From positions 16,807,218 through 16,871,217 of the forward strand of contig OZ020514.1 in the NCBI GenBank assembly GCA_963971425.1: a stretch of 64,000 nt of DNA. The letters run 5' to 3'. Positions 1-64,000 of this stretch are shown piece after piece. The position numbers and the translations under genes were made by a program. Source of the DNA: Bryoerythrophyllum caledonicum. Its lineage: Eukaryota > Streptophyta > Bryopsida > Pottiales > Pottiaceae. Numbering within the stretch: position 1 is the stretch's first letter; each line of letters starts with the position of its first letter. The notes beneath the pieces were generated by a model that saw only the letters and a list, made by a program, of their open reading frames with translations, did not search any database and was not told the origin of the DNA.

Positions 1-589
1 GAGTTTAAGAGTAGCTAAAAGCAATATGTATTCTCCTAGAACACAACATGATATTTTACACCCAAAAAGACTCACAGTACACTAGACTTTTGGAACATCC
101 TGCATAGTATTTTAGGCTCATACAAAATTGAGATACAAACATCAAATTTACGGGTACCTATATATAAATACCTTGGTTCAAGTACAAATTACCATGTAAT
201 GTTACATATAGAAATTTAAGCACTGTATTCTTAACCACAACATTGTACTTCAACGAGGAGTCTCAAATATTGTGCAACTTAAACAACTATAACTTCAAGC
301 ATTATACATCACAAAAACAAAAGCAGTGAATACTCAAAACTCCCAAGACTTCCAATACGTGGTCAAAGATCATAGAGAAGAACACTGTAACATATCTTAA
401 ATTTAGAAGCCCAATACGTCAGTACACTACTAGAATAAATCACAAAGTTTGTATAGGCACAGAAGAGGAACTTACCAATGTCTACGTGTGTCTATTTGGC
501 TGCCACTGTCCTTGTTGAAATGGCCAGCACTTTAGAAACATCACAGCCTAGAGACTAAGCTTGTTCTTGCAACTCCGCCGGTAGTTCTT
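1..589. other. No gene seen; AT-rich flank
   Basis: No reading frame or family motif can be supported here. The DNA is AT-rich and of low coding character. It ends where the LTR-like sequence beginning TGTTACGG starts at 590. Confidence 0.5.
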
Positions 590-845
590 TGTTACGGGAT
601 GTGGAGTCGAGGTTCGCAACACATCGCGTGATGTGGCATAAATTAAATAGTTCTAATCTAGGTTTGTTGATGATGTACGTTCGCTACTCCACATCCGCCC
701 AACGAATGTATTTCATACGTTATAATTTTCCTGTGTGTCCATAAAGCGGCCCAAATGTACTTGACGTCTTTGTCAAGTCAATTTAATGAGTGTTTAGTGA
801 GTGTTTAGAGAGTATTTAGTAAGTTTCTGTTACAGTTTGTAGAGT
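590..845 (+). repeat. Left part of a split retrotransposon LTR
   Basis: This begins TGTTACGGGATGTGGAGTCG, which matches the start of the LTR at 59205 (TGTCACGGCACGTGGCATCG). It shares the inner stretch CTTGACGTCTTTGTCAAGTC (about 769 here, about 59379 there) followed by GAGTGTTTAGAGAGT. The match stops near 845 and resumes near 4635, so the LTR is interrupted by about 3.8 kb of foreign DNA. The two pieces look like one older, more diverged member of the family at 59.2 kb. Edges are judged by eye and may be off by tens of bases. Confidence 0.65.
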
Positions 846-1530
846 CAGTATTCCTCCGGAGTGCACTCAATCGTCACTAAATGCTTCCAAAGTAAACCAC
901 TCCGGTTTCGTTCCCACAAAGATCTATTGATCTTTTGAGAATATCCAATATCAACTAAACTATCAATTACTTAGGCTAGCTATTCTATTTACTTCAGGAT
1001 CCGGTTTCTTCCGGGTTCCGAAATTCCTACACAGCTTTCCGGAACTAGTGTCCTGAAAGTATACCGCAGTTTTCTGGATATAGATTCCGGACAACCGGAG
1101 GGGGGTTTGTTTTATCTGTGTTCTTCCTTACAGAGGCTTCCGGAAGGTTTAAACGAGTGACCGAAAGGCCACTGATCCTATTTTGTGTAAGTGGCCGGAT
1201 TCCCCACTGCCTTGTGACTTTAAGTGGCTAGACACCCACTGCCCCGGAATTTATAGTGACCGGACAACCACTCTCCCTACTCTGCTAACCGGTGATTGAT
1301 TGTTGATACTAGACCTATACTCTCGCGACATTCGGATGGCCTTCCGGATGCGGTCACGCAGAGACAAGTCCGGACTACAACGACGTTCCGGTAGCACTGT
1401 TGTAATTCTCCGGAGAAAGTGGCATAGTTTCTTAGGGAGGACTCCTACTAGATTTACAAAACAGGCTTTTTCCTATCGTGGGGATAAACTCTAGCTTTTG
1501 ACCGGAATCCGGGTTCACACGGATTCTTCT

Positions 1531-1633
1531 GTGCCCTAGAGACTACCAGGAACACCTCTGCAATACATCTCCTCCCCTACTGGCTTCTTCCGGACCCTGG
1601 AGGTTACCAGGAACACCTCTACAATACACCTCC
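1531..1633. repeat. 61-bp-period tandem duplication
   Basis: Two similar units start at 1531 and 1592. Both contain TACCAGGAACACCTCT followed by RCAATACAYCTCC. They lie in the untranslated part of the 846-4634 insertion, on the downstream side of its minus-strand gene. Confidence 0.6.
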
Positions 1634-2145
1634 AACTCTTCCGGGCGTTCTCCCGATGTAGATCCCAACCGGCTCACTTCCAAGTAACATCAAGTACCAC
1701 TCCCTTTAAAAGAACTTCCACAACAAGTACTACAACAACGGATCTTGTACCTCACAAAGATAATAATTCTCGTCACAAGAACTAGGTAGCAATTCTAGTA
1801 ATAGCTCCAAAATATATTCAACGTAAGGAAAAACAAGACAATGAGTTTCTAACACTCATCTACAAAGTACTAACTAAGTTTACTAATCTTAGCCTTATCC
1901 TATCCACAAGAAATCGGGAGGATCTCATCCCTAAAAGTCAGGGGCTTATCCCAAAAAATCCAGAAAAGTGAATCTCATATCCAAAATTCCCGGGTCCGGA
2001 TTCCGGCCATCCGGGAAAATCGTTGAAGTCCAGAAATTTACAAAATGCCTTAGTGCCTGGGTTAAGTAGCCGGGTGCAACTCTGAGCCCCATTGTTAATC
2101 GCTACCTAACCTCAATCACCAAGCAACTTCTAAATCTAAATCTAT

Positions 2146-4139
2146 CTAAAGGGGTGATCCAACGCTCTTGAATCTTGGATTGGTATGCCTCGTTGAAGCC
2201 TCTGCTTTGGCCTTGCCAGTCTTCCTTCGCTCGGGCGACGTAGCTACCGTCATCTTCGGTGATCGGGCTACAGAAGGTGGTACCGCTGGTGCGGCCGGCG
2301 GAGTTGTTTCGGTGGTGGTATCTACCACGGTAGCCTTCGGAGCTTTAGAAAAGCCCTGGAACTGGGCTCCGGGACTGGGAGGGTCCATCGCCAAACGCGA
2401 AGCAAGCGGGGGTGTCGACTTCCGGCGGCTCGATGAAGGAGGAGAAGGTGCAGGCTGGATGGGAGAGGGTGTTTCTTCCGGATTTACCTCCGGAAGTAAA
2501 TCCGTCCAGTGCTTATCTGTACCTGCGTTTGGATTATTGAGGGGGGTTGCAGCTCATGGATGCAACAGTCTCCGGCTGGATCATAATCGCCTTCGACTTT
2601 CCGGAAGACTCGGGATGCACTCTCGATGGTCGGGCTTCATCTGGAGCGGTCCGGACTTGGACTGGAAGGGCTCGGTCCTTTGGTGCTTGGGTACTCCGGG
2701 TCTCCGGCCCTTCCGTAGTCATGTTGGCCACCAGGTCTTGCATCCGGCTCCACGTCTTATCCATCTTCCTGTTGTGGTCGTGGAGAAATTTGATGATCTG
2801 GACCATATTCATCTTGTCCTCTTTCTCTAGTTGATCTGTGAAGAGGAGACTCCGGTTGATAGTGTCAACCAAAAACGTAAGAGCTGATCTTACCTCTATC
2901 AAGGCGTGGGCGGAGGCGTTCCTTCCTCTTCTCCTTGGATTCCGCCAACGCCGTAAAGGTCTCGTCCAGCTTTGCAGCAAACTGGTCGAAACATCGGTTG
3001 ATGGCTACGTTCTGATCTTCCAATGCCCGAAGTCGGAGTGTGTTCTTCCAAAGCTCCACTATTGCTGTCGGTATGTCCACCATCTTCTCCACCTCGAGCT
3101 CATTCCGAATACCATCAAGAATCTACACATGTTTTGCCTCGGATTGGAATACGATGGCTGCACACCATCCCACATGTTGGATGAGCTCCAGCAGGTTGGG
3201 TCTGTTTACTCCTACGAGTGTCGGTGGCTTCGCCGGAGGTATACGACCTTCTCGTGGAATTGATCCGGGTTTTTCCTGAGCTTGTGTACATGTGGGCTGG
3301 TTCGATGAAGTGGGTCCCGGTGTTGACTCTCTCTGTACAGATCAGCTCCTCTTCCGATGTTGGGGAACTGATTCGGGTGTTGGAACTTTGACGATCTCCA
3401 TACCTTCGTCGTCGGATGCTAGTTCCGGACCAATATAGGTCTCGATGCTCAGTAGCTCCTCGTATGCGTCTTGCTCGTCCGGCGTAAGAACGTCGTGTTA
3501 AGCATAGAGATGGGCGAGGTAAGAGGGAAGAAGGGTTCCAGCTCTCTTCATCTTCTAGAGTCCTTTCACCATCCGGGTGATCATCTCGCTCATAAGCAAG
3601 GCCCAATCTACTCTCAACTTACCTCTCATCGACCGTAGAATGGTGGTGGCCCATTTAGACACCACCCGTTTAGGTTTTTCCGGGTGGAAGATGGGGTTCA
3701 AGAACCTTACCACAATCTGCACGTCTTGATGCCGGAGATCATCGGTGATGTAGCCTTCCTTTGGGTCGGCTTGCTTCGTGAACTCGTCTCTGAGGATGTC
3801 GTCGTTCCGCTCCGCCGTCTTCACGGTTCCGCTGGCAAAGGAGTAGGTACGTTGCCATTCCGGTACACCCCAGGTTTCGGGGTGAGCTTGGATGTTGCCG
3901 TCGTATTGGTTGTCCGGCGCTCCGAGCAGCTCCACCACCAACTTCGCTTCCTTCACGCCCCACGCAACGTCGAGCAGTCCGCGGCATCCCATGTTGCTGA
4001 GGTAATGCTCGAGGACGGCCAGCTCTTCCGGGTCTGTAGGTATGATTGGAATCACTCGTTGCACCGACGGCTGCGTTGTCGTACCCCGCGTTGCCCGAGC
4101 AGTCCCTTTCTCCGCCATGTCTCTACTAATACCTGACAA
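2146..4139 (-). pseudogene. Broken plant-transposon-associated protein gene
   Basis: The frame opens at 4139 (first ATG shortly inside) and continues to about 2865 in one phase. It is interrupted by stops at 3555-3557 (TAG), 3498-3500 (TAA), 3342-3344 (TGA) and 3123-3125 (TAG). Further coding-like segments in shifted frames reach 2146, with a Ser/Thr/Pro-rich end. The N-terminal 190 residues contain a segment ending RVDWALLMSEMI, reminiscent of the 'putative plant transposon protein' domain found beside plant retroelements. The middle part (3092-2865) is helical and charged, coiled-coil-like. A related-looking VDWSTLK segment occurs in the genes at 49.5 and 53.2 kb. Family assignment rests on recollection of the domain's look, not a search. 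As it stands it cannot make a full protein without readthrough. Confidence 0.45.
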
Positions 4140-4634
4140 CCTCTCCGGTCACACCTGCATGCACCAACCTCAACAAGACCCTCTCTTCCGGAAACACTTC
4201 CGGTCTAACCGAATTAAGAAGGTAAGAAGCAAGGGGGAAGAGAAAGAGAGTGAGCAAAGAAGTGTGAGATGACAAAAATAGCTTCATGCTCTTGTATTCT
4301 CATCGATGTACAGATGGCTGTTGCAGTCATGATGACATTTTGGTTTCCGGATTATCTCCAGTTGCGGAGACTTCCAGCTTCGGATACTTCCGGTTCCGGA
4401 CACTTCCAGAATGCTCTAGTCGTGACGGTTTCTGCCGGATCCGGTTGTATCCGGACCCTTTTGATTTAGCATTCCGCTAGCGCTTTTAAAGAACTTGCCC
4501 GTCCCCTATTTGTCTTATTTTCTAAGTCTTCTTCGCTACGGTACTAATCTATCTTTCTAACCTTTTAATACTAATTTTTTTTTTGTTTAAGCCGGGTTTT
4601 TAGGTTAACTTCCGGAACCTTGTGGGAATGGATT

Positions 4635-4775
4635 TCCACAGTTTCGTTTGCTTGTAAGTTATAGGTTATCATTAGTGAAGGCTCCGCATTCTTTAGTTCC
4701 GCTCACACTTGTTGATTTTTCTCTTGTGGAATGCGAGATGCGTGACGACTCTTGTGATTCACAACATTCTTCTTG
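4635..4775 (+). repeat. Right part of the split LTR
   Basis: This resumes the LTR match that broke off at 845. CATTAGTGAAGGCTCCGCAT here parallels CATTAGTAAAGACTCTACAT near 59460, and both continue through TTGTGATTCA. Identity looks like about 80 percent over 100 bp. After about 4775 the two copies diverge, so the true LTR end is not fixed. Confidence 0.6.
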
Positions 4776-4867
4776 AGAGTGTGCTTAGCATAGTTGTGTT
4801 TGGCAATGTTTTTCATTTATTTGATGTTGGTTGTGGTTCTCGATCTGGTGTGTTTAGCGATCTTTGT

Positions 4868-5410
4868 TTACACAACATCTCTGAACTTGTTACAAGTATA
4901 TAAATTACAATGGACAACGCCACATTCCTTGGTGGCGCATGTCAAGTTCTTTGTACACCACACCCTTGTACACCACAAATGATATACGTGGTGGCAACTA
5001 CAAATCAAGACATCCAAGCGAGGGAAAGGCAAATCACATAGAGAACAAATTTTGTATGTGACCGTAGTGTATCCACCTCTTTCGATCTCTTCTCCATACA
5101 CCATGGGATGTGGGAATACAACCAACCCTACAAATCTGGTACTAAGCATTTCAAGTTGCCTCACAAGGTTTATTGCCTATCTCTCCAAAATGTCGCTCCT
5201 CCAAACCAACCTCGCAAGCAACTCTGTCTTCATCTCGTAATCAACCTTCATGTTGCCATGCTTGGAGGATGCCGCCTTGAATATATCACCGTAGAACACA
5301 TTCATCATGCGCAAGTCCTCAATTTCGTCAACGTCACTGCATTCTTCCAACCACTTCAGGTGGTTCCAATCACCACTATGGTGTCCACAAGCAAACCTTG
5401 GCTCACCATG
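4868..5410 (-). pseudogene. RING/PHD-like protein remnant
   Basis: The minus strand from 5164 to 4868 reads as one frame with CSLCDLPFPRLD, then CSCHHVYHLWC and a later Cys-rich stretch, a cross-brace zinc-binding pattern (C-x2-C ... C-x-C-H-x3-H-x2-C). The same frame can be followed upstream to about 5410 with helical, acidic sequence, broken by one stop near 5168. The Cys/His segment resembles the better preserved RING-like segment at 50985-51115, and a non-coding flank of that element family lies nearby in inverted orientation (6295-6960). It is best read as a decayed copy of that family's gene. Confidence 0.4.
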
Positions 5411-5449
5411 TGTTGCATAACCTCCGCCTAGACCACTGTAGTATTCTAC

Positions 5450-6294
5450 AAATATATACCCAAAGTCCCAGACTTAGTATCATGTTTAGGTTTCAACAAA
5501 TGTCTGCTCCTAGAATTCTCCAACCCTAACAGTGGAGTATATCGGACAGAGTGGTAAACCTTGCCTAGGTACATACTCGGGACATGGTAAATACCCTATC
5601 CCGCTTGTATACAACCATACTTGGAAGTATACCACAACTTGGGATATATCCCAGACTTGGAGTGTATACACTGATTAGTATTCATCCCATGGGAGAACCA
5701 ATATCCCAACCAGGGTATACACCCTGGTGTCTCTATATACACCGTCAGAGCATCTCCACCGAGGCACGGGCCCCCGGTAGATCTGCGTGGATATTGTGGA
5801 TTTTTGTCTATCAGCCTCCAACGCAGGTATCACTCCACCAACCCGGGCCACAGTTCTGCCTCATCTCTCCTAACGAGACGACAAAATCTCATGATTTGCA
5901 ATCCCATCACCAAAATACGTACCCTTTCTTCGAATTCACAAGTCAAGAAGTAATATGAAAAAAACATAAAAACTAGAATTGAAGCCATTATCAAACGCTG
6001 CTAATTAGTCCATTACACTTAATCCTTAACGCCTAAAGGACCAAGTGTCCAAAAAGGGCTTTTTGAAAGTTTGGTCAAGTTCCTATGGTGTCAATTTCCA
6101 ACATTCTTCTTTGAAATTTTTACTATAGAAAGACATTACCAAGACCTTAGTGGGAAAACAAATTTTTTCCTAAATTGGACATTCAATGAAAAAGTTATAG
6201 GGTTTTGAATTTTAAATGGGGAGGGCAGGCACCTCGGGCACCTCCAAAAACTTTTAATAGGACACTCTATTGAAAGTGAGATTTTCAGTATTCG
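5450..6294. other. No gene; TATA/GGTATA-rich repetitive DNA
   Basis: No convincing gene. Between about 5450 and 5760 short words such as GGTATA, TATACA and ACTTGG recur, and there is a small palindrome CCAGGGTATACACCCTGG at 5719. The 124-residue open frame at 5584-5958 is composed of these repeats and is not supported as a gene. Confidence 0.5.
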
Positions 6295-6960
6295 CAAGTA
6301 ATATTATTTCCCTTCATTTTGTCAAAAAAAAGTTCTTGTCTTTAGTGTAAAATAGCATACCAACCCACGTCAAACATTCATACATTGTCACTCATTGTCG
6401 GGCAAGGTACCAAAAAAACTTCTTCTTTTCCACATAAAACCTAGGTATATTTATATTTTTCACTTTTTACTTTTTCCACAACAATATGTAATGTAAACCT
6501 TCTTATTAACCATTTGGATTATCAATCGAAAACATATTAAGTTCAAAAAAAATTAAAGTGTGAATTAACAAATTTTGAGCCTCCACTCCTTGCACACTTG
6601 TTTTGAATATACTACACGCCATCTCTACCTCTAAAAATTGGTGTGTAAGGAGCTAACATCATGCTTAACAAGATGGTAATTGATTTAGACCTTGTGTAGT
6701 GAAATTTTTTGACACGAACTGAAGTCAAAGTCTGCTGATCCACTAAACGCAGGGAAGAAAATGAACCATTTGCTTGACTTCAAACACTATAATCTTTCAA
6801 TCCGTGCGGTCAAAGTTTATGAAATTTTGTACATGTATTACTTAATAAGCCTTTATTGAGATCCTACGGTCAAAATTAAAAATCAAAGTTTTTGTTACCT
6901 TCTTTATTCATTGCACTAGAATCCATTAATTTTGAAGTGTTTTTGGTGTAAAACTGTCAC
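6295..6960 (-). repeat. Inverted copy of the repeat at 52.05-52.70 kb
   Basis: Read on the minus strand this segment follows the plus strand of 52050-52700. Landmarks in both are a run around TTTTGAAGTGTTTTTGGTG, a match around TTTCAATCCGTG, the word CCACAACAATATGT, and GGGCAAGGTACC near the far end. The two copies are diverged but colinear over about 650 bp. It marks an old copy of the element family that fills 49-54 kb. Confidence 0.65.
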
Positions 6961-8226
6961 CGTACCTTAGGGGTTAAAAGCCCACAAGACCCAACATGGG
7001 ACTCTGGATGTGTTAAAACTCAATGTTCATGAAATCCATGAGGAATCAAGTTGTGAAATGTGAGGTTCAGGTTTGCGCACACATTACATGAACACTCTAC
7101 ATCCATGGAGTTATAGAACTAATGGAAAAACCAAGAATACAACACAAAATACATAAAATAAACTTTAATACAATGAATGTCATGCCGCATATTATGTTGT
7201 ATTTTATACACATGCAAAATGTTTTTGGTCTTAAATTTTGATTGAAATTTGTCTTTAAGAGATTTTTTATTGTTTTGTGATTGTTGATCTCACTCATCAC
7301 ATACAAAAATTCCGTTTTACTTTGTATGAGTCTGGAACATTTTTGTATACAATCAAGTAGACAAAAGTAAAAAAAATCATCAAAAATCATGTATAAATGT
7401 TTACTTCACCTATGATATGTTAATGCAAAGCTATCAACTTGTGCACATGTGAACCTTCATTATTCAAATTAAAAAAATTCTTGCAAGAATCTATTGATGG
7501 ATAAAGTAATATACCCTCTAAAGTCTGCAACTTTCAATACAAATATTTAGTAATTTTTAGAAATTTAAACACTATAATCTATTCCATCATCCATTGGATG
7601 TTGTGCAAATTCTTCCCAAAGTCCAGGTCATGGTTTGAGTTCAAATTTCTGAGGTTGGATTCTAAAATTAGGCATTCTAGTTCTTAAATCTGGAGAAACA
7701 TGCTTGTAGGCTTAAGGGTTAACCCTTAAGCATCAAGAGTTGCTACTAGTGGCTACTATACTCTATATGTATGGTGTTGTATTTGAACATGATAAAGATC
7801 AGATATTGAAATGACTTCTAAATGAAAGGTGCTAGGTGAAGAATCTTCCATTCAGAGGTTAAAAGTCTTGCCAAAATTTATACATATTTTGTATTCTACG
7901 AAGTAAAATACGTATGTACGGTTACTGACTGCCGTTTAAGGTTAAAAGAGGATCTCTTTTTTACTCGAGAACTTTATTGATTAGAGTACAAAAAAGAAAC
8001 TTCAAAATGGATGTGATGCAATAAACTTAACCAGTATAAGTTGCTTCCATACTACTATTTCAGAATGTGAGGAGACTGGAAAATTGCTCTTCAATAATCT
8101 ACTACTTCGGCAGGTTTTAATGCACAACAAGCATCTCAAGAAACATCTCTTGATGTCACTCATATCCAAACATCAAGGAGAACTTGCAGAATGAGTGTTC
8201 AGTGAGAAAGTGGTGGACACAGACTT
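6961..8226. other. No gene seen; AT-rich intergenic DNA
   Basis: No supported coding sequence. It contains a perfect 20-bp palindrome CTTAAGGGTTAACCCTTAAG at 7711-7730. The end, about 8100-8226, is probably the 3' untranslated region of the polynucleotide phosphorylase gene whose stop codon is at 8227-8229. Confidence 0.5.
7711..7730. repeat. 20-bp perfect palindrome
   Basis: CTTAAGGGTTAACCCTTAAG is its own reverse complement. Its half, TAACCCTTAA, is close to the end sequence of the giant element (TAACCCTTAAACG at 16390 and 37314), so it may be a junction of two element ends or a preferred target. Confidence 0.6.
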
Positions 8227-11200
8227 CTAGACGTCCTCCTTCCGGATGCCTGCACTAATTGCTCGCACATTTTGGTCCACAGAACACGCTTTGTGACTCA
8301 GACGTAGCTGCCCTCTTGCATTGATCTGTAACACGATTTCCGATAATTGGTGAAGAGAACGTATCCAAAACATTCAAGCTCGTATTTAAAGATAAAAAAT
8401 ATCGAGGAAAACTCCAAATAGATGACGTACCTCAATAAGCTTGACATCTAAAAAGTCTCCTTCATTCACAAAATCTTCCACCCTTGCCAATTTCATGGCA
8501 CCAGTCAATTCGCTAATATGACACAGTCCCTGCATATATAAATCACAAATGATCGATTACAACGCCCCAATATTGACGCGGTTCTTGCCGTTGAGTGGTT
8601 GGCATGAGAAAGGTGGTCTTAGAGACTAAAATACCATCACTACTTGATAATCAACGTGGCAACACGTGCATCACAAAAATCGGAAACCATAACACCCTCA
8701 TCATTCATAAGATGCGCAATCACGAATCTGGAATAAGCACCAACCTCTTTTCCCGGGGCTATCTCTACAAAACATCCGAATGTGGTAACTGTCTTCACCT
8801 TGCAATGCCTACACCAGCAATTTCCACAGCAGTAAGTAGAAATAGAATAATTCTAAACCACAAGACACAACCCTCTTGATCGTGTATCCTCTGGGGAAGA
8901 CAATATGATTCCGATTCTTTGGGAAAGGAAGTTGAAACTTTCACTTGAGTAAGAAGTCCGCTCAAGACGTAGGCATAAGTAAATCAGAGTAAGAGATGTC
9001 ACGATAACTACATAGGGAGAACAAGAATTGCTTAGCTCTTTCAAATATTTAGTTCCTATGACATCTTTCTTAAACTAGAATTATCGGATTTCTAAAACAA
9101 AATGAGGCATGCAATGGGGTCACATACTTATAAACAGTTCCCACTGTGGGAACTAAAGTCAAACCTAAAATCTTGGTTCTGGCCGCTTCTATGCCTTCGA
9201 TAGAGCGACTTACAATCCTAACCTGCAGTCGCAACTAAAAGGGTAAACACAACTGCAATTGAGTACCTTGGAACTGTCAATAGAAGGATTCAATTCTGCA
9301 ATAACGTGAAAAAGAAAATTCTTGAAGTACAGAAGTCACACTCGACAATTTTTGTTAGGGTTCAAAGAGGAAAGACTTACAGAACCGTCGTCACTAACAT
9401 CCACCGAGTCAACCCCAGAGGATTCGACAATGCCTTTGACAGTCTTTCCTCCAGGTCCAACAATTACACTTATTTTGTCGGTGTCCACCTGCCCTACATG
9501 AAATGATTTAGGTGAGAACTGACATCTGTGCATAATCAGGCTGGAGAATTGAGGACGTGAATTGATTCATTCAAATCTAATCACAATCTAAACAAACGTG
9601 GAAAGCAGTGGTTAAGTGACAAATTCAATATATTGAGAGGATTAAATCAATGAATGTAGATAGAGTTGAATTATGTAAATTTACAACGATAAACCGTAAA
9701 AATAATTAACCAGATTACCTTTAACATCACAATTCGTGGAGCATGTACTGAAACTTGATTAGCTGGAGGAGGTTGACTTTTGGACATTTCAGCTGCAAAT
9801 CAAAAATTGTTTACTTCAAAGTGAGAGCCAAGGTCGGAACCAAAATTATCAAAAAATTCAAGCGAGAGGAAGCAACAAACTAATGATTTCAAAAGATGTG
9901 ATTATAAACTAGTAATCTAAAACCTAAACATTTAGGATCATCAATCCTGAACACCGCGGCTAATTTAATAATCAGCAATTGAACCAGACCTCCAATTAGA
10001 AGTTCATTGCTCAATAGAGGCCATACCAAGAATATGAAGTCGGCCAGCCTTGGCTTGTTCCAACGCCTTCTTCACGACCAAGACGGTAATGCCCTCTACC
10101 TAACCAATTCCAAGCCCATTCCACGTCAGAGGCTGCGATATTAAGGACATCTAAGAAAGGACGCTTCTCATCGATGCCCTGAAATCCATATGGACGTTTC
10201 AACTTTGACCACTTCACATACCTTGATGTCCATTTGGAAAGCTGTAATTCCACTCTCATTCCCCGCAACCTGCAAGAAAATGTCAAGATCAGTATAAAAA
10301 TGAGTGATGCGTTCGTTAGCAACATATTCAATCAATTGCCAGTAAGGTTAAGTCTAATCTTGAGAAAAGATATGCAATATGGTTAGCATTTCTGGTATAT
10401 ATTTTACTTCCTTCAGAAAGTACACAGAAATAGCACTCTAATAGCTACCAGTCCACAGTGGGTGCCAAGAGTAGAATACATCAATAAAAAATAACCATAC
10501 AAGAAAACATGAATCTGAAAAGAGAAGCGATGTTCACCTTGAAATCCATATCACCTAATGCATCCTCTGATCCTAAGATATCACTCAATATGAGTGGCTC
10601 CCCATCCCCTCCACACTCTTTGGTGTTAAGAATCAAACCCATGGCAATTCCAGCCACCAATGATTTAAGTGGAACACCAGCGTCCAGCATAGACAGACAA
10701 CCTCCACACACGGAAGCCATACTAAAACAAAGAGAGAAGAGCTCGTAAGTTCACAACAATACTTCTAAATTATAACGAAACTATACTAATACTGCTGTCA
10801 TTTTCTGCGAAGATAAAGAAAAGCTGAAGAAGCGTTTATAACAAAATGATCATTACCTAGATGAACCATTGCTCTCTGTAATAGAACTTTCCACCCGGAT
10901 GGTATATGGGAAACCCTCTTCATCAGGAATAATGGGCTCCAAAGCCCGCTCTGCAAGAGTTCCATGTCCTATTTCTCGCCTACTGGGTGCCCCAATTCTT
11001 CCCACTTCTCCTACAGAAGATGGAGGAAACGAATACTAGACACAAGGCAAAATTGCGAAACTGTGAACAAGTACTGCTGTAGTGAAATAAAAAGAAGTCA
11101 AACGATTAACAGGAACATGCAAGAGAGCAGTAACTCCTCCACAAGTGATGGACGGGTGCAGTACAGGGTACAAAAAATAAATTCTTGCTTGCGAACATTA

Positions 11201-14200
11201 AGAAGCATGACATAAGAGCTTTTTTTGAATGCTGGTATTATATTTTACTTTCGAGAACGCGTCATATCATTTTATCTTTTCTTAACTTTTTCATAAGATG
11301 TCAAAACAATAAAAAGAAGGTACTCTTTTATGTACGCACTCAGTCAAGCAGAACCCGAAGAAAGGTGGACTTTCATTGGGTTTAAGCAAGTTGTTCAAGA
11401 CTTTTGAAAAGCAAAGCACCAGTACGGGTTAGATAACGCAAGACAATTGATTTGGAAAATTAGAAGCAAAATTTACCGAAATGAATGATAAATTATTTTT
11501 TTAGCAATGAAGTGTTTCGTTGCACTGACTTTACAAGACAAGAACCGTGGCTCTTTCTCATTCTCTCTACTTCTAACTATTTCTTTTCAAGGTATTTTGT
11601 TTTGCCATAAGAAAAGCATTACGATGGTTAAAAGAAACACGCACTTGCAAGTAAAAGCGCTTAAGGTCTTCAGTGCTTGTAAGATTATCAACACGTTGTC
11701 CCATTTTATCTCCACCCAACGTTGTCACTACCAATGCCTATTACACAAGGACAAGATATCAAAATTAAGGTGCGCTTTTGCAGCGACAACCGAACACAAA
11801 TTAAATTAGAGAACCTAGAAAAAGTAGAATCCTTGTAAATAGATTACGTAAAAATGAGTGCGTACCTGTGTCTCTCCTCGAGTGAAGAGGGCACTACCGT
11901 GTGTTCGTGGTAGAAGGCTACACATACTTTGTATGGGTCGAACATCAGTGACCGCCCGGCCATCACTTCTAACTCCCGTCTGCGTTTAGTTCCAAAATCA
12001 AACCTCCGATACTTTCTCGTCAGCGATGCTCATTGACTAGTAACCCTATGTAAGATCATATATTCATGATCGCCTCCGTAAAACAGATCCTCATCGCAAA
12101 CTGATGCAAAACTCCAATCCTAAAACGAGTAATAAACCTATCCACTGATAATTACTGTCATATTTGTGACATTCATCGAAGTAAAACTGAAGCATTGACG
12201 TTCCGTTCGAGGATCCCCGTTACTTCACTTGTTTCAACACCTTTAGTCCTAGTAGATATGTTAACAGACCTTAATAATCAACCTTCGTAGAGTTCTTGAA
12301 CACACCTCCTTGAAAACTCGCTTCACATCAATGGGATCAAAAAGCTTCACAATCACGGAACACAAGGCGCACGACATAGTACATAGATGTGAGTTCAATC
12401 ATATAACGACATAGAGGTACTTGAAAAATGATTCACGGAACACAGAAAAGTAACATTAAGCAAAATAAAATCCAGAATACTGTTCTCTGATTGGACTTCA
12501 AAAGGGTCAATACGGCAACAAGAAATCAAAAAGAGAAACAAAAGATCATTGTCCTTAATTAGTAAACAATCAAGTGAACCTCCATCACTGGTTTTCGAGG
12601 CGCCGGTGTGACATGAACTTCACTTTCGTCAACCGAGCCATCCTCTGCCGAAAACTCTTCCCAGCTGCCCGGAGCTACCTCTTCAAGGGCCTTCATTTTA
12701 GCTGCTGCTGAAAGAGCGAATTGACCTTCACGGGCCCCTTCCTCCGTCAAGGCCCCCAAAACCCTTTCCTCAACTTCCTTGATAGCAGCACCACGCTCCT
12801 GTTTGATACCGATTTGCATCACTCTTTCTAGTTCGTTTCCAACAAGGATCTGTTGAAATTGTTGCCACAGACGAGGTAGAATTAGCAGTACAAGAGATAA
12901 TTCAGGAACTAGAGGAAAGAAGGTATAGACGTTAAGGAACCTGAAGCACTGACTTAACACTTGGGCATACATATTACAAAGAATTTTTTTGAAAGGAGGA
13001 CGAACAGGATTGCCCTAAATCTATTCAGTCTAACAAACTTTAACGATGCTCATTTAGTATGCATTTCAAACTGCCCCCAAAACAACTCATTAAAACGTAT
13101 GACCAACTACATTCAGAGTCTGATTTCAACATACCTCAATATAATCTAAGATGATGGCCGGTGTTAGACGAATTGCGTCCACATTCTTTTCTCTACCAAC
13201 CTGTTCCGCTAAGTTCTGCAGTCCGGCACATATTGACTTTATGGCACCCTGAAAACAAGATATCCCAAAAAAACGCCAATTATAGTCCACAAGAGGCTGT
13301 CAAGTATGTCCACTGACCATATTTTCGCTTCGACTGTCAGAGGACACGTGGACCCGCTGGTAACATGGAAAAAATGTTGTGACAGCAGCCAACATGCAAG
13401 ATAGGACATAATAAAAAGGAAGGAATATTACGTGACCGATTTCAACGGCAGTTACTAACTGTTCTTCTGTCAAAAAGTCACAGAAGCCCTGCACACAAAC
13501 CGAAGCGTAGAATTTTAATCTTTTCCATCACTAGAAGAATAGAGACCATGGGCTTCAATTCAAAAGCAAAAAAATGCTTCCTCGATATCTTCACAACAGA
13601 GACATTCACAAAGACGTTCAAGCAAAAGCCATCAAAAGAAAGTTATATAAAAACTTAATCAAATGAATATTCAATGAAAACCCGAGATGTCAGAAACTTG
13701 CCTCAATCATTACCACTGCGTCGACCGTCCCTGCGACTACAAGGTCCAGCGTTGATCTCTCCATCTCGACAACCGTTGGATTCACCACAAACTGGCCATC
13801 AAGTAGACCCACACGCACACCAGCAACTGGCTTTGAAATGGGGATATCCGAAACCGCCCTGATTTAATATCATTGTTAATGTAGAGAGAACAGAAGTCTA
13901 CAAGGATAAATTCATATTTCACGAACCAAATCGATTTCTTAAATAATTTTACATAGACGTGTGCATTGAACGGAAAAAGAGATTACTTTTCATAAAATGT
14001 AACTGTCAAGCCTATAGAAAAACAAGGAATAAAAATGTCATCATAAACTCACAAGGCTGCGCCGGCAGATGTAATAGCCAAAGGGTCAGGAGAATGCAAG
14101 CCATCATAACTGAGAACCTGCTCACAAATAAATGACTTTAAATTTGTATCATGATAAGTGACTTAACTTCACTTCTGGTGTACATGACCTACAACAAACT

Positions 14201-16187
14201 GAACATAACCACTATTGTTTCAAGCATATCGATCTAGTCTTACCCAAACTAGAATTTGAGTTTCGTGGTGAAAGCCGTCGACAATCATAGGCCGTATAGG
14301 TCTATCTATCAACCGGCACACAAGTATCTGCTCGCCCACAGTGATTAAACTATTAGTCAGCTGGCACCATGCGTCTCTACATGCACTGATATGAAGAGGT
14401 CTCCCACTCAATAGGCAACAACTCTATACCCTCAGAAAAACTTCAGGACTTAAAAGTTGCTAGAAAAAAACATCCGACGTACCTCATGATCACGCGCCCT
14501 ACCTTCCCTCTTGATGAAGCCACCACTATCAGATAAAATGAAATGCCATATTAGGAACTGTTAAGCTCACATACTAGCACGAGGAAAAACATTTTATGTG
14601 AAAACCCTAAAATACTCTACAAGTTGTACAACAGCAGTTGTCACTAATACTTTACTTTAAAAACTTCGTCAAAAACAATGGCATCAACTAAATAATGCAT
14701 TTTTATAAAATACGGATTTCTGTTCCGACAGTAGGTGCTAATCACTAGTCACGTTCCTGGTGTCCCAAACATGATAACAACATTCACAAGGACTTAATTC
14801 TGCACACATCCAGATTGTATCCTGCGAACACAGCCTTGCAAACCTGCAATAATGAATATTTCTCGGAGACACGAAGACATATCAAGTGCATCTCGAGCTG
14901 ACCTGGTCCGACCAGCTGCCGAAAAGCGTTCTTGGTATTGAACAGAGAGAGGAACAAAATCTGATGGCTCACTCGGCTCCTTGGATGCACACACGGTCGT
15001 AAAGAGCACCTGTTTCGTAGCAGCCGACAAGTTCGCTAAAGGAATCAACAAGAAGCTTGAAAAGGAACAGGCACCGACGCATACAGCATAACATGTGCTG
15101 CCACCGTATCAACTCCATTTAATATTTAAAGGGCAAGTAAGAAAGACTTGTATGGACTGAGACGAAAAATAGCACGGTGAGCCCTCAGTCCTTGGACTCT
15201 AAAACAAATGCGCCTCTAGAGAGATAGACGTAAGGACTTCAAATAACGAAAGCTTCATCATCTATTACGAGAAAATGAACAGCAACGATTTAAGTCCGCT
15301 ACAGCGAACATCACGTACCGTCTCCCCATCAGTAACTGTAACGGCGCCATTGGCTTGCCTTCCAATAAGACCAGTCTCCACCACAATCTGCAAAGCCGTA
15401 AATCACTCCAGAAACATAAAAAAAGGTTCATGAACTAATAAAAGCAAAACCTGGGTACAGAATCCACGCTGAGCTCTCTCAAGCTCGACGATTCTCATGA
15501 TATGGATTTGCAACCCCGACATAAATTAATTTACGCAACCCAAAAACAATTTCAGAGACCTAAATAAGATGGATTCGCACCTGCCGATTGCCAACTGGAA
15601 TTGACACGGAAACAGGATGGAGAAGCTGCGAGGGAGAGGACGCATCAGTCGAAGAACTAATAATCTCCTTCATCCCCATGTTCTTACTAGATGCTAGCTT
15701 CACACCATGTTCTGCTTCCGTCACCCTGAAAATTTAACACGCTCACCAAAATTCAGCAGACGCCCTAAATAGCACAATACCACAAACATCAAACCACATT
15801 CATAATAAAATTCCACGCCGATTCTCCAATAGAGCTTCTGGATAAAAATTATTGTGCTCCTAGTAACTCTTTTCCATCTGCTTGCTCCAAAATCTGCCCA
15901 TAACACGAAATTCAAGCTCCCAATACAGACCTGATGCCCTTAACCTTGGATTCCACAACCAAAACTTGGCCATTGCCAGGTGTCCCAAGCACGCGCCTTA
16001 CTCGCGTCTGCACACGCTGGACGAGTCCGCGCCGCGAAGCAGCCGACGCGAGAGGCAATCCCGTGGCAGCTGACGAGTGAGGAGCCTGCAACGTTCCCTG
16101 CAACCCCAACATTGTCCGGCGATGCTTCCTCGCTAGATATCCAGCTTTTTCTGCCAGTATAGTCGCGCTCTGCTCTGCGAAATGCAC
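8227..16187 (-). CDS. PNP: Polynucleotide phosphorylase, organellar (about 24 exons)
   Basis: 3'-5' phosphorolytic exoribonuclease and polyadenylase; the sequence looks closer to the plant chloroplast form than to the mitochondrial one. Exons by eye: 16187-15931, 15725-15581, 15387-15319, 15009-14903, 14525-14483, 14327-14244, 14117-14053, 13858-13702, 13488-13432, 13248-13135, 12849-12580, 12344-12306, possibly 12036-12004, 11979-11866, 11737-11645, 11035-10857, 10721-10538, 10269-10222, 10099-10027, 9792-9719, 9488-9381, 9222-9128, 8808-8745, 8529-8431, 8325-8227. Phases agree throughout, giving about 880-890 residues, normal for the family. The N-terminus is Ala/Ser/Arg-rich like a transit peptide. 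The first RNase PH domain has [10 protein letters not shown], the second [14 protein letters not shown] and ASVCGGCLS plus GDMDFK. A KH domain follows with [10 protein letters not shown], then an S1 domain with GLCHISEL. No stop or shift is seen, so it looks functional. The exact start (16187 or the Met near 16112) is uncertain. Confidence 0.93.
13489..13701 (-). other. GC-AG intron in the PNPase gene
   Basis: The donor is GAG|GCAAGT rather than GT, and the acceptor is GTGCAG|GG. Phases of the flanking exons (13858-13702 and 13488-13432) are kept only if this GC is used. GC-AG introns are a known minority class in plants, usually with an otherwise strong donor as here. Confidence 0.7.
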
Positions 16188-16391
16188 CTAAAATCCGCTT
16201 CTCGCAATCGTTTTGCTCTTAGCCTTGCGACACCATAACCATCCCAGTGCGAAAATGGAGACCTTCTGCAGAAATAAAATCTGTGAAGAACTGAAAATGA
16301 ACAACACTTCCTTATTGGTGACGAATTGACAAGGGAGAGTGGCATCCGAAGTGGATTTTAGGAGCTGAGGCAGGGCAAAGACATCTGCCTA
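16188..16391. other. PNPase upstream region
   Basis: This lies between the PNPase start and the left end of the giant element. It must hold the promoter and 5' leader of PNPase, but I see no convincing TATA box. The giant element ends only about 200 bp from the start codon. Confidence 0.4.
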
Positions 16392-16402
16392 ACCCTTAAA
16401 CG
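16390..16402 (+). repeat. Outer left end of the giant element
   Basis: TAACCCTTAAACG matches the inverted right end TAACCCATAAACG (37304-37316) with one mismatch. It is also identical, in direct orientation, to 37314-37326. The element proper probably begins at ACCC (16392) after a TA. Confidence 0.55.
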
Positions 16403-16703
16403 TTAGGCAGCCGCACATGAGGGAAATGAGCCGGCGTACGCCGGCACCTATGGATGACTTCCGTCGAGGTCGACGAGGCCAGTTGGCTGTGCGCCGAAAA
16501 CTAAGCCATATCCCAGAAGCCGCAAAATATCACAGCCGGCTGACAGGACCGCTCAGCCAGGTGACTTGTAGGGCCTTTCAATGTACAAAAAATTCAACTA
16601 CCATGAAAACCACCGTGATAACCACCGTGAACAATACAAATACAAGCAAGTTTGTTGCTCTCTTCCTCTTCCTCTTCAGTCCTCTCCTCCCTCCTCTCCT
16701 CAG

Positions 16704-17534
16704 ATGGAGCAAGGCTTGGGGTTCCTTGGATCCATGGTACTTGCAAATGGACCTCCTCTTCTTCTCTCAACTTCTTCTCCTTCCTCCGTGGTGCCAAGTA
16801 CACCTCCACCTCACACTCTCTCACCAGCATCTCCTGTAGATGATAGGATTTGGGGGATTCCTGCAACAAACTATCTCATTGATTTATGCAGAGAACGTTT
16901 GGGAGCATGCGGAGACAACACATTTCGCAAGAAGGACTGGGAGCGGATTCATGCCAAGCTTGTGGATCACTTTCCAAGCGAGTCGGGACGGCAATGGGTG
17001 CACGTGAGGGACAAGTGGCAGAAGCTGCGAACACATTACTACAAAGAAAAGCGGCTCCAGACATCGGGTGTGAATCGCGAATCAAGGTTTGTATTCTATC
17101 AGCAGCTCGATCAAATATTTTCTGAGTGTGCAAAGGCAAACGGTGTACCTGGAGGGATGGACAGCGGAGTTGAGGCTGAGGGAACGCGACAGCAACCAGT
17201 TAATCTTGAGCAAGGAGAAGATAGAGGTGTTGAAGACGATGTTGCTACGGAGGCTCCACCGTCTCCACGCACTCGTGCAAGTTCACTACCTGGATGTCGT
17301 GGAGCACCAAATAAGAGGAGAAAGATCTCAGGGGATATGGCTGCTTCCCTCGATCGATTATGTGAAGCGACTGCCAGGATTGAGGAGTTAAAGGTTGAAA
17401 CAGCCATAAAACTTCATGCAGAGAATCGGGCAATGGAGTTAGAGATGTTCAAGTTGTCTCAAGCCACTCAAGAGCGTATGGCTGTGTTATTTGCCTCGGT
17501 GATTCAAAACCGTGGTAATACTTCTAATTCTTAA
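16704..17534 (+). CDS. Myb/SANT-like protein of PIF/Harbinger
   Basis: This is the accessory protein that binds element ends and helps bring the transposase into the nucleus in PIF/Harbinger transposons. The frame is open from 16581, but I chose the ATG at 16704 because the stretch before it is a CT-rich leader ending TCCTCAG. The trihelix-like domain spans about residues 45-130: aromatic residues in WERIHAKLVD, WVHVRDKWQKLR and the closing FVFYQQLDQIF. A basic patch (NKRRK) near residue 203 could be a nuclear signal. The last 60 residues form an amphipathic helix. It converges on the transposase gene with about 195 bp between the stops. No break is seen. Confidence 0.85.
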   Translation: MEQGLGFLGSMVLANGPPLLLSTSSPSSVVPSTPPPHTLSPASPVDDRIWGIPATNYLIDLCRERLGACGDNTFRKKDWERIHAKLVDHFPSESGRQWVHVRDKWQKLRTHYYKEKRLQTSGVNRESRFVFYQQLDQIFSECAKANGVPGGMDSGVEAEGTRQQPVNLEQGEDRGVEDDVATEAPPSPRTRASSLPGCRGAPNKRRKISGDMAASLDRLCEATARIEELKVETAIKLHAENRAMELEMFKLSQATQERMAVLFASVIQNRGNTSNS

Positions 17535-17729
17535 ATGTTGGCTTATGATTTGCCAAGTTCTGGTAATGCATGGTTTTTAAACTTGATTTTACATGGAAGT
17601 CAGTGATTTTTTATTCTCAACACTCACATACTTTGTGATTCAAACACTTGTTCAAATTCAATTCAAACATGTCATCCTCATGGCAATTTTTGATACAGTA
17701 CCATGAAAAACATACAATTTAAAAAAAAA

Positions 17730-19043
17730 CTATAAAGCTGGATTTCTTGCCAGCCAGTTCTCAAATAATGCTTGCCTCATTAACTCTCCAGCTATCTTGC
17801 CGGCATCTCCATCACCAGGCGGCAAGCGAATGCGACCTCTATGGATCCCTACAAATGGATCTATCTGCATTCTTCTATCTCTTGGAATGGGCACCTTCTC
17901 CTTGTGGAATTCACAGAAATTGTGCAATGCAACACACGCCAGAGTTACCATTGCACATTTATTCACCGCCATATTGAATGCCTTGAGAATTCGCCAACGA
18001 TTCTTTAAAGCTGCAAATGCATTCTCGATACAAACTCTACCTGAGTTCATGGAGGAATCGAACCGCTTCTGGTCACTAAGATCGGGATTGCCAGGCTTGA
18101 AATTTTTTAGCAAGTATGGTCTAATCGGATAGGCAGAGTCCCCAAGTAGGTATGGTCTGACCTCCTCACCACCTAGCTGAATGAGTGGCTCACGCAAAAT
18201 TTCCCTAGTCCGCAATTGATTGTACAAAGATGACCATTGAAATTGACCACCATCATGCACACCACCAGGCTGCCCTGCACAGACATTCCAAAATATTCTA
18301 TCCATATCGCACACTGCTTGAACATTTATACTATGGAATTTTTTCCTACAAAAGAAATCAGATGGATATGGAGTGTAACGTCTACTAGGCTTCTCAAGCA
18401 AGGGGATGTGAGTTCCATCAATCGATCCACATATATTTGGTAGACCTGTGACATCTCTAAACTTCTCAATTATCTCTTGAAGCCTATGTCCAGTAGGTGT
18501 ATGAACGTATCTCTCAAAAAGTCCATGTCGACTGGCTAAAACTTTGCAAATCACCAATGTGTATTTTCTAATGGTAGATTCTCCAACACCATACATTTTG
18601 CTCATAGTACTACATGAAAGTCCATGGGCAAGACGGTGGACCACTAGACAAATTTGTTTACGGATAGATATGGGAGCTCGTACAAAGTTTATCGCCCTAG
18701 GTCGCAAAAATGGTGTCAATTCACTAACCAAATGATTAAATGCCAGAAACGTCATTCTATAAACTTGCCAATACTTATAATCCAACATAGTAGGTGAAGT
18801 GTGCCAAACGTCACCTTCCACAACGTCGTAGTACACATATTGCCTTGGCTCAACCCACCACATTCTGCTAGAAAAACGACGCATCCATGAGCATGCAGCA
18901 ACAATGGGCATATATCTTGCTCCAACAGACGCCTCCAACATCTCCAAATACTCTTGCTTACGACCTCTCCGTGGTGGTGACAATGCTAACAAGACCACCA
19001 TGAATGCAAAAAAAACAAGTAAAGGTTCTTCTTCCACCGCCAT
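17730..19043 (-). CDS. PIF/Harbinger transposase, 437 aa
   Basis: DDE-type nuclease of the PIF/Harbinger superfamily (DDE_4-like). The catalytic motifs are visible: first Asp in GSIDGTHIPL (about residue 213), second in GDSAYPIRPY (about 301), and the Glu in ENAFAALKNRW (about 340). The N-terminal part has a helix-turn-helix-like region with GVGESTIRKYT. Length is usual for the family and the frame is intact from Met 19043 to the stop. A truncated relative lies at 58550-59204 with the same N-terminus style (MAVEE). It pairs with the Myb/SANT-like gene in the same element. Confidence 0.92.
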   Translation of the reverse strand: MAVEEEPLLVFFAFMVVLLALSPPRRGRKQEYLEMLEASVGARYMPIVAACSWMRRFSSRMWWVEPRQYVYYDVVEGDVWHTSPTMLDYKYWQVYRMTFLAFNHLVSELTPFLRPRAINFVRAPISIRKQICLVVHRLAHGLSCSTMSKMYGVGESTIRKYTLVICKVLASRHGLFERYVHTPTGHRLQEIIEKFRDVTGLPNICGSIDGTHIPLLEKPSRRYTPYPSDFFCRKKFHSINVQAVCDMDRIFWNVCAGQPGGVHDGGQFQWSSLYNQLRTREILREPLIQLGGEEVRPYLLGDSAYPIRPYLLKNFKPGNPDLSDQKRFDSSMNSGRVCIENAFAALKNRWRILKAFNMAVNKCAMVTLACVALHNFCEFHKEKVPIPRDRRMQIDPFVGIHRGRIRLPPGDGDAGKIAGELMRQALFENWLARNPAL

Positions 19044-19380
19044 CTCTCTGTGCAGAAAAAAAACCGCTCAACAATTTTCAGAACACAACGATCTGATGCA
19101 CAGCCTAGAAGAGGAAGATGACCAAATATATCCTTAATCTTGGTCGCAGCGTGAAACAGGTTTTTTTGAAAGAGACTTCTTTTTTTCCCTCACGCGGTGA
19201 AGAGCCGGCGTATGCCGGCGCAGGCTGCTGCGGCGCGACCCTTGGCGTAAGCCAGCTTGCTTGGGCCAAAAATAAAAAAAATGTTCACACTGTCCCGCAA
19301 GGGAAACAGTGTGGGGGCGCCGCGTGGTAGCAAGCCGGCGTATGCTGGCAGCGCCCCTCTCTCATGTGCGTCAGTCTGTT

Positions 19381-19725
19381 GGGACGACCAAAATCTGGAT
19401 AATGGAAGAATGTAAAATGCTCCGACGTGATGATAAAATATTACTTTCATCCAAGTTTTTGTGAAGGTGTTGTCAATGAGTGCATGTACCACATGCACTA
19501 TGTATACCCTTTATAGAGTGTGTAACTTTTTCTCTAAACAAGAAAAAGTTTGGGACATGGAACTCAACGTAGTGTATTTTAGAAACTTCTAGCTTTAGCT
19601 CTAATTCTGAATTTGAGTCATTAAAATGATGTTTTTTTGAAATTGAGTCCAACTAATGAAATGAAGTTTATTGAATCTAGTTTTCAATCCAATTTGAAAA
19701 TTTGAAAAATACATAAAATTGAGTA
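19381..19725 (+). repeat. Left TIR of the giant element, main block
   Basis: This is the reverse complement of about 36958-37300 with few differences. Landmarks include AATGGAAGAATGTAAAATGC, ATGCACTATGTATACCC and CAACGTAGTGTATTTTAGAA. It is cut at 19725 by a MITE and continues at about 20245. Confidence 0.9.
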
Positions 19726-20242
19726 TGTTATTGCAATTTGAACTTTGGGCCTATTACCATGGATGACCAATTTTCTGATTTTAGCTAAACACGGAAGTTT
19801 CATCTACACCACAAGTTTCAACACAATAATGTACACCTTCAAGTGAAATTATCATATTTTTTACGCAAAATTTGTATATGATATGAATATTCTTCAATTT
19901 TTCTTTAGAAAATAACAATAATTTAAATTTTCACAAATAAATCTTGTGTTTTTTGTGACATGAACAAAACATGTGGTGTCATCTCTGAAAAATTAAATAA
20001 AAATATTTCCACTTATATTTGATGAAAAATTAGGACACATTGTAGAATGAAAATCGGGATTGATGCCACGGTCATAGCTCGTCTTTTAAAAGCCATCATT
20101 GGTGTAGTCGTTGAAGACATTTTGTTTTTTCCCAAAAGTAGCAAAATAACTACACAGTATTTCAACTAAACTTCCGTGTATATCTTAAATTAGAAAATTG
20201 GTCATCCATAATAGTAGGCCCAAAGTTTAAATTGCAATAACA
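19726..20242. mobile_element. 517-bp TA-flanked MITE
   Basis: This non-coding element starts TGTTATTGCAATTT and ends in the inverted form GCAATAACA, bordered by TA on both sides. The terminal inverted repeats run for about 80 bp, including GGATGACCAATTTTCT and ACACGGAAGTTT in both arms. Size, TA duplication and lack of coding sequence fit a Tc1/mariner-derived (Stowaway-like) MITE. The uninterrupted right TIR of the giant element shows the empty site (GAGTATAACGG), which proves the insertion. Confidence 0.85.
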
Positions 20243-21513
20243 TACAACGGATATTTAACTAAATATTGACAAATCGATCAATTATGGACCAAAAAATAAC
20301 TTAGACTCGGATTTCATTTCCTATATCATACAAAAAAACAAGAAAATATGGGCTAAATCCTTAACATATACATTCGAAATTGCGTGCTACCAAACATTGT
20401 CCCGCACAAAACTATAATAACTGTCTCATATCATAATAAAGTCTCTTCAAAACCACTAGAATCCTTAACTTTAAGCGTTGGCTGTCAATCCACAAAATCT
20501 AAAGATTCTCCAAAAACCTACAGATTCTCCGTAGACCCTAAATACTCTCCCAGACCCTAAATATTCCCCTTGAACCCTAAAGAATCTCCATATGCCCTAA
20601 GGATTCTCGAAGACAGAATTAAAGGTCTGGGGCCAGCCGACAAAGAAAGAGGAGGAATCAGAATCACCGAATATTTTTATAGAAGAAATCTCATGATTAA
20701 AAAAGGTGAGTAAAAAAACTCCAATGATCAAACAAATTATTCAAAAAATGGGATGAAAAATAAGGTGATAATTTGGAAATTAAACCAAAAATATGAAGCA
20801 ATGAGAGGTGGTGAACATGAAAACGAAGTACATGGTTTGTCCTACGAGTCCAGACGTCGGCCGGCAGCCGACGGACAATAGAGACTTTAGTGGACAACAA
20901 ACAAAGAAGGCTCCCGGAAGGCAGCTCGCAAAAATAGTAGTAGATGGCAGAATGATCTCCTGAACAATTAGGGAAACACTAAGAGAGTAAAGGCCCGAGT
21001 AAAAAGGGCAAACAGATGATCTCCAAACTCGAAATAAAAAAAGGTTGTCGGCTGGTAGCCGACAAGAAGAACTTCAATGATAAAGAATGAAATCCTGCCA
21101 ACAGAATGTTGTGAAAAAAACATCCATCAAGTAAGTCCGGCAAAGTGGGTAAAGCAATACAAGTGATCAATCTGAAGACAGAAACAAAGAAGAGGAAGTG
21201 GGTTTCATAAATAGATGACTGCCAATTGGCAACACGTAAAATATTGAACATACATAAACGACCATCAAGAGAATACATTGATAACAAAATTCTATTACAC
21301 ACAGCATTCTACAAAGCACAACATCAAAACAGAAAGGTTAAACAAGCTTGACTAAAATAAAGTACATCAAGGATAAGATCCGAATAGAGCACAATATTTT
21401 AGTCCAAATAAATGTTACATTTGGAGGTGCCCCATAGATGGCAGCAGTCTGGAAAATCGATTAGAGAAAAGCAACTACAGAGGACTATTTACAAGCTGAA
21501 CTACACTTTACAT
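20243..21513. other. Non-coding interior of the giant element
   Basis: The TIR match runs on to about 20268. Around 20533-20600 the word CCCTAAA or CCCTAAG recurs four times at about 20-bp steps. Two copies of the 17-bp palindrome lie at 20856 and 21047. The segment is probably 3' flank of the leftward genes. I see no gene. Confidence 0.5.
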
Positions 21514-21948
21514 CTACCAGTTCTTGCGCCATGCAGGAGCATACATATCGTAGTCCACGTCCGAACCGGTGTCGCATCCGGTTTCAAATGGATTACCCGA
21601 AAAGCTTGAAAACGAATCGCTGTCAAAGTTTCCGGTAGCCCACAAGTCCACCTCGTCCGATCCATTGCAGTGGAGGTCATCTTCATCAGAGCATCCCAAC
21701 TGTGCAACGACATGTTGACCGCCATCGACGTCTGAATCGACATCGTGGTTGGACTCCTCTTCGTCATCTTCCTCGTTCCAATTCTCCTCATGAACATTAG
21801 TCGACGGAATAGTGCTATCCACAGAGTTTTCAGACACTATACTATTCTCAGACTCTGCCTCCCTGGCAACTCTGGCCTCATTTGTCTCCCTCTCCTCCCT
21901 TTCCTCTCTCGCTCTCCTGACAAGCGCCATACTACGAGTCTCAACCAT
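21514..21948 (-). CDS. Small acidic protein of the giant element
   Basis: From the ATG at 21948 this encodes about 144 residues. It starts MVETRSMAL, then has a charged helix with repeated Arg-Glu pairs (residues about 10-35), then a long Glu/Asp/Ser-rich tail. An acceptor-like CCAG stands at 21957, so it may instead be the last exon of the transposase gene just upstream (minus strand). The intervening about 490 bp hold two palindrome copies (22424 and 22256). No known family is recognised. Acidic partners of this type can act as chromatin or importin contacts, but that is speculation. Confidence 0.5.
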   Translation of the reverse strand: MVETRSMALVRRAREEREERETNEARVAREAESENSIVSENSVDSTIPSTNVHEENWNEEDDEEESNHDVDSDVDGGQHVVAQLGCSDEDDLHCNGSDEVDLWATGNFDSDSFSSFSGNPFETGCDTGSDVDYDMYAPAWRKNW

Positions 21949-22453
21949 GTCGTCGGCTGGAAACAGAATCAGACTAAGAAAAGAAGAAATCACTCCAACC
22001 GGTGGCAAATATAAACCAAGATACACAAAAACAACTTAACACAATGAGATACTTGACATACAATGAATCCGTGAATTTATAATTCTCTTGCCGCAAATTG
22101 CGCACCAACAATAATTACTCATGTACAACTACCCATCTACTCGTCATAATGATACCGAGCAACACACGTGCCACAGATTTAAGTCTTTCCTTTACACGCT
22201 CGAAGACTTTGACCACAAAAAATGGATCGAACTGCATATGCATAATATAGAGGTTGTCAGGTGGTAGCCGACAAGAAAAACACCAACTACTCAGATTGAG
22301 ATCATAACAGATGAGTTACTTGAAAAATGTATCAATGGCCGAAAGACCGGCAAATACTACTGTTCCAGGCAACATTCAAATTAATATATGATGAACGAAT
22401 TACATTGCAGAAAACATCAACCCGTCGGTTGGTAGCCGACCAAGAAAATGATA

Positions 22454-25400
22454 TCATTCGCTACTGCCATGAACAGAGATGCCACCAGCCTCCAAACAAG
22501 CCATTGCAGCGCTCGCTGCTTCAGGTGGGATACGGTGGGTCATTGGAGGCCCACGCTTATTATGAGAAGGGTAGCGATGCGAGAAGAGAACGATACTACA
22601 GTTCTGAACATCTGGATCCCTGTGCTCACGCTCCCACCGCCTATTCCAGCACTCCTTCCCGATGATCTTCTTAGAATCTTTCTTGGTCGTGAGTGGAACC
22701 CACCATTCAACCTTAAAGTTTCCGTAGGAATCCCCAGGACTGTGGTTGACGCACTCCAGCACCCGACCCATCCACACAGGAACGTAATGCCTAGTGCAAG
22801 GTCGGCAGAGTACAAAATCACCAAGGAGAACATCACGAAATGGATTGAAGGATAATTTCGGACGGCTCATCTCGGGGCCACAGAATGGGTAAGCGTCAGG
22901 CTCATCTTCTGGTGTGACATCCAAGCCGGAAATAATTACATCCGGTTGTGACGCTGCGCGAGCATGATCACGTATCCAGTCTGATTTCGGCCAGAATCCT
23001 TCTTGCAGACAGTCGGGGTTTGGCGGGAGAGGACCGGATATTAGTTGTAAAAGACGCTCCCAATAATCAATGAAAGGTTCCATATCCGCGGCATATCGTT
23101 TGTCTCGAGCCATGCCCGTCCTCCAGATCAATATACTTTGCAATATCGTTCTTGATAAAGGACTGCTTCTCGCTGTTTCCAGTCGCTCTTGCAACCTCCT
23201 TCTCCTTGTTTCGCTTTGATTCGTTGACATGAACGTCACCCCAAACCGGCTTGAAGGGTATTGGTTTTGGATCACCAATCGGAAGGTTCGGATTCCCGAA
23301 TTGATCCGTCGTCTACATCTTCACAGGCTTATCTGAATGCAATATACAAAAAAGTTAGACAAAGACAAGAAAGCAATGAAATGGAAGGAATGAAGGACAA
23401 AAGAAGCACAAAGGTAAAATCTGTCGGCTGGCAGCCGACAAATAAGTAACAAGAACATCGGCAGAAAATGAATGCAAACAGAACGATGACAAAAACAAAT
23501 GAGCCTCACCAGGAAGGAGCCATGATGAATCCGTCGCACTTCTCTTGTATCTCATGACCGGCCATCCCGCATCTTCACCTTCCTCTTCAACGTAAAATTT
23601 GAAAAGGTGTATCTCACCAAGGCCAACAAGCTTATTCTTGCCTTCGTGATGGTAATCAGCAATGTAACTTTTGAAATCAACAACCTCTTGAACAAGTTCA
23701 GGAATAAAGGCTAGTGTCTTCTAAGAGTCCATGAAAGATTTCATGAGGTCAGCTAAGTAGTAAATGTTTTTCCGTTTGATGAATTTTGAAAGGTAACTAA
23801 AATGCGCGTCAATGTCCTCATGAGTGTCGCCGACAATCAAGAATCCCACAGTCACTTCCTTAAAAATTTGTCTGGCTGTGAGAAGCGAACAGAAGGCCAT
23901 GACGAACCTGTTCTTGTTATCCTTTGCAGAGTTATCAAGTTGGAGATACAGTTTCCGAGGAAGCTTAACTTCCTGTTGAGCGAGCGAAGAAACTGGAAGG
24001 GGATCGCCCCTAGCTTCTGGAATCGACGAACTACATCTAGATTTACCGCGGAGTAAAGATTCAAAGAACGAATTCTGAGGTGGACATGTAAAAAACTGCT
24101 TTGACTCACGCACAGGTCGGCGCTCCAATGCCCAAAGAACACGGCAAATGGACGAAATTGTGGAATTGGAGTCCCCAGGCCATAAGGACTTAGAGTAATG
24201 CGCATACGCACCGTCGCCGTGACCGTGAGTAAGCATGCCAGTACATGAAATAGGAATCTGTCCAAGACCTGCGGTCGCTTTCGTAATCCGCTGCATTCTT
24301 GGAATGGCCGTCTTTGAAGTGTCCATCTTGTCGTGAATAATGCAGAGAAACTCAGACCGGTAATTAATGGACTGAGATGTCCATCCGGAGTACACATTAC
24401 GGCAAGCACTTTGGTAGTTGAGATGCCTTGCCCGATCATCATGCAGTGCTTGCCATTCGTCGGACCCGCGAGGATATTTGGCAAGAAACTCAACCAGATA
24501 GTCACACTCGGTACATCTCGAAAAGTTGCTACCCACGGCCTTCACTTCAACGTTCCGAAAAAACTTCCGTTTCAATCGACTAACAGCAGATTGCGAAATC
24601 GGCTTGACACAACATTCAGAGTTCACCGGGAATCGAAAGAGATAGCGATAAAGACTAATGAAGTAGAATTAATGAGATGCAAAAATAGACATGCATCGGC
24701 TGCCAGCCGACACAATGGGATATATGAGCAAGTCAAATGTACAAGTAGTAATAATGTTAAACCATACCAGGTTGGACATATCACGGAGATGATTCCAGTC
24801 CATCGCAGCAGGAAGAACCATCAGAGATGCAACCCTCTTGTTGCCGATGACTCGAAACTCATTTGGCATGTGGTCTGCATTATCGTTGATGATTCTGGAA
24901 ATGGTCCCACGAGCCTGAACAGTCTGAGACCTGGGGCGCAGAATTCCCGCATTTCCATGACCACCATTTACGCGTCCGTTCAATGAATCCGATTTATACT
25001 TGTAGTATGCAGACTTGGAGACGCCATGAATGCGAAACCACGCAACTTCGCAAACGTCGACACCATGCAGAGTTATGAAGGGTTTCCGGAAGCCAGGAAT
25101 ATCGTGGAGCTGGCCTTGAACAGCGTACGCAGTTTCACGCCGTTGCTCAAAGCTTGAGGAGTAGAATTGCTGGCGGATTCTACAAGTGTCCGCCCAAAGA
25201 AAAATCTGACAGCATCGTCTCGAACAACACTTTTTCGAACTAACAAGTTGACAAGAATCTCTGGACTGGAGGCGTCGAAAGTTGGTAACAGAAACATCGC
25301 ACTTCTGCTTAAGCTTCCGTTTCATACCTCTGTATGGATCCTTGGCCACCTCCTCAAGCCCGTCACCTTTACATGTGGCTTGATTGTGCTCAGAGCAGTA

Positions 25401-26570
25401 GATGAGGCACTCTGACAGCAGTGGACCACCTTCAAGGCGCGTGTGCGAAATCTTCCAGTACAGCGTTGTCATCTGAAGATTCTCATGCTCAGAAACAAAG
25501 AGTACGCCAACGTCAGTGTCACCCAAAACATCCACATCACATGCTTCATGCGGGAGACAAACTTGAATCATCGCCCGCCCAACTAAAGCGAGATTATTGT
25601 CGAGCAAATGGCAGTACTTGTTCCTCCATTGTGGTCGATCCGGATACTGAAATTGATCACAATTGACCCCTGAAGGGAAGGTTGCTTCAATCGGTGGTTG
25701 ATCAGTTGAACGTCGGCTGCCAGTCGACGGAACGTCCTCATATCGCTCTCGACATGCTTCGGAGTTGCTTCCCGAATCCACATTGAGTCCTGTGGACACT
25801 TGAAAAGTGCTGTCATCATAGATCCTGTCCCTGCGATCGTCGTCATCCGAAGCACCTGACATCTCACTCACTGAATATTCATCAGGTGAGGAGTATCCAG
25901 TGTCGTCACCGACACGCATGGGGCGAACTCGATAGCCACTCCAGAGAACAAGGTTACCCACCGTGTCACCAAGCGTGATCACCTCAGGGAGCTCACAGTA
26001 TGCGGTATGAGTGAGGAACTTAACATTTACTATCTGGACTCGGACAACCAGAAAAAAACTGTGAGGAATTAGGAACCCTTCCCACGATCCCTTTGGTGAG
26101 CACTCGTCGATTAGTCCAATGCGTGCACAACAGTTGTGACCCATGACATCAACAAGGAGGGCAACCTTCATTCCGTCACGAAGGTTCAGAAACGACAGAA
26201 CTGGTTTGATATCCTCAACGGGTTGCAATATGGATTCCGGTTGATCCTCATTGAGTTCGTCGATGACAACGAATGGACGTAGGTCAGCTGCATCCCAATC
26301 GATTGACCGGCCAGAGCATTCGCGAAGCATGGATAGTCCATCAATTGGGAACGGAATGGGCATTTCCATCGAATCGGAAACATCGATTACCTTGACACGA
26401 ATAATCCATGGATCCCTCAGAATGATTTTTTGAACAACTGCACGTTGAGCATAATAGAGACCTGAGTGAGTTAGGGCGACTTGAACACCTTTGCGTGGCT
26501 TCCATCGACCTGATTTTCCGTTCTTCATAAACGATAAAATGGGTCCACAGTCCATGATCCAGAATGCCAA
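22454..26570 (-). CDS. DUF7869-type transposase candidate, spliced
   Basis: Exons by eye: 26570-24763, 24654-23510, 23332 to about 22454. Introns 24762-24655 and 23509-23333 each contain one palindrome. The first exon starts directly after CAG (26571), so a 5' exon lies upstream. Its end holds a Cys-rich cluster (KCCSRRCCQ), then VCEVAWFRIHGVSKSAYY and a GGHGNAG segment. The second exon has CTECD, a HDKMD motif, LQLDNSAKDNKN and VGFLIVGDTHEDIDAHFS, the conserved core of DUF7869, thought to be a DDE/RNase H-like nuclease. The last part has FVLCRPCTR and VPVWMGRVLE, a BAH-like module often at the C-terminus of these proteins. Breaks: TAG at 23721-23723 and a frame change near 23080. It is the best candidate for the enzyme that moves the element. 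Confidence 0.7.
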
Positions 26571-27830
26571 CTGGGCTTCGTCGGCTGGGAGCCGACAAAA
26601 TTTGTCGAAGATATAAACCCATGGATCCAGCTCGAGAACGGCTCACAAATAGGGAGTGTGTGAATGCATGTGTCACATAGTCAAAGCTGATGCATTAGGT
26701 TTTTGGATTAGGGTTCAAGATTAGGGTTTCGAGTTTTGGGTGAACTTCCAAAGGATTTCAGTGCTTTTGCATGAGACTTGGGAATCTGTGATTCGGAAAG
26801 AGCATGTGCGTGATTTCTTGGAATGCAGATACAAACTGGGAAGGTGCACTTTTGTACACACATTCGGTTTCCAGTGTTTAGGGTATCAAGACTTCAGGTA
26901 GTCAGCTGATCAACGCAGAATCAGCATTAAGGTGAGGCAACAAGGTCGACTTACACAGTATCAAATTGCATCTCAAAATCTAGAAAGCTACAGGACAATA
27001 CACTAATTTTACTGAACATGGAATCTGAGCTCTAACCGGAGAAAGCATTGAACTTAATTGAACCAGACATGATCGCCTACACCATAAATGAACGCCTACT
27101 TCCAGAAAGTGCTTGTCATCGCGCAACAGGTAGAATGCTTGAATGCTAAATACAGCCAGTGCAGAAAAGTGCAAAGCGGACGATCTAAGCTGAGATAATA
27201 ACTATACTACACGAAAGCGTGTGAGAGCAGGTGCAATAAAGAGAAGCAGACGAGAAATGACAGAGGATACGGAGTAGATGCGTTGATATCCCTCTCTCAA
27301 CTGAACAATCTGCTCGAAAGTCGATTTCGAAATTTCGCGCCAGAAACACCTTCGTGGATTCGCGCCCAGAAATTTGCGCGCATTCATTCTTGGACTTCAA
27401 ATTCAAATTCGAATGGAATCGAATGTGAAATTTCAACACGAAACTTCCTTGCGAAATTCGAAAAGATTTTTTCAGAGAATCAAAAACAAAATATAAATGA
27501 CGAGGAAGAATGAGTCGAATCTGAAAGCCAAACTAAAAAGAAATTTCAAAAAATCAAAGAATATATAAAAGAGACATTTAAGAAAATCTAAATTAGAATA
27601 TTAAAAAGAAAGTTACATCAGATCAAAAAAATGACAAGTAAATCTGAATATTGGAAAATTATAAAATAAATTTAAATGAAATTGAAAATGCCAACTGTAA
27701 ATCTAGCCGGTTGGATGAAAACTGATAGACTACTGAGACTATCAGACAATCAGACTACCGAGACGCTTCGATGGCCTTTCGATTAAGGACGAAAGTTGAT
27801 CGAACGGTCGTGGCGTTTAGATTTGAGGAC
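26571..27830. promoter_or_regulatory. Divergent intergenic region of the giant element
   Basis: This separates the leftward and rightward gene sets and should carry both promoters and the missing 5' exon of the transposase gene. Around 26700-26735 there are two TTAGGGTT words (telo-box-like), a motif found in plant promoters. A palindrome copy stands at 26580-26596, 9 bp before the acceptor of the first transposase exon. The stretch 27430-27700 is AT-rich and lacks coding character. Confidence 0.45.
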
Positions 27831-27831
27831 G

Positions 27832-27838
27832 TATAAAA
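27832..27838 (+). promoter_or_regulatory. TATA box of the rightward gene set
   Basis: TATAAAA follows a GC-richer stretch and precedes the proposed first ATG (28084) by about 250 bp. It is the only clear TATA box in the right position for rightward transcription. Confidence 0.5.
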
Positions 27839-28083
27839 GGTCAGGCTTCCACCAAACCGGGTCATTTGCAATCTACTCTTCCTGGTTTAGTTAAGCAGCT
27901 TCAGGAATAGGTTGTGAGACTTTTCCTTGTTTAGGACTGAATCTGTCCGCGGCCAGCCGATGTAGGGATTCCGGAAGTTGAAGAAAGCAATGGAGGAGCA
28001 CCCACCAGGCGGAACGAGGCGGAGGAGCTTGAGCGCTAGAGTCAAAGTGACCAGCTGACGGGTTTTTTCCAGCAGCCGACAAA

Positions 28084-28945
28084 ATGACGTGAGTCGATAG
28101 GTATAAGTCTCTTTCACCGTCGGGTGCCAGCCGACGGCAAGCTGTATATATTTTGGATTTTTCAATTCTTAGTTCCATTGAATGAAGTAATGCTATATAT
28201 TGTAGCAATTGTGCTCTGTTCCAATGGTAATCTTTAGTGTCGGGTGCCAGCCGACGACGTTCTACTCGAATGTGGCTCACGAGAAATGCTCGCTATTTTG
28301 TTGCGCAGGTTGAGTAAGCTGAAGTGGCTGTTTGGGCCTTCTATTAGTGAGGACGAGGCAGTCTGGCTCGATAATCAAGTTCCAAATGCCACATTTGAGG
28401 CTCGTCCTGAATTGACCAAATGGGGCATTACCTGGACACTAGGGGAGGTGACTGAAATGGGAATCAACGGGAAGCACTTGGGCAAGAGTTTTCTTGGTAG
28501 AAACCTTGTCGCCGTGATGGATATTATGGAAGATCCTGAGGACGACAACTATATTCGACTCCTACTAAAGGTGAAGGTTCGAGTTGCCAACAACGATCCT
28601 GAGTCCTATGCTGTTCGAATTCGCTGGGCCCTCTGCTCACAGGAGCTCTGCACGTCAGCACAAGAGGTGGGCATGCAATTTACCGACTTGCACCCAGAGA
28701 GCCGCGTGGAATTGGTCGAATGCTTTAAGCAGGCGAAGGACCAGAGAGTGACACTCAATGGCGGATCTGAGGGAAATGGCAGACGTAAAGCTGCAAAGAA
28801 GCCTAGGGCCTCAAAAAAGGCTAGCAGTTCTACGCTGACTATTGTTGTTGTGGCACCTGATCCGGCTCCAAAGAAGCGGGCGTCGAAGAAAACTCCAAAG
28901 GAGAAGACGGTGGCCGAAGCGTTGGTATGTCTGAACAACCTCTAA
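28084..28945 (+). CDS. Basic-tailed protein, first rightward gene
   Basis: The proposed start is ATG 28084, with a donor AC|GTGAGT at 28089 and acceptor GCGCAG at 28307. The intron carries two palindromes (28119, 28239) and splicing restores phase. The product of about 215 residues has a globular N-terminal 140 residues without a family I recognise. A Lys/Ser/Pro tail follows with repeated KKPRASKKA-like and KKRASKK-like units, which looks like a nuclear, DNA-binding tail. The stop is at 28943-28945. A donor-like GTATGT at 28925 and the open frame just downstream suggest it may instead continue into the next gene through a very short intron (34 nt, ending 28958) or a frame slip. Confidence 0.5.
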
Positions 28946-31900
28946 TACCAATAGTAAGGAGGTCGAAGAGATGTACAACACGGTCGAGAAAGGATTAGGG
29001 CGTTGTTATCCGTTTGGGCAGCAGTTTCTGCCAGTAAAGATTCATTCGTCAAAGATCCACCTTGCGCCCCATGGAATGGTCTACCGTGAAATCGTCGAAA
29101 GGCGCCTCGACCAGCTTCGAATCATCTACATAGCTGTTGGTCCTTGGCGGGCAAAACCGCCACTATACTGCGTTTCTCTGCGTGCTCCACCAGGTTCTGC
29201 TCAAGATGGCAAGGAGTTAAAAGGTATGGAACTTCTTCGCAGGAGCGTGCCGAAAATGATGGAGGACCAAGTTCATTTCGGCGGTCAGACGTACAAGTGG
29301 TATGATGAACCAAATTGTCATTGGTTCATCATTGGTGGGCAACACACATATACTGTGTGTAAGGAGCTCGGAGAGATGGACGACCCCGAATTGTCGAGAG
29401 CTAAGTATTTCATGGAGTGGGACATTATCGTACTCTGGTCGAATACTCAAGACGACCTGGTGAAAATTTCGAATCTCCTGAACGTTGATGTTGCCGAGAA
29501 GAAAGCGGAAGAAACCTACGTTCCGCAGCTTCGTAGAATGAGGGAGAGGTGGATTGAGCTTGGTCGCGTTGACAAGCTTCAAGACCATGCTGCCTGGAAG
29601 GTACTTTTAGTGCTCACTTGTTTGTTCATGCTCCTCTTGTTGTTTGGCTTCAGTGTATCTGACCGTCGGCTGGCAGCCGACGCCCTTACATGTGTTGGAA
29701 CCTGACTCTATTCATCGTGATTGTTGCAGGATTTTTGCAAGAATCACCTCACTGTGATTATGAGTAAGGCTAAAGACGTGGAGACCCTAAAGCTACCCGT
29801 TGTTTTCGTTCCTGATGATCTCTACAACAAGTGGCAAGTGGTTTTCACCGCTTGGCAGATGGGTCAATTAATTGGGGAGAATGGTCAACCTCCTCTTCAG
29901 ATTCCACGAATGCCGCAGCGGGAGATCATGCACACGGACCTTTCGTACCTCGTCAACCTGCGTGATGAGGACTCCATGAAGTTGGCTGAGGCGATTCTGG
30001 ATAAGAAGGTGTATATTAAGGTGAACGCAGGAAAGGAGAAAGGGGCTATTGGTGTGTCGATGAAGTCGTGGGTAAAGGATGTAAAGATGAACTACATCAT
30101 CAAAAACGAATTGATGTTGAAATACCGCGATTATCCACTGAAGAAGCCTGGAGAGTCCGCATATGTCCCTTGGGCGTATGAGCAGTTTACGTTGCTTGCC
30201 GCTGAGAAGGGTATCAACGATGAAACCCTTCATAACATCCGACGCGAATTGGAGCAGTCTGATGCTGGCTCAACATTCTTGAAAGGGAGGAACAACGGGA
30301 TTACTCCAACGACCAACGAGGCCCCGCCTGAGTTCTGGTCGGCAGTAAAGAAGTACGCCGTTCTTTGTGATGAGGATCTGGTTGATGAGTTTGCTATTCG
30401 CTTTGATGTTCGTGTTGCGAAGGGGCTTGTCAAACTGGTGAAGAAGATTGACGACAAAGGAGACGTGCAACTCGAGAAGGGAGCTCGCGAGATGTTCGTT
30501 GTATTTGGATTTGACGAAGCCCGGGAATCGATCTTTATAGGCAGAGACAGGCTCAAAGCAGTTGTGCAGAGGGTGCTGCGAGTGAGTGATGATGAACAGT
30601 TTGAGATTTTCGCTCCTACAATTCTTATTACCGACGACAACTCCAGTTTCCAAATCGAGTCGGAATGTCGCAGTTCGACAGGAGTATGTGCCGTCCACAC
30701 AATTCGCTACCTCTCTGACAGTAGCCGGAAGTTCAAGGTGTTGGCCATGCACGACAGACCTCTGGCTAACGTCGGAATCCTCTACAACAAACCTAGTGAT
30801 GAGCGTGAAAGATTCACCCAGTTCAAGAAGGTGACGGGACTGACAAAGCCTCTTAATCCTGTCTATGACGACGCTGCTTCGCCCTCGTCCGAGAGCTGGT
30901 GTGGAGATGTGTGCAATCCATGCATGGGTTTGCTCACCGCAATATTGAGTCCCACCTTAGCGGTGAAGGAATCAAACCTGACAGTCTTCAATGCCTGGGG
31001 TGGTGGGAATGTCAGAGCCTTGGCCTTGGTTGGTTTCCTTAACCCTTGTCGTGCTTGCTCTTTTTTTTGTCCTGCATTTACCAATACTTGTCATTGCATG
31101 TCGTCGGCTGGCAGCCGACAGTTTTTTGCAGCGGGTTTCTGACTTATCTTCTTGTATTTTTTCTCAGTGGGCGAAAGCAACTGTGATTGAGTTTGTGCGC
31201 GAGGAAGCTGACATTGCTGTCGCAAAGGAGCGCGTTAAGAACATGTCGTTTCTCCCGCAGCCGTCTGGTGTTTCTAATCGAATCACCTGGCCTCACCCGT
31301 CGGATTTGACATTTGTTGTTACCCAGCTTGGAGAGACTTCTGAGCCACCGCCAAAGGTTGTGGAAGACGATGAATTTTCTCGTCTTGCTCGGAAGGTTGT
31401 GGATGAGTTTGTGGTTCAATCTATCCAAGCATCCATGTCACGGAATTCGTTGGATGTGTATGATTTATCGGACGACGAGACTTCTGATCGTGATGTCGGG
31501 ATAAATGAAGAGAAGACCAATCTTGACCATCTGATTACCCATATCATCCAAGGACCTCAGTCATCCATGCCGGTTGTTTTGCCTACAATAGTGGAAGAGT
31601 CGATGCCTTCCGGGTCTGTGGTCATCAATTTGGCCGAGCAACCGCAAGTCGAAACAGTTGTCTGGACTGGCGTCTCATCTGTAGCGGGTACTAATGCAAA
31701 GACTGTCCATCCTCCGAATCTCACAACGGACCCTGCTACCCGAAGATCGATTACTCGAGATTCTCGAATTGTCCCGGCGGGACCTAAGAATGAAGTTCCC
31801 GTAATTTCAACGGGTACTGGCGTCCCTCTTTGAAGCCCTAAAGCAAAGAAGGCAAAGACTACTAGCAAAACTTCAGGGAAGAAGCGGGCGACGTCACCAT

Positions 31901-32050
31901 CGGCAAAGACGAAGGGTTCTACTGCAAAGCGTGGTTCAAGAAGCAATTCTTCTTCCAGACCGAACACCCCAATGACCCCCGATGGCGAAGATCTCCCAAA
32001 CGAGTCCCTGTCTCCTGTCGTAGATCGCGCAAGCAATCCATTTGGAGGTT
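28935..32050 (+). CDS. Large unknown protein of the giant element
   Basis: Exons: about 28935-29600, 29730-31010, 31168-32047. The two introns (29601-29729 and 31011-31167) keep phase and each holds one perfect palindrome (29665, 31103). The first exon contains a GGQHTYTVCKEL segment, recalling the GGxHR motif of ParB/Srx-like domains. That likeness is weak. The second exon is a long globular part with no family I know. The third becomes acidic, then ends in a Lys/Ser-rich tail. A TGA at 31831-31833 interrupts the tail while the frame runs on to 32050, where a donor-like GAG|GTTAGT at 32048 could splice to the first HAD-like domain at 32321. One long protein or several are both possible. Confidence 0.5.
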
Positions 32051-32320
32051 AGTTTTATAGTAAGCTTACTATAGGTTCAGAATTTAGTGACCTAGCGTGC
32101 AACTAATTTTCTGAAATATTTATAAACCCATCACGATTCTGTGCTGGGGTACACTGCTAATTTTATGTTTGATTTTCTGAATCATTCTCTGACCTTTTCT
32201 AAACTTCTGAGTCGGTTCGTCGGCTGGCAGCCGACCAGGGATCTAATGTCCTTTAATGGTCTTTCTTTAAATCAACTGATCAGGGGACTAGTACTCCTGT
32301 ACTTGCTGCTTCTGGTGCAG

Positions 32321-33254
32321 TGGAGCAGGTTGGTGCTGATCGAGAATCCGAAGCGTTTGAACACATGGTTCAGGTGGGTTTGACACCCCTTAAAGATTAC
32401 TTCCTTGTATTTGAATTGAATGGTTTGGTTCTCACGCATGGCGCTGACCGTGTTACAAAGTTCCGGCCTCACATCCAAGAATTTCTCAAGTACTGTGTTG
32501 ATAATTTTACTGTTGTGATTTGGAGTTCTGAAAGTCCGGCTGGAGTGGGGACTCTTCTTAACGACCTGCAAGATCAGTTCAAAGTCATTCTTCAAAGAAT
32601 CAAACATGTCTTCGATAATACCCTTTGCGACGTAGCTCGGTATTCTATCGATGGCAAGAAGTTCTACCTCAAGAGGCTATCAACATTATTTCTTAGTTAT
32701 GGGGATTTGATAGGAAAAGGAGCCAATAGCGCCAACACCCTCCTGATTGACGTTCATCCGTACTCGAACGTCAAGAATTCTCCATATAACGCCATTCATC
32801 CCATACCCTACACTCTCACTTCAACTGGACTGCCAAAGAGAGTAGGCAAGCCCTCTCGGTGATAACTTCCTTTCTGAGTGCGATGAAGGAAGTGGGCTGG
32901 ACTGTACCCTTGTACACCTCAACTGTGGACCACCTTATCCTGGTGAAGAAGTTGGCCTTGCCATTTCAAAGTGACAAGCATCGTCGTCCTCGTCCTCAAG
33001 TTGCGAATCCGGAGTTGAATGATGGGCTCTCAGCCCGTGTAGACATGGTCTTGCCTGATGCTGCCGTCGTCTCTGATGTGCCTTTCGGCCGCAGGGTGAC
33101 CTTTCTTGAACCTAAGCCTGTCGACCCTTATAAGACTCGGCTGGTAGCCGTCCCGGGGAACCCTCGGTTGCTTCCTGGAGAACCCGAATGGGAGCAGTTT
33201 GTTTGGTCCTTTCCAAGCGAGAAGCGTCCAAGGTCACTTCCAAGTAGACGTTAG
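32321..33254 (+). CDS. FCP1/HAD-like domain 1, catalytic Asp lost
   Basis: The acceptor GGTGCAG at 32320 restores phase from the donor at 32048; the intron holds a palindrome at 32219. The fold is recognised from FRPHIQEFLKYC, TVVIWSSESP, a later TLLIDVHPYSN and NSPYNAIHP, the order seen in FCP1/SCP phosphatases that act on the RNA polymerase II tail. In motif I the two aspartates of DxDx(T/V) are replaced (FELNGLV), and the second Asp of the late DD pair is Val, so phosphatase activity is unlikely. A one-base shift near 32850 separates the domain from its C-terminal part (32859-33254). The stop is at 33252, 9 bp before a palindrome; a polyadenylation-like AATAAA lies at 33381. Confidence 0.6.
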
Positions 33255-33465
33255 ATCAATCCGTCGGCTCCCAGCCGACGCTTAAATTCATTACATTTCT
33301 TTTCATGACATTCGTCATGACTATGAAATTATATTTTTTGTTCGCACATAGATATTATCTTTGTGTGAATGTTTACCCCTAATAAACATTGATTGTAATT
33401 ATCTCAAGTTCCTATCTACTTGATGGGTTCTTAATTCATGCATCGTCATCCATTCATTTCTTCAG

Positions 33466-34179
33466 GTTGACTCTGGAGTTGGCGACGCAAGTGAGTGGTC
33501 TTTATCGCTCCGCGCCGGACCATCTGAGAAGGTCAATAAGTACTTCCTTGTCTTATCCTTGAACAATCTCTTAATGGCGCAAGGTGTTGGAGCCGACAGG
33601 AAATGACATACCATCTTTCGGCCGATGCTGAAAGAGTTTCTCGAGTTCTGTGTTTCCAACTTCACTGTGGCAGTTTGGAGTGACCAATCCAGCTCTTTTC
33701 TGAAGTTACAAATGATAGCTCTCGAGGGACAGTGTAGCATCGTTAGAGAAATTAGACATCGTTTCCACAACAGTTTCTGCGACACAGCGGCGACATCGTT
33801 CAACGGTCGGACTCTATATGTTCGAAGGCTTTCTACTTTGTTTTTGCATCCGTCCGGCCTGTTAGGCACTGGAGCAAATAGCCTAAACACTCTTCTTCTC
33901 GACTGCTGTCGTTTTGCTAATGTTCGGAACAGTCCCCTCAATGTCATGCATCCCCTGACGTTCGATCTGACTTCGAAGGAGACCCTGAAGAATGCCGTTC
34001 TTCCTACTGTTGTTCAGTTCCTTTCCGGTTTGGTTTCTTCGGGATTGCATGTTCCTGAGTATGTTTGTGAGAAAATCGATTCGACCGGATATCCTAGACT
34101 CTGGCCCGATGACCCAAAGTGGGCGGAATACGTCGAAGCTTATCCCAGCTCGATGCGTCTTAGTATTTCTTCCTCTTAG
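33466..34179 (+). CDS. FCP1/HAD-like domain 2, catalytic Asp lost
   Basis: The exon begins after TTCTTCAG (33465). Motif I reads LSLNNLL, again without aspartates; FRPMLKEFLEFC, VAVWSDQ, TLLLDCCRFAN and NSPLNVMHP follow. A TGA at 33604-33606 interrupts the frame between motif I and the next helix. The C-terminal part resembles that of domain 1 (YPRLWPDDPKW against NPRLLPGEPEW), showing tandem duplication of the whole unit. The stop at 34177 is followed 10 bp later by a palindrome (34189) and then AATAAA at 34266. These could be a 3' end or lie in an intron leading to domain 3. Confidence 0.55.
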
Positions 34180-34347
34180 GATTGTAGCATCGGTTGGCAG
34201 CCGACGCCCTCGAATGTTCATTTTGTCAGACCTTTCTTGACTTGCTGTAAATACAATTTTTTGGTAATAAAGCTCTTTTGTTTTTTGAACAATCATTTGT
34301 GATTGGTGCCTCACTGAATCTATGCATGTCTGCTTTATTGACTTCAG

Positions 34348-35547
34348 ATGCAAAATTTATTCCTTGAAGTCAGAGTTCCTGGGGATATTTCGCACCAATT
34401 TGCAGTTGCGACTGATCTAGGAGACGTTGACTTGACGGATATCTCCCCGCGCTTCAGCCGCTTTCACTCACTTTTGGGAGATTACGAGAGACTGGAGCAT
34501 CAAGAATTACCAGTTGCGGCAAGCGGTCTTGGATTTCATGTCGATTCTGGCCAATGTTCACTTCAGCGTGTCGGGGAGCCTGCAGTTGTAATCAAACCTG
34601 CTGTCGTAGTTGAGATCGTGTCACCGATGCGTCCTGGGAATGTCGCTGTCACTTCTGGCTCCACCCGCTGTCACATCGAGGTGGTAGACACCGACGATTT
34701 AGTTTCGGATGGTGCTTGTCCTATCGGTGTCAATGTCGTCGGCTCCCAGCCGACACCTTCGTCTGCTTCAGTTCCAACAGCCGACCTCAGCTCCGATTTG
34801 GTTCACAGGAACATTCAGGTGGGTCCTCCAAGCTACTACCTCGTCCTTGAACTAAGGAGGCTTCTCTTCGCCGAAAGTTTTGTTTGTCGTGGCAATGCTA
34901 AGAAGAAGAGCTTTTATCAGAAATCCAAGCCTGGGCTTCGAGAGTTCCTTGCTTTTTGCCAGTCGTCCTTTTCGTTGGCCTTTTGGTCAACCGATAATTC
35001 CAGAGCAATCCATCGACACATGGATCACTTGTTCGAAGTTTTCCCTGACTTGCGAAAGAACACAAAAGTGTTGGGCACTACCTACTGTGATTCCTCTGTG
35101 GCCAAGAATCCCTCGACTTTAGCTGCGCCACTGCTGAAGAGGTTAGCCCGAATGTTTTTTGATAGACGCTTTTTAATCGGGCTTGATGCAAATGAGCGGA
35201 ACACGCTTCTCATTGATCCCTTTCCTCTCCAAAATATCCTCAATAGCCCCTATAATGCTGTTCATCCTTCTCTATTTAAGTATAATATTCCGGAGATCTT
35301 AGTTCCCAGGATGTAGCCTTATCTATTGAGTGCGTTAGTTCCTTTTCTCTCGGGACTTTTGAAGTCTCGAGTCAATGTTCAGGAGTACTGCCATGCAAAT
35401 TGGGAATTTGGAACTTCTCGACTTTACCCTGGGTCGTTTCAGCATCAAAAGTACAGGGAGGTCATCTATCCCGAGGCCTTGGGTTTCGACGCTCCATACT
35501 GTCCCGATGAATTGGAATCGAAGCTGTTAATAACCTACTCGAACTAA
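34348..35547 (+). CDS. FCP1/HAD-like domain 3 with long N-terminal linker
   Basis: The exon starts with ATG directly after TTGACTTCAG (34347). About 150 residues of linker without recognisable fold come first, with an in-frame palindrome at 34738 coding VVGSQPT. The HAD-like part follows: motif I is LELRRLL (aspartates lost), then LREFLAFC, LAFWSTDN, TLLIDPFPLQN and NSPYNAVHP. A TAG at 35314-35316 interrupts the frame, which continues to 35547. The next intron-like stretch has a palindrome at 35760. Confidence 0.55.
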
Positions 35548-35843
35548 GTATTCATCTATTCTCGAATGGGCTTTTTCGAGTTTCTATTCCTCTTTATTGC
35601 TACTGACAATCAGAAACTAATCCTTCTTTCCTTGTAATTTCTTAATTTTTGTGATTTTATGATATATTTTCAAATTCCAGCTTTCTTGTGTGTATGTATT
35701 GCCTTTATCACATGTCTGTGCTTCATCTTTGATGATGGTCATGTGCTTTGTTATGCCCCGTCGGCTGGCAGCCGACGGTACAGTGTTTTCATCTTTCCTT
35801 AATATTCGGCATCATGACGATTGTCTTCTTTTTGATTTTTCAG

Positions 35844-36520
35844 GGGTCATCCTTTTATTTCAAATGCTTATATGGAACCCCTTCACCGTATCGAAAGTGT
35901 GTTGTCCTCTGTGTCAATGGGCTCCTTTGCTTTGTAAAACCGCGTGTGCCAATTTCTGGTTCTTGCACTCGTGAGAATATTGTTCACCGGCTGGGCCTGA
36001 AGAAACTTTTTGATATGTTGCTCCCTTGCTTTAACGTCGCGCTTTGGTCAACGTTGCCGATGGAGGAGTTACAACTTGTCTTGCGGCATATTCTTCCGAT
36101 TGGTGTTATGGATAGGCTGTCATTTGTCTATAGCAGACGTGACTTAGCGCAGAAAAAAAAATTCCTTGGAGTTACAAAACGATGTCTATTCTTTCTAAGA
36201 AGAATCATTCGCGTTCTGTCTGCCTGCCTCATCAAGTTCTGTTCGTGGATGTGAACCCAAGGTCTCTCAGGAAAAATCCCGACAACATTTGTTTTATTCT
36301 CTGGCCGTTTCAGGGTCATTTGAGCCTTCAAGACAATGACCATGTTATTCCTAACGTGGTGACCGACATCCTTCCCTTCATCCATCCGCTCCACAGATTT
36401 TCAAGCGTCCCTGAATATTTGGAGCAAGCACATCGACCTGGTCAGTCTCATTGGGTGGTTTCAAAGGCGCGTCAGTGTGGGCGCACAGTTGTCCGATGGG
36501 ACGAAATTGAATGGTACTAG
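35844..36520 (+). CDS. FCP1/HAD-like domain 4, most diverged
   Basis: The exon begins after GATTTTTCAG (35843). Motif I reads LCVNGLL, so both aspartates are gone; VALWSTLP and, in a shifted frame, VLFVDVNPRSL follow. The frame changes near 36180 by one base close to a run of A. The stop at 36518 is followed 9-10 bp later by a palindrome (36530). A second palindrome at 36736 and AATAAA at 36772 probably mark the transcript end. Confidence 0.5.
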
Positions 36521-36771
36521 GTCTTCTCCTTCGGCTGCCAGCCGATGGTCTTCAAATTAGTTTTTGTCCGTGATTTGAAGGATGCATTTTGTAAAGTTCA
36601 TGAAAGTGAACATTTATGTTGTATAATTTGATTTTGAGGGTTCATGTACGTGTCATTAGTTTCCGTTCAACTTTATTGTAGGATGGTTTTTTCTAGGAAG
36701 TTGTATTTATTTGTTCTCGAGATGTTCACTTTTTGGTTGGCTGCCAACCGACACTGTAATTTGTTCTGATC

Positions 36772-36777
36772 AATAAA
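36772..36777 (+). terminator. Possible polyadenylation signal of rightward genes
   Basis: AATAAA about 250 bp after the last stop codon and 160 bp inside the right TIR. Similar signals stand at 33381 and 34266 after HAD-like domains 1 and 2, so alternative ends are possible. Confidence 0.4.
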
Positions 36778-36934
36778 CGTCTCTTTTTTGCAACTGGTAT
36801 ATGTTATTTTGGGACATCGGATTTGTCGATTGTGTTCTCCTTGCTTTATTACTTTTGGCCTCTGTTGCCCGCCGACTGAGTTTTTTCTCAGTGACTTGTT
36901 TTTGACTCGTTTTTATTTCTCGACTTTGTTTTGT

Positions 36935-37313
36935 CCATATTTAGTTAAATATCCGTTATACTCAATTTTATGTAATTTTCAAATGTTCAAATTGGAGTGA
37001 AAACTAGATTTAATAAACTTCATTTCATTAGTTGGACTCAATTTCAAAAAACATCATTTTAATGACTCAAATTCAAACTTAGAGCTAAATATAGAAGTTT
37101 CTAAAATACACTACGTTGAGTTCCATGTCACAAACATTTTCTTGTTTAGAGAAAAAGTTACACTCTATAAAGGGTATACATAGTGCATGTGGTACATGCA
37201 CTCATTGACAACACCTTCACAAAAACTTGGATGAAAGTAATGTTTTATCATTACGTAGGAGCATTTTACATTCTTCCATTTAACAAATTTTGGTCGCCCT
37301 GACGTTTATGGGT
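36935..37313 (-). repeat. Right TIR of the giant element
   Basis: Reverse complement of the interrupted left TIR. This copy is continuous and shows the empty sites of both the Harbinger transposon and the MITE. It ends GACGTTTATGGGT, followed by TA and then ACCCTTAAACG, a direct copy of the element's own left end. Confidence 0.9.
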
Positions 37314-39115
37314 TAACCCTTAAACGCCGGAGCAGCCAAATAGTAGCTGCTTGGTTGACATTTTGGGGAGGATTATCGCTGCAAATGGTCGTTTTTCATC
37401 TCATTTTTTTGTGGAGAGTTTGATGAATGCTTAAGTACTAGAGCATTCCCACCCTATTATGCAATTCCGGCAAATTCTGCAGATAAACATAGCGGGGCCC
37501 AAGAAATCTCACATCTACGACGCCATCGTAGTAGCTCAATCAATTTGGTTCTATAGGCTACAAGTTTGCGGACGGGGATCTCTATACTGTACCTTGACAA
37601 ATGGTGCACTAGGGCACAACCTTGTCGAGGCTCTTGCCTCGTGTGGTTGCTCGTCGGGGCTGCCCCATGTAGTAGACAGCCCCTTTGGTAGTGCCTCCAC
37701 CCCTGTCCGCGCGGCACCTGGCATGCCCCTGCCCAGGCCCCACTCTGTTTTATCTCTATCTCATCCGCACGGTCCTCATCCGCCTTCTTTTGGTCGAAAT
37801 TATGGTGCCACAAACTTCAGAGTTGACTAGGAAATTATGGTGCCGCCATAGCCACCATGGTCATGATTTGTGCATTAAAGGTAGGAATAAGAGTTTACGG
37901 TACGAGAAAATGAGTACGAGTTTTGGGACGAGCAGACGCGGGGCGAGTTTTGGGACAAGCAAATGGTGGGGCGAGCAGACGTGAGGCGCAACCGGTTTGG
38001 TGTGGCAATGCGCAGAGGCGCTTTTTGATTTAGGGCGGCGCGGTTAGGCAAGCAAAAACCTCCGGCGGCACGCGTCTTGTAACAATGCCATTGTGGGGCG
38101 GTAGGCAATCTAAAGTGGCGGTGCGCACGGTTCTTCACTGGCGCACGAATAGAACACGAGCATAAGGTAATGGACACATTTGCCCAGAGATTTGTTGTGG
38201 AGCAAGGGGACGAGCACAAGCGTGCGAAGGCGTGCAGCGGAGTGAGGGTGCGACAATAGGAGCGTGGAGGCCATGACGCGGCACGAGAAGGTGAGCGCTT
38301 TAGGGGGTATGGCCCCGCAATGTGTGGCGGCCCACAGTGCACATGGGTATGCTCACTTACAGCAACCGGAGTCGTTCAAGGTTCAAGGATGTTCTTTGGT
38401 GCACCGCTTGTCAGGGTTGGTTGTTGTATGTATGTCTTAGTCGTGAAGGGATAATTGTTTTAGGGTTCTTGGTCAATTCATAGGATTTCAAGTAGTTATT
38501 TAGATATTTACAGGTTCTCGGACTTTGTTTACAGTACACAGCATAAGCTTCATTATTTCTTCTTGTCTTATAGGATGAATGGACACTACGGTTGACCCCC
38601 TGGCCGGTTTTGGTTGTCATGTACAAACAATACAATGAGTACAATTTGTATGGAATATTGAATCCCAAATATGCCGGCGAATCTATGTATATTTGGAAAA
38701 GTGTGCACATCGTGCACATGGTGTGTTTGTCATATCTACTGACACCTGACAACTCTTTTTCGTTCATATGATTATTGCCAAAAATGTACTCTCTTCTTAC
38801 TGTTTGTGCATTCTTTGTACAGTTGATCAATGCTGATACAGAATGTATGCTCTTCGTAGATTTAGTGCTTCAGCCACCTTGATTTCGGGTCTAGGGTTGT
38901 GGAGACGTCAACTTGTTTAGAGATGAAGGCAATGTGCTCGACGTTTAGGGCAGTGTGCTTTAGGTGTTTCGGATTGTAAGTGGGTTTAGGGGATGAATTG
39001 TACAGAGATGATTGCAATGTACATGAGATTGATGGTGGTTTGAGGTGAAGTGTTGACAGCGGTAGACTAGTATTTCTTAGTTTTTTAGAGTATATGGTTG
39101 TCAGCGTTAAGGGCA
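37314..39115. other. No gene seen between two elements
   Basis: It begins with TAACCCTTAAACG, identical to the left end of the giant element in direct orientation. From 37440 to 38340 the DNA is GC-richer with short recurring words such as GGGGCGAG and TGGGACGAG. The open frames there are of low complexity and not supported. From 38350 on it is AT-rich and may be the 5' flank of the next transposase-like gene. Confidence 0.5.
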
Positions 39116-42100
39116 ATGGAAAATAATCGTGTTGTGGATAAACCTGCGGGATCGAAAAAGAAGGGTCCTCATGCAAGGGCTGAGGAGTACGTTGCATCCA
39201 GAGAAAGTCTGAGAGATGGGGAAGCAAATAGATAACAGAAACGTCGGCAACTGCAGAAGGAGAGAGATGAAGAAGCAAGATTGTTTGCCACTACCTTTGA
39301 AAACGGAGAAGGTAGTGAGTTGTCTTCACGCGAAGTATGTCATGTGGTATCTGAGATCGTGAATTTTTTCACGACTAAGATGCAAGCTTGTTCTACGGCA
39401 TCTTCAAGACTGAAGATCATGGAGTGTTTTTTGGAGGATGAGCGCATCAGGTCATTCCATCCAAAGTATTACCGTTGTAAACAAGATGCAGTGGTTCAGT
39501 TTCAATTTTTGGAGAACTATCAATAAGAGTTGGAGGCCATTAAGGGTGTTCAATCAACAGACAAGCTTGGTAGAAAGGTTGCTCTTCTAGATGCAACTGT
39601 ATATTCAGATGTAAAAATCATAAAAGCTTTGTCTAAGATTTTAAAGGTGAATCTATATAACTTAAGGGTAGCATCACAATGCAAGAGTATGTGTTTGGGC
39701 AACACGCCTTTTGTATTGGCAAGTTGAAAGAAGAGGCTAGGTATGTCTGAAAAAATTAGAGACATCGTTGTAAAATGGTGGACTAAAGAAACTCGCGCAA
39801 GTCCCAACAGAAAGGAGATCGTTCAAAAGTGGATAAGTCGGAAGACATATGAAAAACACTACACTCACTACTTGCTTGAAACTCAGGTATGTATATTTTC
39901 CATGCTTTAGTACATTCTGTATGGTTTTTTAATATTGTGCCAAATCTAATAATTAAAGTCTATTGCATTATACCTTCATTCAACTATATTATGTACAGTT
40001 TAGTATATGATGTATGTTTTTTTACCTTTCAGTACATTATGTATCAGTTTTATGCCATTTGTATCAATATTGTTTATAGTTTGATATCTTCTTATAGTTT
40101 CTACACTTGTATGTAGACGGCATTCTATAACAGTTTTGTGGAAGCGCATCCTGATGTTGTAACCAAAGTGAGAGCATTTGAAAAATTGAAGCCCTATTTT
40201 GTTAGAGCCTGTGAATGAAAGAAATGTATGTTGTTGTCGCTACCATGTTGAGATTGACATGCTTAGAGAATGGTTCAATAGAATTCGAGATTCAAGAAAA
40301 GGACTCTACTTTCTTAATAATTGTATGTGTATGTGTGAAGTTTGTCATACTCAGATAGAAGGGGCAAATTGTCAAGCCTATTTGAAGACATATGGTGGAA
40401 CAACATCGATTTGGCAAGAAATTGTTTGTTCAAAACTGGAGAATGCGGAGTGGCATGCACTATTATGTCTTATGGGTACATGCATAGATTGCGGTATTTT
40501 GAAGTTGGCAATTTGTCCTGAAGAATCTTCCACATCAACACTTGTTACATGGAAGTGTTTTGAGAATGAAGTTATTGGACTCACTCAGGAGGGAAAGCCA
40601 CGGAAGAGGATTGTAGAAGCATAGAAGGAGACTTCTACCATAGTGTTTTTTGAATACTTGAAGTCCAAATTACCCGAATTTGTCAGGCATAACTTCATTG
40701 CAAGGTGGCAGGATGACCATTGCAAGCGATCAATGCAATGCATGGGTGAAGGCATGATTTCATCACATATTGATTATGCCGAGAACTACACTTTTGAGAT
40801 TCAAAATCAGATACAAAGCATGTATTGGTGTTCAACTCAAATTATTATTCTAGTGCATATTACTTACATAATAAATGGAAATGGAGAAACAGTAAAGGAT
40901 TCTCATTTTTATATATTAGATGATGAGAAGCATGATTCTCTATTTGTTCAGCATTGTTTGATGCGGCATTGGCAATGGCTACAGTTGCAAGGTATGTTAA
41001 CTATATTCTTTCTTTACTTTCCGTGAAGTATACAGTGTAATATGTTCAAATGAATGAACAATATGTATAAAACTGTACCATATGTACTGAAATGTATTAT
41101 ATATACGAGATTGTACCTAATTCTTTTAAAACAAACAATTTGTACGATATGTATTGAAGTAAACAACTATTTTATATGTTGTGGTCATTAATCTGTTTTT
41201 GTATTTAGCAGGGATTCGCCCCAAACACCATGTTGTATGGTTCGACGGTTGTGCAAGCCAATTCAAAGGTGCTCAAGCCCTATACTTTGTTGCAAGGTAT
41301 CCTGGCCTCACCAATGGTTGCACCATGCATTGGGATTTTTTGGCACCGACCATGGAAAGGGGGAGTGGGATGGTTCATGTGCTATTGTCAAGCGTGCTTT
41401 ACGTCAATCTCAGCTACATGACACATGGAGAAGGATGCAGAATGCACACAACGTATTTTTTTTTGTCAATGAGACAATGAGCGGATAAGTGGATACGAAT
41501 TTTGAGAAGACATGGATAAATGAAGTGTGTAGGCATTTTTGGAAAACTCCCAAAGATTGCATGAGGGAACATAGTTTTGACTTCGAGACAGTAAAAGGCT
41601 CTCACGCTCTTCATTCAATGTACTCGTTTTCTGTTGCTGATCCAACCTTGTTGTTTGTTCGAAAATGATCATGCTTTTGTGCATATTGCTTTGACGTTGA
41701 TTGCACTAACTGTGTTAACAAATCTCAATTAGAGGGTTGGGACTTGGTGAAATTGAAACCATATAACCTTAGTGAAGTACGAGAGGTTATGCTTGATTGC
41801 GAGGATCAAGCAGAAGATACCTTTGAAGAGGAGGTTCTGGAGGGTGAAGAAATTGCTGATCTCATTCACCCAGGTGACAACTTTGATGTTCTTGCTATGG
41901 AAGAAAATGCTAAAGGAGTTGAATTTTATATTCTCCAATGCTCCTTGCCAAAGCACCAAGTCACTTCGGCATTCACATGCCCATGGGGCCCAAATTATGA
42001 AGTTGGAGATTTTGTTGTACGAGGTACTTACTACCAAAAGTGGAACAATGGCTATGTGTATCTCGGCAACTCTCAACCTGCGCATATTGATGCCTATATT

Positions 42101-42235
42101 ATTGTGCATTGTAAACTTGCTATGATTCCAAAAGTAGGTAGACGCAAAGGTGGAGAAGTTACTTACAGCTTGAGTCAAGACAACGTTGCTACCATTTGGG
42201 CTGGATTAGACAGATTAAGAGAGGATGAGAATTAG
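39116..42235 (+). pseudogene. Decayed DDE-like transposase gene, second family
   Basis: One frame runs from ATG 39116 with a basic N-terminus. It is broken by TAA 39233, TAA 39524, TGA 39725 and TAG 40622, and by introns at about 39890-40115 and 40993-41210. Recognisable parts: a Cys-rich segment (CCCRYHVEID, CMCMCEVCHTQ, CIDCG), a HFYILDDEKHDSLFVQHC stretch, and HVVWFDGCASQFKGAQ followed in a shifted frame by a HGKGEWDG segment. These are the hallmarks of an uncharacterised plant and algal family with an RNase H-like core. The shift lies at a T run (41335-41340). The C-terminus (41744-42235) has CPWGPNYEVGDFVVRG, a BAH-like module like that of the DUF7869 protein. Too damaged to work as read. 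Confidence 0.6.
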
Positions 42236-44371
42236 GATGACACAATGTTTCATGATTCATGAACATTTTCTTTACTACATAGTTTAACTTAGCATGTATT
42301 GCTTCAACTATTGGTAGTATCATATAGCATGAATTTCACTATATAGTTTGTACCACTATTATATTGATGGTACAACTTGTATATGTAATACGGTTTGTAC
42401 CACTATCATATTGATGGTACAACTTATACAACTAATGCAGTTTGTACCATTCAGAACATGGTAAGTTTGGACACTTTCCATTATCCCATATTCACTGTCA
42501 GTTTGGAAATGGGATCGTATATAGGAGAGGACAATATCAAATGCTTTCGAATAACCAAGGGAGCCTTTGGATGACTTTGTAAGTCGGCTTCGTAACCTGG
42601 ATCAAGGTGGGCTTGGAAGTTGTCGTGGCAACCCTTTGTGGCAATTCTGCCACGCTTTCAACTACCCATCTGGCCAGGTTTTCGACCCGTACATGTCCCG
42701 TCATACCACGCTTCTCAAATCGTGGGATTTTCGTGATTTGCCACAATAAGGCCTTTTGATATTTTTGTCTATTGCATTTTGCAATTTTTTTTTGTGACCA
42801 TAGATATATTTAACAGTACATAAAAAATGTTGTACCCCATATATCCTTTATATTCTTTATATTCTTTATATCCTTTTCTCTACTTCACTTTGTAATATTA
42901 TAAATAAATTGTTATTTTTTTCTTTATTACTATGTAAGCACATCTGATAAAAGAATACATTATAATAATTAAAATCATGTAGAGCTTTGAAAATATATTA
43001 AGTAGGTCATAAAGAATGTTTTAGCACTTTGTTCTTTGTTTCTTGACTTTGTACTCTATTGTTCCATCCTCATTTCCTTTTTCGAAATTCCAAACACATT
43101 GTATACACTAGAATATTTACAACGTGTGAAATTTATGAAGCTTTCTATTTAATTTTATTCGAAATCCAACGGAATCGTATTGTTTCCAACGGGTATGGTA
43201 ACTTCACTCAACCATGCTTGTCCTTGTAATTGTATCTAAAATTGTAACATAACTTAACATGACACAAGTGAAAATGCTGAAGTAAAATTATTAGAGTAAA
43301 GTAATCAATTTTTTTCAAAGCGTAGAAACTTAATAGTCCAAACATCATATTAAAAGAATTAAATCTAAGGTCAATTTCTATTTTATTTATTAAGCAATTA
43401 TCTTTACTTAATAAAAGTATGAGTATAAAGGATATACTCAAATTCATTACATTATTTGTAATGTATGTAAAGGTCTATACATATATATTTAACAATTGAA
43501 ACATTAAAAAAATAAAATTATCCCATATTAGTGTTTTTTCCAAGCTTACTTTTTACCCTTTTCTCTACTTTACCTTGTTATTTTAATAAGAAAATGTTCT
43601 TTTTCCTTTATATTCATGTTAGCACGTCTACTTTTTTTTTTTAAATCACACAATTAGTATTACGTAGAGGTTTCAAAATACATTTATAAGGACATAAAGA
43701 AAGTCTTAGCCCTTTGTACTTTGATTCTTCACTTCGCAATGTTGTTCGATCTATGTTCCCATTGTATTGATATAAGATATTAATAAACTCTTACTTTTTG
43801 TTAGGCAAAACTTATCCATGTATTTGGAAAATTTGATTCTTTTAGTTTGGTACTTTTACTAATAAGTTTCCATGCTTTTGTATGCTTTAGTTATTTTACT
43901 TTCGTACTTTCACTAACAAGTTTCCATATGTTTGAAAGATTTGATTCTTTTATTTATATATGGCATGCTCTTTAATGTTATTAAATTTTTTAATACTTTG
44001 ACCTTAATGCCTTGACTTTATATACAATATACCTTCGCAACCTGGGTATCGTGTAACAGAATGTAACACGGACTAAGTCATCACCTAGTACATGTGTATG
44101 TCATGGCTATGACAAGTATATTATAGGATATCATGGTAGTATATTATGGGATATAGGGGGTTTTGTGGGGTATCATGAATGTATCAAAGGGATATAAGGG
44201 GGTATCACAATCCCTACTAGATCAGCTTTTCCCAAGAACCTAGATGCCTTGTTTGTCAGTCACTACTTTCGGACCTTGGTCATTATTGAGATACCTCTAA
44301 GAAGTGTAAGGAGATTATTTTTCTACTTTTTCTTGCAATGCGTGTGTTTTTGTTCCAGTTTGCGTTCTTTC
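42236..44371. other. No gene; AT-rich DNA with short repeats
   Basis: At 42346-42427 the unit GTTTGTACCACTAT(T/C)ATATTGATGGTACAACTT occurs twice, with a weaker third TTTGTACCA. From 42750 on the DNA is very AT-rich. Two stretches near 42880-43080 and 43540-43740 look like diverged direct copies of each other (words TTTCTCTACTT, TTAGCAC, CATAAAGAA in the same order). No gene is supported. Confidence 0.5.
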
Positions 44372-44557
44372 GCAATGTCTTACCTTCCATTTCAAAACTC
44401 TAGACTTGTTTAGAAATTCATCACTTCCTACTTCCTATTGTGCACCGCTCAATCTGTAACTGTAGCAATGTCTTACCTTCCATTCAAAAACTCTAGACTT
44501 ATACAGAAACTCATCACTTCTTACGTCCCATTGTGCATCGCTCGTTCTGTATCTGCA
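44372..44557 (+). repeat. 93-bp tandem duplication
   Basis: Units start at 44372 and 44465, both with GCAATGTCTTACCTTCCATT then CTCTAGACTT and TCATCACTTC. Unit 2 continues into an open frame to 44770 that I cannot assign. Confidence 0.8.
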
Positions 44558-45234
44558 AATACAACAACTAATGGGTATGTTTCTGAAACCCCTAAATCTC
44601 TGTGTGGCAATAGTGCCTTCTATCTAGGACTTTGTAATACTATAGACAACTCTCCTAGTCGAGCCATTAGGAGCAGTGAGGCATTGTTCGGGCATGTTGT
44701 GTTAGAAGTTGCAGAAATCCTTCATCAATCTCCTACCACGGCATGTGAATCAGCTAATCAGATGACGTGAAAGTTTGTCTTTGCAGTTTTTTCCTATTTC
44801 ATTACACAAAGGACTTATGGTTGGTACGAATATTGTACAATATGTACCATTTTGAACTTCAAATTTGTATAATCAATATGTAGCTTGTATGTGCTCTATC
44901 TTACAATGGATTTTACATACAGATTTCAGGATGAGAGCAACAGTAGTGCCTTTTAAGTTCATTTCAATACACACTGCAGAAAATGGTAAGTTCTATCTGC
45001 ATTCTTCCTTTCTTTATGGGTTTCGTGCCGTTTTCCTTTAATTTAGTTTAATGAAGAACTTCAAGCAGCTTATTAGTTTTGGAAAAAGATTTATAAGCCA
45101 TTTAGTACTGAAATGTTTTACTTAGCAACAAGGTTGATTTGGAGAGAAATACTATCACAATTTATGTATCATAGGACTTTGTAATCGCATTTTGTACTAT
45201 TATAATTTGGGTACAAAATACTTATTACGTGTTC

Positions 45235-45289
45235 TATGGCAGGAATACATCTTGTACCCAAATTTTGTACAAGATGTATTCCTGCCATA
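45235..45289. repeat. Long perfect hairpin, 23-bp arms
   Basis: The arms (45235-45257 and 45267-45289) are exact reverse complements around a 9-base loop CCAAATTTT. The arm core is GGCAGGAATACATCTTGTAC. A third copy of the arm lies at 45359-45382, and the word TTTGTACCCAAATT recurs between 45200 and 45460. Confidence 0.9.
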
Positions 45290-45489
45290 ATTTTGTACCC
45301 AAATTTTGTACCCAAATTATGTACGCAAATGCGATTACAAAATTTGGGTACAAAATTTTGTACAAGATGTATTCCTGCCATAGTTTGTACTATCATAATT
45401 TGGGTACAAAATTTGGGAAATATCTAGGACTTTGTAATCGCATTTTGTACCCAAATTTATGTGATTCGTAGTTTGGAATATTGATTTGG

Positions 45490-46900
45490 ACTCATGAAAG
45501 TATGAATGTTGTTTGGAGTATTTGTTAGAAGAATTTGTACTGTGTAAAAACAAATGTAAGGTACAAAGTGGGGTGATCATCTGTTTGTACTCCAAGTCAA
45601 GTATACTATTTGTATTCTTTGTACTAGTTTGTTACAAATCTACTGTGAAAACCAAATACAAAGTATGCAAATTTTGGTGTTTTAGATTTCGTACTTCTAG
45701 TCAATTTCTTTTGGTTTTGTTTGTACTAATTGTAAAGGTTATACTTGTCTTTGTGGGATGATGATATGTTTATACTAGCCATCAATTTTATTATTTGTAC
45801 CATTTTTACCAATTCGTACTTAATGTACTGTGATTGTACATGTTGGAAACAATTGCGTATTATATTTACACTTGGGCATTTATTTTTAGTACTTTTTATT
45901 TGTACCAGATAGTACTAGTGTGTACTAGCTAGTTTGTATTAATTGCGATGATTGTACACAAATCTTGTTGTTTCTTCTATGATATTATAGTTTCTCTTGC
46001 AATTGGACTAGGTTTAGGGTGAGCATTTTATGGGTTTTGCTAGTGACTAAAGAGAATGTCAACAGCGATACTCAAACTATTGGGAGTGTTTTGATTAATT
46101 ATTGCTCGGTTAGTACATCTAAAGAAACTCAAATCCTTAGAGGTACTAAATTCTATATTGTTAAAAGCATTAGATATAATCCTCACCAAATTTTGTGTGC
46201 ACATCTTTTACACATGTTTGCTTGTTGATTAGTTCATTTTCTTTGCAGTTGGCGGTCACCACATCAGTCATGACGTATTGATGGTTTAGACTATAACAGT
46301 TAAGTATTTCTTTTGCACATGTGTATTTGCTAATTATTTCATTTATTGCATTTGGTGGTCATCCTAAAGATCATGAAACATGGATGGTTTATGAGTATCC
46401 CGGTTTAAGTATATTTATTAGTTCAGAAATATCCTCCCTTCTATATATTTTTTATAATTTGGTAAAATCAATATATCGAACACAAATGTCATACATATAA
46501 TACCTTCATTTTGAATTAAAACAATATAACAACAACATAATAAGAATGTGATATAATTATGGATGTTGTTCAATGTTTTAGAGTTCCGGTTGAAATGATT
46601 CAGCATGTAGAAAACAAAACATAAAGAATCATTTCACTTAAGATCAAAAAATGTCAATTTCGAGTTGAATGGCTGAATCTTCAATTTTACTATCTTGGCA
46701 GCGAGTCAGAATTGTCATACTGGACAGACGTCCGGTACGCCCGTCCGTCCGATTCGCCTGTCTGGTAGAGCTCTCGCCCGTCCGATACAGTCAACTGAGC
46801 GTTGACTTACCCGCTAGGTAAAAAACAGGCGACGTGGCAGCCATGTTGGCACTACATAGCTGCCACGTGAGAGAGGGTCAAGTTTGAGTAGGATCGGGGA
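45490..46900. other. No gene; GTAC-rich, AT-rich DNA
   Basis: The words TTTGTAC and GTACT recur throughout 45490-45960. At 46833 and 46860 an inverted pair ACGTGGCAGC / GCTGCCACGT forms a hairpin just before the first GC-rich palindrome block. No gene is supported. Confidence 0.5.
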
Positions 46901-46920
46901 CTAATGGCAAGAGGGAGGTG

Positions 46921-46973
46921 GGGCGGAGACGTCCCCGCCCCAGACGGAGCAAGGGCGGGGACGTCTCCGCCCC
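46921..46973. repeat. GC-rich palindrome block A
   Basis: Two copies of a unit close to GGGCGGAGACGTCYCCGCCC, centred on GACGTC, each almost its own reverse complement. It lies downstream of the kinase-like pseudogene and is followed by a small TAGTGTT/AACACTA hairpin at about 46990. Confidence 0.8.
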
Positions 46974-47386
46974 TTCATGAGTTAGTTAATAGTGTTTAAC
47001 TATTAACACTATGTTGGTAAACTAAAATTTATGTTTACTGTAGTATTCACTAAATGTGAACCCATACACCAATTGCAAATGAGGCACTTAGTGTAGTGAC
47101 ATAACCGGACACTAAATGCCATTTACTACACTATGTATCAATTTTTGTAGAAATAATAAATTTATTTCTTTCACTTGTGCACATTTAGTGTATCAATAGT
47201 GTATCAATAATTATTTGTGCTTGATCAAATGCAAATCTCGGATTGAAAATTTAAGATTTGGACGTATCCAATATTGATTAAAATATAACGTATGGCAATT
47301 GCCAAGTACACATATTCTTCTACGAAGATGCCGTAGTGCATATTTAACCACCACATGCGAAACTAATGCACCTAATTAACAAAAAA
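46974..47386. other. No gene between block A and the kinase-like gene
   Basis: AT-rich; contains short inverted repeats around 46985-47010 and recurring CACTAAATG words at 47050-47130. Probably the 3' flank of the minus-strand kinase-like gene. Confidence 0.45.
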
Positions 47387-48964
47387 CTATTGTCGGTAAC
47401 AATATAGAGGCATAGTCCAGTTGTGGGGGGGTTTCATTAATGTGTCTAAAACATCTGGCACAGAAGACCGTTCTTCGAGCAGTTGTTTTTGCAACGCTAT
47501 AAATTTTAGCTTCAGGTTTACATATTGCTCCGTGTTCTTGCTGGTGAAATACAAAGTGTCCCAATCTTCTTTCCAAATTTTTTCACAAATCCAACCCACC
47601 GCAAATGCATCTGCTGCCTTGGAGTAGAGGTGTGACCGTTGCATGACTTCAAGCGAGTTGATGGAGTCCCGCGGCCCAAAAACATAGAACAGTTCTGGTG
47701 CCACAAACCGTCCCCGCTCTCTCTCTTGTTGACGCTCCTCTTTGAATTGATAACCATACCTTGATGGCTCATTTTCCACAACCCGACTAGAAAGCCCCCA
47801 ATCGCAAATTCCGATGTACACCGTATCGGGTTTCCACTCATCAGAGTGGAGCAAAACCTTCGATGGAAAGATGTCATTGTGTATATAATTTGCGTCGTGG
47901 CATTTCTCCACAATGACAAGCAACGATAGCGCGAGGTTCACTCGATTTTGGCAGTAAGTTTTCACCCACCGAAGCTCTTGGATCGACAACCTGGTATTCA
48001 GATGCATCTCAATCCGTTCAAATGGCAATGCTTCGTCCACTTTCGAGTCAAACTTAGACCAAAAACTCTGGAGAGATCCCCCATTCCACCAGAGCGTGTA
48101 CCCTTCTATAGTTTTCGGGTGGATGTACGTAAGTCTAATGATCCCTGGATGCACTACCGAACACCCTCCAGCCTCGTTGATGATGTTTCGGCGCTTCTCC
48201 CTCTCGTTGGTGTTGGTCAGAGTCTTTCTGGCAAAGTAAATCCAACTTGAAATGTTTTGCAATTTGGTTATCATCACCTTCCGTACAGCCCCTTAGCCAC
48301 CCACCGCTTTCAGTCCTGGCATTGGTATCACCTTAGCGCAACTTTCAAGCCACTTGAAAGTTCCACCAACGTAGTGAGCCAAAATTTGCTCATCAACAGT
48401 CGCTTTCCAAGGAGCTAGTTTCTTCTTACGGGAAGAAGAGTATTGTTGAACGAAGCCCTGGATCATCCTCATCTTCGCCACTAGTGCGTGCTCCTCCAGG
48501 TTCCAGTCGCTTCCATCCTCCTTCCTCGTGACGTAACACCAGTTCGCAACGATATTGGTGGTCAGTGCTGTCACTTGTGTGTCCAACCACTCCGAATGCA
48601 ACCAATAATCTGAGAAATTATTAAATTTCTCAGATTTATCAAGGTTTGACATTAATTCGTGTCGCATGTCAACCGTCAACTTGTCGTATCCCTCTTCGTT
48701 GTGGTTCAAATAGCTCCTCATCAATGCCTGTCTCGTTCGGCGGTTGTAAAACTCAACGGCAATCCCTCTACATTCAACCATGTATTCGTGCGGGGGCATG
48801 TCCGGATTTGGTGACTTCTTCCGCCTCTTCCCGCTCGATGACGACGGATTCAATGATCCCGAAGTCAACTCCGTGTTGGTGGACGAAAGCACCATCTCAT
48901 CAACATCATCTAAGTCCAAAAATATTGGGCGCTTCTCCATCGACCTACTTCCTTCTCCCGCCAT
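47387..48964 (-). pseudogene. Kinase-like gene with a stop in the glycine loop
   Basis: One frame runs from ATG 48964 to 47387 (about 525 residues), broken only by TAA at 48293-48295. The N-terminal 220 residues are of unknown fold with a Ser-rich start and basic patch (KRRKK). The stop falls inside what reads as the glycine-rich loop (VGG, stop, GAVRKV) of a protein kinase. The rest has YIHNDIFPSKVLL in the place of the catalytic HRD loop (Arg replaced by Asn, Asp kept), ICDWGLS for DFG, and VAPELF for APE. So it is an atypical kinase domain, perhaps active in an intact copy. The gene lies between GC-rich palindrome blocks A and B and is divergent from the 49.5-kb gene. Confidence 0.65.
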
Positions 48965-49179
48965 ATGTGATAGTCAACTCCCTACCGTGGTCGAAATTCC
49001 AAGTTGATGGTTTAAAAAAAACCGCAAAGAATCTGGGTACAATAAATGGTCCAAGCCCGATCACCCACCAAACTCACTTTCAGGCCGCAAAGCGACTGAC
49101 ACGTGAGGCCTAAGGAGTGGACTTGGGAGAGAATAAGGACAAAATATCCCCTATTTATATGGTGTAGGGTTCTTTTGCG

Positions 49180-49360
49180 AAGACGTCCCCGCCCTACCTG
49201 GGCTGGGCAGGGACGTCCCCGCCCCTCCCCGGGTAGGGCGGGAACATCTCCGCCCCTGCCCTATTAGGGGCGGGGATGTCTCCGCCTCTGCCCGTATGGG
49301 GCACGGACGTCTCCGCCCCTGCCCGGGGTGGGGGGGAGACGTCCCCGCCCCTGCCCGGGG
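49180..49360. repeat. GC-rich palindrome block B
   Basis: Five or six degenerate copies of the GGCGGGGACGTCYCCGCCCC-type unit in tandem with CTGCCC spacers. It sits between the divergent starts of the kinase-like pseudogene (48964) and the RING-type gene (49529), where promoters would be expected. Confidence 0.85.
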
Positions 49361-49528
49361 ACCCTAGACCAGTGCTTCGTCTATCGTCTATATAATATCG
49401 TGCACACCCCTAATTGTCCCCGCCTCACATACTCCCTCTTCATCCACCTCTTAATTGAGTTGGTTGTGGGCGTCGTGTGAGGACTTCATCCATTCGCATC
49501 ACATATATTATTCACATTTTCTCCACCC

Positions 49529-51813
49529 ATGGCCACGCCGGTAAAAATGAATAAAGAAGAACAAGACAAGAGTCGATTACGATCGGGAAACAAACAGTGG
49601 AAGAGGTTGCATGTGCTTCGGAATCCTGTTGAATTGGCTTTTAAAGGTTGGGAAGAAGTTCCGGAGCCATGGAGTTTCGAGGATTGCGCAAACTTCATCG
49701 AGTGGTGCCATATCGACAAGGCTTTCCCGGAGGAGCGACACAATTATCACCGACGCTTTCACAAGGCAAATTCATGGAAGTGCACTGACGAGGCGTTCAA
49801 AAATCGGTGCATTGAAGTATACCAGGTCTTGTACGACATCCTTTATATCAAAGGCAATGAAGTAAATCTCTTCCTTGCGCGAGGTGTCCTCGCGGAGGTA
49901 AAGTTGGGCAAGAGGGTGGATTGGTCCACCTTGAAAGCCATGGGAGATAGCATAAGAGTTCCTTCTGCGGCGAATGGATTGATTCCAATGGGGACACGGA
50001 GGTATCTAGAAGGCGGACTGGGCAAATTGATGGCGAAGACTGAACCAGTCGACACGTACGAGACCGATCCCTCAAACACGGATACAGACTCTGACGGATC
50101 CCACGTTCCAATCACAAGGAGCCAAAGGACACAAGCGCGCACCAAACGAAGGAGGGCAGAACAGACGGTTAACGTAGTCATTAACAATACAGTTAATGAA
50201 GTTGGGGCTCAGGTACAATCCCCCGCGGTTGTTGATCGAACGTTAGAAGCCTCTACTGGTGTTGTTTTTGCCAGTACTATCCAAACCTTGCTGAATCAAT
50301 TGGAAGGGAAGACAACAGAACTATTGTCATTGCGCGATGAGGTTCGCAAGTTGAGAGTTGAAGTCAATGATAAAAACATTGTTATTGACCAGCAATGACG
50401 TGATATGGAGGAGCTCCGACTTGCCGTACAAGCTAGTTCAATGTCCACAGAAGATCAGAATCCACGATGGGAGGAGGAAGGGCTTGTACACGTGTCAACC
50501 CAAGACGATTCATTGTCGTTTGATGAGGCCCCTACCAACGCAGACAAAGCTTGGTCAACAAAGAAGAGGGTGCGGGGGGTAACGGCGGCAAAGAGCTCGC
50601 TAAAGCGCTTGAAGAGAATTCAAGACTACAAAGTCGCTTGGATGTGTTGGTAGAACATTACCATCAATGGAAGTTGGCCTGCGTCTTCACGGTCGATCGG
50701 TCCCGACAGTTGGTGGCGGAATTCCAAAAAATCAACAACAACTATACCGAAAACAATCAGGAGAGGGTGTTTGGTTTGACATCGTGGGCCCTCGTAGATG
50801 ATATTTTCAAGATGGATGAAATGGCGATGGTGAAAACCGCTGGTGGGCAAACACCCATCGATTGGTCCCGTTACAAATGGGATTTCAAAAAGGAGGTTTC
50901 ATCCACCCTCGATTATCGAGGCAAACCCATGTTATTGTGGCCACAACCTTCGAGCTTCGTATCCGATGGTACGACTTGCTCAATTTGTCTAAACCCATTT
51001 GGTCCAGAAGGTGGGATGCATCTAGGCACTTATGAGCACTTGTACCATCCATTTTGCTTGATTAGCTTGATGGTTGTACGCCGGCGTTGCTCATTGTGCA
51101 AGGCCCCTTTTCACGAGCGATTGTACGAAATTTTTGGATTAGTTCCATACATGCCCCCGCATTGGGAGTTGAATGTGACGAACGCTCCTGATCAATCACA
51201 TATGTGAAGAAAGGATTTGGTGTGGAGCTGGAAACTGAAGATGCACTCGTTGGATAAGATGCACCTCTCAAACGAGTCGGGTTGGAAAAGGGACCCGGAG
51301 CAAATTGTCCGGGTGTGCAAGAATTTGATCCCGTTAAAGGACAAATACGGTCAAGGAAAACAAAATTTCTTCTACCAATGCTTTAATGGCCATTGGGACG
51401 AGAACGGGGAACAATTTCGTTTCGGACCTCATCCACGGCAATGGTTGTGGGCCGTTGACGGAGTTCGCATCACAGACGACAACGGGGATCGCATTTCTCA
51501 CGACGTTGACCAACCGGACCCGCAAGAACTAAGACAATTATCGGAATCGGAGTGGAAAGAAATTTTCCGAAATGACGGAATGGACTTCTTGCTTGATGTG
51601 CAGAGTCTAGGGACACGGCAAGCGCTCGACCAGCTCATGCAATCCCAAATCCTAAGGGCCGTGTTGGATGAAGATGGACCAGCGAGGAGAACACGATCGG
51701 CGTCTCGTAGACTTGTATTGGGCTCAGATGAAGCCCTCCCTATGCACGTAGGGGCACACGACAACGAGGCAGGGGCGAGTGGTACTACTAATAGCTCGAT
51801 GAATATTGACTAG
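49529..51813 (+). pseudogene. RING-type element gene, long copy, broken
   Basis: From ATG 49529 the frame runs to 50398 (TGA 50396) and on in the same phase to about 50560. It then shifts by one base and continues through TGA 51205 to 51813. The N-terminal 170 residues (WSFEDCANFIEWCHIDKAFPE ... KRVDWSTLK) are shared with the gene at 53200. A coiled coil follows near residues 255-330, then a RING-like cluster at 50985-51115 (CSICLNPF, HLYHPFC, CSLC), and a C-terminal part with WKRDPEQIV and WLWAVDGVRITDD. RING proteins are usually ubiquitin ligases; here the role in the element is unknown. It lies directly after GC-rich block B. Confidence 0.55.
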
Positions 51814-53003
51814 GTGTATTTTTTGTTTTTGCGGTACCAAGAGACAATTTTCTTTCAATGCTTCATCTTTTAGCGTTTAATGTATTTTTCGATTTTCGTA
51901 TTACATTATGGATACTAAAAAAAATATGAATAGTATTGTCTACATTCTACTTGATAATAGTGGTGTGAATCCGTGTGATTATGGATGTACTTAAGCCTCA
52001 TAAGGATTTGTGCGTTTGTATAAAAAATAATCGTGTGGACCAAGTTTTAAACCTCCAAACATTTTTAGTCCCTAAAGGACCAAGGCATTTTTGCACCAAA
52101 AACACTTCAAAACTGCGAGGCTATAGTATAATGCCTAAGAATAGAGACAAGACCTTTTTATTTCTACATCTAACCGTAGGATCACAATAAATACTTCTTT
52201 GTTAATGTCCCCACAAAATTTCATAAATTTTAACCACACGGATTGAAAGGCTTGCATAGCTCCCATGCTATTCACTACTTGGTATCAAATTTTTGCACTA
52301 GATAAGGCCTCAATCCATTACTAATGGTAGTTTAGAATAATGTTAGTTCCTTATACACCAATTGTTAGAGGTAGAAAAAGGGTGTACCTTATTCAAGTCA
52401 ACTATGCTAGTAGTGGAAGCTAACAAATGGGCAATTAACGTTTTAGTTTTTAGATACTTGATATGTTTTAGATTGATGATCCAAACGGTCAATGAAGGTC
52501 TACACCACATATTGTTGTGGAAAAAATCAAAAATATAAAAAGTTAAAATCTCTAAGTTTTATGTGGTAAGACGTTTCTATTTTTGGTACCTTGCCCGTTA
52601 TATTTTTGGCAATATGTGAAAATCTTTGACTTGAGTTGAAGCGTTATTTTCCACTAAAGACAAGGATTTTTTTTTTAAAATTTGAAAGGAAATAATTTTC
52701 TACACTCTTATGTTTGCTCCAAAACTAATAGGGAGCTAATATAGGTGTTCCTTATTGGAGAGCATGCGGTCAAAGTACAAAAGTTGAACTTTCCATTTTG
52801 CCTTCCTTCCTAGAACTAGGGAAAGACATAATCTGCATGTTATTTTAAGTGCATTAGGATCTTGTCGGAACCAAAAATAAATCATCCCATATTTAATTGT
52901 GCACCCGCCTCATGGAGGTGAGGAGTGCCTCGGCCAAGCAAGAGTGGCCTCAAACGCCTCGTTGGAAAGTTTTGTGGGGACGAACCCCCCCCAATTTACA
53001 AGC
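51814..53003. repeat. Non-coding 3' repeat of the RING element family
   Basis: 52050-52700 is the inverted relative of 6295-6960. 52725-53003 has a direct relative at 54215-54440 with the shared words GGGAGCTAATA, GGAGAGCATG, TCTTGTCGGAACC and a CTCATGGAGG stretch. The sentence-like motif CTTGCATAGCTCCCATGCTA appears at 52253, 54030 and 54192. No gene is supported. Confidence 0.65.
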
Positions 53004-53055
53004 AAACGTCCCCGCCCCTGCCCTGGTGAGGCGGAGACGTCTCCGCCCCCACCGG
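53004..53055. repeat. GC-rich palindrome block C
   Basis: One pair of units around GACGTCTCCGCC and ACGTCCCCGCCC. It stands about 150 bp before the ATG of the short RING-family paralogue, the same arrangement as block B before 49529. Confidence 0.75.
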
Positions 53056-53199
53056 ATTACTACTTTAATATAGGGGGGCCTCATTTGTCCCCGCCGCGCA
53101 TCCTCCTATCCACCATCTCTTCATTGATCTGGATGTGGGCGTTGTGCGAGGTCTCATTCATCCATCCACGCCAGAATTTTGCATTCACACGTGCACACC

Positions 53200-53859
53200 A
53201 TGTCTTCATCCGGACAATTGGCCAAGGAGAAGCGAGACAAGACCTGTGTACAAGCGGGGAACGCCCATCGGAAGCGGTTGCACGTTCTTCGTAATCTCGA
53301 GAAGTTGGCTATTCGAGGTTGGAAGGACGTAGTGGAGCCATGGAGTTTTGATGATTGCGCGAACTACATTGAGTGGTGCCACATCGACAAGGCTTTCCCA
53401 GAGGCGCGACACAACTATCACCGGCGCTTCCACAAGGCAAACTTGAAACATTGCATCGACGAGGCGTTTGAAAACCGATGCATCGAAGTTTACCAAGTGT
53501 TGTATGACGTCCCATTCGTCAAACGCAACGAAGTAAATCTCTTCATTGCGCGGGGTGTTCATGCGGAGGTGAAGTTGGGCAAGATAGTGGATTGGTCCAC
53601 TTTGAAGTCGATGCCGGGGAAGGTAAAAATTCCTCGCCCAGAATATGGAATAATTCCAATGGGATGGCGCAAGTATCCGGAAGGTGGATTGGGCAAGTTC
53701 ATGACTGTGATGGACGACACACCTAGCTATGATACTGACACGTCAAGTTCAGATGCTGACTCCAACGGAACCCACATCCAAGTCGCGAGCGAAAAGGCAC
53801 AAGCACGTGGTAGGTTGAGGAGGACCGAACGAGACTTCACCAACGTTACAACTGACTAG
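53200..53859 (+). CDS. Short paralogue of the 49.5-kb gene
   Basis: About 219 residues from ATG 53200. I chose this ATG because the leader before it matches the leader of 49529 (TGTCCCCGCC, GTGGGCGT-like and CATCCAT words in the same order). Residues about 25-170 match the N-terminal domain of the long copy closely (PWSFDDCANYIEWCHIDKAF, RHNYHRRFHKAN, NEVNLFIARGVHAEVKLGK). It then ends in an acidic, then basic tail with TAG, without coiled coil or RING. So the shared domain can be encoded alone. Function is unknown; the VDWSTLK segment recalls plant transposon-associated proteins. The frame is intact. Confidence 0.6.
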   Translation: MSSSGQLAKEKRDKTCVQAGNAHRKRLHVLRNLEKLAIRGWKDVVEPWSFDDCANYIEWCHIDKAFPEARHNYHRRFHKANLKHCIDEAFENRCIEVYQVLYDVPFVKRNEVNLFIARGVHAEVKLGKIVDWSTLKSMPGKVKIPRPEYGIIPMGWRKYPEGGLGKFMTVMDDTPSYDTDTSSSDADSNGTHIQVASEKAQARGRLRRTERDFTNVTTD

Positions 53860-54450
53860 GAGTATTTAAAGGTTTAGGACAAAGGAAATCAATTTTGTGA
53901 ATAATACTTTTGCTCTAAACATTATATGATTTTAAATATCCTTTTTGTTTGTAATGGTACAATTTATTTAGAGAACTTACACATTACATTCTACTAGAGG
54001 CTTATACTACCCGTTATGAATGGGGACTTGCATAGCTCCCATGCTATTCACTACTTGGTTTATTTTTTTCTTTAATGGTATGTGGTACATTCCTAATCTT
54101 TTGTGGGGCAATTGTGTTTAAATTATTTATTTAGAGAACTTGCACATTACATTCTACTAGAGACTTATACTACCCGTTATGGATGGGGACTTGCATAGCT
54201 CCCATGCTATTCACTACTTGATCTAAAAGGGAGCTAATAAAGGTGTTCATTATTGGAGAGCATGTTGTCAAAGGACAAAAGTAGTACTTTCCCGAAAGCC
54301 TTCCTTCGTAGACATAATTTGCTTCTTATTTTAAGTGCGTCGCAATCTTGTCGGAACCAAAAATAAGGCACCCTATATTAAAACCTCCACCCTCCTCATG
54401 GAGAGGAGGAGTGCCTAAGTACCCAAAATGCCCCAAAAGCCTCCTTCTCT
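53860..54450. repeat. 3' repeats of the short element
   Basis: A unit of about 93 bp (start TTTATTTAGAGAACTT) occurs at about 53965 and again at about 54128, a 163-bp period. From 54215 the sequence repeats 52725-53003 in direct orientation, so the 53.2-kb gene is flanked by long direct repeats like a small LTR-type or tandemly duplicated unit. Confidence 0.65.
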
Positions 54451-54460
54451 TGGGTTGCAG

Positions 54461-54645
54461 GGACGTCCCAGCCCCTGCCCAAGTAAGGGCGGGGACGTCT
54501 CCGCCCTGCCCTGGTGGGGCGGAGACGTCCCCTCCCCTACACGGGCAGGGGCGGAGATGTCCCCGCCCTTACCCGAGCAGGGGCGGAGACGTCTCTCCTC
54601 AACAGGGCAGGGCAGAGACGTCCCCGCCCCTGCACGGAGACGTCC
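54461..54645. repeat. GC-rich palindrome block D
   Basis: Six or so units of the GGCGGAGACGTCCCCGCCC type, the longest block with B. It lies upstream of the hAT-like pseudogene. A TATA-like GTATAAAAGG follows at 54663-54672, the right distance for a promoter just after the block. Confidence 0.85.
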
Positions 54646-54662
54646 CACCCGTTCTTGGCTCG

Positions 54663-54672
54663 TGTATAAAAG
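54663..54672 (+). promoter_or_regulatory. TATA-like box before the hAT pseudogene
   Basis: GTATAAAAGG directly follows block D and precedes the hAT-like frame by about 250 bp. The identical decamer stands at 27831 in the giant element. Confidence 0.45.
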
Positions 54673-54919
54673 GATCGGGGAGGGCCGATGGTCCTCACGC
54701 TTGTCACCTTGGCCTCTATCTCTTAGACCTCAATTTAGTTTGAGCTCCTTGCGAGTCTACTTGGGTGGCAGGCGACATTGGTGTGCGGCTGAGGTGATGT
54801 AAAAATTGGTTCAAGCAGTGTGCCAGCGCTATCAGACCTCATATTTTCACCTAATTGTATACTATAACTAGCCCCGTATTTTGGCTTAGACGGGACTTCC
54901 AAATTATTTGGCATAAGCC

Positions 54920-57900
54920 GTGAATGCAATGGGAAGTCAAAGGAAGCAAACAAAAGAATGGGAACCTTGGTACAATTTTGGTGACAACGGGGGCAAAGTG
55001 AGTTGTGTTTTCTGTAACTATACTTTTAGCTACAAACGTGAGCGTATGTTCGCTCACTTTGGATACGGCGCCAAGTCAGAGAGGTCGATTTGTCGTAGCC
55101 TACCTCCCTATGTGCAAAGTCGATTTGCCAATTGTGGAAACATTGTTCCGCAACGAATGACGGGCGGGGACATGTATGGCGGAGATTCACGCCCGAGTGG
55201 TCCATCTAGGGCACCAACGATTGACACTTCAAGCCAATCCGACGCTCAAAATAATGTGGCGGGTGGGGTAACAAGTAGGCCTCAAGAAGGAGTGCCTAAT
55301 CTCTCTGAAGGAAACGACCGCGAACATGTGTCGGGTGGTCTTACCGCCTCGAATTCACTAGATCTGGGCAGTTACATCAACAACGGATGCTTGATGCTTT
55401 TAACATTGCAAAGAGGAAGGAACTTGATGAGAAGTGGGCCACTTTTTTCTATCAAGCGAATGTGCCTTTTAATGTGGCGCGAAATCAAGCGTTCATCGAT
55501 GCAGTGAGGGCAACATCCGTGGCAAAGTTTGAGTACACTCCTCCTACATATCACCAGTTGAGGACTAGATTGATTGAACCTAAGAGGTTGCAAATTGAGA
55601 AAGAGCTTGAAGCCAAAGTTGGTTTTGCAATCACGAATTATGGGGTGTCGATATGCACGGATGGTTGGGATGATGGTCACCGGAGGCCCCTCATGAATTT
55701 AATGATGTTGTGCCCCACTGGTGACGTATTCTTGGGGAGCAGACACCAGTGGTGAGAAGAAGTCCATGCAGTACATAGTGGACCAAGTGAAAGTTTACAT
55801 TGAGAAGGTGGGTTCTAAGAATGTGACACAGATTTGTACAGACAATGCTCCCAACATGCTTGGAGCAATGGATGATATTATTCTCACATACCCGCACATT
55901 CACAAGCAGGGGTGCATGGCACATGCATTGGATCTCATGTTGGAAGATTGGGCGAAGGTCCAAGAATTTAAAGATTTAATAGAGAGGGCAAAGAAATTGT
56001 GCAAATATATTAGAAACCATCATTCAACAATGGGGACACTTTGTGAGTTGAGTCCAAACCTGCATATTGTAGTGCCCAGTGAAACCCGCTTTGCTTGTAA
56101 TTTCCTTATGTTGGATTGATTGGTGAGACTCAAAGGAGTGTTGGAGCAGTTGAAAGACCACCCCCGTGTTGTAAACTACTTTGCAACCCTACGGAAGAAA
56201 CAAAATGGAGAGCAAGCAGCAACCGCAGCGCGTAATGTGGTGCTCACCATCGAAGATATGGCCTTTTGGCAACGATGTCAAAATTATGTGCACATGACTG
56301 GGGATGTTTTGAAGGCATTGCGTATGTTTGATGGCCGCGAACCAGCCATGGGTCGTGCGTGGCTCGTGATGCATAATTTGCGAGAACACGTGTACTCTTT
56401 GAAAGAGTCACCCTTTACTCTACGAGCTGACATAGCATCCACTCTTGAGCAATCTTTTGATGCCTGGTGGCAAATGGTTTTTACGGATGTTCACTACGTC
56501 GGAGCTCTTTTGAATCTGTACCTCAAGGATAATGTGGCGCTTAGGGCTGACGGAATTGCACAAAGAGCATTGAATCGAGGTGTTCGCAAAATGATGGAGG
56601 TATTGGAAGTCTCATATGAGGACGTCCAATATGAGTTAACACAGTACAAGGAGGGCACATGACCATATGGCCCTACCGAGGCATCCGACATCCGCCAGAC
56701 AAAGCTTCAACTCCACCAATGGTGGGCCAGGATCGCAGACAAGGCATTGTCAAAGATAGCTGTTTGTATTCTAGCCCTTACGTGTTCAGCTAGCTCTTGC
56801 GAACGAAACTGGAGTATGTACTCGTTAGTCCACAACAAAAGCCAAAATCGATTAGCGGCAGAAAAGGCTGCATCATTAGTGTATATTTATACCAATAGCC
56901 GATGCCTTCAACAAAGACGAGGGGCCGATCCCGTTCGATGGTACGATGCGAATATTCACTCCGAGGATTCCGACCCAGATGCCCTAGGGCCGGTCCCGGT
57001 GGGTGAACCTAATCGTGAATTTGATGTGTTGATAGCCGAGGAAGAGGAAGAGCACAATATGGCAGCTCCCCGCACTCCGCTGGAGTACCGTGGACACCCT
57101 AATCTTAGGGCGGAAGGCGCCGATCATCTTGAGGAAACGAGAAACTATTACGGAGATGATGAAGATGTGGAAGAAGAATTGGCTCAAGGTCGTTGGGAAC
57201 CTTGGAATCAAAGTCCTCGTCGCAGTCCTTTGCCTCATCTTCTTCAAAATGAGGGCATTTATGAAGTCCAACCTTTGTCTACTTCGTCAGAGAGCGACAT
57301 CCCAAATGTAACTAACCTTGAAGAGCCTGAAACAGGGGGGGGGACTATGTCGGGAATGTTTGCGACGAGGACAATTCCCCATCAGACTATGGTGGTGGAA
57401 ATGGAGATGGCGACAACAACGGAGCGGGAGAGAACGCAGTAAATGCACAAAACAACCAAGCATCGGTTGAAACCCGGTATGGCCAAGAGAGCCCTATTGG
57501 AATGGGTGCATCATTTCATAGCATTGGAGTCGTTCAAGGAGACTCTAACGCAAATGTTGTAAACACAACAATTGTAGGGACGACTCGAAGAAATGAAAGG
57601 CTTGTTAATCAGCGTCGGCTTTTTGACCCGGAATATGTAGACCCCGATGATGCTTTTGCATTCATACACGACCTTGAGCCACAACCATCTCCGGTTGTGG
57701 TGTTGCCTACGGTTATCAATGACTAGAATGTACCAACGCCGCCTTCCCAGAATTCCTCTTCTCCTAGAACGGTGAATGCCATGTATGGACCTTTCCAACG
57801 AAGTGTAGGCGTTGAGGGGATGGGTCTAAACACTTCCGCTACTACTACCAGAAATGGTAGACCCTCTTTGGCCGCTACAAGAAAACCTCTTCATCCAATG

Positions 57901-58002
57901 GGTCAATATATACAACCGAGTGCAAGGACTAATGCTTGTGGAGGGTCTAGAGACAGTGGACTGCTTAATTGCCCTTTTTTTGACAACACTAAGCATGTAT
58001 GA
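54920..58002 (+). pseudogene. hAT transposase (BED, DUF659) pseudogene
   Basis: A BED-like zinc finger opens the gene (CVFCNYTF ... H, about residues 25-55). DUF659 follows at 55450-55740 in a shifted frame (FQANVPFNVARNQAF, GVSICTDGWDDG). Back in the first frame come ICTDNAPNMLGA and QGCMAHALDLMLEDW, and near 56770 the dimerisation region CSASSCERNWSMYSLVHNK. This domain order is the plant hAT type. Breaks: one-base changes near 55385 and 55745, TGA 56117, TGA 56660, a shift near 57440 and TAG 57724. A long acidic, low-complexity tail (56990-58002) is unusual for hAT proteins and may be an added segment. Confidence 0.75.
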
Positions 58003-58549
58003 GATTGGCAACAACGTGAAGATGTGACATGGGAAGATAGATGAAGATTGACACACGGACGAACTTGATGAGAATGCTGACCCCTTTCTCTTGACCCCAT
58101 GGTGATGTAAATGAGCATGGAAATGGAGCCGTGACATTATCCAAGATTATTTGATTACATCTGATTACATGAAAGGCACCTCTCTACCGAGCTTCTTCTG
58201 CAATCTGCGCCTCGTAGAACGACTCTAGGTACGCGTACATGACAGGTCGTGCGACGACCGTGTACGCCAGCAGCTGGCACGTGGAAGAGTTTCGTTCGTT
58301 TTTCCTACGACGTGTTCACACCCTCGAGTCCAGTGGGCAGCGTGGCGCACGCCATGCGCTTGGAGGCCGCACCTAGGTGCCTTTTCGCCATCAGCCGCCT
58401 TTACTTCTGTTTTACCGTATTCTTGATTTATAAATTATCCTTTCACACCACACCATTTGTATTTCGGGATTTTTGGGTCTTCTTCTCCAGGGAGTATTTC
58501 AAACGTCAACATTACTTCCAACTCTTTTCTCTTGTTTGCACATAACAAT
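58003..58549. other. Flank between hAT and Harbinger remnants
   Basis: No gene. The stretch GTACGCGTACATGAC at about 58228 resembles the TACGCCGGC/GCACATGAG end words of the intact Harbinger element and may be the outer end of the truncated one. A pyrimidine-rich leader precedes the ATG at 58550. Confidence 0.4.
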
Positions 58550-59204
58550 ATGGCGGTGGAAGAGGACATTTTGCTTTTGTATTTTGCACTTATAATGCTG
58601 CTTATCACGTTTCCAATGCGGAGAGTGCGTACTAGGCCTTTGATGGATTTGTTGGAGACGTCTATTGGAGCGCCGTACATGCCATTTGTTATTCTCTCAT
58701 CATGGATTCGCCGCTTTCCATCAAGGATGTGGTGGGTTGAGCCGCGACAATATGTACATTACGACGTGGTTGAAGGTGATGTATGGCATACAACTCCTGC
58801 AATGTTAAATAAGAAGTATATGGATGCGTATAGAATGTCCTTCATTGTCTTCAATCATCTCGTATCAGAATTAGAACCATTCTTGAGCTCTCCCGCATTG
58901 AGATTTGTGAGACAGCCTATACCTGGTAGGAAGCAGGTGAAGTTGGTTGTATACCGCTTAGCCCACGGTGTATCTTGTAAATTGATGAATAATTTATATG
59001 GGTGTGGGGAATCAACAATACGGAAGTATTCAATGATAATTTGTAGAATTCTTGCTAGTCGAGAGGGGTTGCTCGATAGATATATCCACACTCCACAAGG
59101 TGACAGGTTGTTGAGGATTATAGAACGATTCAAAGACCTCACTGGATTACCAAATGTTGTAGGTGCCATTGATGGCACACACATCCCTTTATGCTCACGC
59201 CCTG
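58550..59204 (+). pseudogene. Truncated PIF/Harbinger transposase
   Basis: About 218 residues from MAVEEDILLLYF parallel the intact transposase at 17730-19043 throughout (IRRFPSRMWWVEPRQYVHYDVVEGDVWHT in part, GCGESTIRKYS). The match ends just after the first catalytic motif, GAIDGTHIPL. The rest, with the second Asp and the Glu, is missing because an LTR starts at 59205. No stop or shift occurs before the cut, so the retroelement hit a fairly young Harbinger copy. It cannot be catalytic. Confidence 0.85.
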
Positions 59205-59565
59205 TCACGGCACGTGGCATCGAGGGTCTCTCCGTATCGTAGATTTTAGCGTAGATTAGTTTGTTACTAATCTACGTGTGTTTAGGGACGAACGGCGGCG
59301 CACCGTTTTCATCCATGGATGATTTTCATCCACTTAGGGTTGTATGCGTGTGCGTATAGCGCCGCACACGTCCTTGACTTGACGTCTTTGTCAAGTCAAG
59401 CTTTGTGAGTGTGTTTAGAGAGTGATTAGTGAGTCCTTGCTTGTTAGTGATGGTTTGTCATTAGTAAAGACTCTACATTCTCTAGTTCCACTCGCACTCG
59501 TTGATTCTTCCTTCGTGGAGTGCGAGACGCTTGACTACTTGTGATTCATACATCTTTCACTTGAC
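59205..59565 (+). repeat. 5' LTR of the methyltransferase retrotransposon
   Basis: It begins TGTCACGGCACGTGGCATCG, cutting the Harbinger gene, and matches the split LTR at 590-845 and 4635-4775. A stem GTAGATTAG..CTAATCTAC lies near 59250. The position upstream of gag in the same orientation supports a 5' LTR, but the two copies diverge beyond about 59565 and the 3' LTR is outside the window, so the LTR may be longer. Confidence 0.6.
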
Positions 59566-60802
59566 AAAGACCCTCCCACGTTTCTTGCTATAGTTCTCAA
59601 ATTTGACATTGAGTGATTTGAAAAAAATTGTGGGTACTTTGAATTTACGAATAGAGCGCGTGGAGACGGAGCCAACGCCACCGACCGCGCCCAAATCGGA
59701 TGATTTTTGGAGAAGTTGTGGAGATTGGAAGTTGTAGAGCAAGAAGTTGTGGAGCAAGAAGTTGTGGAGTTTCTGGAGTTTCAGCAGTTTCATCCAATTT
59801 GCGATTTCTCATCCATTGTCGACGTTTCATCCGCTGCGCACGACTTCATCCATCCGGAGCAGTTTTCATCCGGATACGCATATGCACAAGGGTCGCAATT
59901 TCGTTAGGGACCCTAAACCGTGCCGAAGTTCCCAATTCCGTTAGTTTGAGTGCTGAAATTTCAGGGAGTCCCTGGAATGAACACTTAAAATTTCAACTTT
60001 TGGAGTTTTACATATTTTTTGATTCTGATTGCGGATTTGAGTTCGCAAGGAAATTCTAAGACTAATGATGTAAAGAAATTTTAGTTTACAAAAAAAAAAA
60101 TATTTGGCGAGTTTTTGGGACGTCCAAAAACAATCACATGTTATGTGATCTTTTAAAAAATAAAAAAGGGTAGTGCTAAACTTTGGGAGTAGATTTCAAA
60201 GGCATTGTCACTCGGATGTAAGTGACATTTATGCTTATAGTTAGGGTTTCCGCCATTTGACCTAATTTTAGCATTAGTTTGGCGTTTGTCGTGATTATCT
60301 ACCAATGTATGTGATTTCATTGGATGGATAGTGTTTTTAAACACCACGGTCAATCTCCACTACTCCCTTAGTTTTAGACGTTAGGGGGGAACACTTTCAG
60401 TGTTTCTCTTTGATTTGCAGGTTTTGAGACTTTGAGGCATCCACTGCAGGCGTGTGCCAGTGGCGCTGTCTCTTTCATTTTCCTGCTTTTATGTTGTTGG
60501 GGGAGAGGATCCGGTTTTGATTTCTGGATTCTTGTGCGGTACCTCCCCCGTCTTGCGGGCTTGTTGCCGGTGTTTTTCGGTGGCCCCATTTCTTGTTGTT
60601 CCAGTTTGTGATAGGGTACCGTAGGGGTGAAGTCGGATTTATGGCCGGCAAGACCTTTCTATGTGGGGGGATGTGGTTGGACCTGTGGTAGCCGGAGGTG
60701 ATGACCGGTGATCCACACAGCTTGGTGATTTTGCAGGTGCAGGTTGCCCGTTCGTACCCTTACCCTTTAGATAGTACCCGTAGATAGATCCCGAGGTGGT
60801 TT
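59566..60802 (+). other. Leader between LTR and gag
   Basis: No gene. It contains a small triplicate of a GTTGTGGAGCAAGAA-like unit at 59720-59775. I could not identify a tRNA primer-binding site with confidence; TTGTGATAGGGTACC near 60604 is only vaguely like the initiator-Met type. Confidence 0.4.
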
Positions 60803-62152
60803 TTGTTTATGGTGAGTACCCGGAGTCGATATTACCGCTCTCCCTCACCAAACCACTCGGAGAGTGCTTCCACCACAGACTTTGGGCCAGGGTCGGATAC
60901 CGACGAGGCTTTTGAGCCTGTTTCGGCGTTGGATACCGACCGTAGGCTTCGGGTCTGGAGTGTGGGCACGTTTGACGACATGCAGGACGATCACCGTCAT
61001 GTCGTGCAAGACAAGTTCTCGGGACGGGCTGGGGGCATCTCCCTACCCGATTGGCGTCTCCGATTCCAAACTTGGATGAAGGAGAAGTGCCAGCGGACGC
61101 CGTCGTTCAACGATTGGTACGCGTTCGAGCTTTTGCCCCAGCATTTGGAGCTGGAGGCACTTCAGACATATGGGAGGTGGACCACGCAGCACGAGGCAGA
61201 GTTGCGCCCGGTTGAGGAGTATTGGCGCCAGCGTGTGGAGTTGGTCACTGCACTCAAGGAGAGTGCGGTTGCCCAACTCTCGACTTCCACCGAGGAGTCC
61301 ATGGAAGAGGAGAGTTTCCTAGGTGAGGACTCCAAGGGCAAAGGTGTTGCCATTGCGGGCGAACGAGCTGGCATGAGGGCCATGTCTCGTTTGGCCGTAG
61401 CCACACGTGCAGCATTGGTGGCGGTTGGCAACCCGCCAGCCTTCGATCCTTTGGCGCAGTTCATGGCGCATCTGGAGGTGGAGTACGGGGGGTTTCGGCG
61501 CGATCAGATGCACCGCATCTAGGACTTCCGCCGTGAAAAGGAAGACACGCCACGCACCATGTACACACGGTTGGCACGGTTGGCGGCGGAGGCTAGTGAT
61601 GTCTTTACGGAGCGCCAACTTGTGAAGATTTTTATCTCCAAGCTCGACAAGCGAATGGTAGAGTTGATCAGTCCGCATTAGCTCTTCCGGTACCACGGCA
61701 ACGCGACCTTGGCTCAGGCGTTCGCCGAGGTGGAAGCGCTTGACCGGGCGTTGGGTGTGAGCGAGGCCACAGACTTGGTCACGTCGCTCATGGATGCTCC
61801 AAAGCCCAAGAAGCTTGCTACGGCAACTGGTAGCTTGGCAGAAGCACAACCTGAAAAGGTTGTGCATTGTTGGGCTTGTGGAGAGGCCGGTCACACCAAG
61901 GGGGACCCCAATTGTCCGAAGAAGAAGGAGGCAGTGGCGAGGAAGGCCAAGCCCAAGACCGAGGCGGCCAAGCTTACGGAGAAGACTGGGAGCAAGGGGA
62001 AGAAGCCTGTGACATGCTCTCACTGTGGCAAGCCTGGCCACAGTGATGAGAACTGCTTTTCTCTTCACCCAGAGAAGCGCCCAGGATCTTCGGCTGTTGG
62101 ATCAGATGCTGTGAAGTCACTTCAATCCGAATTGGCGGAGTTGAAGAAGTAG
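60803..62152 (+). pseudogene. gag of a Ty3-type retrotransposon, with stops
   Basis: A structural capsid-nucleocapsid region of about 450 codons. The first half is acidic; the capsid-like part includes the FDPLAQFMAHLEVEYGGF region and, after TAG 61520, FRREKEDTPRTMYTRLARLA. A second TAG is at 61679. Two zinc knuckles follow: CWACGEAGHTKGDPNC (long last spacing) and the standard CSHCGKPGHSDENC. The frame meets TAG at 62150 and continues in phase into the protease. I read these TAG codons as damage, though the one at the gag-protease border could be a readthrough stop as in some retroelements. Confidence 0.7.
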
Positions 62153-64000
62153 ATGAGCGCGATGGCTTCTTTGGGGCAAGTGGTAGACACACGGCCTGTA
62201 GTGACGGGTCAGGGCTCATCTTCAGCCTTAGATCGCTACTTGTATGGCGCTTCGGGGGAGGTGGTGGCAGCGGTTGCCACTCGTGCTCAGACCATTACAC
62301 AGGCGGTGGCACCCTCTTCCACTCTGCCGCGTAGTAGCGGTCGTTCACGCCATGCGGGTTTGCCGGACCACATTGGTCAGTCCCGACTACCTCTGTCGTT
62401 CAGCATCGCGGATGCGACTACTTCTACTGCCGCTCCCACTTCGATTCCGGTCCCACCGGTTTCTTCCAGTCCTGGAGATGCTGTACATACTTTGGCGTAT
62501 AAGGTGTTGCAATTGCCGGTGTTTGCTGGTGTGGACTTTCTCATACCGGATTTTCAACCATCCGGTATATTCCATTTGGCGGGTAGTATGTTGGAAGGCA
62601 AGGTGCCCATTCCGTCGTTGGAGGTGTCACAGGCAGTGACCGCTCCACCCATTGAGGAGGATTTGGTGGCAATGCGGGCCAAGTTGGCGGCGGAAGCTAT
62701 TTCCGCGTTTGAGGCCAATGCCACTTCCACACCTATGGAGCAGTCGTCCAGGGATCGGGCCTTGATCTCTGGAGTGGCTTATTTGTCTGACGTTGCAGCC
62801 CGGTCGGCACGAGAGCGACGTAGTGTGCGTCCAGGGGTGGTACGTTTGGTGAATGACGATGGAGTCATGGTGGTAGGCCGTACGGATGGCAACTCCACTC
62901 AAGCTACCCCCCTACGTGTTATGTTGGACTCCGGGGCTCAGCCAGTGATGATTGGCAAGCAGCTAGCCCAGGATTTGGGTCTAGGTGCTTTGGACCTCGA
63001 GCCTTGTCCATTCACGATTGTTACATTGGTTGGGGGCACGGAGAAGGCCATGGGCTACACCCGACATCCGTTGCAGTTGATGTTTGGCGTGGGATCTGGT
63101 CCATTATTCTCCCATGTCTCCCTTCAGTGCACTGTTACTGGCGCCACCAACTACGATATTTTGGTGGGCCAGCAGGCACTATATCCACTTGGATTTGGGG
63201 TGGATAACTGGACGGAGGAGGCCTGGATTAGGCCAGGGTGGTCTGCCGGTGATGGCAGGAAGGAGCTCATCCCCGTAGTCTTCGCAGCTAGCGCGGTGAC
63301 TTCGACGACAGATGCTATGTTTGGGTGTAGTGCTCTGGCATCAGACTTGCCGTGTGCTTCTTCACTTTTGGAGGAGACATATGCATTTATGTCTGTGGTG
63401 GAGGATTCACACGAGCATCCACCATTGGCGATCCCTGCCCGTCATTGCAAGGATCCGCTTCCGCCGTGGGGGACACCGTTGGAGCTCACTCGTCAGTGTG
63501 GAGAGATCGTGGATGCTCTTGATGCTCCACTGCCTTCAGTGGACTCTTCCACTCCGTTGTTGGCTCGTACTATTCAGTGGCGACCACCTGATGAGGGTAT
63601 TACCCTTGTGGAGTTATTTGCCGGTATCAGTACGGGGCTCGCGGCTGTGTTGGAGGCCGGGCTCAAGGTATGACGGTATATCCACGTGGATAGTGGCTTT
63701 GCAACCAACCGTGCCGCTCACCATCACATTCAGCGTCTTCTGGCGTTGTATCCAGAGTAGTTACCATCTTCTGCGATTCGAGGGTGTTTTGGCAAGTTGC
63801 CACGTGATGTGACGTTGATCAGTGAGGATGATCTTCGCCGGTTAGGTCACGTGGACTTGGTGATTGCCGGATGGCCTTGCCGAGGCCATTCACGGGCGGA
63901 AAGTGGACGTGGCTTGGATGATCCACGGTCGGGTCTCTTTGCGGATTTGCTCAGGCTCGTCCAGTGGTGGATTACCCACCAATCGACACCACCAGGGTAC
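62153..64000 (+). pseudogene. Retropepsin fused to a cytosine-5 methyltransferase
   Basis: This is in the same phase as gag. A Ser/Pro/Ala-rich linker is followed by an aspartic protease at about 62910-63215 with the active-site triplet in VMLDSGAQPV and a late YDILVGQQALYPLGF. From 63593 comes a DNA C5-methyltransferase: motif I LVELFAGISTGLAAVLEAG (cofactor binding), then VDLVIAGWPCRGHSRA, motif IV with the catalytic Pro-Cys, and LDDPRSGLFADLLRL. Breaks: TGA 63671 and TAG 63758. The window ends inside the domain, so later motifs and any reverse transcriptase are unseen. Retrotransposons with captured methyltransferases are reported in charophytes and dinoflagellates; the enzyme would act on newly made element DNA or chromatin. 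Confidence 0.8.

Follow-up and report, generated by a model that had tools for sequence, protein, structure and literature searches.

A dispersed palindrome within one DNA transposon

A 17-bp palindrome is repeated through the body of a single DNA transposon in the 64-kb stretch of moss DNA analysed here (the window; positions are numbered from its first nucleotide). The transposon carries 20 such sites, the half-sites are held at a fixed spacing, and the sites are depleted from predicted coding sequence. The palindrome is tentatively interpreted, with a probability put at about 0.45, as a cis-acting DNA site repeated along a DUF7869-type transposon with long terminal inverted repeats (TIRs), and thus as a putative dimer-bound self-recognition tag. 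The reader would be a homodimeric protein, most probably one that the element itself encodes, bound to two inverted half-sites 5 bp apart, and sites placed on average every ∼0.8 kb would mark the whole body of the element as 'self'. Once bound, the protein would most likely hold the chromatin of the element open against plant silencing, as VANC does on VANDAL, while co-evolution of site and protein would give rise to a different inner base pair in related elements. Introns and untranslated stretches, being free of coding constraint, would be where such sites mostly persist.

Alignment of the sites gave GTCGGCTNNNAGCCGAC as the best consensus. With up to two mismatches permitted, the 20 matches to this sequence lie at 20856-36752 (Table 1) and none in the remainder of the window; permitting a third mismatch adds four matches, one of which (16482) is outside the element. 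The related sequence GTCGGCTGSCAGCCGAC occurs exactly five times in the window, and with up to three mismatches has 22 matches, every one within 20625-36752. Shuffled sequences yielded a mean of 0.03 matches to GTCGGCTGSCAGCCGAC (maximum 1; 100 shuffles of the window, up to three mismatches) and 0.02 to GTCGGCTNNNAGCCGAC (maximum 1; 50 shuffles of the element, up to two mismatches), and chance recurrence was accordingly rejected. The original prediction, that about 20 copies are present in 16 kb and nowhere else in the window and that a random 17-mer would not recur in this way, is borne out on both counts. The base preceding the palindrome is a pyrimidine at 18 of the 20 sites, and that following it a purine at 17. 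The palindromes are 73% G+C, as against 35% for introns and gaps outside them, and 38 of their 40 CpG dinucleotides are intact.

Ten exact inverted pairs of GTCGGC and GCCGAC are present in the element, all at a spacing of 5 bp and none at any other spacing from 0 to 30, indicating that the palindrome is a single unit. GCCGAC, the core of plant DREB/CBF (AP2) factor sites, is found 37 times on both strands of the element, compared with a shuffle mean of 4.96 and maximum of 9 for all half-sites, and even the 10 copies standing singly outside the palindromes are slightly in excess of that maximum. The hijacking of such host transcription-factor sites for stress-induced expression would fit these counts, but is considered improbable, given that the other 27 copies lie inside palindromes at fixed spacing and that the interval between the divergent genes (26597-28118) contains no site with up to two mismatches, and a single 3-mismatch match at 27945.

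Table 1. Positions in the window of the parts of the transposon and of the 20 palindromic sites
Feature	Position	Strand	Basis or match
Left TIR, outer part, begins GGACGACCAAAAT	19382..19726	+	94-96% complementary to 36958-37299
Insert of ∼516 bp interrupting left TIR, nested MITE-like element	19727..20242		78-bp inverted ends
Left TIR, inner part	20243..20273	+	pairs with 36930-36960, 94%
Site	20856..20872		1 mismatch to GTCGGCTNNNAGCCGAC
Site	21047..21063		0 mismatches to GTCGGCTNNNAGCCGAC
Acidic ORF, 170 aa	21514..22026	-	ORF list
Site	22256..22272		2 mismatches to GTCGGCTNNNAGCCGAC
Site 13 bp past DUF7869 stop codon	22424..22440		1 mismatch to GTCGGCTNNNAGCCGAC
DUF7869 gene, probable DDE-type transposase	22454..26570	-	Pfam PF25273, moss homologues, fold of P0005
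Site in predicted intron 23333-23509	23423..23439		0 mismatches to GTCGGCTNNNAGCCGAC
Site in predicted intron 24655-24767	24695..24711		1 mismatch to GTCGGCTNNNAGCCGAC
Site in DUF7869 coding sequence	25712..25728		1 mismatch to GTCGGCTNNNAGCCGAC
Site at 5' edge of DUF7869 ORF, untranslated or coding	26580..26596		0 mismatches to GTCGGCTNNNAGCCGAC
Site in predicted intron 28089-28308	28119..28135		1 mismatch to GTCGGCTNNNAGCCGAC
Second site in predicted intron 28089-28308	28239..28255		1 mismatch to GTCGGCTNNNAGCCGAC
Long gene with basic linkers	28244..32048	+	one homologue, P0078, E 2.6e-28
Site in predicted intron 29601-29729	29665..29681		0 mismatches to GTCGGCTNNNAGCCGAC
Site in predicted intron 31011-31167	31103..31119		0 mismatches to GTCGGCTNNNAGCCGAC
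Site in predicted intron starting 32048	32219..32235		0 mismatches to GTCGGCTNNNAGCCGAC
Four HAD/NIF-like domains in tandem, each with own stop codon	32284..36520	+	Pfam NIF, by eye
Palindrome-like site in coding sequence, possibly fortuitous	33136..33152		2 mismatches to GTCGGCTNNNAGCCGAC
Site 8 bp past HAD1 stop codon	33263..33279		0 mismatches to GTCGGCTNNNAGCCGAC
Site 9 bp past HAD2 stop codon	34189..34205		2 mismatches to GTCGGCTNNNAGCCGAC
Site in HAD3 open frame	34738..34754		0 mismatches to GTCGGCTNNNAGCCGAC
Site between HAD3 and HAD4	35760..35776		0 mismatches to GTCGGCTNNNAGCCGAC
Site 9 bp past HAD4 stop codon	36530..36546		2 mismatches to GTCGGCTNNNAGCCGAC
Site	36736..36752		2 mismatches to GTCGGCTNNNAGCCGAC
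Right TIR, 370 bp	36930..37299	-	inverted-repeat comparison

The host element and its genes

The element is a DNA transposon of ∼17.9 kb (19382-37299) bounded by TIRs of about 345-370 bp, which are 94-96% identical in blocks. The insert interrupting the left TIR has inverted ends of its own (19723-19800 and 20168-20245, 90%; inverted pair I4). At the borders of the element, only TG/TG (2 bp) is shared by eye as a candidate target-site duplication. Neither TIR contains a palindrome with up to two mismatches, an observation that bears on whether the palindromes are transposase-binding sites, used in transposition and spread through the body of the element. In En/Spm (CACTA) elements the element-encoded protein TNPA reads repeated short motifs clustered near the ends, and the moss element resembles these in having a repeated short motif, while the TIR termini, GGRCGACC, have a few bases in common with the half-site by eye. 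However, the TIRs of the moss element are devoid of palindromes and the sites are not concentrated at its ends, making a role of this type very improbable. The fixed spacing and symmetry of the sites, their restriction to one element within the window, their spread along its length, their depletion from coding sequence and their absence from the TIRs are together more in keeping with a dimer-bound tag than with an end-binding site.

The minus-strand gene encodes a protein matching DUF7869 (PF25273; E 1.2e-36, 126.5 bits against a curated cut-off of 26) and belongs with the moss and liverwort proteins of that family, being 59-60% identical to gene models of Physcomitrium and Ceratodon. A structure model of one relative (P0005) resembles RNase H/DDE transposases, and the protein is thus predicted to be a probable DDE-type transposase; no match at E 10 was obtained when the DUF7869 profile was searched against PDB sequences. 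No DUF7869 relatives were confirmed in viral contigs or genome contigs. At least 100 matches to the palindrome pattern were obtained in viral contigs and, with each of the 80 listed having a single palindromic site, were taken as background. The gene has two predicted introns (24655-24767 and 23333-23509), and this copy is broken by an in-frame stop (23721-23723) and by frame breaks. Since the element copy is broken, selection on the palindromes is not demonstrable from it.

The long plus-strand gene has predicted introns at 29601-29729 and 31011-31167, an in-frame stop at 31831-31833 and a probable frame break near 28940; a search with its protein gave one match among the 7,997 candidates scored, chosen for having the most words in common with the query. 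For the HAD-like domains, the Pfam NIF match is above the cut-off in the first (E 2.3e-11) and below it in the third (4.9e-4) and second (0.0095), whereas the fourth was recognised by eye and had no match in the Pfam scan. A search with the HAD1 piece among proteins not much longer than the query had no match at E 0.001. One ORF contains the motif IIGGQHTYT, which by eye is ParB/DGQHR-like.

Location of the sites relative to predicted coding sequence

At least one palindrome is present in each of the six predicted introns (seven sites) and in each of the three gaps following HAD-like domains 1-3 (three sites), every one of these nine intervals holding one or two; the tail after domain 4 holds a palindrome also. 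Given that each HAD-like domain closes with a stop codon, the gaps could be introns, spacers or 3' ends. Introns and gaps account for 10 of the 20 sites in 1,716 bp (binomial P 1.4e-5), and predicted coding sequence for three in 11,250 of 15,897 bp (P 3.6e-7), on the assumption that sites are independent and that boundaries are known. Three of the nine intervals are one base off at an end in this count, with the class of every site unaffected. The remaining seven sites lie in other stretches that were treated as non-coding (2,931 bp). The coding count becomes four if the site at 26580 is coding, i.e. if the transposase ORF, whose frame is open to 26642, starts farther upstream, leaving 16-17 of the 20 outside predicted coding sequence. 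Splice sites were predicted on the basis of sequence and reading frame, and moss gene models served in addition for the first intron of the transposase.

A strictly intronic signal was rejected, as 10 of the 20 sites are outside introns and gaps, and the palindrome is therefore mainly a non-coding feature. The original prediction of a palindrome in nearly every intron holds for all six predicted introns, and that of one after each HAD-like domain for all three gaps and the tail, but sites are found also in the flanks and in a few exons. The intron coordinates proposed at that time were largely right, except that the intron beginning at 24655 is predicted to end at 24767 and that beginning at 28089 at 28308. 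The acceptor following 32048 is ambiguous, with 32283 and 32319 both keeping the frame by eye; as one acceptor is thus uncertain, a 48-bp distance from palindrome to acceptor that seemed to recur in three introns was discarded.

With the palindromes masked, no blastn match at E 0.01 was obtained among the nine introns and gaps, and longer homology between introns was thus not found. The earlier suggestion that the palindrome alone is conserved is supported to this extent, but a few sites share short flanks, comprising ∼8 bases downstream of the sites at 21047 and 22256 (repeat family D4) and ∼10 bases at 29665 and 34189 (repeat family D2).

The main rival to the self-tag is that the signal operates in RNA, each palindrome forming a 7-bp hairpin in the pre-mRNA that steers splicing, 3'-end formation or export. 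The hairpin of a perfect site has a 3-nt loop and a folding energy of -9.9 kcal/mol, and four sites with a mismatched centre retain all seven stem pairs. The occupancy of all predicted introns and gaps is in keeping with such a role, as is the occurrence of a palindrome 8, 9, 9 and 13 bp past four of the six stop codons (the next palindrome is 212 bp away for HAD3 and ∼450 bp for the acidic ORF). However, the variant GTCGGGTGCCAGCCGAC (n=2) weakens the stem to -6.5 kcal/mol, some palindromes lie in coding sequence, and the distance from predicted donor to palindrome varies from ∼5 to 212 bp. On this evidence an RNA signal is regarded as rather unlikely.

Palindrome-like peptides in related moss elements

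Relatives of the transposase were compared as proteins, in which unspliced intron read-through or exon-borne peptides stand in for DNA. The position of the first transposase intron is common to the window and the relatives. When left unspliced, this intron reads VGGPPT in Ceratodon P0002 and RLPAD in P0004, the latter having also AGCQPI, noted by eye and not by script. In the P0006 family, whose copies are 86-96% identical to P0006 and hence not independent, all eight copies with the segment were exact (RRSAD or RQSAD; P0007, P0009, P0011 and P0013) or one residue off (P0006, P0014, P0016 and P0022). Overall, nine of 13 proteins matched in the scan of first-intron segments; P0008, P0031 and P0050 had no match, and a one-off match in P0064 was taken as noise. 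The segments of P0031, P0050 and P0064 look like exon sequence.

The second intron of the relatives follows MRYK, and differs in position from the second intron in the window. It carries an exact peptide in P0026 (RRFAD) and peptides one residue off in P0028 (VGGPPI), P0012 (RWSAD) and P0014 (RRSTD). Ten of 12 MRYK-intron tails, most of them short, had no peptide, although that of P0010 has 37 residues; intron-side tails without a peptide include those of P0008 and P0010. Neither P0004 nor P0005 has a second intron at either position. Peptides borne in exons were found in P0001 (VGGPPI and IGGPPT, each one residue off) and P0003 (VGCPPT twice), at the same two places in both proteins; the corresponding sequences of P0002 are VGCPPT (first place) and VSSKPME (second place).

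The significance of exact peptides was assessed by frame in 77 homologues, against 100 shuffles over 78. Frame 1 gave four matches, all from Ceratodon (0.27 expected, maximum 2), and frame 2 gave three (2.38 expected, maximum 9). Frame 3 gave eight against 2.68 expected (maximum 8), a number reached by at least one of the 100 shuffles; four of the eight are from one family and two (P0074) are at no known intron. Of the three frames, frame 1 alone is clear of the shuffles, and the weight of frame 3 rests on intron placement.

Read through the genetic code, P0004 has the inner base pair of the window, T..A, and P0028 and the intron of P0002 have G..C, with which P0026 is compatible. The change of inner pair across relatives is suggestive of covariation, and from these peptides the tag seems to be present in related moss elements in a modified form, with both arms altered. 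The VGCPPT peptides of Ceratodon would imply an imperfect palindrome with an asymmetric centre.

These comparisons bear also on the idea that the palindrome is a tiny mobile unit that has spread by insertion inside the element, in the manner of the GC clusters and palindromic elements of organelles, which occur in introns, spacers and exons. The same is true of the moss palindromes, whose numerous near-identical copies have largely unrelated surroundings. Insertional spread seems improbable nonetheless, as the remainder of the window has no site with up to two mismatches, the exon-borne peptides of P0001 and P0003 are at two common places, and the relatives appear changed in both arms. As to the alternatives originally posed, self-regulation or an intron-linked mobile unit, the former side is favoured in the form of a cis-acting element tag, because all 20 sites in the 64 kb are in one transposon and the peptides are at shared intron and exon places; the term 'intron' was too narrow.

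Comparison with known recognition systems

Bacterial parS sites are several dispersed palindromes read by ParB, and the moss element is similar in its several dispersed palindromes but differs in that no profile or fold supports a ParB-like protein within it. For a ParB-like reader, suggested by a motif seen by eye, no support came from searches of Pfam, NCBIfam, PHROGs and PADLOC, or from PDB sequence comparison and fold comparison.

The closest parallel to the self-tag interpretation may be drawn with the VANC system of the Mutator-like VANDAL elements of Arabidopsis. VANC21 binds the motif YAGTATTAY within the introns and elsewhere in the non-coding sequence of VANDAL21, its binding leads to loss of DNA methylation on that element, and VANC targets differ between related VANDAL families (PMC5735166); a further report describes VANC-type target regions as targets of RdDM also (PMC10398659). 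The moss palindrome is likewise a short motif enriched in the introns and non-coding parts of one transposable element (here within the 64-kb window), and its sequence, as read from peptides, appears to vary between related elements. It differs from the 9-bp directional VANC motif in being a 17-bp palindrome, and from VANC targets in tandem arrays in being dispersed, none of the 20 palindromes being covered by a tandem array (the nearest is at 20489-20608). In addition, unlike VANDAL, the moss transposase is of DUF7869 type, and no VANC-type Pfam family (DUF1985/DUF287) was matched among the scanned ORFs, which are broken or partial.

No publication on DUF7869 under that domain name was found in the library searched, nor any with one of six full palindrome variants as text. 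By title, none of the papers dealing jointly with Physcomitrium, palindromes and transposable elements concerned such a palindrome, and the VANC literature had no mention of Physcomitrium among the matches listed. The moss motif would appear to be a recognition motif specific to one element and dispersed through it, in a type of transposon on which no publication under its domain name was found. It is doubtful that the element represents a new transposon family with a body-wide palindromic address, a dimeric element-encoded reader, a symmetric change of address between moss lineages and an anti-silencing code independent of VANC. A conceivable reader of that address is the product of the plus-strand gene, which may load at the palindromes and spread in a ParB/parS-like manner.

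If the palindromes are indeed self-tags, body-wide sequence-specific self-recognition would be known from a second, unrelated type of element and would extend to bryophytes, suggesting that such codes arise repeatedly. The same interpretation predicts that clusters of GTCGGCTNNNAGCCGAC and of GTCGGCGNNNCGCCGAC should lie nearly all inside DUF7869 elements, with one variant per family. Physcomitrium and Ceratodon are workable laboratory plants and both have DUF7869 relatives, which renders the self-tag idea directly testable.

Other features in and around the transposon

Each of the HAD/NIF-like domains within the transposon is terminated by a stop codon and preceded by an acceptor-like AG, and each of the four might be either an alternative last exon or a cistron of its own. 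The catalytic aspartates of FCP1-type proteins seem to be substituted in these domains. A WFIIGGQHTYT motif in the element's long plus-strand gene (within 28971-29600), common to P0078, the one homologue found for that gene, was judged by eye to resemble ParB/DGQHR proteins; profile and fold searches provided no support for this likeness.

Features in the window
Feature	Position	Remarks
Myb/SANT ORF adjoining DDE_Tnp_4 transposase ORF	16581-19043	just outside left end of element
MITE-like insert	19727-20242	78-bp inverted ends; within left terminal inverted repeat
Acidic ORF	21514-22026	170 aa; downstream of transposase gene
HAD/NIF-like domains	32284-36520	four in tandem
GC-rich tandem array	49177-49360	unit 31-32 bp
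GC-rich tandem array	54462-54637	unit 31-32 bp

The Myb/SANT and DDE_Tnp_4 ORF pair constitutes a PIF/Harbinger-like element. The two GC-rich arrays, separated by ∼5 kb, have similar units, both starting with GACGTC(T/C)CCGCCCCT.
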